From a virus, in the IMG/VR virus record IMGVR_UViG_3300025921_000053, positions 1-37,628 of that record: a DNA stretch of 37,628 nt. One strand, given 5' to 3'. Below are positions 1 through 37,628 of this stretch, one piece after another (position 1 is the first letter of the stretch; each line of letters opens with the position of its first letter). Position numbers and translations under genes: made by a program. The notes beneath the pieces were generated by a model. That model had not been told where the DNA came from. It made no database searches and saw only the letters and a program-made list of their open reading frames with translations.

Positions 1-23
1 TTTCCATTACTTCGCAATCGTCA

Positions 24-476
24 TCACCCGCCAGTGTCTGCCAGTCCCGTTCCGGCATTGGCCGCCTCCGTGGTCAACAGAAGATCCCGGTACATCGTGG
101 TCCAGATTTGAACGTCCTTAACAGTTTTCAGCGCCAGCAGGTCGCGGATGATCCGCATCTGCGCGCCTAATAGTCTCGACTCGATCCCGAGTTCTCCAGC
201 AATCACGGCCTGCGCCTTCCCCTCTGCTATGAGCAGCAGGATCCGCCTCTGATGCCGGTTAAGATTCTGGAGCCCGACGAACTGTTCCGCGGCCGTCGAT
301 CCCATCGGCAAATACTTCCGGGGCTCGCGTTTCCTGGTCCGCTCGCATTCCCCGTCCTTCATCCACGGCAGCGTGTCAGCCGAACGGTACCGCCCCACCG
401 CGCTAATCTCTCCCAGGTGCGTCAGCCGCGGCGCGACGTCGACGCAGTTTGGCGTCGGCATGTAAACGGGTTTCAC
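24..476 (-). CDS. Small protein with LuxR/GerE-like HTH
   Basis: 150 aa. Residues about 72-130 resemble a LuxR/GerE-type or sigma region 4-like helix-turn-helix: NRHQRRILLLIAEGK, then VIAGELGIES and a recognition-helix-like stretch. The first 70 residues match no domain I know. The GTG start at 476 lies a few bases after the upstream stop; an ATG fifteen bases inside (MPTPNC) is the alternative. It is last in a short minus-strand run. DNA binding is inferred from the HTH pattern only, and its targets are unknown. Confidence 0.6.
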   Translation of the reverse strand: MKPVYMPTPNCVDVAPRLTHLGEISAVGRYRSADTLPWMKDGECERTRKREPRKYLPMGSTAAEQFVGLQNLNRHQRRILLLIAEGKAQAVIAGELGIESRLLGAQMRIIRDLLALKTVKDVQIWTTMYRDLLLTTEAANAGTGLADTGG

Positions 477-482
477 TGCGCA

Positions 483-689
483 CTATTTCCCTGCAGGCGC
501 CTCTTCAAGCGTCCTGATGCGCCGCTCGTGATTCTCGAGGCTTTTCTCGGCAAGGTACATCCGGGATGGCAAAGCGCGGAAGCGGTGCAGCAGCGTGCGC
601 ACGCGGGCGGCGATGTATCCCACCACGGCGAGTGTCAGGCCGCTGACGATGTGTGAGATTACTTCGTGAGGATCGAAATCAAATCCCAT
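483..689 (-). CDS. Small single-TM membrane protein
   Basis: 68 aa. One hydrophobic segment (HIVSGLTLAVVGYIAARV, residues about 12-30) is followed by a basic, helical tail with coiled-coil character. I chose the ATG at 689 over the one at 695 because a GGAGG Shine-Dalgarno abuts the outer ATG but sits 6 nt before the inner one. It overlaps the end of the upstream gene. Size and topology fit a phage holin or accessory membrane protein, but no family is recognised. Confidence 0.6.
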   Translation of the reverse strand: MGFDFDPHEVISHIVSGLTLAVVGYIAARVRTLLHRFRALPSRMYLAEKSLENHERRIRTLEEAPAGK

Positions 690-948
690 CGGCATCCTCC
701 GCGCGGATAAAACAGGCGTCGCTCTTCATTTCGCCGTCCTCTTCCCACGCCGCGAACAAACAGTGGCCGACCAGGCGGCCGTTTATCACGATGGGATCGA
801 AGCCGATCTCGATCTCACTGAGCGACTGGGCGAGCTGGGCCTTGAAGACGCCGTGGTTCGAAACGCTCGTACAGTTTACCGAGCCGCACACCACGCAGCG
901 CGTGCTAGACTGCGCTTCATGAAGCCTTCGATCGGGAGAATTGTTCAT
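679..948 (-). CDS. Small Cys-rich protein of unknown function
   Basis: 89 aa from the ATG at 948. A CVVCGSVNC cluster near the N-terminus could bind zinc. The rest is a short mixed alpha/beta sequence (IEIGFDPIVINGRLVGHCLF) with an acidic end. The start is uncertain, because this choice overlaps the divergent gene that starts at 919. Its 3' end overlaps the membrane-protein gene. Function unknown. Confidence 0.5.
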   Translation of the reverse strand: MNNSPDRRLHEAQSSTRCVVCGSVNCTSVSNHGVFKAQLAQSLSEIEIGFDPIVINGRLVGHCLFAAWEEDGEMKSDACFIRAEDADGI

Positions 949-1182
949 TTCGTGATGCCAAACGGCGAGCACCGGCCCGCGATCATCGTGCGGGTGCATT
1001 CCGAAACCTGCGTCAACCTACAGGTGTTCACGGATGATTCATCGTCCGGCACCGAACATCGAATAGCGGCCTTCAGAGGTGAAGGTGCCAACGGCCCGGA
1101 CACCTGGCACTGGCCCGAGCGCGAAGAAGAGCCTGCGAAAGCTGCGCGCGCCTACGAACCCGGCGAAGCCGTCCCCGCTTAG
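919..1182 (+). CDS. Conserved small phage protein
   Basis: 87 aa, plus strand. IGRIVHFVMPNGEHRPAIIV, NLQVFTDD and the closing DTWHWPE are the pattern of a small soluble protein that I recall from many soil and rhizobial phages; its function is unknown. The ATG at 919 is the first in frame. The gene is divergent from 679-948 and converges with 1179-1382, overlapping it by 4 nt. An SH3-like beta fold is plausible but inferred. Confidence 0.65.
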   Translation: MKPSIGRIVHFVMPNGEHRPAIIVRVHSETCVNLQVFTDDSSSGTEHRIAAFRGEGANGPDTWHWPEREEEPAKAARAYEPGEAVPA

Positions 1183-1382
1183 AGCGCGACGGCCTTTGCG
1201 TCTTTCGCGGCGTGCTTGAGAACGCGGCCGAGATCGCGGCCGGCGTGGCGCACCGGTTTCAAAACGGGCGCGAATGTCTTCTTCGGATGAACCGCGGGGA
1301 ACGTCGCGACTCGGATCACACCTGCCTGCGCGGCAGGAATCAGAAAGGCCCCGATCATGCCTGAGAGCAGAATCTTTTTCAT
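1179..1382 (-). CDS. Small exported protein
   Basis: 67 aa with a clear Sec signal peptide: MKKI, a hydrophobic core and a PAAQA|GV-like cleavage site near residue 20. The mature part is short, basic and unrecognised. An AAAGGAG ribosome site lies about 13 nt before the ATG. Probably periplasmic or secreted. Confidence 0.55.
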   Translation of the reverse strand: MKKILLSGMIGAFLIPAAQAGVIRVATFPAVHPKKTFAPVLKPVRHAGRDLGRVLKHAAKDAKAVAL

Positions 1383-1412
1383 CGTCGGGGTGGGCTCCTT
1401 TGAAAAAAGTTC

Positions 1413-1442
1413 TTGACGCGTCGTCGAACGCGAGCTTACAAT
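1413..1442 (+). promoter_or_regulatory. Sigma-70-like promoter for the leader/tRNA
   Basis: TTGACG (1413-1418), an 18-nt spacer and TACAAT (1437-1442) point rightward to a start near 1449. No ORF follows at once; the first product downstream is the structured leader and then the tRNA. Confidence 0.6.
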
Positions 1443-1448
1443 CCGTCA

Positions 1449-1546
1449 TCGGATTAGCAACTTCGGTTCTCAGGCCTGAGAAGTTCGTACAGACCTGATC
1501 GTTTCCAACGGGCCGGGATAATCTGCCTCCGCGGCCCGTTGTTTTA
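1449..1546 (+). ncRNA. Candidate structured leader or small RNA
   Basis: Between the promoter and the tRNA lie an ATCCG/CGGAT hairpin, a perfect 16-bp palindrome at 1467-1482 (TTCTCAGG/CCTGAGAA) and a terminator-like hairpin. It could be a free small RNA of roughly 95 nt or an attenuating leader for the tRNA. This is inferred from structure; no RNA family is recognised. Confidence 0.35.
1507..1546 (+). terminator. Terminator-like hairpin before the tRNA
   Basis: AACGGGCC (1507-1514) pairs with GGCCCGTT (1533-1540) and is followed by GTTTTA. It is a weak intrinsic terminator on the plus strand, placed only 15 nt before the tRNA. Confidence 0.4.
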
Positions 1547-1555
1547 CTCGCTGAG

Positions 1556-1630
1556 CGCGGCGTGGAGCAGTGGCAGCTCGCCGGCCTCATAAGCCGGAGG
1601 CCGTGGGTTCGAACCCCACCGCCGCAACCA
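1556..1630 (+). tRNA. Initiator tRNA-fMet (CAU)
   Basis: 75 nt with a full cloverleaf. Acceptor strands CGCGGCG and CGCCGCA leave the C1-A72 mismatch that marks bacterial initiator tRNAs. The D arm is GAGC/GCTC, the anticodon loop CTCATAA, the T loop TTCGAAC, and CCA is encoded. The anticodon stem has G29-C41 and G30-C40, but the third pair is reversed (C31-G39) compared with the usual three G-C pairs. It sits alone on the plus strand among phage genes, so it is phage-borne unless the contig joins host DNA here. Confidence 0.9.
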
Positions 1631-1634
1631 AGTC

Positions 1635-1868
1635 CTATTTCTTCTTCAGCCAGCCCGGATCGTCGTAGAGCTTCTGCCACGACTTCGCCGCGGCTTCGAA
1701 GTGCTTCAGGTTGCTCAAGCCGTTTTCCCGATCCTCTTTGACCGCGTTCATCGCCATAGCGTGCGCGTTGAATTTATCGTCGAACTGCTTCTCGGCGAAT
1801 TCGGCGGCGCGTCGCTTGGCGGTGTCCAGTGAGTGCTGATCGTGGGATTGCGCCTGCTGCTCGAGCAT
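1635..1868 (-). CDS. Small helical protein, possibly N-terminally extended
   Basis: 77 aa, strongly helical and charged. The ATG at 1868 has no ribosome site. The frame stays open upstream and encodes a convincing membrane anchor (LLSVTVIAGSCLLAWQL). A strong GGAGGAG stands about 6 nt before an ATC codon at 1973, where a start is expected. Either that ATC is a rare start or an ATG has been mutated or misread. With the extension the product would be a 112-aa anchored coiled-coil protein of the kind found in phage lysis modules. Confidence 0.5.
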   Translation of the reverse strand: MLEQQAQSHDQHSLDTAKRRAAEFAEKQFDDKFNAHAMAMNAVKEDRENGLSNLKHFEAAAKSWQKLYDDPGWLKKK

Positions 1869-1881
1869 GAGCCGCAGGATG

Positions 1882-2430
1882 TCATCGTTCTGGTGTTGCC
1901 GGTCCTCGTGGAGCTGCCATGCAAGGAGGCACGAGCCGGCGATGACCGTGACGCTGAGTAGGCGGATCGTGATGGCGTCTCCTCCGACGAGTGCGTATCC
2001 ACAACAACCGTCCGCCGACAGAACCTACGACCTCGAGGAAATCCAGCGGGTTGAGCAAACAGTTCCGCCCGGCCTCGTCGAAATCGCTGTAGGCGTAAAC
2101 GTAGAAGCGATCGCCGACGTGTTCCTCGAACACGTATCGCTTCCCGTACGATTCCGCGCTCATGGCGCGCTGGGCGTGACCCGGCTTCACTTTATCCAGA
2201 TCGCACAACAACACAACCCCGATCGGGCGACGGCGCGAGCCGAAAAGCCGGCCTAGACCTTCCTCGACCAGCCCCCGCGCTTCAGGCGGGAGCGCATCGT
2301 AGGCGTGATTGCCGTCGGCGTCGTGGATCGGGACTTTTTCGAGCCCGTCGAAGATGGGAGGGGTTGAAGACACGAAGGGCGCGAAATTCGAACGTCCGTC
2401 CTGCGGGATAACTGCGAGTCCCGCTACCAC
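1882..2430 (-). CDS. Phage protein of unknown function
   Basis: 182 aa from a GTG directly after the stop of the upstream small ORF (TGA then GTG). Residues 1-145 look like a normal globular protein (RPIGVVLLCDLDKVKPG, YVFEEHVGDRFYVYAYSD). The last 40 are arginine-rich and overlap the probable start of the next gene, so the true end may lie in another frame. No family recognised. Confidence 0.5.
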   Translation of the reverse strand: MVAGLAVIPQDGRSNFAPFVSSTPPIFDGLEKVPIHDADGNHAYDALPPEARGLVEEGLGRLFGSRRRPIGVVLLCDLDKVKPGHAQRAMSAESYGKRYVFEEHVGDRFYVYAYSDFDEAGRNCLLNPLDFLEVVGSVGGRLLWIRTRRRRRHHDPPTQRHGHRRLVPPCMAAPRGPATPER

Positions 2431-2535
2431 TCAGCCCTTGGACGGAACGGGCGGCTGGGTCGAGGACTGGGGCCGCAAAACAGCGGAAGAGCGGCCCCCG
2501 TTCCCTCTTGAGGAGTGAAACCAGCGTCGATCCAC
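2431..2535 (-). CDS. 34-aa ORF after the conserved GTG motif
   Basis: A GTG inside the motif TGTCGATTAGTG opens a 34-codon ORF (MDRRWFHSSRGNGG, then Ser/Pro-rich) whose TGA touches the GTG of the next gene. The placement matches two larger genes that start in the same motif. Too short to assign. Confidence 0.35.
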   Translation of the reverse strand: MDRRWFHSSRGNGGRSSAVLRPQSSTQPPVPSKG

Positions 2536-2564
2536 TAATCGACACCGCGTGTTTATTTTGTGAG
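2533..2564 (-). promoter_or_regulatory. Bipartite motif, copy A
   Basis: On the minus strand CTCACAAAA, 11 nt, then TGTCGATTAGTG ending in the GTG of the small ORF. The same spacing occurs at 7806-7837 and 9174-9205. Confidence 0.5.
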
Positions 2565-2583
2565 GTGCACGAAGGTCATATGG

Positions 2584-2634
2584 CTTCGGGGAGAAGTGGT
2601 TGTCGCTCTGGTGCTACCCGCCGTTTGCGCTCGG
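2584..2634 (+). repeat. Boundary repeat, copy 1
   Basis: CTTCGGGG end, GAGAAGTGGTTGTCG and the core CGCCGTTTGCGC. Left border of the tmRNA cassette, in inverted orientation to copy 2. On the minus strand one frame ends in PLLPEAI, as in copies 3 and 5. Confidence 0.9.
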
Positions 2635-2671
2635 AATAATTTTGCAGATTGAGAACGAAGGGACTTCGCGC

Positions 2672-2746
2672 ATACTGAAGTGGATTGCTGATGATGGCTG
2701 AAGTAGCCAGTCTCGGACGCGGGTTCGATTCCCGCCGCCTCCACCA
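2672..2746 (+). ncRNA. ssrA: Acceptor piece of a permuted tmRNA
   Basis: The T arm GCGGG-TTCGATT-CCCGC (2719-2735), the acceptor 3' strand CGCCTCC (2736-2742) and ACCA form a tmRNA 3' end; CGGACGCGGGTTC is as in E. coli tmRNA. The acceptor strand pairs with GGGGGCG at 2753-2759, which lies downstream, and includes the G3-U70 pair that specifies alanine. GGCTG (2696-2700) can pair with CAGCC (2786-2790) as helix P2. The 5' end of this piece is not fixed. Confidence 0.75.
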
Positions 2747-2752
2747 GCATGC

Positions 2753-2985
2753 GGGGGCGCACCGGTTTCGACGGGATGGTGAGGGCAGCCGGAGGCGGTT
2801 GAGCAGGCGACTACTCTGACAGCGCAAACCACAAAGGCCAAGGATGAACCCTTTGCCCTGCCCATGGCTGCCTAACCGGTAGCTTGAAGCGGCGTCAGCC
2901 CCCGGACGTGGCAACAGAACAATCGGGGGCACCCTCGAAAGGAGGCGCGCGGAAGATAGCCAGAGCAATCGTTCGGGCGCGGCCC
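2753..2985 (+). ncRNA. ssrA: Coding piece of a permuted tmRNA with tag
   Basis: Begins with GGGGGCG and the tmRNA D-region signature GGTTTCGACGGGAT. The tag frame runs from the GCG at 2822 or the CAA at 2825 to TAA at 2873-2875 and encodes QTTKAKDEPFALPMAA after the resume alanine. The stop codon lies in the loop of a 6-bp hairpin (GCTGCC/GGTAGC), as in helix 5 of known tmRNAs. A further 7-bp helix, 2898-2904 with 2924-2930, follows. Only 6 nt (GCATGC) separate it from the acceptor piece. No second 3' tRNA-like end occurs downstream. The 3' end is approximate. Confidence 0.75.
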
Positions 2986-3279
2986 ATACGGAGCCACACC
3001 ACACCTGGCCGGTGCGGTGGAGCGGCCGCGCCCCGGACGGGCCGCCGCGTTTTGAGATGGTCAAGGTCCACCTTTCCGGTCGAAACTTTGCCGTGACGCT
3101 GAGGCCGTCCCTACCGCTGTGCGTTCGCCGCATGGCATGGTGGGTGAGCCAGCACCCCAAGCTGGCGGTTCGGCATGGACTGCACAAAAGCATTCTGTGG
3201 CAGGGGGAAACGGGCCTGTATTGGAAGCACCATCCTTCACCGTACGACGTACGATGAGACGGCAAGCGCTGGACCGAGC
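2986..3279. other. Non-coding remainder of the tmRNA cassette
   Basis: About 290 bases between the tmRNA coding piece and repeat copy 2. I see no gene with a start, ribosome site or protein-like composition. It may be precursor RNA trimmed from the tmRNA. Confidence 0.3.
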
Positions 3280-3327
3280 AGGCGCAAACGGCGGACCACT
3301 GAGCGCTCCCGCCGACCGACCCCGAAG
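3280..3327 (-). repeat. Boundary repeat, copy 2
   Basis: Inverted partner of copy 1. Keeps the GCGCAAACGGCGGACC core and CCCCGAAG end; the middle is diverged. Right border of the tmRNA cassette. Confidence 0.85.
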
Positions 3328-3379
3328 AAGGCCTTGCACTCCCCGCATTCATCGCGCATTATTGACCCGAGGTTCTGAA

Positions 3380-3907
3380 ATGCGCACTTTCTCGTGGGAA
3401 ATCAACCTTCCAGACATCCTCGAAGGGCTCAAGAACATGCCGCCCGGGCCGCTCGATCGGCGGGACATCGAACTACTGTTCGGCGTCAAATCCCGGCGCG
3501 CACTCCAGCTCCTGCACATTTTCGGGGCCACCGGCGGCCTGTTGCTCACGATTGATCGTGACCGCCTCGAGGAGCGCATCACCGAGATGGCCAGGACCGG
3601 CGAACTGGAGCTGTCCGGCGAGCGCCGGGCCGAGATCGAGTCGAAGCTGGGCGAGCTGGGCGCCTTCCGCCGCGCGCCGTTCGCCGATGTCCGGATCCCG
3701 CTGGGCCGCGCCGCCTACGGCTGCCGGCTCGATTCGCTGCCCGCGGCGGTGCGGTTCGAGCCCGGCCAGCTCGTGATCGAGCACGAAGGCGCCGAGGACC
3801 TGGCGCAGAAGCTGTTCCTGTTGTCCCAGGCGATCATCAACGACACACCGGCATTCGCGGAGCGCGTCGAGCCGACGCGCGCCAGTGCGCTGGCCGCCGG
3901 CGGCTAA
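3380..3907 (+). CDS. Putative DNA-binding protein
   Basis: 175 aa. The ATG at 3380 follows GAGG about 8 nt upstream. An N-terminal segment (DRRDIELLFGVKSRRALQLL, residues about 23-42) looks like a helix-turn-helix. The rest is helical (residues 50-90) with a beta-rich domain to about 140 (VRIPLGRAAYG, RFEPGQLVIEHEG). It is one of few plus-strand genes and lies opposite the integrase, so a regulator is plausible. No family recognised. Confidence 0.65.
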   Translation: MRTFSWEINLPDILEGLKNMPPGPLDRRDIELLFGVKSRRALQLLHIFGATGGLLLTIDRDRLEERITEMARTGELELSGERRAEIESKLGELGAFRRAPFADVRIPLGRAAYGCRLDSLPAAVRFEPGQLVIEHEGAEDLAQKLFLLSQAIINDTPAFAERVEPTRASALAAGG

Positions 3908-4048
3908 ACCTCAGACCATATCGTCGGATCGGACGAATTGGTTTTATCTCCTATGGTTCCAAAGCCTTACGCCTGCGGAAACCATTAGAATGCCGCAGCC
4001 CGAAAACCTCTAACCCCAGCCTTTTGTTTGCCGCGTCGTTTCCCGACC

Positions 4049-4066
4049 CGGAAAAACGGTTTTCCG
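4049..4066. other. Inverted repeat between gene and integrase end
   Basis: CGGAAAA, a 4-nt loop, then TTTTCCG, in the 184-bp gap between the converging gene at 3380-3907 and the integrase. It may terminate transcription in either direction. The rest of the gap shows no gene; an attachment site could lie here but cannot be told without the host junction. Confidence 0.35.
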
Positions 4067-4091
4067 CACACTTAATGGTGGCGGGCGGCGG

Positions 4092-4748
4092 CTAATACTT
4101 GCTCCGGTTCCTCTCGACGGCCTGTATTCGGCGTCGGTTCGTGGCGCGGGCGTACTTCGTGGTGTTGGCGATGTTGACGTGGCCCAGCGCGTCCTGCACG
4201 ACGTGGAGCGCGTCGGTTTCTTCCAGTAGGTGCATCCCCCGGCTGTGCTTGAGTACGTGAAAGTGGGCCAGGTCAGACGGGATGCTGGCTATTTTGCAGT
4301 ACGCCTTCATCAACTCATCAAGCCGCCGGCGCGAGATCGGGCGGTGGTTGCGGCTGGTGAAGATCGCGCCCGGCGCCGGCCCGCGTTCCTTGAGCCAGGC
4401 TTTAAGTGCGCGGCGCTCAAGGTCATGCATGGGGAATTCGCCGCCGAAGGATCCCTTTCCACGGGTGACCCTTAGCCGGCCAGACCGGTCGTCGTAATCC
4501 TCCATCCGAAGCCGGCCGACTTCCGAAGCCCGAAGCCCTTTGCAGTACGCCACCCTGAAAATGGCCTCATCGCGTCTTGATCCGCGGGCGACCCGGAAAA
4601 GGTCCTGGAGCTGTATGGGGCTTAGGCTTTTAACCTCCGTGTTTTCAGCACGGCGGCGCTTCGGTTTGAACCGCTCAGAATAGTTATTTTGAGCGGTTGG
4701 AGGGGAAAGATGCTCGTTTTCCCCAATGTTTTTCGTGGCGTCGTCCAA
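4092..4748 (-). CDS. int: Tyrosine recombinase (phage integrase)
   Basis: 218 aa covering mainly the catalytic domain. Visible active-site residues are Arg73 in GLRASEVGRLR, Lys98 in TRGKGS, His164 in FHVLKHS, His190 in ALGH, and the nucleophile Tyr199 in TTKYA. The second Arg of the HxxR motif is Lys here (HVLK), a variant I believe occurs in some integrases. The N-terminal core-binding domain is missing or reduced. The TTG start at 4748 is uncertain. It would catalyse site-specific integration and excision, marking the element as temperate. Confidence 0.85.
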   Translation of the reverse strand: MDDATKNIGENEHLSPPTAQNNYSERFKPKRRRAENTEVKSLSPIQLQDLFRVARGSRRDEAIFRVAYCKGLRASEVGRLRMEDYDDRSGRLRVTRGKGSFGGEFPMHDLERRALKAWLKERGPAPGAIFTSRNHRPISRRRLDELMKAYCKIASIPSDLAHFHVLKHSRGMHLLEETDALHVVQDALGHVNIANTTKYARATNRRRIQAVERNRSKY

Positions 4749-4772
4749 ACTTCACTTCCGTTTTGAGCGGTT
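4669..4772. repeat. Three GAGCGGTT sites at the integrase start
   Basis: TTTTGAGCGGTT occurs at 4688-4698 and 4761-4772, with an inverted copy AACCGCTCA at 4669-4677. Two lie in the 5' coding part of the integrase and one just upstream. They could be integrase arm sites or an autoregulatory operator. Inference only. Confidence 0.4.
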
Positions 4773-4923
4773 CGGTTTCAGTGCTGTTTTGCAGGCCCTT
4801 TTTCACTGCGGGGTAGTCTCTGGTATCAGACTGGCGCCCCGCAAGCAATCCTGGGGCATCCCTGCGCAACTCATCCCCAACCAGCAACCGGCGCGGAGCG
4901 ACGGTGCGGCGTTGGTTTTCCAT
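4684..4923 (-). CDS. Doubtful ORF upstream of integrase
   Basis: 79 aa, no clear ribosome site, overlapping the integrase start by 65 nt in another frame. Its first 45 nt closely match a plus-strand segment at 16968-17012, which suggests a conserved gene start. It could be a short partner of the integrase or non-coding. Confidence 0.3.
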   Translation of the reverse strand: MENQRRTVAPRRLLVGDELRRDAPGLLAGRQSDTRDYPAVKKGLQNSTETEPLKTEVKFGRRHEKHWGKRASFPSNRSK

Positions 4924-4945
4924 AAAGCCAGAAAGACTGAAATCG

Positions 4946-5188
4946 TTACCGGCGCGGCGCCGGCTTGTCAGGGCCCGGTGCCTTCACTGTGAGCGAGAAG
5001 CGTTCGTCCTTCAGCACCTCTGCCCGGTCCTCATCGAGCCAGCGGCTTTCCACGAAATCTCCGTCCGCCTTGACGGGCGGCTGAACTAGAAGCTGGGCGC
5101 ACCCGGTGATGTACTCGCAGCGGCCCGTCACCATTCCTGTGAACCCGGTGATCCGATCTTTTACCTTCTGTCCCAGTGCGACGTTCAT
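4946..5188 (-). CDS. Conserved small phage protein
   Basis: 80 aa. LGQKVKDRITGFTGMVTGRC at the N-terminus, then LLVQPPVK and ESRWLDEDR, is the pattern of a small beta-barrel (SH3-like) protein widespread in phages, with no assigned function. The upstream gene overlaps its ATG by 4 nt. It closes this part of the operon. Confidence 0.7.
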   Translation of the reverse strand: MNVALGQKVKDRITGFTGMVTGRCEYITGCAQLLVQPPVKADGDFVESRWLDEDRAEVLKDERFSLTVKAPGPDKPAPRR

Positions 5189-5505
5189 GCTTTACCCGTC
5201 GGCTTGACCTTCCGCAACTCCTCGCGTGTCTCCGTGATGATCGTGAGCAGATCCTGGTAGATTTCCTCTGTGACGCGCACGCGCTGCACGCCTTCGCGCT
5301 GCATCAGTAGCTTCAGGATGTGCTCGATGTTTTCGACCCGCTTTTCAAGGGGACTCGGCTCGCGCGTAGCTGCGTCGTCAAACTTTGCCGCCATAGCGGC
5401 CAGCGTGGCCGCGCGCACGGGAGGCTCCAGCGGCGGTTCGAGATTTGTCACACGCTTCTCTAGGTTGTACAGCCGCTCGTTCACTCCATGGTCGTGCCAA
5501 ATCAT
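5185..5505 (-). CDS. Coiled-coil phage protein
   Basis: 106 aa from an ATG overlapping the upstream stop (ATGA). Two heptad-like stretches (ERLYNLEKRVTNLEPP, LEKRVENIEHILKLLMQ) suggest an oligomeric coiled coil. It has no membrane segment. It resembles small structural or lysis-accessory proteins, but no family is assigned. Confidence 0.6.
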   Translation of the reverse strand: MIWHDHGVNERLYNLEKRVTNLEPPLEPPVRAATLAAMAAKFDDAATREPSPLEKRVENIEHILKLLMQREGVQRVRVTEEIYQDLLTIITETREELRKVKPTGKA

Positions 5506-5756
5506 CCTGGCCCGGCCTCCCGCGCCGGCATCTCGATCAGATTGTTGTGCGTCACCTTCACTTCGATGTTGTGCCGCCCGCAGTAGGCGAAGCCTTGAAT
5601 CACGCTCCAGCCAGGCGGAGGATCGAGGATCAGCGGTCCATCGCCGGTGATCTGCAGCATGTAGCTTCGCACCGCTGAACCTGGGCATGCCGCGCATTCC
5701 CACGTTGCACGGACGTGCACCTCATTGCGGACGCGGCCCGGCTCGGGGAAAGGCAT
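5502..5756 (-). CDS. Small Cys-containing protein
   Basis: 84 aa from the ATG at 5756, which shares one base with the stop of the upstream 35-aa gene (TGATG). A WECAACPGS motif and a later YCGRHNIEVKV suggest a zinc ribbon (CxxC ... C..H). The longer frame upstream is discounted because the 35-aa ORF occupies it. Confidence 0.55.
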   Translation of the reverse strand: MPFPEPGRVRNEVHVRATWECAACPGSAVRSYMLQITGDGPLILDPPPGWSVIQGFAYCGRHNIEVKVTHNNLIEMPAREAGPG

Positions 5757-5863
5757 CAGGGCAGTCGAACTCCCTTGGGCGGCTTCGGGAATGGACCCAG
5801 CCACTTGTAAACTCGGCGGTCCCACGCCCACCAAAAACCGTCACTGCGTTTGTGCCATTCCAT
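5756..5863 (-). CDS. 35-aa Trp-rich small protein
   Basis: Tiny gene with a strong GGAGG 5 nt before its ATG. It starts 1 nt after the stop of the transglycosylase gene and its own stop overlaps the next start. It encodes MEWHKRSDGFWWAWDRR and ends PKPPKGVRLP. The tight coupling and ribosome site support translation. Function unknown. Confidence 0.6.
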   Translation of the reverse strand: MEWHKRSDGFWWAWDRRVYKWLGPFPKPPKGVRLP

Positions 5864-5864
5864 A

Positions 5865-6305
5865 TCAGCCTCCAGCTTCCCCGCAGATGAACGTTACGTA
5901 TTCGCGCGTTTCGGTAGGCAGGCGGCTTTCCCAATCGTCGGGATGTTCCGAGATCAGCTTGTGAACGTTGCCGCCGCCCCAGTCGTACCCGGCATAGGCC
6001 TGGCGGTCCGTGAACTTGTAGACCTGCTTCAGCCAGCGCATGTACTTGAGGCCACCGTAAATGTTCGACGCCGGATCGTGGCGATCGACGCCCATCTGAA
6101 ACGCGGTCGGCGCTTCCAATTGAAAAAGTCCGTAAGCGTCGCTGACCGGGTTCCGAACATCGGTGCGGAAGGACGACTCCTTCTCGCATTGGCGGATGGA
6201 AGCGTCGACATCAAGTGAGAAGCGCGCCGCGAGGATGGCGATCACATCGGTGATATCGCTTTTTCTGGTGCTGGGCAGCTCGGGGATTTCGTCTTTGGTG
6301 GGCAT
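5865..6305 (-). CDS. Lytic transglycosylase endolysin (SLT fold)
   Basis: 146 aa. CEKESSFRTD holds the likely catalytic Glu. AYGLFQLEAPTAFQMGVD, then DPASNIYGGLKYMRWL and AYAGYDWGGGNV, are the SLT/goose-lysozyme-like signatures. No signal peptide is seen, so export would need a holin. It cleaves the glycan strands of peptidoglycan at the end of the lytic cycle. Neighbouring small membrane proteins and a lipoprotein support a lysis cassette. Confidence 0.8.
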   Translation of the reverse strand: MPTKDEIPELPSTRKSDITDVIAILAARFSLDVDASIRQCEKESSFRTDVRNPVSDAYGLFQLEAPTAFQMGVDRHDPASNIYGGLKYMRWLKQVYKFTDRQAYAGYDWGGGNVHKLISEHPDDWESRLPTETREYVTFICGEAGG

Positions 6306-6315
6306 GGCTTCGAGG

Positions 6316-6549
6316 TCAGTGGGTGTCGGTTGCTGGGCGTTCCGCCATTTGCGCCTGTTCGGTCGGGCGCTGTGTAACTTTGACGGTGAAGTTGTCGGAA
6401 CTAATCCCGGAATAGCCCTGGATGTTCTTCGCCTCGACGCTCTTCACCAGCGGAATCCGCTCATCCTTGAAGAGCACGGTCGAGAAATAGTGCTGGATGG
6501 CCTCGACCATCGTGGCCTGATTCAGACTGATCTCGTTATCGCCGATCAT
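6316..6549 (-). CDS. Small soluble phage protein
   Basis: 77 aa from the ATG at 6549, overlapping the lipoprotein stop by ATGA. Mixed alpha/beta (TMVEAIQHYFSTVLF, IPLVKSVEAK, NFTVKVTQRP). No family recognised. It lies between the lipoprotein and the endolysin genes. Confidence 0.6.
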   Translation of the reverse strand: MIGDNEISLNQATMVEAIQHYFSTVLFKDERIPLVKSVEAKNIQGYSGISSDNFTVKVTQRPTEQAQMAERPATDTH

Positions 6550-7214
6550 CGCGCCGACCTTTCCTGCGGCATCGCCGCGACGTTCACCACGAAGTCGTAT
6601 TCCTTCGCTCCGCTCCACGGCGCGGTGAACAGGTGCGTGGTAGCGGTGGCGCCGGGGCCAAGCTGTATCGGATCTTTCCACGCGAGAGCGTCGAAGCTCT
6701 GGGCAACCGGCCGTTCGACCTGTTGCAGATGAGCCAGCACGTCCGGCAGGGCGTAGAGGAATCCCGTGCCCGCTTCTATCCACGTCGGCTTCAGATATTT
6801 CGAGAGCCGCGCCAGCACGTAGGGTCCGAGCTTCACGCCCTGCTGCCCGATCCTGCCGGCGCGAGCGAGCGCGGAATAAGTCTGGGCATCGCCGATAAGC
6901 AGCAGCATGCTCGGGTAGTCGAACGGCTCGAGGTGCGCGGCCTGGCCGATCACGAGACTCGGATAAATGTTGATCGTCTCGGTGGAAGAGTTCTGCGCGC
7001 TTACCAGCCACATCATGGCCACGCCCGAGATTCGCTTATTGAGCAGCCGTGGGACGGATCCGGCGCCGGCGGGCGAGATGCGGAAGCCGATCACGCCCGG
7101 CTGAAGGGGCATAGGCGCCGGCGGAGGAGCGGGAAGGGTGGGAAGTTTTGCCGCGCACCCGGACAGCAGCAACGCGCAAAGCGGGAGGGCCGATCTGTGA
7201 AACGCGGAGTTCAT
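6546..7214 (-). CDS. Phage lipoprotein
   Basis: 222 aa. A lipobox signal peptide (LCALLLSGC, Cys at residue 20) is followed by a Pro-rich linker and a beta-rich domain of about 180 residues. It would be lipidated and anchored at the inner or outer membrane. Next to the endolysin it could act in lysis (spanin-like) or in superinfection exclusion; it is larger than typical o-spanins. The ATG overlaps the previous stop by 4 nt. Confidence 0.65.
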   Translation of the reverse strand: MNSAFHRSALPLCALLLSGCAAKLPTLPAPPPAPMPLQPGVIGFRISPAGAGSVPRLLNKRISGVAMMWLVSAQNSSTETINIYPSLVIGQAAHLEPFDYPSMLLLIGDAQTYSALARAGRIGQQGVKLGPYVLARLSKYLKPTWIEAGTGFLYALPDVLAHLQQVERPVAQSFDALAWKDPIQLGPGATATTHLFTAPWSGAKEYDFVVNVAAMPQERSAR

Positions 7215-7387
7215 CCCCGTATCTTGGCGGGCAGCTCGGCGAGATGATCGAGGACGGTGTTGTGAACTTCGCTCGTAGCTTTGCCGGCGGCGTGGGCATC
7301 CTCGATTGCCTTGATCAGCTCTTCCACAACCGGAGCGAGCCGCTCGATTATGGGCTCGAGGGCGATGATCAGCTTGATGAGATACAT
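7211..7387 (-). CDS. 58-aa helical small protein
   Basis: The ATG at 7387 has GGAG 10 nt upstream, and the stop overlaps the lipoprotein start (ATGA). The sequence is a single amphipathic helix-rich chain (MYLIKLIIALEPIIERLAP). It could be a small membrane-associated lysis protein. No family recognised. Confidence 0.6.
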   Translation of the reverse strand: MYLIKLIIALEPIIERLAPVVEELIKAIEDAHAAGKATSEVHNTVLDHLAELPAKIRG

Positions 7388-7400
7388 TCGACGTTTTCTC

Positions 7401-7808
7401 CTACGCCGCTTTCGCGACGCGTGCGACGGTTTCGACCGTGCGATACCCGGTCTGTTCGGTGGTCACGTAATCCGACAGCTCTTCGGCGGTGAGTAACTCC
7501 TTCAGGTCCTTCATGAGGATGCTGAGCTTCGGCATCAGCGCCGCGAGCGTGAACCGCTTGATGAGTTTTGGAACGTTCGGGCTTTTCTCGTTGCGCCGCG
7601 GCGACGCAATCGCGGTGTAGTGTTCGCCGGCGTAAGTTGGCGAGCTGGCGGCGGGCTCATCCTCGGCCCAGGACGTTACTTCAGCCCTCAGCCGCTTCTG
7701 TTCGTCCAGATCGGGTTTCAGTTTGGCGAGAGCTGGAATCAGCTTGGCGTCCAGTGCGCCCAGGCGGTCGACAGTTTCACGTTGCTTTGCGGTCACGATT
7801 CTTGCCAC
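7401..7808 (-). CDS. Helical phage protein
   Basis: 135 aa from a GTG in the motif TGTCGATTAGTG. Long helical regions (LGALDAKLIPALAKLKPDL, ALMPKLSILMKDLKELL) suggest an oligomeric or membrane-peripheral protein. There is no Shine-Dalgarno; initiation probably depends on coupling to the preceding linker ORF, which stops at TAG of TAGTG. Function unknown. Confidence 0.6.
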   Translation of the reverse strand: MARIVTAKQRETVDRLGALDAKLIPALAKLKPDLDEQKRLRAEVTSWAEDEPAASSPTYAGEHYTAIASPRRNEKSPNVPKLIKRFTLAALMPKLSILMKDLKELLTAEELSDYVTTEQTGYRTVETVARVAKAA

Positions 7809-7837
7809 TAATCGACACGGTAGGGGAGTTTTGTGAG
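7806..7837 (-). promoter_or_regulatory. Bipartite motif, copy B
   Basis: CTCACAAAA, 11 nt, TGTCGATTAGT plus G of the GTG start of 7401-7808. See copies A (2533) and C (9174). Confidence 0.5.
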
Positions 7838-7915
7838 TTCTATGGCTTCGGGGAGAAGTGGGCGGGAGCCCTGGAACGGTCCGCCGTTTGCGCCTGTAAG
7901 GTTATAGAAACTCAC
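7808..7915 (-). CDS. Linker ORF through boundary repeat 3
   Basis: 35 codons from a GTG inside the end of the 58-aa gene to a TAG that overlaps the next GTG. It reads straight through repeat copy 3 (NLTGANGGPFQGSRPLLPEA) and ends LTKLPYRVD. It keeps ribosomes moving from gene to gene; whether the peptide itself acts is unknown. Confidence 0.35.
   Translation of the reverse strand: MSFYNLTGANGGPFQGSRPLLPEAIELTKLPYRVD
7846..7895 (+). repeat. Boundary repeat, copy 3
   Basis: CTTCGGGGAGAAGTGG end, a GGGC/GCCC mini-hairpin in the middle, core CGCCGTTTGCGCC. Faces copy 4 (8527) and with it brackets three small genes. Confidence 0.9.
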
Positions 7916-8078
7916 GCAGGCGCGCCGGGACGACGAGCTTCCCACCCAGCGCCTCGAAGATGCGCCGATCCAACTGCCAGATCTGCCATTCAAGTTTCCG
8001 GCGTTCCTCGATCAGGCACGTGAGTTCTTCACAGATCAGCGCATACGCCAGCCTTGCTCGATTGGTTCGGCGCTTCAA
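7902..8078 (-). CDS. 58-aa coiled-coil protein
   Basis: TTG start at 8078, two bases after the upstream stop. LICEELTCLIEERRKLEWQI and WQLDRRIFEALGG form a helical hairpin or coiled coil. No family recognised. The start codon choice is the main doubt. Confidence 0.5.
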   Translation of the reverse strand: MKRRTNRARLAYALICEELTCLIEERRKLEWQIWQLDRRIFEALGGKLVVPARLREFL

Positions 8079-8080
8079 CG

Positions 8081-8401
8081 CTATGCCGCTTTCGGCAGCT
8101 CGCGGGATTCCTTGAAGCGTTTCGCGGCCAGCGCGCGCGCCAGGTTGCGCCGATCGCGGCGGGACATTTCGGGATAGTCCTGCTTTGCGCGCCGGTACAG
8201 CTCCGTTCGCAGCGCGGCCCGGACGTTCTGGCGGGTGAGCACCACGGGCAGGGGTTTCTCGCGCTTCAGCCCGGACTTGCGGGCCTTAGCCCACAGCCGG
8301 CGCGCGGCGCCGGGGATGAACGTGGGGCGCTTGCGGAGCAGGGCTTCGGCCTCCACCGCCCTGCTGGCGAAGGTGGCGAGGCTATTCAGGACGCGCGTCA
8401 A
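8081..8401 (-). CDS. Basic helical phage protein
   Basis: 106 aa from a TTG at 8401 (AAGG about 10 nt upstream). Arg/Lys-rich and helical (RRLWAKARKSGLK, RRAKQDYPEMSRRDRRNLAR). It may bind nucleic acid. A longer frame exists upstream, but it runs antiparallel through the preceding gene and has poor composition. Confidence 0.5.
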   Translation of the reverse strand: MTRVLNSLATFASRAVEAEALLRKRPTFIPGAARRLWAKARKSGLKREKPLPVVLTRQNVRAALRTELYRRAKQDYPEMSRRDRRNLARALAAKRFKESRELPKAA

Positions 8402-8403
8402 TG

Positions 8404-8595
8404 TTAGATTACCTTGATCCCGTTGGCGCGCAGGATGGCCGCGAGGCAGGGCCACGCGATGTAGATGACCACTAGCGCGAGCGATACCCACATAGCCACG
8501 CAAAGCAGCAGAAACGCCAGAAAGTTCAGGCGCAAACGGCGGCCCGATGAGGGCTTCCGCCCACGGACCCCGAAGCTATGGAAGTGCGTACTCAA
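8404..8595 (-). CDS. Small membrane protein, holin-like
   Basis: 63 aa. One long hydrophobic stretch (NFLAFLLLCVAMWVSLALVV and on to about residue 52) may form one or two membrane passes. The TTG start overlaps the sigma-factor stop (TTGA) and has GGGAGG 8 nt upstream. Its N-terminal 25 residues (FGVRGRKPSSGRRLRL) are encoded by boundary repeat copy 4, so the repeat has become coding sequence. A holin role is inferred from size and context. Confidence 0.55.
   Translation of the reverse strand: MSTHFHSFGVRGRKPSSGRRLRLNFLAFLLLCVAMWVSLALVVIYIAWPCLAAILRANGIKVI
8527..8575 (-). repeat. Boundary repeat, copy 4
   Basis: Inverted relative to copy 3, with a GGGC/GCCC mini-hairpin. Lies inside the 5' coding part of the holin-like gene. 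Confidence 0.85.
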
Positions 8596-9176
8596 GCCGC
8601 AGTCCTCCCGCGCAGAGCAAAGTAGCGTCGCATCTTCGGAATCGCCGCCTGCTTGATCTGGGTAACCCGTGTGTGGTGGACGCCCAGCCGTTTACCCGTA
8701 GAAACGACACCGGCGCCCTGTATGCAAACGAGACGTACCACCTGGGCTTCGCGGTCGGGCAGGGAATCGACAGCCGCATTTACGGCTTTCTGCTGCTCCA
8801 GGCGCTCGATCTGGCGTTCGGCCGTTTCGGACCGGTCCACCAGGTGGAGGCCGGCGTCGTTCAGCGGCTCCATGGTGGCGTTGAACCAGTTCGACCGCCG
8901 GACGTACTCCCAGATCGCATTGTTGATCCGGGCCCTGGCGTACCTGGGGAACGGAACTTTGAAGATGGTCTGATACTTCTCCGCCGCGTGGAGTAACCCG
9001 ATATACCCGGCACTGCGGAGCTCGTCGAGCTCGAAAGAGGGGGGCAGCGATTTAGCGATGCTTCTCGCCGCGAGGTCAGCCAGGGACATGTTTGCGAGGA
9101 TCCGTTCATCGCGAACGGGGAGAGGGGTTTTCGGGAATGGGACGAGCTTCGGCGCGTGAGGCTGCGTCAAATACAC
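8592..9176 (-). CDS. Phage sigma-70-family factor
   Basis: 194 aa. A region 2-like block (DELRSAGYIGLLHAAEKYQ, then PFPRYARARINNAIWEYVRR, residues about 51-95) and a region 4-like HTH (SLPDREAQVVRLV, KRLGVHHTRVTQIK, residues about 138-182) match small alternative sigma factors of the FliA/SigF type. No region 1 is seen. It would direct host RNA polymerase to phage promoters, perhaps for late or lysis genes. The GTG start lies in the bipartite motif and shares a base with the TAG of a linker ORF. Confidence 0.8.
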   Translation of the reverse strand: MYLTQPHAPKLVPFPKTPLPVRDERILANMSLADLAARSIAKSLPPSFELDELRSAGYIGLLHAAEKYQTIFKVPFPRYARARINNAIWEYVRRSNWFNATMEPLNDAGLHLVDRSETAERQIERLEQQKAVNAAVDSLPDREAQVVRLVCIQGAGVVSTGKRLGVHHTRVTQIKQAAIPKMRRYFALRGRTAA

Positions 9177-9205
9177 TAATCGGCAGGATGACAGGATTTT
9201 GTGAG
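9174..9205 (-). promoter_or_regulatory. Bipartite motif, copy C
   Basis: CTCACAAAA, 11 nt, TGCCGATTAGTG, ending in the GTG start of the sigma factor. GCCGATTA is close to the -10 element of FliA-type promoters (GCCGATAA), although the start codon would then precede the transcript start. Confidence 0.5.
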
Positions 9206-9301
9206 TGAGGAGAAGATTTCTTTTGAGATGGCTTCGGGGAGGGGTGAGCGGGAGCTAAGGGCGGTCCGCCGTTTGCGCCTGGAGGATCGAGCGCTTTTCA
9301 A
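9176..9301 (-). CDS. Linker ORF through boundary repeat 5
   Basis: 41 codons. Its TTG overlaps the upstream stop (TTGA) and its TAG overlaps the sigma-factor GTG. It is basic at first (SSRRKRRTALSSRSPLPEA), read from the repeat, and ends SLTKSCHPAD, comparable with the end of the linker at 7808. Confidence 0.4.
   Translation of the reverse strand: MKSARSSRRKRRTALSSRSPLPEAISKEIFSSLTKSCHPAD
9232..9290 (+). repeat. Boundary repeat, copy 5
   Basis: CTTCGGGGAGGGGTG ... core CGCCGTTTGCGCC plus the extension TGGAGGATCGA, which serves as a Shine-Dalgarno in oppositely oriented copies. Confidence 0.9.
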
Positions 9302-9504
9302 CGGCGCCGTATTTGTCCCCGCCGGTACAATTGTCGAAGAACAGCAAAGCCCTCACTCCAAGTTTCAAGTTTTAGATCCTGGAAAGAGCTGGCGATAATT
9401 GCCGCTCTCTCGTCACCCGTCGCGCCGAATAGCGTGAAGGATCGTGGGTGGTATCCGAACCGCAGCAGCCATTGCCCGTCGCGTTTGAAGATCCGGGGTT
9501 TCAC
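9298..9504 (-). CDS. 68-aa protein of unknown function
   Basis: The GTG at 9504 overlaps the HNH stop (GTGA). The sequence begins KPRIFKRDGQWLLRFGYHPR, a beta-rich pattern with aromatic residues, and ends in a basic tail (RRGQIRRR). No family recognised. Confidence 0.55.
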   Translation of the reverse strand: MKPRIFKRDGQWLLRFGYHPRSFTLFGATGDERAAIIASSFQDLKLETWSEGFAVLRQLYRRGQIRRR

Positions 9505-9899
9505 ACCAGCAGCGGCCGCGCCGCGTCCTTCCGCGTCGACCGCGTTTCGCGGTGGTGCAGCTTGTCGTAGTTGAGGTGGCACCACTGGCAGAGCGCTTTG
9601 AGATTGTCGAGGTTATCGTGGCCCGGCCTGTGGTCGAGATGGGCGATGGTCAGGACGATCCGCGTCCGATGGGTCAGATTCCAGAGCGGCTCGAACGTTG
9701 TGGTACCTCCGTGATTGCGGTGCCACTGCGCGCCGATCTTCAGTAGCCGCCACATGCCTTCCGGGCCGCGGTGCACCTCGGCGTGGTTCGGCACGCCGCA
9801 CTGCTCGCAGCGGTTCCCCGCGCGCGCGAGGATGCGCGGCCGCGTGACCTCGCGCCACGTCTTGCCGTAGAACTTGCGGAGCTCAGGACGGATCGGCAT
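9501..9899 (-). CDS. HNH endonuclease
   Basis: 132 aa. Zinc-binding CEQCG and CQWCH pairs frame the catalytic block LTIAHLDHRPGHDNLDNLKA, a canonical HNH fold. It would nick or cut DNA. In phages such enzymes may help DNA packaging or homing, but there is no terminase nearby and no group I intron seen. The ATG lies 17 nt inside the preceding gene. Confidence 0.85.
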   Translation of the reverse strand: MPIRPELRKFYGKTWREVTRPRILARAGNRCEQCGVPNHAEVHRGPEGMWRLLKIGAQWHRNHGGTTTFEPLWNLTHRTRIVLTIAHLDHRPGHDNLDNLKALCQWCHLNYDKLHHRETRSTRKDAARPLLV

Positions 9900-10143
9900 G
9901 GGCTTTCTCGATTTCTTTATTTGCTGCCGCGCCCGCCTCTGGCGTGCGCTGGTCGGGAGCGGGGTGTCCCACCTGGGAATGGCGTCTCACCTTCCGCAAA
10001 ACCAGCAGCAGCCACTCGTAGAAATCTTCAAAATCTGCGGAGCTCATGTTCTCCGTCCAACTGACAGCGCAGCGCTCGCCATTGGGAAGCGTGAAAACGT
10101 CTTCGTGGATCGAACTGCCGCCGCCGTCGTACATTGCGCTCAC
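9883..10143 (-). CDS. Phage protein of unknown function
   Basis: 86 aa from a GTG at 10143 overlapping the stop of a short frame (GTGA). The core HEDVFTLPNGERCAVSWTE and FEDFYEWLLLVL is compact alpha/beta; the Ala/Pro-rich end is a flexible tail. No family recognised. The ribosome site is the GGAGG inside a GCGGGAGGTGGGGCGTGA junction. Confidence 0.55.
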   Translation of the reverse strand: MSAMYDGGGSSIHEDVFTLPNGERCAVSWTENMSSADFEDFYEWLLLVLRKVRRHSQVGHPAPDQRTPEAGAAANKEIEKAHADPS

Positions 10144-10368
10144 GCCCCACCTCCCGCCGCGCGCAGCGGCACAATCCGCTCGACCGGCGTATCGAATGCT
10201 TTGCGCGCCAGCTTCAGACAGGATCGGTGTGCCCATTCCGTTACCAGCTCTTTCGTCCCGCTCAATTCGCCGGCGTACACGGGTAACGCGTGGCTCGCGG
10301 AATCGCAGCTCCACCGACTCCGTAACGTACGGTGCTGCTGGACTCTGGCAGAAATAGCAATTGGTCAT
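10140..10368 (-). pseudogene. Frameshifted zinc-ribbon small gene
   Basis: The ATG at 10368 follows GGAGG and opens MTNCYFCQSPAAPYV. A different frame supplies VYAGELSGTKELVTEWAHRS, a Cys and the end PLRAAGGGA with a stop coupled to the next GTG. Removing one C from ACCCGTG near 10281 joins them into about 75 aa with CxxC ... H..C zinc ligands. Either a sequencing indel or a real frameshift. Confidence 0.4.
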
Positions 10369-10633
10369 AACGCCCCACCTCCTGCCGCGCGCGGCGCCGC
10401 GGGTCCACGTAGCGCACGGAGCGGTACTGATCGAGCAGCTTCAGCTCGTCGAGCGCGCGCTCGTAGCTGTCGCCAAAGCCGGGGATGCGGGCGTAGAGCG
10501 CGTTGCGCGTGGGCACGCTCAGCCGGTGGAAGCAGGTCTGGCAGACGGCGTGGCCGCGCTTCTTCCAGCGGGTGCACGCGCACAATTCCTTGGCGAGGAT
10601 GGCGACTTGTTCCTTTACGGTGAGAGTGGTCAT
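10262..10633 (-). CDS. Small zinc-ribbon phage protein
   Basis: As read, 123 aa from the ATG at 10633 (alternative ATG at 10666 overlaps the upstream stop). The core LCACTRWKKRGHAVCQTCFH is a zinc ribbon with two Cys pairs, followed by a helical domain (YERALDELKLLDQYRS). The last 40 residues overlap the next gene by over 100 nt, unlike anywhere else here. A frame change near 10400 would end it RAAGGGAL, overlapping the next ATG by 4 nt, so an indel in a C run is likely. DNA binding is possible. Confidence 0.5.
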   Translation of the reverse strand: MTTLTVKEQVAILAKELCACTRWKKRGHAVCQTCFHRLSVPTRNALYARIPGFGDSYERALDELKLLDQYRSVRYVDPRRRARQEVGRYDQLLFLPESSSTVRYGVGGAAIPRATRYPCTPAN

Positions 10634-10662
10634 TGATTTTAGAAGTTCCTTTCTGAAGATCG

Positions 10663-11106
10663 TCATGGCTTCGGGGACTTGCCTGGAGTCGCTGTGGGGC
10701 TGGCCGCCGTTTGCGCCTGGACGGCCTCCGCTACGAGTTCTTCAGCCCGCATCTTTCCTTTTTCAGTCAAGCGCCAATTCCCGTTCGGCAACCGTTCAAA
10801 GAGTCCAATTGCGACCTGCACAGCCATGATGAATGTCAGCCCGTCGTCCAGGTCTGGCAACGGATCACGCCACACGCCGCCCGATACCAATGCTGCTGTT
10901 ATTCCAAAGACCCGATCGATGCTCAGCCCGGTGATCGCGGCCAGGTGTCGGTCGTCACGGTCCCGCATCAGAAACTTGTCTTCGGTACTGCACGTGTGAC
11001 TTGCCAATAGAACCAGGCCTGCATCCAGGCTGTCCTGATTGGGTAGGTCTTTGGAATCGCCTTTTAGGATGTCCTCCACGGCCCGTCGCATTAGGTCGAT
11101 TTTCAC
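10663..11106 (-). CDS. Winged-helix-like protein with repeat-coded tail
   Basis: 147 aa from a GTG overlapping the upstream stop. HLAAITGLSIDRVFGITAAL looks like an HTH, followed by a wing-like stretch (LPNGNWRLTEKGKMRAEELV). The C-terminus (VQAQTAASPTATPGKSPKP) is encoded by boundary repeat copy 6, the same frame that forms the tails of 18270-18575 and 19292-19567. Possible DNA-binding regulator. Confidence 0.55.
   Translation of the reverse strand: MKIDLMRRAVEDILKGDSKDLPNQDSLDAGLVLLASHTCSTEDKFLMRDRDDRHLAAITGLSIDRVFGITAALVSGGVWRDPLPDLDDGLTFIMAVQVAIGLFERLPNGNWRLTEKGKMRAEELVAEAVQAQTAASPTATPGKSPKP
10669..10720 (+). repeat. Boundary repeat, copy 6
   Basis: CTTCGGGG, diverged middle, CCGCCGTTTGCGCCTGG. 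Coding for the tail of the gene at 10663-11106. Confidence 0.85.
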
Positions 11107-11405
11107 GCCGCACCTCCCGCCGCCCGGCGGAAAGACCAGCGCGCGGCCTGGCGCGGATCTTCCGCCTGCAGCTTGCCGAGCGTCTCGGCGTTCACGCGGT
11201 CGCTCTCGGTGAGCGCGGCTTTGCGTAGGGCGTGCATGTAGGCGCCTTCGCGCCTGCCGAAGTCCCAGTACCAGGCGAGCGTGCTGATCGGGATTCCGTC
11301 TATCTCGTAGCGGTTTGATCGGTCCGTGCGGTGCCAGTTGAGCAGGCCGTCCATGAAGGCTGCTTCCTGTTGTGCGAGATCGGGGTTAGAGAATATGTCA
11401 ATCAT
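11103..11405 (-). CDS. 100-aa phage protein
   Basis: NPDLAQQEAAFMDGLLNWHR and STLAWYWDFGRREGAYMHAL are aromatic and helical. The ATG at 11405 has a GGAAGTG ribosome site. It ends RRAAGGAA inside a junction repeat that provides GGAGG for the next gene. No family recognised. Confidence 0.6.
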   Translation of the reverse strand: MIDIFSNPDLAQQEAAFMDGLLNWHRTDRSNRYEIDGIPISTLAWYWDFGRREGAYMHALRKAALTESDRVNAETLGKLQAEDPRQAARWSFRRAAGGAA

Positions 11406-11481
11406 GATTCACTTCCACTTTCTTTGATTTCTTCGGGGTGAGTGGTTGTCGCCCTGGTGCAGTTCGCCGTTTGCGCCTCAC
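11398..11481 (-). CDS. Linker ORF through boundary repeat 7
   Basis: 27 codons. The GTG overlaps the upstream stop (GTGA); the stop lies 8 nt inside the next gene. Very basic (RRKRRTAPGRQPLTPKKSKK). Basic linkers of the same frame occur at repeats 1 and 5. Confidence 0.4.
   Translation of the reverse strand: MRRKRRTAPGRQPLTPKKSKKVEVNHD
11431..11478 (+). repeat. Boundary repeat, copy 7
   Basis: CTTCGGGGTGAGTGG ... CGCCGTTTGCGCC. Starts directly at the stop of 11478-11708 and forms an inverted pair with copy 8 around that gene. Confidence 0.9.
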
Positions 11482-11708
11482 CCTTCCTCGATGTCGATCA
11501 TCTTCTTTACAGCACTAGCCGCTCGCATCAACGCTCCGTGGGCGACCAGAAGCGTTCCGTGAATTTCGGTGCTCACAGAGAAGAGCCGCTTGAGTTGTTG
11601 TTCGGCGAGATCAACATCACGCCGAACATTTGCGTACAGACCTAGCGAGCTGCTGGGTTCTTGTGGTGCAAGGCTTACGCGCGGTTGTGCCTTTTCTGTT
11701 TTTCTCAC
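11478..11708 (-). CDS. Repeat-bracketed 76-aa protein
   Basis: The GTG at 11708 stands 5 nt after the GGAGG supplied by repeat copy 8 (GGAGGATCGAGTG). LAEQQLKRLFSVSTEIHGTL and MRAASAVKKMIDIEEG suggest a helical protein. Bounded on both sides by inverted repeats. No family recognised. Confidence 0.6.
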   Translation of the reverse strand: MRKTEKAQPRVSLAPQEPSSSLGLYANVRRDVDLAEQQLKRLFSVSTEIHGTLLVAHGALMRAASAVKKMIDIEEG

Positions 11709-11788
11709 TCGATCCTCCGGGCGCAAACGGCGGATCGTCGCTGGGAGACAACCACTACTCCCCGAAGAAATGATTTTCTAATTGACAT
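11705..11788 (-). CDS. Linker ORF through boundary repeat 8
   Basis: 27 codons. A strong GGGGAGG lies 7-8 nt before its ATG (which overlaps the end of the upstream gene) and its TGA overlaps the next GTG. It encodes FLRGVVVVSQRRSAVCARRI. The SAVCA motif recurs in the linkers at 17160, 18572 and 19567. The best case for real translation of the repeat. Confidence 0.5.
   Translation of the reverse strand: MSIRKSFLRGVVVVSQRRSAVCARRIE
11711..11767 (-). repeat. Boundary repeat, copy 8
   Basis: Full element including the GGAGGATCGA extension that serves as ribosome site for 11478-11708. Confidence 0.9.
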
Positions 11789-11972
11789 GTATCACCTCCC
11801 CTTTCTCTTTTCTCCACAGCAGCTCCATGCGGAACTGGTAAGCACAGACGTCGAAGTCGTGGTCGGTTGGTTTTGTGAAGGTCTGCTGGCAGAGTGAGCA
11901 GACGTAGGTTTTTGTTGTTAGTGCCGCCATCGGGCTACAGCCCGCTGGCTGGTTGAGAGTGGGTGGGATCAC
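11778..11972 (-). CDS. Small zinc-finger-like protein
   Basis: 64 aa from a GTG overlapping the previous stop; an inner ATG at 11930 is possible. YVCSLCQQTF and later HDFDVCAYQF give a C-x2-C ... H-x4-C pattern like a zinc finger. A 14-nt perfect inverted repeat (CGGGCTACAGCCCG) precedes the inner ATG. Nucleic acid binding is inferred. Confidence 0.5.
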   Translation of the reverse strand: MIPPTLNQPAGCSPMAALTTKTYVCSLCQQTFTKPTDHDFDVCAYQFRMELLWRKEKGEVIHVN

Positions 11973-12247
11973 TGGGCGCACCGGATTCTCCGGGCCAGTG
12001 CAACCAGAGCAGTCAGATCTTCAAACACGCGGCATTTCAGGCAGCCGCACGGGATACTGAGAACGATCATGCTCCCGTCCCACCCTGTTCGGGAAGCAGG
12101 ATGATCCCGGACCAGACGCTCTGCCCTTTGCTCTATTTCGATCAGCTTCCATTCATCCGGCGGCCGAATCGGAGCGGTAGCGTTCGCAACCAGCGACGGC
12201 GCGGCTTGCGCCGGAGCGGCAGCAAAACCTTCAGATCGTTCTTTCAC
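11969..12247 (-). CDS. 92-aa protein with Cys pair
   Basis: GTG overlapping the upstream stop (GTGA) with AGGAGG just before. The N-terminal half is Ala/Pro-rich; the second half has LIEIEQRAERLVRDH and IPCGCLKCRVFEDL. Possibly metal-binding. No family recognised. Confidence 0.55.
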   Translation of the reverse strand: MKERSEGFAAAPAQAAPSLVANATAPIRPPDEWKLIEIEQRAERLVRDHPASRTGWDGSMIVLSIPCGCLKCRVFEDLTALVALARRIRCAQ

Positions 12248-12420
12248 TCTTCACACCTCCTGAATCTGGCAGGCGTCGCCATTTCCCTCGCCTCCTGCCG
12301 ACGTGAACTCTTAACGAGCACAGACCCACGTCCCGCCGGGCTGACCTTCCCCAAGGCTTCGGCGGCGGGTTCGCTCTTGTGCCCCGTATTCACGTCCCCC
12401 TCCACGCAGTTGAAATTCAT
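12244..12420 (-). CDS. 58-aa small protein
   Basis: The ATG overlaps the preceding stop (ATGA) and the stop overlaps the next GTG (GTGA), filling what would otherwise be a gap. MNFNCVEGDVNTGHKSEPAA and a basic end (SSRRQEAREMATPARFRRC). Supported by coupling only; function unknown. Confidence 0.5.
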   Translation of the reverse strand: MNFNCVEGDVNTGHKSEPAAEALGKVSPAGRGSVLVKSSRRQEAREMATPARFRRCEE

Positions 12421-12779
12421 AAACGATGATCTTTTTGGTAAACCGACGCCGCTTTCGCCTGCGGCGAAATGCTGGTGTGAACCTCCTCCATCAATCGGAG
12501 GATCTGCTGTTCGAGCGCCGTGATCCGGGCTCCTGCCTCATCACATCGATGTTCGAGAGCCCTCACGATATCCGGAAGATCCGAACGGTAGTTCGTCGCG
12601 ATGGCGTCGCCCAAAATTGGCCGGTTTAACGCCTCCACGTGTAGTGTGTGTTCTTTGGCTTCTTTTACGGCGGCGCCAATCAACGCGGCTGAGCGCCGTT
12701 GCTCTGAAAGATGGCGCGCGAAGGCGTCAGCGCGGCCATCGAAGCCAAAGGATTTCGCTGGAGCTGTGGCGGCTTTCAT
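12417..12779 (-). CDS. Helical protein in replication cluster
   Basis: 120 aa with long helices: DAFARHLSEQRRSAALIGAA, and LEHRCDEAGARITALEQQIL as a coiled coil. The ATG overlaps the J-domain gene stop by 4 nt. It could be a partner of the neighbouring replication proteins. No family recognised. Confidence 0.55.
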   Translation of the reverse strand: MKAATAPAKSFGFDGRADAFARHLSEQRRSAALIGAAVKEAKEHTLHVEALNRPILGDAIATNYRSDLPDIVRALEHRCDEAGARITALEQQILRLMEEVHTSISPQAKAASVYQKDHRL

Positions 12780-13426
12780 CGCCCAGCTCCCGCGCCCTTG
12801 CCCTTGAAGTACTGCTCGATCATCTGCTCGGCTTGTTGCAGCGCATTCCAGGCCACGGCGGTTTCAGTGACGTCCGGATGTGCCTTCTTCGCCGCCGCGC
12901 GGTAGAGCTGGCGGAACGCATCGTAATCTGACAGCACGCGTTCGGGAGTGTAGCCGGTCAGGCCGGAGAGTGATATCACACGCGCCGCGAAATCGTTCAG
13001 GGAGTTCGTGCCGCCGGGCGCTTCGATGGCTTTCCAGCCGCGATACTGCTCGCCCTTCGCCCCGACGCCGTACAGCGTGGCCAGGCGGAGATGTTCGAGG
13101 TGCAGCGCGATGGCGCGGAGGTTCTGCTGCCAGTTTTGGAAGTGGTCGCAGGGCAGGGCCAGCGACCCGTACTTACTGTCGAAGCTCAGGATGACGCCCG
13201 GTTGATCTGGCGAGGCGCCGCTATACGGCCAGCCATCGTTCCTGATTTGACCGTCGCGGAATCCGGCTTCCACGGTGCCGTTCTTCGCTTGGAGGTGGCG
13301 CAGCTCGCGTTCGAGTGTATCGAGCGTGCTCGAATACTTGCCCGAGAATACCGGCTTGTGGCGCTTGTGGTTTGCTGTCTTCTCGCCGATCCAGCGGGTG
13401 AGTGGGCGGAAACGGAGGTCTATCAT
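12776..13426 (-). CDS. J-domain-like (DnaJ-type) phage protein
   Basis: 216 aa. The C-terminal 50 residues carry the J-domain hallmark: YDAFRQLYRAAAKKAHPDV with the HPD tripeptide between two helices, then AWNALQQAEQMIEQYF. The N-terminal 150 residues are alpha/beta with no known domain. J-domain proteins stimulate DnaK. Directly after the replication-type gene it may remodel the replication complex through host DnaK, comparable in logic to lambda O/P with host DnaJ/K. ATGA overlap with the preceding gene. Confidence 0.65.
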   Translation of the reverse strand: MIDLRFRPLTRWIGEKTANHKRHKPVFSGKYSSTLDTLERELRHLQAKNGTVEAGFRDGQIRNDGWPYSGASPDQPGVILSFDSKYGSLALPCDHFQNWQQNLRAIALHLEHLRLATLYGVGAKGEQYRGWKAIEAPGGTNSLNDFAARVISLSGLTGYTPERVLSDYDAFRQLYRAAAKKAHPDVTETAVAWNALQQAEQMIEQYFKGKGAGAGR

Positions 13427-14790
13427 TTAGCGGCTCCCGCAAATTCGTTCGTCAGCTCAGGGTAGTCGAGCAGTATTTCCTGTTTTTGTTTTTTTGAGAG
13501 CCACTTACTGGTACGGAGATGCTCGCGTGCCCTCTGAACGCGCTCCGCGCGGTACTCCGGGGTTGCGGTGTACTCATCGAGGCGCCTGTTTTCCTCGGCA
13601 ATTCGGGCTGATGCGTCCGCTGCATTTTGGCGATCCGCGGCCTGTTGGGTGTCGTACTCGTTGAGCGCCTGGACGCGCGGGCGCAACGTGCCTTTGTATT
13701 CCGGAGGTAGTCCAAGCCACAGTCCCTCACTCTTCTGGCCGTGTTTCTTGACCAGGCATGAGGCCAGTTCTTCGTCGGTGATCATCGGTCGCTCTTGCCT
13801 GGCGATCATCAGGGCGATCAGCACAAAGGCTTCGTCGACCGTCGGGAATATGCCGCGCCCCTTCGTCAGCGTCACGGGATAGCGGAAGGGTTCCGGCTTT
13901 CTGGATGAAGTGGAACTGGAGCCAGCAGCAGCGGCCACGCTCAGGGGCGGCGGCGCGCCCGAAGCTGTCTTGGCTGCTGCTGTTGTTGTAGTGTTCCTTT
14001 CAACTTTCCTTTCTTCCTTATATGTGGACTCACTCCTGAGGACCGCTTGCACCTCACGGGTGAGTAGTTCCCAGGCTTTTTCGACCGCCGTTGCGATACT
14101 TGTCCGGAGGCACTCATTCCCGAGAACAATTTGCTCGGTAAGTCCCGTGTTTTTAACGAAACCTTCCATCAGGCTCGGCTGAAAAAAACACTTGCGCATG
14201 AAAGTGAAAAGCTGTAAGTTATTGGAGTCGCAACTGGTTAGAAGTCCATTGTTCTCAGGATTGAGTACAATTTCTTCTTGCTTAACCTCCAGGACTTTGA
14301 CCAGTTTCGATCGGCGCGGGTGAGCGTACGTGTACACGTGAGCCTTGCCTTTGAACTTTCCAGTGACGCGCACCAAGCCGCGGTCATCCGCATTTTTGAG
14401 CGCTCGCCGGATATTGTTCATCCCCACTTTTGCCGCTGAGGCGATTTGCTGGAAAGTGGCGGGCTTCCCGGTTTTTGGGAACATCACCAGTCGCCGCCCG
14501 TAGCCAGTCGACCACAGCTCGCACACCGCGAGCACGCGGTACATCTCGTCATGGCCTGGCCTGACCTTCTCAGCTCTCAGACTTTTACCGTCGACGCGCT
14601 TGCCGTCTTTGTCGTAGTACTCACTCGGACGGTTCTGCGCGCGGAGCTTGTCTTTGACGGTGAGCATCCACTCGCCATCCGGCGCCTGCATGCGCGTCGA
14701 GAACCGGCGCTTCTGCCGCTGCAACTCCACACTGTCCACGTCGCCTGAACCTTCACGTGCGACCCGCTTCCGTTCGGCGTTCTCTCTCAT
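13423..14790 (-). CDS. Replication-type winged-helix protein
   Basis: 455 aa. Residues about 85-175 form a winged-helix block (KPATFQQIASAAKVGMNNIR, LVRVTGKFKGKAHVYTYAHP) as in phage replication initiators. A low-complexity Thr/Ala/Pro/Ser linker (about 268-300) leads to a helical C-terminal region (QNAADASARIAEENRRLDEY). The ATG overlaps the stop of a linker ORF; AAAGG stands 8 nt upstream. No helicase or primase motifs seen. Likely binds a replication origin; none is obvious. Confidence 0.6.
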   Translation of the reverse strand: MRENAERKRVAREGSGDVDSVELQRQKRRFSTRMQAPDGEWMLTVKDKLRAQNRPSEYYDKDGKRVDGKSLRAEKVRPGHDEMYRVLAVCELWSTGYGRRLVMFPKTGKPATFQQIASAAKVGMNNIRRALKNADDRGLVRVTGKFKGKAHVYTYAHPRRSKLVKVLEVKQEEIVLNPENNGLLTSCDSNNLQLFTFMRKCFFQPSLMEGFVKNTGLTEQIVLGNECLRTSIATAVEKAWELLTREVQAVLRSESTYKEERKVERNTTTTAAAKTASGAPPPLSVAAAAGSSSTSSRKPEPFRYPVTLTKGRGIFPTVDEAFVLIALMIARQERPMITDEELASCLVKKHGQKSEGLWLGLPPEYKGTLRPRVQALNEYDTQQAADRQNAADASARIAEENRRLDEYTATPEYRAERVQRAREHLRTSKWLSKKQKQEILLDYPELTNEFAGAAK

Positions 14791-14909
14791 CGGTGATTAC
14801 CTTTCGAATTCATAAAATGCTTTTCTCCTTTCAGAACTTCAAACTTTTTTCTTCGGGGACCAGTGGTTGTCGCCCTGGAGTGGTCCGCCGTTTGCGCCTG
14901 ATCCCTCAC
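14787..14909 (-). CDS. Linker ORF through boundary repeat 9
   Basis: 40 codons from a GTG overlapping the upstream stop (GTGA) to a TGA overlapping the replication gene ATG (ATGA). Reads the repeat as RDQAQTADHSRATTTGPRR, then a basic tail. An internal ATG with AAAGGAG ahead would give only the last 8 residues. Confidence 0.45.
   Translation of the reverse strand: MRDQAQTADHSRATTTGPRRKKFEVLKGEKHFMNSKGNHR
14851..14900 (+). repeat. Boundary repeat, copy 9
   Basis: CTTCGGGGACCAGTGG ... CGCCGTTTGCGCC. Inverted pair with copy 10 around 14906-15478. Confidence 0.9.
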
Positions 14910-15478
14910 TGCGCCCTGGCTCGCAGCACTGATACCTCGACGGGTGTCAACTCCCAGGCCGCCAGAACGATCCACGCGTCCTTGCCGATCCGCTTGAGTA
15001 AGTACGGATCGGTGGGGATGTTTTCCCAATTCGCCTCCCAGAGCAGGTGATAGTCCGAGAGCCGGTGGATCGGCCTGTGCTGTGGAGGAATTCGCGGGAG
15101 GCGTGCCATGTGCCGGTATTGAGTCCGTCCAGTTATTTCCCGAGGGACCGGGCGATTGGGCCAGGGAATCTCGAAATACCATTCCGCAGCTCGGCTTCGA
15201 TTCTGGTTGCAGAGGAGAACGTGTGTCGATGAATACAGCTCGCAGGTACACATGCTCTGATCGGCCCGCATGATGGCCAGGCGCGGCCTGCCGAACTCAT
15301 CGAGGCCGCCGTCACGGATTGCCTGAAGCGCGGACATCACGGTTTTGCCGCGCGCGATCTCGCGGTAGATCCGCTCGATCTCCCAATCTGCTTTGTCGTA
15401 GGAGCCGCGATGCTGTTTGTATTCCCGGAGTGCTGCTGCTGCGTCTTCGGGAGAAAACTGAATGTGTTGAACGTTCAT
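14906..15478 (-). CDS. Repeat-bracketed phage protein
   Basis: 190 aa. AAAGGTG stands 5 nt before the ATG. Helical N-terminus (PEDAAAALREYKQHRGSYDK, WEIERIYREIARG), then a region with Cys and aromatics (CTCELYSSTHVLLC) and a Pro-rich middle. It resembles early-region phage proteins but no family is assigned. Enclosed by inverted boundary repeats. Confidence 0.6.
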   Translation of the reverse strand: MNVQHIQFSPEDAAAALREYKQHRGSYDKADWEIERIYREIARGKTVMSALQAIRDGGLDEFGRPRLAIMRADQSMCTCELYSSTHVLLCNQNRSRAAEWYFEIPWPNRPVPREITGRTQYRHMARLPRIPPQHRPIHRLSDYHLLWEANWENIPTDPYLLKRIGKDAWIVLAAWELTPVEVSVLRARAQ

Positions 15479-15481
15479 AAG

Positions 15482-15706
15482 TCACCTTTCTTTGGAAACG
15501 GAAGAGGCGCAAACGGCGGACCACTGAGGACCGACAACCTCTGACCCCGAAGAAATCCCGATCAGAATCTCCTCAGCAAACCAGTCATTGATGCAGATGA
15601 GTCGCTGAGGATTGTCAGTGGGAACTTCCTGGAGCGCCCAGCGCTGCATGGCGCGCGCGAAGTCGATCTCGGAAGGGAAGTCGGAGTGGGAGGGTTGATT
15701 CGTCAC
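15482..15706 (-). CDS. 74-aa protein with repeat-coded C-terminus
   Basis: GTG overlapping the upstream stop (GTGA). EIDFARAMQRWALQEVP and INDWFAEEILIGI form a short helical domain. The final 20 residues (SEVVGPQWSAVCASSVSKER) are read from boundary repeat copy 10, with the SAVCA motif of the linker peptides. Confidence 0.55.
   Translation of the reverse strand: MTNQPSHSDFPSEIDFARAMQRWALQEVPTDNPQRLICINDWFAEEILIGISSGSEVVGPQWSAVCASSVSKER
15505..15552 (-). repeat. Boundary repeat, copy 10
   Basis: GCGCAAACGGCGGACC core, diverged middle, CCCCGAAG. Lies within the 3' coding end of 15482-15706. Confidence 0.85.
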
Positions 15707-16512
15707 GGCCGTTGCACCTTCCCGGCTTCGATCAGCCGATACAGGCGTTCAACGCGGGAAGCGTTGCGGGCGGTGATGAGGTCTTTTCGGAATTGAATCG
15801 CCGCGCTGAATCCCATCCGCTTCGCAAGGAAGGTTTTGGTGTAGCCGCGTCCGATGAGATCGTTCAGCAGCCGCCAGGTCGGCCCCGCCGGGATGAGCGC
15901 GTGGTCGGCCCGGGCGAGCTCGGGAGTTACCGCGAGGATCTTGCGCGCCGTCCGCTCACGGATGCGCAGGCGTTTCCCGATTTTGATTTCCTGCAGGATT
16001 GTCTGGCCAACGTCGGAGGCAGCGTACACCGCTCGTCGGCCGACGCCTTGACCGGATAACCATTGCAGGTGGGCGCGCGCCTCAGATGCGTCGGTGTAGC
16101 CGTTCCGATCGCCGCGCTGGCGCGCCTTGGCCCGAACCATTGCGTAGCGGGTGTGCGCCTGCCTACAGGCCGGGCAGTGACACCCAGCGACGTACCGCAT
16201 GTGCGATCCGTGGGGCTTGCGCTCACACAGTACCCGGAGACGGTCGAATCTGGAAGGGTCGCGCCGGTCCCCAGCCAGCGACGGGCAGGCACCCCGAGCG
16301 GCATCAAAACCTAATTTTTGTGGGACGGAAGCCTGAAGCTCAACTTCCGATAACAGAGAGTTTGGTCCAGTTTCAGGTACTGGTACTTCCGCTTCGAATT
16401 GTGAACGCGGTATCAAATGATCCCTCAAGCGAAAGGGAAGCCCCGCATCGAAGCGAGGCGCTTTTGCCGGCCTTTGAAGCCAGGCCCTCGCCCCGGATGC
16501 AGAGCAGATCAA
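15703..16512 (-). CDS. Zinc-binding HTH-type conserved protein
   Basis: The open frame is 269 aa from a TTG, but similarity to a known pattern begins near residue 95. There YVAGCHCPACRQAHTRYAM (Cys cluster) leads to HLQWLSGQGVGRRAVYAASD, GKRLRIRERTARKILAV and LIGRGYTKTFLAKRMG, two HTH-like blocks. Such proteins occur widely in actinobacterial and acidobacterial genomes and phages, with function unknown. A terminator-like hairpin lies inside the first 30 codons, so the real start is probably nearer 16200-16300. Confidence 0.55.
   Translation of the reverse strand: MICSASGARAWLQRPAKAPRFDAGLPFRLRDHLIPRSQFEAEVPVPETGPNSLLSEVELQASVPQKLGFDAARGACPSLAGDRRDPSRFDRLRVLCERKPHGSHMRYVAGCHCPACRQAHTRYAMVRAKARQRGDRNGYTDASEARAHLQWLSGQGVGRRAVYAASDVGQTILQEIKIGKRLRIRERTARKILAVTPELARADHALIPAGPTWRLLNDLIGRGYTKTFLAKRMGFSAAIQFRKDLITARNASRVERLYRLIEAGKVQRP
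16440..16465. terminator. Terminator-like hairpin
   Basis: GCCCCGC, 6-nt loop, GCGAGGC, then GCTTTT on the plus strand. Its place inside the long frame of 15703-16512 argues for a later start of that gene. Confidence 0.35.
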
Positions 16513-16654
16513 CCAGCCGTCGCCGGTCTCTGAAACAATACATCTTCGGAGGCGCGTGGCGCAAGCCGAATGCCCAAAATTCTCTTTGTGAAGCCTCGGT
16601 TACGATACTCCAGGCCAGTTACCGGGCGCAAGCCCCGGTCCCGCCATTCCAACG

Positions 16655-16676
16655 ATTCGTGACAATTCGCACGATT
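16655..16676. promoter_or_regulatory. Operator-like inverted repeat
   Basis: ATTCGTG, 8 nt, CACGATT (one mismatch) between the divergent genes 15703-16512 and 16715-16954. Possible binding site of a dimeric regulator. Confidence 0.3.
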
Positions 16677-16714
16677 TCAGGCATACTTGTCCCAATTCAG
16701 AAAGCCCGTGCCTG

Positions 16715-16954
16715 ATGAGCGCCCACCTCAGGATCATGCCAATGCCGCCGGGTGATGAGCCGCCGCCGCCCAGCCTGTTTGACAGGGTGAACGACGCCGC
16801 CGCCCGCATAGATCGGATTTACGACGAATTCGACCGGCACGACATCATCCTAGTGAAGCTCCGGGTTGCCGAGCTGCAGCGCGAAAGAGCCGAAGAAAAA
16901 GTCCGGCGGCTTACCAGCCACCTCGAAGAAGCGCATCGCCGCGGCGATCACTGA
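16715..16954 (+). CDS. Small coiled-coil protein
   Basis: 79 aa on the plus strand. A Pro-rich start (PMPPGDEPPPPSLFDRVND) leads to a charged coiled coil (LRVAELQRERAEEKVRRLTS). An inner ATG at 16736 preceded by AGGA is equally possible. Isolated from other plus-strand genes. No family recognised. Confidence 0.45.
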   Translation: MSAHLRIMPMPPGDEPPPPSLFDRVNDAAARIDRIYDEFDRHDIILVKLRVAELQRERAEEKVRRLTSHLEEAHRRGDH

Positions 16955-17159
16955 GATTACAGATTTCATGGAAGACCTGCGCCGCACCGTCGCTTTCGCG
17001 CCGGTTGCTGGTAGAACCGTGAGGGCGCTATGCTGATTCTTCCGCGTCATACCAATGAAAGGGCCGATATAACTCCGGACGGTGTGAGTCTGGCGAATCT
17101 AGTTGGTCCAGACCTAGAGGCTCTGCCGATGACCGAGGGGCTCCGGTAGGCAAGGCTGC
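16955..17159. other. Intergenic region with a copied gene start
   Basis: About 200 bp with no convincing gene. 16968-17012 begins ATGGAAGACC and matches the start of the ORF at 4923 (minus) at roughly 39 of 45 positions. On the plus strand it opens only a 22-codon frame. Confidence 0.35.
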
Positions 17160-17303
17160 TCATCGAAAGACTAGAACCGGATTTGGCCCGCCAAACGATG
17201 AAGGCCCGGAGCTGCCCCAGGCTCCGGTAAAGATCCTCCAGGCGCAAACGGCGAACCGCCCCAGGGCGACAGCCACTTCTCCCCGAAGAAAAAAGCATTT
17301 CAT
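17160..17303 (-). CDS. Linker ORF through boundary repeat 11
   Basis: 47 codons. The ATG overlaps the upstream stop (ATGA). Starts MKCFFLRGEVAVALGRFAVC from the repeat, then a Gly/Ser/Pro tail. Unlike the other linkers its end meets no gene; it closes the transcription unit. Confidence 0.35.
   Translation of the reverse strand: MKCFFLRGEVAVALGRFAVCAWRIFTGAWGSSGPSSFGGPNPVLVFR
17232..17288 (-). repeat. Boundary repeat, copy 11
   Basis: Near-consensus copy with GGAGGATC extension. Preceded, like copy 15, by GAAATGC on the minus strand. Confidence 0.9.
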
Positions 17304-17491
17304 CGCAGCCACACTACCAGCAGCAGCACCACGTTCCCCGCGAAGCTCAGCGCGAGCCACAGCTTCAGCCGGAAGATGCGCTCGTAGGGCAGGTCCGCGC
17401 CGATGCCGCGCGCGACGAAGCGATCGCCGCGCCGCTCGAACAAGGGCGAGCTGCGGTAGACGTGGCGCGGTTCGTGGTCGTGGTCGATCAC
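17300..17491 (-). CDS. Small tail-anchored membrane protein
   Basis: 63 aa from a GTG overlapping the upstream stop (GTGA). A His-rich soluble start (DHDHEPRHVYRSSPLFERRG) ends in a C-terminal membrane helix (LWLALSFAGNVVLLLVVWL). No family recognised. Confidence 0.6.
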   Translation of the reverse strand: MIDHDHEPRHVYRSSPLFERRGDRFVARGIGADLPYERIFRLKLWLALSFAGNVVLLLVVWLR

Positions 17492-17883
17492 TTCACGCCT
17501 TCGCTGTTTTGTGGTGAACCTGCGCCGCTCGGCCGCTCCGCTGCCTCGCTTTTGGCTGTGGGGGCAGGGAAGGCAATGTGCCACTTTCGAATGACTTCTC
17601 CCCAATCGATCTGATGCATAGTCAATTCCGACCCGCCAACCGTGAGGACACGGGAGAAGTGCTGCTGGAGATGCGCAAGCCTTAGAGATTCTGGATCGAA
17701 GTTCTGTGGAAGCGCAAAGCCGATTCCGTGATCGCCCTCGTCCTGAAAAAAGACACAAACAACGCATGCCGTACAGAAACCACGGGTCGCTTTCCTAAAA
17801 GGCCGCGCGGCCCCCTTGCTTTCCAGTGACGCTCGGCACCAATCGCCGCAACGTCGGCACCGAACACGACGCAACTCAGCCAT
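17488..17883 (-). CDS. Zinc-ribbon protein
   Basis: 131 aa from the ATG at 17883. Two Cys pairs at the N-terminus (RCRRCGDWC, then CTACVVC) suggest zinc binding. The rest is a mixed domain (GIGFALPQNFDPESLRLAHL, IDWGEVIRKWHIAF). The start overlaps the ribbon-helix-helix gene by 8 nt. Possible nucleic acid-binding accessory protein. Confidence 0.55.
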   Translation of the reverse strand: MAELRRVRCRRCGDWCRASLESKGAARPFRKATRGFCTACVVCVFFQDEGDHGIGFALPQNFDPESLRLAHLQQHFSRVLTVGGSELTMHQIDWGEVIRKWHIAFPAPTAKSEAAERPSGAGSPQNSEGVK

Positions 17884-18115
17884 CCACTCGCCCCCCAACC
17901 AGCTCCGCGCGGCCGCGCGGAGCGGAAGCAACGTCACTTCGTAACGCCCGGTCGAGTCCCGCCATCACTTCCTCGCCATCGCGCCGCGCGGGCGAGTCGA
18001 GCAGCGCCGCGCGGATCTCGTTCGAGACGCTCCGGTGATTGCGCTCTGCGGATTGCTTCACGCGCGCCAGCTCTTCGCTGGTCAACCGCACGCGGACAAC
18101 TTCGCTGAGTTTCAT
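17876..18115 (-). CDS. Ribbon-helix-helix DNA-binding protein
   Basis: 79 aa. KLSEVVRVRLTSEELARVKQ then RNHRSVSNEIRAALLDSPAR is a CopG/Arc-type ribbon-helix-helix: beta strand RVRL, then two helices. GGGAGG lies 5 nt before the ATG, which overlaps the previous stop. Such dimers repress phage or plasmid promoters. It is a candidate ligand for the operators at 20593-20714. The C-terminal tail is unstructured. Confidence 0.7.
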   Translation of the reverse strand: MKLSEVVRVRLTSEELARVKQSAERNHRSVSNEIRAALLDSPARRDGEEVMAGLDRALRSDVASAPRGRAELVGGRVDG

Positions 18116-18267
18116 GGCATCCTCCCGACCAGCAGCTCGAGCGCATGCACCGCGCGCGCGGCGCCCAGCGCGTCCGGGATCGAGGCCGCGGCGATGATGA
18201 GAAGCACCACGGTCAATTGTACGCGCCAGTGGTTTAAGTAGTACCAGGAGAGTAAGTGCTGTTTCAT
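18112..18267 (-). CDS. 51-aa membrane protein
   Basis: AAAGGA 8 nt before the ATG. One membrane helix (WRVQLTVVLLIIAAASIP) and a short soluble tail. The stop overlaps the ribbon-helix-helix gene start. Function unknown. Confidence 0.55.
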   Translation of the reverse strand: MKQHLLSWYYLNHWRVQLTVVLLIIAAASIPDALGAARAVHALELLVGRMP

Positions 18268-18269
18268 GG

Positions 18270-18575
18270 TCAAAGTCCTTTCTCTTCGGGGTCCGTGGGA
18301 TGCTGCTCTGAGCGGTCCGCCGTTTGCGCCTGAGCCTTCTTAACGGCGTTTTCACGGACGCAATCCCGGAGCACGCTCGTCTCTGTTGCATCCAGCCGTG
18401 CGTAAACTTCTTCGAGATCCGCGCCTGTCAATCCTGTCGCGCGTACTTGGCCGCGCAGAATCTCGATCAGCGCCGCCCTTTCCATGTCCGCGTTAGTAGG
18501 AACCCCGATGACTGTACGGCGATAGCCGCCACTGCGGCGTCCCTGCTCATTGAAGCGACCGCCTTTGCCTGTCAT
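18270..18575 (-). CDS. Repeat-bracketed protein with repeat-coded tail
   Basis: 101 aa. The GGAGG of boundary repeat copy 13 stands 5 nt before the ATG (GGAGGATCGAATG). The core (ADMERAALIEILRGQVRATG, LEEVYARLDATETSVLRDCV) is helical. The last 20 residues (AQTADRSEQHPTDPEEKGL) come from copy 12. No family recognised. Confidence 0.6.
   Translation of the reverse strand: MTGKGGRFNEQGRRSGGYRRTVIGVPTNADMERAALIEILRGQVRATGLTGADLEEVYARLDATETSVLRDCVRENAVKKAQAQTADRSEQHPTDPEEKGL
18284..18331 (+). repeat. Boundary repeat, copy 12
   Basis: CTTCGGGGTCCGTGG ... CGCCGTTTGCGCC. Encodes the tail of 18270-18575; inverted pair with copy 13. Confidence 0.9.
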
Positions 18576-18652
18576 TCGATCCTCCAGGCGCAAACGGCGG
18601 ATCGCTGACAGCAGCTTACGACCGAACCCGAAGCAAGAATCATTTCAATCAC
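18572..18652 (-). CDS. Linker ORF through boundary repeat 13
   Basis: 26 codons. GTG overlaps the HNH stop (GTGA) and TGA overlaps the next ATG (ATGA). Ends CCQRSAVCAWRIE, nearly the same ending as the linkers at 11705 and 19567 although its first half uses another frame of the repeat. Confidence 0.45.
   Translation of the reverse strand: MIEMILASGSVVSCCQRSAVCAWRIE
18577..18633 (-). repeat. Boundary repeat, copy 13
   Basis: Diverged CTTCGGGT end, intact core and GGAGGATCGA extension used as ribosome site. Confidence 0.9.
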
Positions 18653-19080
18653 GCAATCCTCCTCCTAAAAGCAGACTCCTTCGGAATCTCCAACCTACAC
18701 CTCCACCACAGCTTCCTGAGCGTGGCGAGCGCCGGCATCAGCCCATCCACCGCCCTGCCGAGAAAGTAGTGCTCGCCATCGATGGAGGCGACGAACTGCC
18801 CGTCGCGCACGCGCACCAACGGCCTGGCGTTCAGCCGTTTCACGATGGCCGCGATATCGAGCGAGTGGTGCGCGCCGAAGTTCCGGCCGAGCCGGTGATA
18901 GCTGTCGTTGCCGGTGCGGTGATGGCGCCGGCAGAGCGGGATGCACGAAAGGTCAGACGAGCGTTGCCCGAGCCCGTGCGGCCCCGTGTGCGCTGCTTCG
19001 ATGCCGTAGGTGACGGAGCACACGACGCAGGGCAGTGTCCGTATCCACGCGAGGTACTCGGGGGAGCGTGCGGGCTTCAT
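18649..19080 (-). CDS. HNH-type nuclease (DUF968/Ref-like)
   Basis: 143 aa from the ATG at 19080. LPCVVCSVTYGIEAAHTGPH, then IPLCRRHHRTGNDSYHRLG, is the C-x2-C ... AH ... C-x2-HH pattern of phage DUF968/Ref-like HNH nucleases. These can act on recombination intermediates. The C-terminal half (GEHYFLGRAVDGLMPALATL) is not recognised. The ATG overlaps the preceding stop by 4 nt. Confidence 0.7.
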   Translation of the reverse strand: MKPARSPEYLAWIRTLPCVVCSVTYGIEAAHTGPHGLGQRSSDLSCIPLCRRHHRTGNDSYHRLGRNFGAHHSLDIAAIVKRLNARPLVRVRDGQFVASIDGEHYFLGRAVDGLMPALATLRKLWWRCRLEIPKESAFRRRIA

Positions 19081-19295
19081 ATCTTCGGCACCTCCCAGTA
19101 GAATTTGTGGCCGCGCGCCTCGTGGCTCAGTTGCAGCTTCGCCGGCGGGGGATTGACCGGCAGGACGGAATAGCCCGATTTCAGCCCGAGAGCGATCCCG
19201 CCGATGGTGTTGGCCTGCGCCTCGCGCCCGTCGCACTCGAAGTAGAGCGGGAGGATGTTTTTGCCGCGGCTTCGTCTGACTAACCACCAGCTCAT
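19077..19295 (-). CDS. 72-aa basic protein
   Basis: The ATG overlaps the upstream stop (ATGA). KNILPLYFECDGREAQANTI and LSHEARGHKFYWEVPKI suggest a small beta-rich fold. No family recognised. Placed directly before the HNH gene. Confidence 0.55.
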   Translation of the reverse strand: MSWWLVRRSRGKNILPLYFECDGREAQANTIGGIALGLKSGYSVLPVNPPPAKLQLSHEARGHKFYWEVPKI

Positions 19296-19567
19296 GATTC
19301 GCCGACTTTCTTTTTGGCTTCGGGCTCAGTGGGATGCTGCCCTGGACCGCCCGCCGTTTGCGCCTGTGGCGTCGTGCGGCCCTCCATTGCTCGGACCCGA
19401 TTGCGCATGTCCCTCAATTCGCCCAGGGTCATCGGATAGCAATACTGATCGATCCTCGCATCCAGATCCACGCGTTCGAGTGTGCGGGCAATCTGCTCTT
19501 CCGATCCGCCCTCGTATAGAATGCGCGCCAGCTTCCTGAACTTATCGGAGGGCATCACTCGATCCAT
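19292..19567 (-). CDS. Repeat-bracketed protein with repeat-coded tail
   Basis: 91 aa. GGAGG from boundary repeat copy 15 stands 8 nt before the ATG. Helical core (SDKFRKLARILYEGGSEEQI, TLGELRDMRNRVRAMEG). The tail (PQAQTAGGPGQHPTEPEAKK) is encoded by copy 14 in the same frame as the tail of 18270-18575. Function unknown. Confidence 0.6.
   Translation of the reverse strand: MDRVMPSDKFRKLARILYEGGSEEQIARTLERVDLDARIDQYCYPMTLGELRDMRNRVRAMEGRTTPQAQTAGGPGQHPTEPEAKKKVGES
19318..19365 (+). repeat. Boundary repeat, copy 14
   Basis: CTTCGGGCTCAGTGG ... CGCCGTTTGCGCC. Coding tail of 19292-19567; inverted pair with copy 15. Confidence 0.9.
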
Positions 19568-19650
19568 CACTCGGCCCTCCAGGCGCAAACGGCGGATTGT
19601 TCCAGGACGAAAACCACTTCTCCCCGAAGAAGAAAGCATTTGCATTTCAT
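19567..19650 (-). CDS. Linker ORF through boundary repeat 15
   Basis: 27 codons. The ATG overlaps the stop of the 21-aa gene (ATGA) and the TGA overlaps the next ATG (TGATG). Encodes FLLRGEVVFVLEQSAVCAWR. Confidence 0.45.
   Translation of the reverse strand: MKCKCFLLRGEVVFVLEQSAVCAWRAE
19576..19628 (-). repeat. Boundary repeat, copy 15
   Basis: Near-consensus copy. Its GGAGG is the ribosome site of 19292-19567. Confidence 0.9.
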
Positions 19651-19712
19651 TGCAGAATCCTCCAGAGCGTGAGGATCAGCAGAAGGGCGAAAAGGAATTT
19701 CTTGAGTCTCAT
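19647..19712 (-). CDS. 21-aa membrane microprotein
   Basis: MRLKKFLFALLLILTLWRIL plus Gln: a basic start and a single hydrophobic helix. Both ends overlap neighbours by ATGA. Small size leaves doubt, but the coupling on both sides supports translation. Confidence 0.45.
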   Translation of the reverse strand: MRLKKFLFALLLILTLWRILQ

Positions 19713-19987
19713 GCTGCACGCTCGTCGAAGTTCAAAGTCAGTTGGATGATTTGCAGCCGCGCCTCGGCAGCCGCCGATGCGCTGGTCGGGGGCTTGCGGG
19801 AAGTGTCGGCTGTACCTTCAGAGTCATATACCGGGCGGTAGTACGCTCCGGGTTCGGACGTCGGTGAGTACCACACCGGGTCCGCCATCTCGCGGCGCCA
19901 GCGGGCCTCCTCGGCCCGCTCTGCGTAGTCGTCGCTCATCTGCCGGTACTCGGCGGTGTCGCGGTAGTCGAAGTCGCTCCAACTCAT
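19709..19987 (-). CDS. 92-aa acidic, Tyr-rich protein
   Basis: ATGA overlap with the upstream gene. Charged N-terminus (DFDYRDTAEYRQMSDDYAER), an aromatic middle (WYSPTSEPGAYYRPVYDSEG) and an Ala-rich helical end. The segment encoding SASAAAEARL is an exact 31-bp inverted match to 24570-24600. No family recognised. Confidence 0.55.
   Translation of the reverse strand: MSWSDFDYRDTAEYRQMSDDYAERAEEARWRREMADPVWYSPTSEPGAYYRPVYDSEGTADTSRKPPTSASAAAEARLQIIQLTLNFDERAA
19755..19785. repeat. 31-bp repeat, partner of 24570-24600
   Basis: Exact inverted copy, with an internal TCGGC/GCCGA hairpin. Here inside a coding region. Confidence 0.7.
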
Positions 19988-20562
19988 CGGTACCCCGCCT
20001 GATTCTCGCGCTGTTTACCGATCAAAACCGTGCAGGCCATCGCGTAGATATGGCCGCCGTCGAACCGCACCGAGTAGTCGATTGACTTGCCGAACTCTTC
20101 AGCGGCGGCCGCGGCCGCAACGGCGGTTTTGAGCGCGTCGGTCAACTGAGTGGCGGAAGCCATCTTCGAGGAGAGCGCGGCTTCTTCGGCCTTGCCTTGG
20201 GCGTTGCCGTTGATCACCGCGAGCTTGGTACCATTCGAGGCAGGTAATTGAGCAGCCGGCTGGCGGACCGGGGCGGTGACGCTCTCCGGTTCGTCGGCCG
20301 GCCGGGTCAGCCGGGTTACTTCCCATTCCAGGAACCGCTTGCCATCCTTGGCGACTTCCCGCTTCACAACCTGAAACACCTCGCCCCTGACGATCCCCAG
20401 CTCCCTGATCCGCTCCGCGACTGCGGGCGGGAGATACATCAGCCGCCCATCGGTGAGGGTAAACAGAACCTGGTCCCCGTACTTCCCCGCGACGCCCTTG
20501 CCGTCGCCAAACTTGAGAGCCACTTCCTCCGGTACGTTCGTTTGAAACCTGAGCACTTCCAT
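19984..20562 (-). CDS. First early-operon protein, unknown function
   Basis: 192 aa. The N-terminal domain (VLRFQTNVPEEVALKFGDGK, GDQVLFTLTDGRLMYLPPAV, GEVFQVVKRE, FLEWEVTRL) is beta-rich, like a small OB- or RNA/DNA-binding fold. A linker then leads to a helical C-terminal part with alanine runs. A promoter at 20623-20651 drives it, so it is likely the first gene made leftward. An ssDNA-binding or replication role is only a guess. Confidence 0.6.
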   Translation of the reverse strand: MEVLRFQTNVPEEVALKFGDGKGVAGKYGDQVLFTLTDGRLMYLPPAVAERIRELGIVRGEVFQVVKREVAKDGKRFLEWEVTRLTRPADEPESVTAPVRQPAAQLPASNGTKLAVINGNAQGKAEEAALSSKMASATQLTDALKTAVAAAAAAEEFGKSIDYSVRFDGGHIYAMACTVLIGKQRENQAGYR

Positions 20563-20592
20563 TTGCTGGCCTTCCCTTTTCTGCTGCGTTAT

Positions 20593-20714
20593 GCGTAGCA
20601 GCTACGCTTAATCAACAGTTCCATATTATGCGTAGCGGCTTCGCACGTCAAGGATTATATTGCGCCTGTTTTCTAGCTGATGCGTAGCGCACTTGCAAAG
20701 CGTAGCGGCTGGGC
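20593..20714. promoter_or_regulatory. Four graded 15-bp operators
   Basis: GCGTAGC half-sites with a 7-1-7 layout at 20593-20607 (perfect: GCGTAGC-A-GCTACGC), 20630-20644 (one mismatch), 20682-20696 (weak right half) and 20700-20714 (half). The second lies exactly in the leftward promoter spacer and the fourth in the rightward one. Looks like a shared repressor target. Confidence 0.7.
20623..20651 (-). promoter_or_regulatory. Leftward early promoter
   Basis: On the minus strand TTGACG (20651-20646), a 17-nt spacer filled by operator 2, then TAATAT (20628-20623). Directs the long operon starting at 20562. Confidence 0.75.
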
Positions 20715-20721
20715 ATATACT
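20693..20721 (+). promoter_or_regulatory. Rightward promoter, leaderless start
   Basis: TTGCAA (20693-20698), a 17-nt spacer containing operator 4, then TATACT (20716-20721). The ATG of the next gene begins 9 nt later, so the transcript is predicted to start at or within two bases of the ATG. Confidence 0.7.
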
Positions 20722-20729
20722 TTATCCGC

Positions 20730-20888
20730 ATGAAGGCAGGTCGCACACGGCGGCTCATTGATCCGGCTGAGATTGGGAAGAAGGGCGGCCTCCAGCGTGC
20801 GCGGAACATGACGCCGGAGGAACGCAGCGAAAGCGCGCGGGCCGCGTCCAGGGCGCGCTGGGCGCGGAAGAAGAAGGCCAAATCATGA
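20730..20888 (+). CDS. Small basic regulator-like protein (KGG type)
   Basis: 52 aa: MKAGRTRRLIDPAEIGKKGG, then MTPEERSESARAASRARWAR. Shares the GG-x-ARA...EERS...A-x-ARW pattern with 22083-22301. Very basic, likely nucleic acid-binding. It lies directly under the operator-controlled promoter, as a switch repressor or cro-like gene would. Its stop overlaps the next ATG. Confidence 0.6.
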   Translation: MKAGRTRRLIDPAEIGKKGGLQRARNMTPEERSESARAASRARWARKKKAKS

Positions 20889-21103
20889 CGCCGCGCTACT
20901 GCGTCCGATGCGGAACCGTCGCAGTGCCGGATGTCGAGACCACGGGCAGCACGCTGGTGGAGATCGCGCTCTGGTTCATGTTCCTGCTTCCCGGCCTGAT
21001 CTACACGCTGTGGCGCCACGGTGAGGCTGTTTGCCCATCGTGCGGCTCGATGGAGCTGATCCCTCCGGATTCGCCGAGGGCGAAGGCAGCGCAATTGAGA
21101 TGA
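20885..21103 (+). CDS. Membrane protein with split zinc ribbon
   Basis: 72 aa. YCVRCGTVAV at the N-terminus and AVCPSCGSME at the C-terminal side give two Cys pairs around a hydrophobic segment (LVEIALWFMFLLPGLIYTLW). Known small bacterial proteins share this layout; function unknown. ATGA overlaps on both sides. Confidence 0.6.
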   Translation: MTPRYCVRCGTVAVPDVETTGSTLVEIALWFMFLLPGLIYTLWRHGEAVCPSCGSMELIPPDSPRAKAAQLR

Positions 21104-21315
21104 CTGACCGATTGAAGGGTGCCACTGTCGTCTTTAAGGCGGACATCCGGGAAGATGACGCCGAATCGATTCTGAACGCCATTCGCATGATTAAGGGAGT
21201 CCTAGCTGTGACCGGAGTTATTTCCGATTCCGACGATTGGATGAATCGCCGCCGCATCGAGGGTGAGATGCGGGAACGGATACGCGCCGCGTTGGAGCCG
21301 AATGAAAACGGCTAA
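21100..21315 (+). CDS. 71-aa alpha/beta protein
   Basis: From the ATG at 21100 (ATGA overlap): ATVVFKADIREDDAESILNA, then IRMIKGVLAVTGVISDSDDW. The beta-alpha-beta pattern resembles a ferredoxin-like (ACT or heavy-metal-domain-like) fold without metal ligands. The C-terminus is charged. No family recognised. Confidence 0.6.
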   Translation: MTDRLKGATVVFKADIREDDAESILNAIRMIKGVLAVTGVISDSDDWMNRRRIEGEMRERIRAALEPNENG

Positions 21316-21370
21316 CCCTCCAGGCGCAAACGGCGGACCGCCCCTGAGCGACAACCACTCCTCCCCGAAG
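21316..21370 (-). repeat. Boundary repeat, copy 16
   Basis: Near-consensus copy filling the space between the converging genes 21100-21315 and 21374-21949. Confidence 0.9.
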
Positions 21371-21373
21371 AAA

Positions 21374-21949
21374 TCAAAACCGTGAAAGCCTTCCCACGAT
21401 CTGATCATGAATAATTCCTAAAACCTCTCTCTTGCCATCCTGACTCAACTGCTTCAACCCACTCTCCAGCACCTCGATCACCCGTAACGCCACCGTCTCC
21501 GCATCCACCGCCACAGCCATGCCCTTGCGCACGGAAAGCAGCCTCCCCGCGATCGGCGCCAGGCCCTCGACCCATTCAGCCCCCACGGACTGCGCGCGCG
21601 CTATTTCCCGCCAGTCCGCCCCGTCCCAGCGCCACAGGATATAGAGGCACTCTGCCCGGTTGTGTCCCCGGCCTGGCCCCACCGAGCCGGCGCATTCGAG
21701 CAGTACGCACGGCGCCGGGATCTCCGCGATGGCCAGCTCGCCGCCCGGCTTCAGAATGCGGCCCTCGAACGCGAAGCCGGCGGGTTTCGAGAGATCCACG
21801 GATTCGACGAGCTTCAGCCAGGTGAGGGCGCCGCGCTTGCCGGAATGCGGAAGCCGGACCGTACCCTCGGGCGCGATCGCGCGCGCCTCCGGGGGTTTCG
21901 CCGTAAGCTGTGCTTCCAGTTCCTCGCGACGTTGGGCCGGGGAGGACAT
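21374..21949 (-). CDS. 191-aa protein of unknown function
   Basis: Begins MSSPAQRREELEAQL. The middle (PAGFAFEGRILKPGGELAIA, CLYILWRWDGADWREIARAQ) is beta-rich and the end is helical (LESGLKQLSQDGKREVLGII). The stop abuts repeat copy 16. A perfect 8-bp inverted repeat sits 18 bp upstream of the ATG. No family recognised. Confidence 0.6.
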   Translation of the reverse strand: MSSPAQRREELEAQLTAKPPEARAIAPEGTVRLPHSGKRGALTWLKLVESVDLSKPAGFAFEGRILKPGGELAIAEIPAPCVLLECAGSVGPGRGHNRAECLYILWRWDGADWREIARAQSVGAEWVEGLAPIAGRLLSVRKGMAVAVDAETVALRVIEVLESGLKQLSQDGKREVLGIIHDQIVGRLSRF

Positions 21950-21967
21950 GCCGCATCTCGCGGGCAG

Positions 21968-21995
21968 ATACTAACATGGTCGGTCAAGTTAGTAT
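21968..21995. promoter_or_regulatory. Inverted-repeat operator
   Basis: ATACTAAC, 12 nt, GTTAGTAT, perfect, between the divergent genes 21374-21949 and 22083-22301. Differs from the GCGTAGC operators, so it probably binds another regulator. Confidence 0.5.
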
Positions 21996-22067
21996 AGGTA
22001 AAAAGATGGATGATTAAGATGGCGTTTCGGACTTCAGTACCGTTACTACTATCTTAGGCGGTAATGT

Positions 22068-22076
22068 TGGTATACT
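22068..22076 (+). promoter_or_regulatory. Extended -10 promoter
   Basis: TGGTATACT, an extended -10 with no good -35. The GTG start follows 6 nt later, again predicting a leaderless transcript. Confidence 0.5.
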
Positions 22077-22082
22077 GCTAGA

Positions 22083-22301
22083 GTGAACACTTTAGGGAAA
22101 AACCCTGCGGCGGTCGAGCTGGGGAGGTTGGGCGGAAAAAAGGGCGGGAAGGCGCGGGCGGCGGCGCTTTCATCCGAAGAGCGCAGCGCCATTGCCAGTA
22201 AGGCGGGTAAAGCAAGAATGCAGACGATCACTGCGAAGCGCAGACGGGAAATTGCGCGGAAGGCCGCGGAGGCGCGGTGGGCGAAGAAGAAGGCGAGCTG
22301 A
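22083..22301 (+). CDS. Small basic protein with repeated KGG/ARW motif
   Basis: 72 aa. ELGRLGGKKGGKARAAALSS, EERSAIASKAGKARM, then REIARKAAEARWAKKKAS: two imperfect copies of the motif that also forms 20730-20888. The charge suggests DNA or RNA binding. GTG start with no ribosome site, probably leaderless. A second regulator is plausible. Confidence 0.6.
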   Translation: MNTLGKNPAAVELGRLGGKKGGKARAAALSSEERSAIASKAGKARMQTITAKRRREIARKAAEARWAKKKAS

Positions 22302-22304
22302 ACA

Positions 22305-22526
22305 ATGACGGACCAAATCAAAACTGCCGAGGCGGGCGGAGTAACTTTCAGCCTGCGGAAGATCGGCGACATCTACCGCTGGTACGACCTATCGGACCGG
22401 AACGCGGATCTGTCCACGTTCCCGAGCATCGAAGAAGCCGAGCGATATTTTGCCACAGACGGCGAACGCCTGGCGCGCGAGTACCGCGCCCGCTCCCGGA
22501 ATGTGCGGAACTATCACGTCCGGTAG
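22305..22526 (+). CDS. 73-aa phage protein
   Basis: GGVTFSLRKIGDIYRWYDLS, then FPSIEEAERYFATDGERLAR. Small alpha/beta protein starting 4 nt after the previous stop. No family recognised; co-transcribed with 22083-22301. Confidence 0.55.
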   Translation: MTDQIKTAEAGGVTFSLRKIGDIYRWYDLSDRNADLSTFPSIEEAERYFATDGERLAREYRARSRNVRNYHVR

Positions 22527-22530
22527 CGGC

Positions 22531-23205
22531 ATGGACGTTACACCCCTCAGCCGAGCACAGCATGCCGCCCAGGACCTGCTCGCTTATCTTCGCTTCGGCA
22601 TCATGAATTTTCGGACTCCCCTACGAAAGCCGGCAATTCGCTCAATTCTGAAACTGAAGCGCGAGGGGAACACGCTGCTCACTCCGCTCGAAGCATTTCA
22701 GTTGCTCCGTGCCGCAGAGGCAACGCAGAAAACACTAGGCGACATTGCGGAACTCGGTGTCTACAAAGGGGGATCGGCAAAGTTGATTCACGCAGCCGCT
22801 GGAAAGGAAAAACCACTTCACCTGTTCGACACCTTCGAAGGCCTGCCGCAACCGGGTAACCTGGATGGGCGATTCCACGGAGGGCAGTTCACTGCTGGTC
22901 TGGAATCCGTGAAAGCCTATCTCGATTCTCCCAACGTCCATTTTTACAAGGGGATGTTCCCCGGTACCGCTTCAGCCGTCATTGACCGGAGATTTTCTTT
23001 CGTGCATCTCGACGCCGACCTGTACCGGAGTACGCTCGATGCGCTGATTTTCTTTTATCCCCGGATGTCATCGGGAGGAGTGATCGTTTCTCACGACTAT
23101 GCCCTGGCTGATGGCGCGCGCGCAGCGTTCTCTGAATTCTTTTCCGATAAGATCGAACCGGTCATCGAGCTTTGCGGGAACCAGTGCCTGGTCGTAAAGA
23201 CTTGA
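22531..23205 (+). CDS. TylF/MycF-like sugar O-methyltransferase
   Basis: 224 aa from the ATG at 22531. IAELGVYKGGSAKLI is the SAM-binding glycine motif, followed by LHLFDTFEGLPQPG and FVHLDADLYRSTLDALIFFY (metal-ligand Asp region) and GGVIVSHDYA, all typical of macrocin-type methyltransferases that methylate sugar hydroxyls. Its stop directly abuts the convergent tail-fibre stop. A cargo gene that may modify a host surface glycan or a phage glycan; the target is unknown. Confidence 0.8.
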   Translation: MDVTPLSRAQHAAQDLLAYLRFGIMNFRTPLRKPAIRSILKLKREGNTLLTPLEAFQLLRAAEATQKTLGDIAELGVYKGGSAKLIHAAAGKEKPLHLFDTFEGLPQPGNLDGRFHGGQFTAGLESVKAYLDSPNVHFYKGMFPGTASAVIDRRFSFVHLDADLYRSTLDALIFFYPRMSSGGVIVSHDYALADGARAAFSEFFSDKIEPVIELCGNQCLVVKT

Positions 23206-24534
23206 CTACTTAGAATATCCGTAACATCGAACTGTCCCGGAGGCGATGTTCCCGCCACCGGAAAACAAAAACCTGAAGGCATTGACAGCAGCCGACGTAT
23301 TGGTGAACGCGCCCGCCCAGTTGTTCCGCAGCAAAACACCGGCGTTGGCGTCTAAGTCGGCAGATTCGCCAGTAAAAAAGCGGTGCCTGCTCGTGAGACC
23401 AGGCGAGTACATCATGATTCTGCCGTTCACTCCGGGCCGCGCCGAGTCGTTGGAGATGGAACCCGCTGGCCGCAGATACGTGGTGGTGGAACTGCTCACT
23501 CCGGTGCTTGTGTAATTGAAAAAGTCTGTGTTCCCATAGTGGGTCGTGTCATAAGTGCTCCCGCCATCCGTGGACATCAGAAGTTCTAAGTCAACGTTGT
23601 TGCTTGCCGGAATCACGCTGACGATGACGATCTCGTAGGTGTCATAGCTGCTGCTGATACAGCTTGTGAAGTCGAGCGTGGCAGAGCTGCTGGCCGTGTG
23701 CTGCTCAAGTAAGATCAAGCTACCCAGCCCGGTCCCAACCGGCGTTGAATACGCCCCGGTTCCATCCAGGTATTGAGTAGATGAGCCGGTTCCCTTCGGT
23801 GCGAACCCGTGCTTCGACGTGCCGACGTTGTTCGTGGTGATGTCCGTGAACGAGAGATCCGATTCCGCTGGCTGGCTCAGATGTGGCACGCCATTCACAA
23901 TCGAATCGATCCACTTATGTGTGACAGCCGCTATATCCTCGATCCCGCCGAAGGTGCTGGTTGTCGGCGTGGGAAGTTGCGAAGCCGCCACGGTACCGCT
24001 GATATTACTGAAGGCTGGCTGCGAAAGATGCGGAACGCCGCTGGTGCTGATCGAATCGACCCACTCGTTCGATACCGCCGCAATCGATTGGATGCCGCCC
24101 AGCGTCGAGGAGCTGGGGTTCGGCAGATCCGCCCCGGTCAAGCTCACGAGAGCCAGTGCGCCGCTCGATCCCGTGCCAAGCACCTGGTGCGTGGTCAGGC
24201 CCGTGGCATAGCCGATTGTCAGAGTTCCGCTCGTGGTAACAGGAGAGCCGGAGATCGTGAACCCGCTCGGGACCGCGGCGGCCACGCTGGTTACCGTTCC
24301 GCTGCCGCCGCCCCCCGCGCCGCCGTCCACCAGGCATCCGGTAGAGTCGAACGCGGCAATATGAGTGTTTGTGACCGAGCCGCACGCCGATTGTCCGATG
24401 GCGCCGGCGGTGCTGCCGCGGCGGTTGTCAGAGCGCAGTTGTGTCCACTCGAGATTGCCATTTGTAGCGGCCAGCAAAAGCGCAGCCGTCATCAGCACAA
24501 GTACGCAGAACCAGAATCGTTTCCGTCTCAGCAT
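23206..24534 (-). CDS. Tail fibre with N-terminal signal-like segment
   Basis: 442 aa. Unusual start: RRKRFWFCVLVLMTAALLLA looks like a signal peptide or anchor. Residues about 75-210 are Ser/Thr/Gly-rich with two imperfect 40-residue repeats (IAAVSNEWVDSI ... GVPHLSQPAFS and IAAVTHKWIDSI ... GVPHLSQPAES). The C-terminal domain from about 270 (LLEQHTASSSATLDFTSCIS, YDTYEIVIVSVIPASNNVDL) is seen in phage fibre tips. AGGA 8 nt before the ATG. Likely receptor binding. Confidence 0.75.
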   Translation of the reverse strand: MLRRKRFWFCVLVLMTAALLLAATNGNLEWTQLRSDNRRGSTAGAIGQSACGSVTNTHIAAFDSTGCLVDGGAGGGGSGTVTSVAAAVPSGFTISGSPVTTSGTLTIGYATGLTTHQVLGTGSSGALALVSLTGADLPNPSSSTLGGIQSIAAVSNEWVDSISTSGVPHLSQPAFSNISGTVAASQLPTPTTSTFGGIEDIAAVTHKWIDSIVNGVPHLSQPAESDLSFTDITTNNVGTSKHGFAPKGTGSSTQYLDGTGAYSTPVGTGLGSLILLEQHTASSSATLDFTSCISSSYDTYEIVIVSVIPASNNVDLELLMSTDGGSTYDTTHYGNTDFFNYTSTGVSSSTTTYLRPAGSISNDSARPGVNGRIMMYSPGLTSRHRFFTGESADLDANAGVLLRNNWAGAFTNTSAAVNAFRFLFSGGGNIASGTVRCYGYSK

Positions 24535-24569
24535 ATGGATGTTCCTGAAAAAGACAAACAGCCCTCAAC

Positions 24570-24600
24570 CCAGCGCATCGGCGGCTGCCGAGGCGCGGCT
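24570..24600. repeat. 31-bp repeat, partner of 19755-19785
   Basis: Exact inverted copy in the 87-bp gap between the fibre and LamG genes. The gap holds no gene. Confidence 0.7.
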
Positions 24601-24621
24601 CAGGTGTTCAAAAGAAGCGAA

Positions 24622-25725
24622 TCAGTGCCCCGTGACCAGCGTTGTTCCCGTGACCGTTCCACTTGCCCCAGTCGGCGAAAGGTCCACTTCCGGCGAATTG
24701 CCCATCAGGCAATCGAGAATCAGGTTCGTCGGCGACGGGCTGCCTCGCATGGCGTCCTGATGTTCAGCGAGTGAGAGCTTCCGGCTCCAGATGTAGTGCT
24801 CTTCGACGGTTCCAACAAGCGGCGCATCCGAAACGTTGCCGGAGTATCCGCCAGCCAACTGTCCTATGGAGAGGTGAACAGCCGAGTCTGAGCCTCCCGT
24901 GGGATCGGTCGGATAGGTCCAGGTTTGGATGAGGGCGACGGTGACTCCATCGCCCACGAACATACTTACCGTCTTGGCTGTCGCGTCCCTTGAAAAGCCG
25001 ATGTAGTACCAGGTGTCATTGGCTAAAGCGGTGGAAAAGTTGTGCTTGTCATCTTCGCTGACGCCTCCGTCGGCTGGATCGTGGTAATACTGGATCTCCC
25101 AAGCTCCGGATGATCCTTTTACGTTCAGATCAAAACAACTGTTTTTTGAAACAGTGGCGCTGTTGTAGCCGCGGGTGATAATAGTCCCCGCCGCAGTGCT
25201 TGGCAGCTTGAGCCAAACACCGACGCTCAAGTCGCCGAGCACATTGAACGTTAATGAATTCCCGTAGTCGACGCCATCCGTTCCCGCTGCGAATTCCCGC
25301 GCCTGCTTCCCGGCGGTTCCCGCCGTGCCCGCCCGGATGTAAACGATCCAGTGCTGCGCGTTCGAACTCGGTGCATCGGTGTAAGTGATGGTGTTTCCCG
25401 AGATCGTGTAATCCGGCGTGAAGGGGTTCTGGCCGGCACCATTGAGCCACAGGCAGATAACAAAGGCCGGAACGTAGGTCAGCGTGAAGACGGTGTTCGA
25501 GCCGTTCAGTAGTCCCTTGGGCTGCTCGACGAAAAAGGAACCGACGCCGAAGGAACCGCCGCTTAATCCGCCTCCTGGGACAACGTTGCCGTTGTCGTCG
25601 TAAACAGCAGCGTCGCCTGCGACCGGGGAGCCGCCGCCGAACATCTGCGCGATGCTGGCATCACCCTGACGCGAGCGCGCCTTCAACAGTTCCGCATCGA
25701 TGTGGCCGCGCGTGATCTTACTCAT
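24622..25725 (-). CDS. Tail protein with LamG/ConA-like domain
   Basis: 367 aa. N-terminal ARSRQGDASIAQMFGGG is followed by a beta-sandwich tail domain (GLLNGSNTVFTLTYVPA). Residues about 150-345 form a laminin-G/concanavalin-like domain (LGDLSVGVWLKLPSTAAGTI, WYYIGFSRDATAKTVSMFVG, EEHYIWSRKLSLAEHQDAMR). Such domains bind carbohydrate. Likely a receptor-binding or decorating protein at the tail tip, 3 nt after the J-like gene. Confidence 0.8.
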   Translation of the reverse strand: MSKITRGHIDAELLKARSRQGDASIAQMFGGGSPVAGDAAVYDDNGNVVPGGGLSGGSFGVGSFFVEQPKGLLNGSNTVFTLTYVPAFVICLWLNGAGQNPFTPDYTISGNTITYTDAPSSNAQHWIVYIRAGTAGTAGKQAREFAAGTDGVDYGNSLTFNVLGDLSVGVWLKLPSTAAGTIITRGYNSATVSKNSCFDLNVKGSSGAWEIQYYHDPADGGVSEDDKHNFSTALANDTWYYIGFSRDATAKTVSMFVGDGVTVALIQTWTYPTDPTGGSDSAVHLSIGQLAGGYSGNVSDAPLVGTVEEHYIWSRKLSLAEHQDAMRGSPSPTNLILDCLMGNSPEVDLSPTGASGTVTGTTLVTGH

Positions 25726-25728
25726 GAA

Positions 25729-28641
25729 TCAGTATCGGTAGAATGCGCGCACGATATCGTCCGAATCGGGCACGACCGTGAAAGTGATGGTTGCGCTGGA
25801 GAGTGTAAAGTCCGTTCCGGCAATCTGCTGGACGCCGTCGAGGAAGAGTTGCAGCGAGCTCGCCGGGTTGGGGGCGTGCGCCAGAGTGAAGACTGCCGTG
25901 AGCGGCGAAGTCGGAGTCGGCGTCTCATTGTCTACGAACGTGAAGTTGGGGCTGCTGATCCCCCGCTCGGTGTAGAAGTTCGTCCCATCTGAGAAGATAT
26001 GCGCGCCGTCGCCGGTCTTCAGAACGAACGACGCCGCGCCATCGATGGTCTGGCCGCCGGATGGCGTGATGGTGACCGTTCCCGTTCCGGTGTTCTGGAA
26101 GTTGGCGTTCCACATCTCGTCCAGTTGCCCGCTGAGCGTCCCGGCGGTAGTGAGATTCACGGCAACCGGCGAGGGATTGCTGAAGCTGACGAGCTGACCG
26201 CGGTCGCTCGCTACTGCGGTGTACGTCGTTCCGGTCTGCGCGTTGACCTTGGTTACGATGCCGTCGAGCGTGCCCTTGTTCGTCGGAAGCACGGCCTGCT
26301 GGAAGCCGTGCGCGCTCAGCTCTTCGGACGGGTCCCAGTCATAGACCGAGCAGTCCGTTTCCTGCACGTCGATCTCGGTCCCGAGCAGAGTGACTTCGAG
26401 ACCGTTGACGTTCTGCCGGTTCAGCGTGAACCGGTGGGCTGTGACTTCCAGGATCTTCGCCGTCCACCCGAGAACAGGCAGATTCATCTGAATCACGTCC
26501 AGCGCCGTCAACTGGTAGAGCGCCATGTTGAAGATGAATGTCCCGGTCCCCTGATGGCGCCTCCTTAGAAGTTCGATCTTGCAAAGCCTTTGCGCGGTCG
26601 AAACCGAAATGGTGAACGGGAGCTGGATGTCCAGCCATCTCCGGTCCCCGCCGTCTTCCGCCATGTTGGCGTCGCCAAAGGGATAAAGCGGAGAGCCGCT
26701 GGCGTATCCGTGTAGCGTGTCCTGCGCGTAGGGCGGGATGTCGCTCGATTGCCAGTTGTTCGCCGGGCTGATGTAGGTTCCCTTGACGCCGTTGTAGAGG
26801 TCGCGGATCGCCGCCTTCTGTTTCCAGCGGAACGGACCCGCTGCGTTGGCGAGGGTCAGCCCGCTGCTGCCTAAGCCCAGCGCGCTCGTGTCCGGCGATC
26901 CCGTGGCTCCCGATCCACCCACTGGAGAGCTGAAGTTTGAAAGGGTGAGACTTGCCGGATCGGACAAGTTAGAAAAGTGCCACCGCTCAACCTCGGCGTA
27001 GGTCGTGGGCGTCAACGCATCGGCATCGATGGCACGCGATGCGTGCTCGATCTGGCCGCTCGAGAAGCTGGCGTTATCCGCGGTTGCGGTTACAGCCCGG
27101 AAGATCGCCCTGCTCCCATCGAAATAGGTGACCGTTACAAAGGCGTCGTAGATCCGCCACACATCGCCGGGCGCCGGATTGTCGATCAAGGCCCCGGAGT
27201 ATTCGAGGAAGAATCCCACTGAAAGTGTGGACAGGTCCGTCGTCGGCGCGATCGTTGTAGTTTGTGCCCCGAAAGCGCCAGTCGATACGTTGGCGGACCC
27301 GCCGATAGAGAGCGGGGAACGAGGCGTCCCGTGCAGGAAATTAGCCACGAACGCTGTGCCATTCCAATGCACCGCCTCTGCCCAGACCGTCAGCTCGATC
27401 GAAGTGATCGGCTGAGACGGAATGAGCAGCGACGGCTCGACGCAGGCCGCCGGCCAAATGAAGAACTGGCCGCCCGTATAAGTCAGCCGCCCGGCGCACG
27501 AGGTCAGGAGATTCTGCAGGATCTCCCCGCGCCGCATGGTCAGCGGGAACGAGCCGTTGCAGGTGTAACGGGCCTCGAATCCGCCCGCCGCCAGATCCAC
27601 CGCTTCATCGCAGACGTTCGCGGCCGCGATCAATTCGGCGTCCGGGATTTCCGTCGAGTAGGCGGCTTTGAATCCCCATGTCGTATTGCTGAGGAAATCT
27701 GCTATACAGAGTGCAGCGTTTTCTGTGTAGCCCGTGCTCGAATCGCGCGGGTCGAAGATATCGTTCTTCCCGCTGAGGCGAAAGCTGATCGCCGGGATGC
27801 CATTCGCGAAAACTTCATCGTTGTAATGCAGCCGCAGGAAGACGCAGCACTTGCCGAGCAACTTGTGAGCTGCGGTCCAGGGGTTGTCCGGGCGGACGAC
27901 CGGGCTGCCGGGATCGCCATCGTACGGCGTGCCGGTGAGCATGCCCGGAAACGTGGCCGAGTGATCCCCGAGCAGCACTTCCATGTGGACCTTGGCCCGG
28001 TAGTCGGGCCATGTGGTTTCGGTTTGCCCACCCGTTCCAGTGCCGTCCGCACCGCCGCACACATAGCTAACGCTCGTCGAGGTGATGACAGTGACGGGGT
28101 ATTTCCCGTTGAAGGTCAGATCTCCGGTGACGTTTTTGATGATGAGAAAGTCGCCGGTTTCGAGATCCGTGATGGCCGAGGCGAAATCGACCGTTACGAT
28201 TCCGTTGGATCGCGTGATGCTGGTTATGTTCGGCCCGGTCTGATCTGACGGTGGGCTAAAGCTGCAACCGTTCGCATCGAGCCTAATCCTCTGCCCGTCA
28301 AACAGCAGCGCATCGACACTCTGGCAAGCGTGCGAGGCCAGCACGCAGACCATGTCCAGATATTTATTGTCATCATCGAATTCCGAGAGATAAACGATGG
28401 TCCCGCCGACTTTGCCGCGGCCGTACAGGATATTCCAGGGGCCCACTGGATTGCGCGTCGCCGAGCCTGTGCCGGTCAGCGGCCCCTTGCTCAGCATCGT
28501 GCCGACGCCAGAGAGCACCATGCCGGCGCCGGAGATGATCAGCATCGTGCCGATCGCCTGGCCGCCAGGGATAAACTCCAGGACCGCCCCTACGGCGATC
28601 TGTATCGCTCCCGCTATAGTTTCGACGACGCCCTTGGACAC
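25729..28641 (-). CDS. Tail tip / host-specificity protein (J-like)
   Basis: 970 aa. I start it at the GTG at 28641, one base after the peptidase stop, with GGAG upstream. A hydrophobic N-terminus (AGAIQIAVGAVLEFIPGGQA) and a hub-like region (NPVGPWNILYGRGKVGGTIV) are followed by fibronectin/beta domains. A C-terminal Gln/Thr-rich stretch (ITPSGGQTIDGAASFVLKTG) and a final domain (PASSLQLFLDGVQQI) match the ends of siphovirus tip proteins. It forms the baseplate hub and contacts the receptor. Confidence 0.8.
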   Translation of the reverse strand: MSKGVVETIAGAIQIAVGAVLEFIPGGQAIGTMLIISGAGMVLSGVGTMLSKGPLTGTGSATRNPVGPWNILYGRGKVGGTIVYLSEFDDDNKYLDMVCVLASHACQSVDALLFDGQRIRLDANGCSFSPPSDQTGPNITSITRSNGIVTVDFASAITDLETGDFLIIKNVTGDLTFNGKYPVTVITSTSVSYVCGGADGTGTGGQTETTWPDYRAKVHMEVLLGDHSATFPGMLTGTPYDGDPGSPVVRPDNPWTAAHKLLGKCCVFLRLHYNDEVFANGIPAISFRLSGKNDIFDPRDSSTGYTENAALCIADFLSNTTWGFKAAYSTEIPDAELIAAANVCDEAVDLAAGGFEARYTCNGSFPLTMRRGEILQNLLTSCAGRLTYTGGQFFIWPAACVEPSLLIPSQPITSIELTVWAEAVHWNGTAFVANFLHGTPRSPLSIGGSANVSTGAFGAQTTTIAPTTDLSTLSVGFFLEYSGALIDNPAPGDVWRIYDAFVTVTYFDGSRAIFRAVTATADNASFSSGQIEHASRAIDADALTPTTYAEVERWHFSNLSDPASLTLSNFSSPVGGSGATGSPDTSALGLGSSGLTLANAAGPFRWKQKAAIRDLYNGVKGTYISPANNWQSSDIPPYAQDTLHGYASGSPLYPFGDANMAEDGGDRRWLDIQLPFTISVSTAQRLCKIELLRRRHQGTGTFIFNMALYQLTALDVIQMNLPVLGWTAKILEVTAHRFTLNRQNVNGLEVTLLGTEIDVQETDCSVYDWDPSEELSAHGFQQAVLPTNKGTLDGIVTKVNAQTGTTYTAVASDRGQLVSFSNPSPVAVNLTTAGTLSGQLDEMWNANFQNTGTGTVTITPSGGQTIDGAASFVLKTGDGAHIFSDGTNFYTERGISSPNFTFVDNETPTPTSPLTAVFTLAHAPNPASSLQLFLDGVQQIAGTDFTLSSATITFTVVPDSDDIVRAFYRY

Positions 28642-28642
28642 G

Positions 28643-29080
28643 TCAGCCCACTCTCCAGGCTCTTGACGCCCGAGCAATGGGCAGCCGCCGCAGCTCGTGC
28701 GCAAATGCGACCACGATGTCGCGGCCGTTCAGATCGACCAGGCCAAGCGAGTAATCGCGCGCGCGCTTCAGTAGCACGAGGTCACCGCGCTGCGCGCGGA
28801 GGATGGGGACTTCAGGCATTTGATAGTCGGAGGTGATGCGTTCAGCCAGCGCCCGGAGCGATCGCGCGCCGGCGTATTGGCGGATCAGGGGAAGCAGCTC
28901 GGCTCGCGAGGTGTATTTGCCGCGAAAGGGAGCGGCGAGATCCGCGCCCGTCATGGCGAGAATTGCGTCAGAGACGAACAGGCCACAGTCGAAGGAGCCG
29001 TAAGCGAACGGGCGGTTCTGGTTATCGATGAGGAATCTGGCGAGTGAGCACTGCCAGCAGGGGAGGCGGGTGAGTTTCAA
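28643..29080 (-). CDS. Tail-associated NlpC/P60-like peptidase
   Basis: 145 aa. RPFAYGSFDCGLFVSDAILA holds the likely catalytic Cys in the DC motif; a His (AFAHELRRLP) lies near the C-terminus. Size and position, before the J-like gene, match the DUF6950/NlpC-type proteins of siphovirus tails (lambda K-like). It may cut peptidoglycan during DNA entry. Confidence 0.7.
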   Translation of the reverse strand: MKLTRLPCWQCSLARFLIDNQNRPFAYGSFDCGLFVSDAILAMTGADLAAPFRGKYTSRAELLPLIRQYAGARSLRALAERITSDYQMPEVPILRAQRGDLVLLKRARDYSLGLVDLNGRDIVVAFAHELRRLPIARASRAWRVG

Positions 29081-29167
29081 GGCAGAATTTCAGGCAGGAA
29101 GATCGAATGATGCTGGGAAAACCTACGCCGCTTGTTCCTACGGGAAAATGCTGGTTACCATGCCGTC

Positions 29168-29217
29168 CAGGCGCAAACGGCGGATCGCGCCAGGGCAGCG
29201 TCCCACTCACCCCGAAG
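29168..29217 (-). repeat. Boundary repeat, copy 17
   Basis: CCAGGCGCAAACGGCGGATC ... CCCCGAAG. In the gap between the glycosyltransferase and peptidase genes, where it forms the edge of a small module with copy 18. Confidence 0.9.
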
Positions 29218-29230
29218 CCATGAAGGCGGA

Positions 29231-30286
29231 TTAGCTGAGCGCGGGCAGATTCATTACGGCCGCTTGTGCGCTTTGGGTGAGGAAGGTTTTCCACTGTGCC
29301 ATCGCTCCTGCGACGTAGTGCGTCAACGCGGTGTAGCCTTCCTGGCCCGCATACGGATCGGAGACTAGGTGATCCCCCACGCGCGCGGCGTGCTCGGGGC
29401 TATCGCCATGCGCGACCCAGGACTGCGGAACCCAATCGATGACTTCCGAAACCACCGAGGGAACGCCCTCGGCCGCGGCGTCAGCGGTCACGATGTTGAA
29501 CGTCTCCGACTGCGAGAGCTGCAGGCACAAATCCATGGTCCCGACGATAGTTCTGAAACTGGCCCATGGCTGCCACGGGACTTCGACGAGCTTCGCCCAA
29601 TTCAGCCCGGCGAACATGTTCCGCAGTGATGCCAGAATTCCCTGCGATCCGGGATTCTCCTGGCGGTTCACGCTAACGTGAAACTCGAGGTTCGCTTTAC
29701 GCCTTCGCGCGATCAGCAAGGCCGCGGCCGCGCTCGTCGAATGGTTCTTCATCAGCCGCAGCGCACCAAACGATCCAATGCGCAGATGATGCCCTGGCGA
29801 ATGATGGTGGAAACGCTCGGGTCTTGCCACATCGTAAAGGTTCGGAAGATAGGCGCAATGATGGCCGTACGTTCGCTCGAAAAATGAGCAGAAGCGTTGG
29901 CTGTTCCCTGCGATCTGAAAGTTCAGATTGTTCGACGCGAGCAGTGCGCCTTCGCGGAATAGCGTGATGGCGCCGGATTCAACCTGCAGAAAACCGATCT
30001 GGCTGTGGCACCTGCAGACGAAGTGTACACGTGGGAACTGATGCAGGATACTCTGCATTTGAGGGGTGCCAATCCATGGCGCCTCGACGATGCAATGCGT
30101 GTAGGGAGCATTGGAAACGGCGGCCGCGACGTCTGTGGGCTCCCACACCGCCGCGACGTCCGCCAGTATGTTGTTCGCGCGCAGCACGCGCGCGGTGTGC
30201 AAGCCGTTTACGCCGAGTCCAACGTGTGAATGATGGTGCCGACCGTGAAAGTTTCGATAGGCGATGAGGACGTGATAATTTGCCAT
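29231..30286 (-). CDS. Glycosyltransferase (GT-B, family 4-like)
   Basis: 351 aa. N-terminal Rossmann-like half (YHVLIAYRNFHGRHHHSHVG). The C-terminal half has HHLRIGSFGALRLMKNHSTS and the E-x7-E region of retaining GT-B enzymes (SQSETFNIVTADAAAEGVPS, VVSE). AAGGGG just before the ATG. It would move a nucleotide-sugar residue to an unknown acceptor. It is unusual inside a tail operon, between baseplate and peptidase genes, and is flanked by boundary repeats. Possible roles: glycosylating the tail or changing the host receptor. Confidence 0.8.
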   Translation of the reverse strand: MANYHVLIAYRNFHGRHHHSHVGLGVNGLHTARVLRANNILADVAAVWEPTDVAAAVSNAPYTHCIVEAPWIGTPQMQSILHQFPRVHFVCRCHSQIGFLQVESGAITLFREGALLASNNLNFQIAGNSQRFCSFFERTYGHHCAYLPNLYDVARPERFHHHSPGHHLRIGSFGALRLMKNHSTSAAAALLIARRRKANLEFHVSVNRQENPGSQGILASLRNMFAGLNWAKLVEVPWQPWASFRTIVGTMDLCLQLSQSETFNIVTADAAAEGVPSVVSEVIDWVPQSWVAHGDSPEHAARVGDHLVSDPYAGQEGYTALTHYVAGAMAQWKTFLTQSAQAAVMNLPALS

Positions 30287-30293
30287 TTCCCCT

Positions 30294-30875
30294 TTACATA
30301 TTGTTGTGACTGCTCGGCGATCGTCCCCAGTACACCTGCACGTCCTGAATCGACGCGACGAACTCCAGCCCGCGATCGCCGGGGTGATCGAGCTGCTGGT
30401 CTTCGTTTGTTAAACGCCGGTCGACCGCTACGTTCATCTCGACCAGGCGGTTCTCGCAATTGATCGAGATCGTTGCTGTGGAGCCGTCCATCTCGATCGT
30501 CGGCTGATCCGTGCGCCCCGCCCAGGAAATGATCGGGTCAGCAATCAATGAGCCGCCCGAATCAAACATCCCGAGATACACCAGCGCCGGCAGCCCGACG
30601 CGAAAGTCCGTCAGCACTCCCGCAAGCAACGTCGGGTCGATGCCGCTCAGCTTCAGCGTGATGCCCTTCGCCTCGACGGTCGTGCCTTCTTCGATGACCG
30701 ACACCTCGCCCAGCGAGCCCACGCCCAGCCAGTCGTGGCCGTTCCAGGTAATGGTTCCGAGCCCGCTCCAGATGTAGGAGGGCCCAGAGACGAAGTGGAC
30801 TTCGACGAAGAGAGCGGGCCGGATCTTCTGGCTGGTGATGGCCGCCAGGAAGAGCGAGGACATGGAGCGCGGCAT
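30294..30875 (-). CDS. Baseplate/hub protein (DUF2163-like)
   Basis: 193 aa. KIRPALFVEVHFVSGPSYIW, WNGHDWLGVGSLGEVS, then ITLKLSGIDPTLLAGVLTD follow the pattern of siphovirus/GTA tail proteins of the DUF2163 kind, which form the ring beneath the tail tube. 30431-30485 is duplicated exactly at the right edge of the window. Starts directly after the stop of the next gene upstream. Confidence 0.7.
   Translation of the reverse strand: MPRSMSSLFLAAITSQKIRPALFVEVHFVSGPSYIWSGLGTITWNGHDWLGVGSLGEVSVIEEGTTVEAKGITLKLSGIDPTLLAGVLTDFRVGLPALVYLGMFDSGGSLIADPIISWAGRTDQPTIEMDGSTATISINCENRLVEMNVAVDRRLTNEDQQLDHPGDRGLEFVASIQDVQVYWGRSPSSHNNM
30431..30485. repeat. 55-bp segment repeated at window end
   Basis: Identical, same orientation, to 37574-37628. 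Length of exactly 55 is typical of an assembler word size. Confidence 0.85.
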
Positions 30876-31262
30876 CTACAACGCCTCCATCACTTCGAAC
30901 TGAATCCCGAACACCCGCGCTTCACCGACCGACCACTTCCGCTGGTTCGACTTCAGGCGCCAGTAACGATCCCCGATACTCGACGGGTAAGCCGCGGCGA
31001 AGTCCGCGCCGAACTGGAACACGTTCGCCACGCCTTTCAAATCCCGCAGAAAGCTGATCCAGGCCTCCGCCTGGTCGGCGGTGAGCGGCGGGAGCGACAC
31101 GTTCGCTTCCATGAACGTCGCGTTCCAGTCCTGCACTTGCTGCTGGCCTGTAAACGGGCTTCTACTCAGCGCAACCACATCAAAGACCGAGAACTCGATC
31201 GACTGCGGCGCCGGCGGATCGGTCGGTATGTCGATGATGTCCCAGCCGAGATATTGAGCCAT
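30876..31262 (-). CDS. Distal tail protein
   Basis: 128 aa. PQSIEFSVFDVVALSRSPFT, QDWNATFMEANVSLPPLTAD, then FQFGADFAAAYPSSIGDRYW. Position right after the tape measure and a beta-rich pattern suit a lambda M/distal tail-like protein. The ribosome site is poor; repeat copy 18 lies just upstream. Confidence 0.6.
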   Translation of the reverse strand: MAQYLGWDIIDIPTDPPAPQSIEFSVFDVVALSRSPFTGQQQVQDWNATFMEANVSLPPLTADQAEAWISFLRDLKGVANVFQFGADFAAAYPSSIGDRYWRLKSNQRKWSVGEARVFGIQFEVMEAL

Positions 31263-31283
31263 GCAGTTTCAAAACGGTTTTTG

Positions 31284-31332
31284 CTTCGGGGAGAAGTCGT
31301 CGGGAGCTATTGGCGATTCGCCGTTTGCGCCT
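31284..31332 (+). repeat. Boundary repeat, copy 18
   Basis: CTTCGGGGAGAAGTCG ... GGCGATTCGCCGTTTGCGCC, between the tape-measure and distal-tail genes. Confidence 0.9.
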
Positions 31333-31339
31333 GAACGGT

Positions 31340-34300
31340 TTAGCGCTTTTGCGGCGTGCGCTTCAAATGCTCTTGTGAGACCTGGAGCGAATTGCTCACT
31401 GCGGAATTGTGCGATGCGATGATAGCCGCCCGCACGCGCTGCTCGGTCATAACCGGGTCCGTGCCGCGAGCGTCGATGGTGTAGTTGTGGACCTGGGTCG
31501 GCTGGCTCATCATGCGCTCTGAGGCGGAGTTGGACGCGATTTCGCCCGAAGCGAAACGCAACTCCGGCCCGTTCTCCCCGGTGATGTACGCGCTGCCCGG
31601 AGATGGCGTGCCACCTTCGGCGAATCCAGGAATCATGCCGACCAGGGAGCTGATCATGCTGCCCATGCCGTTCCCACCACCACCGCCGCCGCGGCTGAAC
31701 AAGCCAGCGATCTTTGATAGCCAGCCGCCGCCGGTAGTATCGGCGCCACCGCCTGGAAAGCCAAAACCGAAATCGCCGAGGCTGGTCGTGCTTCCACCAG
31801 CACCGCCGAACCCCGGCAGCGCGAGCCCAGCCGCCCCGGCCATCTGCACCCAGAGCGCGTGCTGCTCATCCGAGCCGTCCCTCTTGAGCGCGCCACCAAG
31901 ATTGATGCCGAACGTCTTGCCAATTGCCCCGAGCCCAGTCTGCAGCCCAGACTTGATGGTCTGATTCAGCATCTGCTTCCCGACGTCCTGGAACATCTTG
32001 GCAAAGTTCGTTTTCTCGCCCGTGAACAGTTCAGTCAGATTATCGGAGAGCTTCTGGAAAGCGGAGTGCAGCGCCTCATAGATAATGGAAGCGGACGTTT
32101 GCGCGGACTTCTGCATGTCCAGGAAGAAGGCTTTCACGCCGTCACGCAGCGTTCCGAATTGCAGCAGCAGGCGCACGGTTTCATCGGTCTGCTTATTGAA
32201 GGCGTCTTGAGCCTTTGCCGCCAGCGCGAGCGACTGGGAATAACTGAGCGACTGGCCCTGGCCTTTTTCCATGGCGGCTCGGCCGTGCTCGAGTGCGTCG
32301 ATTTCGGCCTGATACTGTTCAAGCGGGGATCGCAGGGCGAGTGCTTCTTTGGCGTCGGCTTCGGCGAATTCCAGCTTCGTGAACTCGACGATCAGGTCGC
32401 GCTTCTTTTTCAATTGCTCGGCGGCTGCTGCGTCCGTCGTGGTCGCGATTAACTGGTTGATGGAATATACTTTCACGTTCAGCGCGGCTTCCCGGACGGC
32501 ATCGGTATACTGAGTGGCCGATTCCAGTGTGATCTTGCGCATCGCGACTTCCTGCTGGAGCCCAAATATCTCTTTGTTGGTCGCGTCGATAACGTCTGCG
32601 TTGCTCTTCGCGGTCAGCATTTTCCGAAGTGCGGGCTCCATGGCCGTCAACGCCTTCAATTCCAGGCCGACCTTGTTGAATTTCAGCGCCAAAATTGCGT
32701 TATCAATACTCGCCTGTCGCACCGCAGCGTCGCCTTCGAGGTTGGCCTGCGCCATTCTCAGGGTCTGCTGCGTCGTGAGATCGCCAGATTTCAGTTGTTT
32801 GTCGAGTTCCTCGCCGTAGGCCTTTAGCGCATCGAGGTGCGCCTGCATCGCAAACGTTGCCTTTAGTTCGGCAGTCTGTTGTTCCGTGAGTTTTGCCGGG
32901 GATCTTGGGTCTGCTTTATGCTGCTCGCGCAATTGCTGGTTGATTTTGAGAATCTCGGCCTGCGCCTTTTGCGCTGCGACCACGGCCATGATCTTGTCGG
33001 GCTCCTGCCCGATGACGGAAATATATTTCGCCGTCATGGCGATTTCGATGCCGAGTTTGGCGATCTCGTCGCCGAAGATGTCTTTCTTGACAGGCTTGAG
33101 GCCGGAGGTGTCGGGCTGGAATAGGTTCTTCGGAGTATTGTGCAGGCCGAGTTCCGGGCCAATCGAACCAGACGCGCGCTCGCTCGCCTCGCGCTCTTTC
33201 TTGATAAGTGCCAGATCGCCGCCGATACTACCGGTTCGCAAGCGGCGCTGAATGACGACGCGCTCGAGCAACGTGTAGGCGTCGAGATATTTATAGAGCT
33301 GACCCGCCGCCTCAAAGGTACTATTCCTAAAGCCGTACATGGCGGCTCCAAGCGCGGCCAGGCCAGTTATAACCAAACCAACAGGATGCGCGGCAACAAA
33401 GTTTAGCGCGCCGCCGAAGATGTATGAGGCGCCGCCAGCTTCGAACAACAGCGGAATCGCAGCCCTGAGCCAGCCGACCATCCCACCGAGCAACGGCAGC
33501 ACGTTCTTCAGGCCGAGAAGCCCTACGCTCAGCTTTTCAATGCCTCCCGCGATGTTGCCGATTCCGCCTTTGGCAATCTGACCAATGAGCGGGATCGCAA
33601 AATTGGCGACCTTCATCGCAATTAGGCCCTCGAGCACGAGTTTCAATGCCTGCGCGTGCTGGGTGGCAAAATCTAGCAGTCGCCCCAGCGTGGTGAGTGC
33701 ATCTGCCAATTTTGTCCCGAAGGTCTCAGCCAGCTTCGGGATGTTGGCTTTAACGGCGATCTGCTCCAGCTTCGTAGCGAAGGCCGTCAGCGCCGGCAGC
33801 GCGGCCGCGGTCAACTGCATGCCGAATCCGGTCCAGGCCATCTTCAGCTCGTTCAGCACCTCGTGGAACTTGATGGTGCGTTCCGCGACTTCCGGCCCGA
33901 TCACCATGCCGAACTGCTTGGCCTTCTCGCGCAGCTCGTCCATGTGCGTGCCCCATTCGTTGAGGAACGGGATCATGAAGGCGCCGCCGCGGCCAAACAA
34001 TTGAATCGCCAGGGCGGTTTTGCCGGCACCATCGGCCATTCCCGCGAACTTCAGAGCTACCTGGTCGATCATAAGACCGGTGTCCTGCAGGTGACCCTGT
34101 GAATCCGTGGTATGGATTCCCAGCCGAGCAAAGATATTCGCCAGCGCGGCGTTGCCGTTCTGTGCCTTGAAAGCCGAATTAGCGAGCTTTTCCATGCCCT
34201 TCACCAGCAACTCGGTAGGGACGCCGACCCGCTGCGCCGCGAAGTTCAGGGCGGAGAGTTGGTCGATGGTCGTTCCTGCCGCCTGGCTCATGTGCTCGAG

Positions 34301-34516
34301 CCCGACGATGGCCTCCATCGATCGCCGTACCATCTCTTCCGTTCCGCCGACGATGGCGCTGCCGACCAGCACACCGGCAGCCGCGATCTTCTCGAGTGAC
34401 CGCTTCACGTCGTTCGCGGTCTTGGCAGACAAGTTCTGCATCTTGTCCATTGCTTCAGAGAACGAAGCAGTGCCGGCCTCGAGATCGATTCTGAGTGTGC
34501 CGATTACGATCGACAT
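31340..34516 (-). CDS. Tape measure protein
   Basis: 1058 aa, the longest gene. Helical N-terminal part (FSEAMDKMQNLSAKTANDVK), a hydrophobic block at about 300-400 (VANFAIPLIGQIAKGGIGNI, LVITGLAALGAAMYGF), then coiled coil. The lambda-H-like C-terminal region is ALHSAFQKLSDNLTELFTGE. It ends in a Gly-rich segment and PSPGSAYITGENGPEL. It sets tail length and is ejected with the DNA. The start overlaps the gpGT end by 13 nt. Confidence 0.9.
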   Translation of the reverse strand: MSIVIGTLRIDLEAGTASFSEAMDKMQNLSAKTANDVKRSLEKIAAAGVLVGSAIVGGTEEMVRRSMEAIVGLEHMSQAAGTTIDQLSALNFAAQRVGVPTELLVKGMEKLANSAFKAQNGNAALANIFARLGIHTTDSQGHLQDTGLMIDQVALKFAGMADGAGKTALAIQLFGRGGAFMIPFLNEWGTHMDELREKAKQFGMVIGPEVAERTIKFHEVLNELKMAWTGFGMQLTAAALPALTAFATKLEQIAVKANIPKLAETFGTKLADALTTLGRLLDFATQHAQALKLVLEGLIAMKVANFAIPLIGQIAKGGIGNIAGGIEKLSVGLLGLKNVLPLLGGMVGWLRAAIPLLFEAGGASYIFGGALNFVAAHPVGLVITGLAALGAAMYGFRNSTFEAAGQLYKYLDAYTLLERVVIQRRLRTGSIGGDLALIKKEREASERASGSIGPELGLHNTPKNLFQPDTSGLKPVKKDIFGDEIAKLGIEIAMTAKYISVIGQEPDKIMAVVAAQKAQAEILKINQQLREQHKADPRSPAKLTEQQTAELKATFAMQAHLDALKAYGEELDKQLKSGDLTTQQTLRMAQANLEGDAAVRQASIDNAILALKFNKVGLELKALTAMEPALRKMLTAKSNADVIDATNKEIFGLQQEVAMRKITLESATQYTDAVREAALNVKVYSINQLIATTTDAAAAEQLKKKRDLIVEFTKLEFAEADAKEALALRSPLEQYQAEIDALEHGRAAMEKGQGQSLSYSQSLALAAKAQDAFNKQTDETVRLLLQFGTLRDGVKAFFLDMQKSAQTSASIIYEALHSAFQKLSDNLTELFTGEKTNFAKMFQDVGKQMLNQTIKSGLQTGLGAIGKTFGINLGGALKRDGSDEQHALWVQMAGAAGLALPGFGGAGGSTTSLGDFGFGFPGGGADTTGGGWLSKIAGLFSRGGGGGGNGMGSMISSLVGMIPGFAEGGTPSPGSAYITGENGPELRFASGEIASNSASERMMSQPTQVHNYTIDARGTDPVMTEQRVRAAIIASHNSAVSNSLQVSQEHLKRTPQKR

Positions 34517-35186
34517 GGTTTCGAGTCTTTACTCTTCGGGAATTGGGCGAAAGCTGCCATCAGGTCTTCCCCGGTGAGCGGTTTCGCGGGCTCGGCCTTG
34601 AAGGGATGGAGCATAAAGCGATCCGGCGTGACGGGAGTCTTAGGAGCTCCAAACGCGAAATTGATGATGCTGCAGTTGAGTTGCGCGAGCAGCACTTCTT
34701 CGCGCTGCATCTGTTCGAGACGCCGCTTGCGTAGTTCGTGGACCTGGCGCGGCGTCATATCGAGCCATTCCTCGTCGGACAACTGCAGGTCCTGGCGCGC
34801 GACGCTCCACGCCTCGAGCCAGGTGAGTGGCGGCCTTACACGGCCGCTTTGGTAGGGTTTTCCGGTTCCTGTTCCGGCTCGGGCATAGACGCGGCCCATG
34901 CCGTGAGGATGGCCTCCTGAATTTTGACGATGTTCTGCGGGTTGATGAGTTCCCCAACCTGCTCGATCGTGTACTTCGCCCCGGCCGCGCGCAGCGCCAG
35001 GTACAGAATAGCTCGGACCAGTTTTGCGGACGGACGAAGTAGGTTCACCTCGCCCGCCAGCACATTGAGGCCGGTCAAATCCTCGCACTCGATCAATAGA
35101 TTGTGCGTGACTACGATCGGCCACTCTTTGCCGTCGAGACGGACCTCGACCTTCTTAATCAACTTCTCAGCGATCCGGCGAGCCAT
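34504..35186 (-). CDS. Tail assembly chaperone gpGT (by -1 frameshift)
   Basis: The gpG frame starts at 35186. At the slippery AAACCCT (34860-34854) ribosomes can shift -1 into the T frame: PPLTWLEAWSVARQDLQLSD, LDMTPRQVHELRKRRLEQMQ and on to 34504. The product is about 227 aa. The T domain has no start of its own. As in lambda, G and GT together would coat the tape measure before tube assembly. Confidence 0.8.
34836..35186 (-). CDS. Tail assembly chaperone gpG
   Basis: 116 aa. KLIKKVEVRLDGKEWPIVVT, then LLRPSAKLVRAILYLALRA and a helical end (NPQNIVKIQEAILTAWAASM). The unshifted product, stopping at 34836, 16 nt past the slippery site. Tail-assembly chaperone by position and shape. Confidence 0.8.
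   Translation of the reverse strand: MARRIAEKLIKKVEVRLDGKEWPIVVTHNLLIECEDLTGLNVLAGEVNLLRPSAKLVRAILYLALRAAGAKYTIEQVGELINPQNIVKIQEAILTAWAASMPEPEQEPENPTKAAV
34854..34860 (-). promoter_or_regulatory. Programmed -1 frameshift site
   Basis: On the minus strand A AAC CCT becomes AAA CCC T, a canonical XXXYYYZ heptamer, six codons before the gpG stop codon and in the right register for the T frame. Confidence 0.8.
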
Positions 35187-35187
35187 G

Positions 35188-35610
35188 TTACGCCACCGCT
35201 TCGGTGATAGTGCCGGTGATTTCCATGCTCAGCGCGAACTCGATGAGCTTCGAGACCTCGAACGGTCCGGTGTCGTACTTCCCGATGAACCCGGTTCCCG
35301 AGACGGTGTAGGTCTCGGTCCCGGAATTGATGGGAGAAGCGATCGAGAAATTGAACACGGTTCTCGCGCGGGCGAGGGTCTGAATGGCCAACTGCGTGGC
35401 ATCCCCGATGAAATTGCCGGTGACTTCCGCAGTCCCCGGCTTGATGATGCCGGGCAGTTTTTCTTCGGTGGCATCCGGTGACAGCAGATGCGTGGCGTCG
35501 ATCGACGGGACGGTGAAGAGCGATGTCTTCACCGTCTTGCACTCGGCTACCGGAATGCCGTTGATCGAGAAGATAGTTCCGTAACCGATTGTGGCTTGAG
35601 TGGCTGCCAT
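35188..35610 (-). CDS. Major tail tube protein
   Basis: 140 aa. TIGYGTIFSINGIPVAECKT, DATHLLSPDATEEKLPGIIK, TAEVTGNFIGDATQL, SGTETYTVSGTGFIGKY: the beta-rich pattern of lambda V/TTP family tube subunits. Just upstream of the chaperone genes as in siphoviruses generally. Confidence 0.85.
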   Translation of the reverse strand: MAATQATIGYGTIFSINGIPVAECKTVKTSLFTVPSIDATHLLSPDATEEKLPGIIKPGTAEVTGNFIGDATQLAIQTLARARTVFNFSIASPINSGTETYTVSGTGFIGKYDTGPFEVSKLIEFALSMEITGTITEAVA

Positions 35611-35669
35611 GAGTTTTCTCCTTTGAAGCGGCTAACAGAGGCGCAGGAAGCGCGAGCCGCGACTCGTTG

Positions 35670-36080
35670 TTAGTCGTTGCAGAGGAATGCGGCGTTGAAG
35701 GTCACCGTCGCCGTTCCGCCAGAGTTGTCGATGATGATCTTCGTGATGTTCTTGGTGATGGGCAGCGGGAAGAGCGTGGTGTTGAGCTGGTTGTGCCAGG
35801 CGACGCTTTTCTTCGCCGCGAGTGCGAACACGTCCCCGGCGAACGGGGAACCCTGCACGTTGGTCGAGACCGTGACGGGCCCGGTGGCCTCGATGACCAG
35901 TGACTGGATGTTCGCCCTTAGGATGTTGAGGTTGTCGATCGTTACCACCTGGCCGGCGGGAACGTCGACCTCGATCGGAGTGTCGACATCGCCTGTAACG
36001 GTGATGGGAGTGTCGGCGGGAAGAGTGGGAAGACCCGGCACCTTCACCGTGGTCGACCAGACGTGCGAGAGTGTTGCCAT
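35670..36080 (-). CDS. Structural protein beside the tail tube
   Basis: 136 aa, nearly all beta: TTVKVPGLPTLPADTPITVT, IEVDVPAGQVVTIDNLNIL, GPVTVSTNVQGSPFAG. Not a known family to me. Between tail terminator and tube genes; may be a minor tube or decoration protein. Confidence 0.55.
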   Translation of the reverse strand: MATLSHVWSTTVKVPGLPTLPADTPITVTGDVDTPIEVDVPAGQVVTIDNLNILRANIQSLVIEATGPVTVSTNVQGSPFAGDVFALAAKKSVAWHNQLNTTLFPLPITKNITKIIIDNSGGTATVTFNAAFLCND

Positions 36081-36140
36081 TGCGTTCGTTCTCCTTGTGT
36101 TTTTTGTTTGAGGGTGCGGGCTTGAAAAAACTGGTAGCGC

Positions 36141-36536
36141 TTATTTCTGAAACCAGAGGTCGTACTCGAGCATTCGCCGGAACGTCCGGCTCACTTCGTC
36201 GAAGAAATCCATGCCGTTCGTGCGGAAGCAGCCCTGCACGATCGTCGCGTCGGGATCGTTCAGCGTTCCCTTGAAGCCTGAAAGCACGGCGTCAATCGCG
36301 TTGCCGAGCAGAATGCAATCCGCCGCGGCGTAACCGTAGCAGTCGATCTGCAGCCGCCGGGAGCCGACGGCCACCGGTCCGACGAACGTGTAGCTCGACT
36401 TGTCCGCGACCAGGCGATAGGTCCAGCTCGGCAGCGCCTGATCCTTCGGAAGCTGTGCGAAGAACCCGCCCGCCGCTGCAATGGCCGCGACAGACGTGTC
36501 CGCCTGCACGAGCAATACGATGCCCTGCTCGATCAT
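36141..36536 (-). CDS. Tail terminator (DUF3168-like)
   Basis: 131 aa. GIVLLVQADTSVAAIAAAGG, LPSWTYRLVADKSSYTFVGP and RRLQIDCYGYAAADCILLGN match the DUF3168 tail-completion family, which caps the tail tube. Gene order supports it. Confidence 0.8.
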   Translation of the reverse strand: MIEQGIVLLVQADTSVAAIAAAGGFFAQLPKDQALPSWTYRLVADKSSYTFVGPVAVGSRRLQIDCYGYAAADCILLGNAIDAVLSGFKGTLNDPDATIVQGCFRTNGMDFFDEVSRTFRRMLEYDLWFQK

Positions 36537-36554
36537 TTGAGTTTGTCGGGGGTG

Positions 36555-36998
36555 TTACGGTTTCTTGCCGAGTGATTCGAGGCCGGCCTTCAGCACTTCC
36601 GTGAACGCTTCCTGCGCCCGTGTTCCGGCTTCGTCAAAAGCCGGCCGCATGTACGGCTGCGCGGCGCCGTGGATCGAGCCGAATTCCTCGAACATGCCCC
36701 ACACGCCCGGCTGGTCGCTGCCGCCGCCTTTTTCTCTTCGCGGCCCTACGTGCGCCGTGCCGGACTCTTCTTTCGCCGAGAGCGTGATCCTGACGTCGAT
36801 CGAGTCGCGCAATTCGCCCGGCTGCCGCTGCGTCGTGGCTTCCTTGAGCACCGGCGCGCGGTCCCTGGCGGCCTGCTGGAACACTTCGCCGCCGGCCAGC
36901 AGTGCTTTGCGCAAATACTTCTTGGCGAGTTTCGGGCCGGCTTCCTGCAGCGCCTCTTCGACGCCGCGCAGGCCTTCGATATTGACCTTGAGGTCCAT
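36555..36998 (-). CDS. Neck/tail protein, HK97 gp10-like
   Basis: 147 aa. KVNIEGLRGVEEALQEAGPK, ALLAGGEVFQQAARDRAPVL, then GELRDSIDVRI and MFEEFGSIHGAAQPYMRPAF are the standard HK97 gp10 features, including the FxEFG-x-H/R...MRPA block. Links head and tail. Its ATG directly follows the stop of the adaptor gene. Confidence 0.85.
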   Translation of the reverse strand: MDLKVNIEGLRGVEEALQEAGPKLAKKYLRKALLAGGEVFQQAARDRAPVLKEATTQRQPGELRDSIDVRITLSAKEESGTAHVGPRREKGGGSDQPGVWGMFEEFGSIHGAAQPYMRPAFDEAGTRAQEAFTEVLKAGLESLGKKP

Positions 36999-37340
36999 CT
37001 ATTCGTTCACTCCCAGGCCCAGGCAGAGCATGTCCAGCCGCACATTCAGCTCGTCGGGATTCACGATCGACTGGATGATGTACGTTCCGTTTCTGGTCTG
37101 CACGCGGAAGCCCGGCAGGATGCCAGCCTGGTACACAATCGTGATCACGCCATATATCTGTGCGGTGTCCTGCCCGGCCCGCACGGTGTCAATGCCGCGT
37201 AACCAGGTGATCTTGGCGTAAGTCGTGACAAATGGCGTGTACCCGCCCGCGACCGCGCCCGAGATGTCTGAGCCAACCGAAGGCTGCAGGATGGTGATCT
37301 GAGTCACCATATCGCCGGGATTGACTACGGGCCATTTCAT
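36999..37340 (-). CDS. Head-tail adaptor / closure protein
   Basis: 113 aa. VNPGDMVTQITILQPSVGSD, YTPFVTTYAKITWLRG, then ILPGFRVQTRNGTYIIQSIV are typical of the SPP1 gp16/head-tail joining family. The ATG comes 5 nt after the CCCCGAAG end of copy 19; no good ribosome site, so coupling to a gene beyond the edge is expected. Confidence 0.85.
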   Translation of the reverse strand: MKWPVVNPGDMVTQITILQPSVGSDISGAVAGGYTPFVTTYAKITWLRGIDTVRAGQDTAQIYGVITIVYQAGILPGFRVQTRNGTYIIQSIVNPDELNVRLDMLCLGLGVNE

Positions 37341-37345
37341 GATTG

Positions 37346-37394
37346 CTTCGGGGAGAAGTGGTTGTCGCCCAGCGGCGGTTCGCCGTTTGCGCTC
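37346..37394 (+). repeat. Boundary repeat, copy 19
   Basis: Near-consensus copy with a CGGCG-GTT-CGCCG hairpin, at the edge of the tail module. Confidence 0.9.
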
Positions 37395-37412
37395 GGAGTT
37401 ATCATCGGAAGG

Positions 37413-37628
37413 ATGAACCGCCGCGCCTTCTTCGCTATGCTGCTCGCGCCGCTGTTACCGCGATTCGCTCAGCGGAAACATACCCGGCAGACTCCCGCGT
37501 CCTGGTGGGCAGCGCCACCGTCGACCGCTCCGATCACGGAAATCTGCGAACTATTCGTTGATGGACGAAAACTCGTTCATCTCGACCAGGCGGTTCTCGC
37601 AATTGATCGAGATCGTTGCTGTGGAGCC
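37413..37628 (+). CDS. Partial ORF with signal peptide
   Basis: At least 72 codons, running off the end. MNRRAFFAMLLAPLLPRFAQ is a signal peptide. The ATG overlaps the stop of a short ORF through repeat copy 19 (ATGA) and follows GGAAGG. The last 18 codons come from the duplicated 55-bp segment and may be an assembly artefact. Function unknown. Confidence 0.4.
   Translation, partial: MNRRAFFAMLLAPLLPRFAQRKHTRQTPASWWAAPPSTAPITEICELFVDGRKLVHLDQAVLAIDRDRCCGA
37574..37628. repeat. Window-end copy of the 55-bp segment
   Basis: Identical to 30431-30485 inside the baseplate gene; the preceding bases differ. Confidence 0.85.

What the first reader, a model, noticed from the sequence alone, without database searches (positions are those of the whole stretch)
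2672..2985. Circularly permuted, two-piece tmRNA on a phage-like element
Seen: a tmRNA 3' end with CCA lies 6 nt before a tmRNA 5' end. The two acceptor strands pair over 7 bp with the G3-U70 alanine signal, and GGCTG/CAGCC can form P2. The tag ends ALPMAA, with its stop in a hairpin loop. Known: permuted split tmRNAs exist in alpha- and some beta-proteobacteria and cyanobacteria, and some large phages carry tmRNA. A permuted tmRNA inside a repeat-bounded phage cassette would be unusual; I cannot say from memory if it has been described.
Basis: partly seen in the sequence, partly recalled or inferred. Interest (0 to 1): 0.8.

Follow-up and report, generated by a model that had tools for sequence, protein, structure and literature searches.

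The report
Phage-borne two-piece tmRNA gene
This phage from an environmental DNA sample carries a complete gene for a split tmRNA, the RNA that rescues stuck ribosomes and tags their unfinished proteins; such genes are already known in phages, so this is a well-supported new example, notable mainly for its divergent sequence and tag.

Summary
Window 2683 to about 2935 (+) is a circularly permuted (two-piece) tmRNA gene on a phage. Rfam tmRNA_permuted scores 110.6 bits (cut-off 47), no one-piece model is listed at E<=1, and ARAGORN calls the same gene with tag AKDEPFALPMAA. The acceptor and P2 pairs that join the two pieces covary across 62 distinct sequences. A sigma-70-like promoter lies where bacterial genes have theirs. 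It is not an att remnant: both halves, the tag, the stop-codon hairpin and the pseudoknot are present, and related phages carry similar genes in other contexts. This copy is divergent. Its mRNA part has no match in about 600 sampled bacterial genomes, and its nearest relatives sit on phages with which it shares no detected protein gene. Verdict: real, probably functional, a new member of a known kind. The bounding repeats belong to a separate 20-copy intergenic family that may be this phage's stranger feature.

The parts
2649..2676 (+). sigma-70-like promoter TTGAGA-16-CATACT just upstream of the acceptor piece
   Evidence: Only promoter-like match in 2400-3300, 9 of 12 (shuffles mean 0.2). 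Rhodocyclales permuted ssrA genes have TTGAAT-17-CATAAT at the same relative place.
2683..2746 (+). acceptor (3') piece of the two-piece tmRNA: P2 5' strands, T-arm 2719-2735, acceptor 3' strand 2736-2742, A73, encoded CCA 2744-2746
   Evidence: RF04321 model positions from 1; T-stem pairs kept in 62 of 62 distinct sequences
2747..2752 (+). intervening transcribed spacer GCATGC, expected to be cut out (RNase P and 3' processing)
   Evidence: Lies between the encoded CCA and acceptor G1; processing itself is inferred
2753..2935 (+). mRNA (5') piece: acceptor 5' strand GGGGGCG 2753-2759, GGTTTCGAC D-like loop, P2 3' strands, tag ORF, hairpin and pseudoknot; 3' end approximate
   Evidence: RF04321 2683-2875 and ARAGORN 2654-2966; covarying acceptor pairs
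2683..2800 (+). helices joining the two pieces: 2683-2687/2796-2800, 2696-2700/2786-2790, 2713-2715/2772-2774 (2708-2710/2776-2778 weaker, one mismatch)
   Evidence: Corresponding helices with different sequences at like offsets in L024, L136, L049 and L177; Rfam alignment
2837..2875 (+). proteolysis-tag reading frame AKDEPFALPMAA*
   Evidence: ARAGORN coding part 184-222; related phage tags AKPNSFDMPLAA, ADSQESALPMAA, AKPNGFALPLAA, AVPFELPMAA
2866..2884 (+). hairpin with the tag stop codon UAA in its loop
2892..2930 (+). H-type pseudoknot: stem 1 2892-2896/2905-2909, stem 2 GCCCCCG 2898-2904/CGGGGGC 2924-2930, around the conserved ACAGAA
   Evidence: Stem 2 of 7-9 bp at the same offset from ACAGAA in four other phages (L024, L136, L049, L143) with different sequences
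2580..2636 (-). copy of the dispersed 55-bp intergenic repeat, left of the tmRNA (part of the setting, not of the tmRNA)
   Evidence: nhmmer E 6.4e-12
3279..3328 (+). copy of the same repeat in the opposite orientation, right of the tmRNA (setting)
   Evidence: nhmmer E 4.2e-9

Best explanation
A complete, probably active, phage-encoded two-piece tmRNA. A host-type promoter makes one precursor; host enzymes cut out the 6-nt spacer, leaving an acceptor RNA ending in CCA and an mRNA-like RNA, held together by the acceptor stem and P2. Host alanyl-tRNA synthetase would charge it through G3-U70, host SmpB would bring it to stalled ribosomes, and the ribosome would resume at GCC and add AKDEPFALPMAA, a tag ending in AA that ClpXP-type proteases should recognise. 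The likely benefit is to keep ribosome rescue going, with a phage-chosen tag, during infection. Shown: gene anatomy, covariation, phage location. Inferred: transcription, processing, charging, benefit.
For: RF04321 110.6 bits against cut-off 47, ARAGORN permuted call with an open tag frame. Covarying pairs between the pieces: acceptor pair 6 is A-U in 45, G-C in 12 and U-A in 1 of 62 sequences; pair 5 is C-G in 38, U-A in 10 and G-C in 9; one P2 pair is U-A in 33, C-G in 26 and A-U in 3; 97.3% paired against 69% in shuffles. G3-U70, A73, CCA, GGTTTCGAC, the GCC resume codon, the stop hairpin and the pseudoknot are all kept. Promoter in the expected place. Similar genes on other phages with intact tags. 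No SmpB in the window or nine other tmRNA phages, so host SmpB must serve. Phage location: tail, connector, integrase and lysis genes, and the phage's repeat family on both sides; part of the same phage was assembled from another metagenome at 99.99%.
Against: No expression data. The tmRNA itself is seen in one assembly only: the near-identical contig covers window 28740-37628, and the related contig G970 starts level with window 17.3 kb. The closest relative, L024, has a 1-nt insertion that breaks its tag frame, so some phage copies may be decaying or may act without a tag. The host is unknown, so host SmpB, AlaRS and protease fit are untested.
Confidence: 0.88

Rival explanations
1. It is an attP: the phage integrates into the host's permuted ssrA and carries tmRNA sequence only to rebuild the target after integration.
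For: A 218-aa tyrosine recombinase lies about 1.2 kb away (4092-4748, Pfam Phage_integrase 102.6 bits). ssrA is a favoured island target (PMC4383910). The 31-nt T-arm/CCA segment also lies at both ends of another IMG/VR element, 2881418779_000002.
Against: An attP normally holds a fragment; here promoter, both halves, tag, hairpin and pseudoknot are all present, and the sequence differs from any sampled host gene outside the universal T-arm. By inspection of the ORFs, the related tmRNAs lie near terminase-like genes (L048), polymerase and uracil-glycosylase-like genes (L049) or tRNA arrays (L143, L187), with no integrase recognised close by. A relative of this integrase (L229) has no tRNA or tmRNA within 5 kb.
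Confidence: 0.07
2. A decaying or decoy tmRNA captured from a host, without tagging function, perhaps inhibiting the host tmRNA as proposed for the tag-less form of mycobacteriophage DS6A.
For: Model score 110.6 against 160-166 bits for the bacterial genes tested; long branch in the tree; L024 has a broken tag frame. A TLD-only phage tmRNA (DS6A) and inhibition by such molecules are reported (PMC4131195, PMC11915505).
Against: In the window the tag, stop hairpin, pseudoknot, acceptor identity and promoter are all intact, and divergence is compensatory in the helices.
Confidence: 0.1
3. The tmRNA belongs to host DNA at the edge of a prophage or to a chimeric contig, and is not on the phage.
For: It lies 2.7 kb from a contig end; this stretch was assembled once only.
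Against: Phage repeats flank it on both sides (2580-2636 and 3279-3328), G+C is uniform (0.60-0.64), no host gene was recognised in the ORFs tested on the left 2.6 kb, and the sequence matches phage rather than bacterial tmRNAs best.
Confidence: 0.05

Closest known systems
Two-piece tmRNAs on phages: OM43 phage Melnitz, and isolate phages in the millardlab.org phage genome database (PMC9004378)
   Same: Complete circularly permuted tmRNA gene on a phage, without SmpB here; host trans-translation machinery presumed used
   Different: The published set is mostly marine or aquatic (50 of 53) and Melnitz's is alphaproteobacterial in type, with a glutamine riboswitch. This one is closest in type to beta_tmRNA, has a 6-nt spacer, no riboswitch hit, tag AKDEPFALPMAA, and no match in 50,697 phage records at E<=1e-5.
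Betaproteobacterial permuted ssrA (Rfam RF01850), e.g. Accumulibacter, Dechloromonas, Azonexaceae
   Same: Same gene order with a short spacer (3-4 nt), promoter position, G3-U70, stop hairpin, pseudoknot; tag ANDERFALAA resembles AKDEPFAL-PM-AA
   Different: RF01850 only 72.1 bits (cut-off 84) against 231-237 in bacteria; P2, pre-tag region and pseudoknot sequences are different; tag has an extra PM before AA
Phage permuted tmRNAs in IMG/VR contigs L024, L136, L049 (and L177)
   Same: Shared ATTG..GATGA in the acceptor piece of L024, L136 and L049, shared GCAGGCGACTAC pre-tag block, ACAGAA pseudoknot, tags ending (A/D)(L/M)P(M/L)AA in L136, L049 and L177
   Different: 68-80% identity, on phages that share no detected protein gene with the window; L177 has a 19-nt spacer and a longer pre-tag region

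Membership tests
Permuted (two-piece) tmRNA, Rfam RF04321 | Covariance-model score above the curated cut-off | tested here: met
   110.6 bits against 47
Permuted (two-piece) tmRNA, Rfam RF04321 | Acceptor 3' strand plus CCA upstream of the acceptor 5' strand, 7-bp acceptor stem, G3-U70 | tested here: met
   2736-2746 and 2753-2759; covariation across 62 sequences
Permuted (two-piece) tmRNA, Rfam RF04321 | Open tag frame with Ala resume codon and stop in a hairpin loop | tested here: met
   AKDEPFALPMAA*, 2837-2875; hairpin
Permuted (two-piece) tmRNA, Rfam RF04321 | Pseudoknot downstream of the tag | tested here: met
   Stem 2 GCCCCCG/CGGGGGC, same offset with different sequences in four other phages
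Permuted (two-piece) tmRNA, Rfam RF04321 | Precursor cut into two RNAs, alanine charging, SmpB binding, tagging | not testable with these tools
   Needs RNA and biochemistry
beta_tmRNA, Rfam RF01850 | Score above the subfamily cut-off of 84 bits | tested here: not met
   72.1 bits, E 1.4e-21; best of the clan models at this locus, so of beta type but not filed as a member
One-piece tmRNA, Rfam RF00023 | Match to the standard-order model | tested here: not met
   Not listed at gathering or at E<=1 for 2400-3400; three weaker clan overlaps were left out of the table
attP in ssrA | tDNA fragment that completes a split host gene, next to an integrase | tested here: inconclusive
   Integrase 1.2 kb away, but the gene is whole and no lysogen with hybrid genes was found

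The most novel reading that the evidence does not exclude
A phage-only lineage of two-piece tmRNAs, marked by ATTG..GATGA in the acceptor piece and tags ending LP(M/L/V)AA, has passed between otherwise unrelated phages and diverged so far from host genes that it gives proteins a different degradation tag from the host's.
Probability: 0.4. Interest if true: 0.5.

Novelty: new member of a known kind. Interest (0 to 1): 0.3.

Why it matters
tmRNA is a host quality-control system. Carriage of full two-piece tmRNA genes by unrelated phages suggests that ribosome rescue, or the choice of degradation tag, is worth controlling during infection. The window adds an example nearest to the betaproteobacterial type, with an intact but divergent tag. 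Together with L136, L049 and L177 (and L024, whose tag frame is broken) it gives a small natural set on which the question 'does the phage tag differ in destination from the host tag?' can be tested.

Tried and rejected
(1) att-remnant reading: disfavoured because the gene is whole and relatives lie in other genome modules. (2) One-piece tmRNA: not listed by Rfam. (3) Host identification: a specific pattern found no genome; a looser one found only Rhodocyclales and allied Betaproteobacteria or unplaced Pseudomonadota bins; DNA searches of 399 order, 398 phylum and 200 family genomes gave nothing beyond the T-arm, apart from the Dechloromonas gene (88% over 66 nt); the integrase found no close relative in 300 genomes of the order. 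Host remains unknown. (4) The inference 'nearest phage relative lacks the tmRNA' was dropped, because that contig starts level with window 17.3 kb; likewise tail-gene relatives L083-L086 lack it but may be fragments. (5) One viral scan was spoiled by a pattern with one N too many and repeated correctly. (6) Single-strand folding energy of the tRNA-like region is not unusual (z -0.2), so the case rests on covariation, not energy. (7) The tree places the window with L024, L136, L049 and L177, but bootstrap support is weak (40; SH-aLRT 97), so the phage-only lineage is not claimed as shown; alphaproteobacterial and cyanobacterial host genes were not in the tree. (8) In single sequences the pseudoknot stem is only modestly beyond chance (shuffle p 0.004-0.044); the support is its same place in five phages.

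Full report
What was checked. The locus was read directly and scanned with Rfam 15 and ARAGORN. RF04321, the merged permuted-tmRNA model, matches 2683-2875 over its full length with 110.6 bits (cut-off 47; E 6e-21). The only other match in the window is a tRNA at 1556-1627. ARAGORN independently calls a permuted tmRNA with tag AKDEPFALPMAA. With relaxed thresholds the next model at the locus is beta_tmRNA RF01850 at 72.1 bits, below its own cut-off of 84; the one-piece model RF00023 is not listed.

Anatomy. TTGAGA-16-CATACT at 2649-2676 is the only sigma-70-like site in 2400-3300. The acceptor piece follows from about 2683, with the T-arm at 2719-2735, the acceptor 3' strand 2736-2742, A73 and an encoded CCA at 2744-2746. 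A 6-nt spacer (2747-2752) precedes the acceptor 5' strand GGGGGCG (2753-2759). The acceptor stem is 7 bp with G3-U70. Three helices of the P2 region link the two pieces (alignment); a fourth short one has a mismatch. The tag frame is 2837-2875; its stop lies in the loop of a 7-bp hairpin. An H-type pseudoknot occupies 2892-2930.

Chance and covariation. The pattern was used to collect sequences, so fixed pattern positions say nothing; only free positions were counted. In 62 distinct sequences (phage contigs plus Rhodocyclales-type bacteria), acceptor pair 27-42 is A-U in 45, G-C in 12, U-A in 1 and G-U in 1; pair 28-41 is C-G in 38, U-A in 10, G-C in 9 and U-G in 3; P2 pair 4-57 is U-A in 33, C-G in 26 and A-U in 3. 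For these three variable pairs 97.3% of cells are paired, against a shuffled mean of 69.3% (maximum 76.3% of 2000) and 32-47% when slid. These pairs join the upstream piece to the downstream piece, which is what a permuted tmRNA predicts. The pseudoknot stem recurs at the same offset from ACAGAA with different sequences in L024, L136, L049 and L143.

Setting. The window is a whole virus record of 37,628 bases. It has tail tape measure, tail fibre J, tail completion and head closure genes, a 218-aa tyrosine recombinase at 4092-4748 and an SLT transglycosylase, but terminase, portal and capsid were not seen and would lie beyond the right end. Contig 3300025917_000080 is 99.99% identical over window 28740-37628 and extends past it, so part of the same phage was assembled from another sample. 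No SmpB gene was found in the window or in nine other tmRNA-bearing phage records.

Relatives. The exact 31-nt T-arm/CCA segment occurs in 46 viral stretches, many of them ordinary one-piece tmRNAs. A permuted pattern finds 98 stretches in IMG/VR. In bacteria, a short-spacer pattern found 30 loci, all in Rhodocyclales-type Betaproteobacteria or unplaced Pseudomonadota bins, with tags such as ANDERFALAA in those examined. The window's mRNA part found no match in 398 Pseudomonadota genomes or in 200 genomes of the Dechloromonas family. Its best matches are L024 (79.8% over 173 nt) and L049 (76.7% over 159 nt). On a tree of 75 rows it lies nearest L136, L024, L049 and L177, with weak bootstrap support. 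These contigs share no detected protein gene with the window; the only protein-level hits lie in the tmRNA itself. The tags AKPNSFDMPLAA (L136), ADSQESALPMAA (L049) and AKPNGFALPLAA (L177) end like the window's ALPMAA; L143 and L185 have AVPFELPMAA and ADSFELPVAA. L024's frame is broken by one inserted base.

Interpretation. A complete gene with its own promoter, with compensatory divergence and an intact tag, is best read as a working phage tmRNA using host SmpB, AlaRS, processing enzymes and proteases. Transcription, cutting, charging and benefit are inferred. The attP reading is disfavoured because the gene is whole and because relatives lie in other modules without a recognised nearby integrase, but the nearby recombinase leaves it open at about 7%.

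Comparison with the literature. Buchholz et al. 2022 (PMC9004378) describe a two-piece tmRNA in phage Melnitz and count 53 suggested two-piece tmRNAs among 133 unique tmRNA structures in 402 phages; 50 of 53 came from marine or aquatic samples. The 2025 tmRNA database paper (PMC11915505) lists 79 bacteriophage tmRNA sequences and created the merged permuted model. Bradyrhizobium elkanii phages with tmRNA genes are described in PMC12656738, without stating the gene form in the text searched. So the kind is known; the window is a divergent new member, and the possible phage-only lineage with LP(M/L/V)AA tags is a lead rather than a result.

Noticed in passing
20 places from 2580 to 37397, e.g. 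3279-3328, 7842-7899, 17236-17292, 21318-21374, 37342-37397: A dispersed family of about 55-bp repeats (consensus CTCCAGGCGCAAACGGCGGACCGC-n-CCCCGAAGAAAT), 20 copies, both orientations, apparently between genes. Fourteen exact pattern hits against none in 100 shuffles; also in five other IMG/VR contigs, one of 74.8 kb with about 15 hits. Function unknown; recombination, protein-binding or gene-junction sites are possible.
   Followed up: partly
4092-4748 (-): Tyrosine recombinase of only 218 aa, essentially the catalytic domain alone, with HVLKHSRG where HxxR is usual. Whether it acts on the 55-bp repeats is an open question.
   Followed up: no
1556-1630 (+): tRNA with CAT anticodon and encoded CCA whose first acceptor pair is C1-A72 and whose anticodon stem is G+C-rich, as in initiator tRNA; a phage-borne initiator-like tRNA about 1 kb from a tmRNA.
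   Followed up: no
8592-9176 (-): Phage-encoded sigma-70 family factor (Pfam Sigma70_r2 and r4, PHROG sigma factor).
   Followed up: no
30431-30530 and 37574 onward (continued in L217): A 100-bp exact repeat; the window's right end stops 55 bp into the second copy, probably where the assembler broke the contig.
   Followed up: partly
L024 1049-1241: Related phage tmRNA whose tag frame is broken by a one-base insertion (ANS*), though acceptor, P2 and pseudoknot are intact: decay, sequencing error or tag-less action.
   Followed up: no
L028 4398-4842, L038 6804-7295, L043 2949-3369: Viral contigs for which ARAGORN calls permuted tmRNAs with odd tags such as AETKPLAMAAAAGR; type and correctness not examined.
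   Followed up: no
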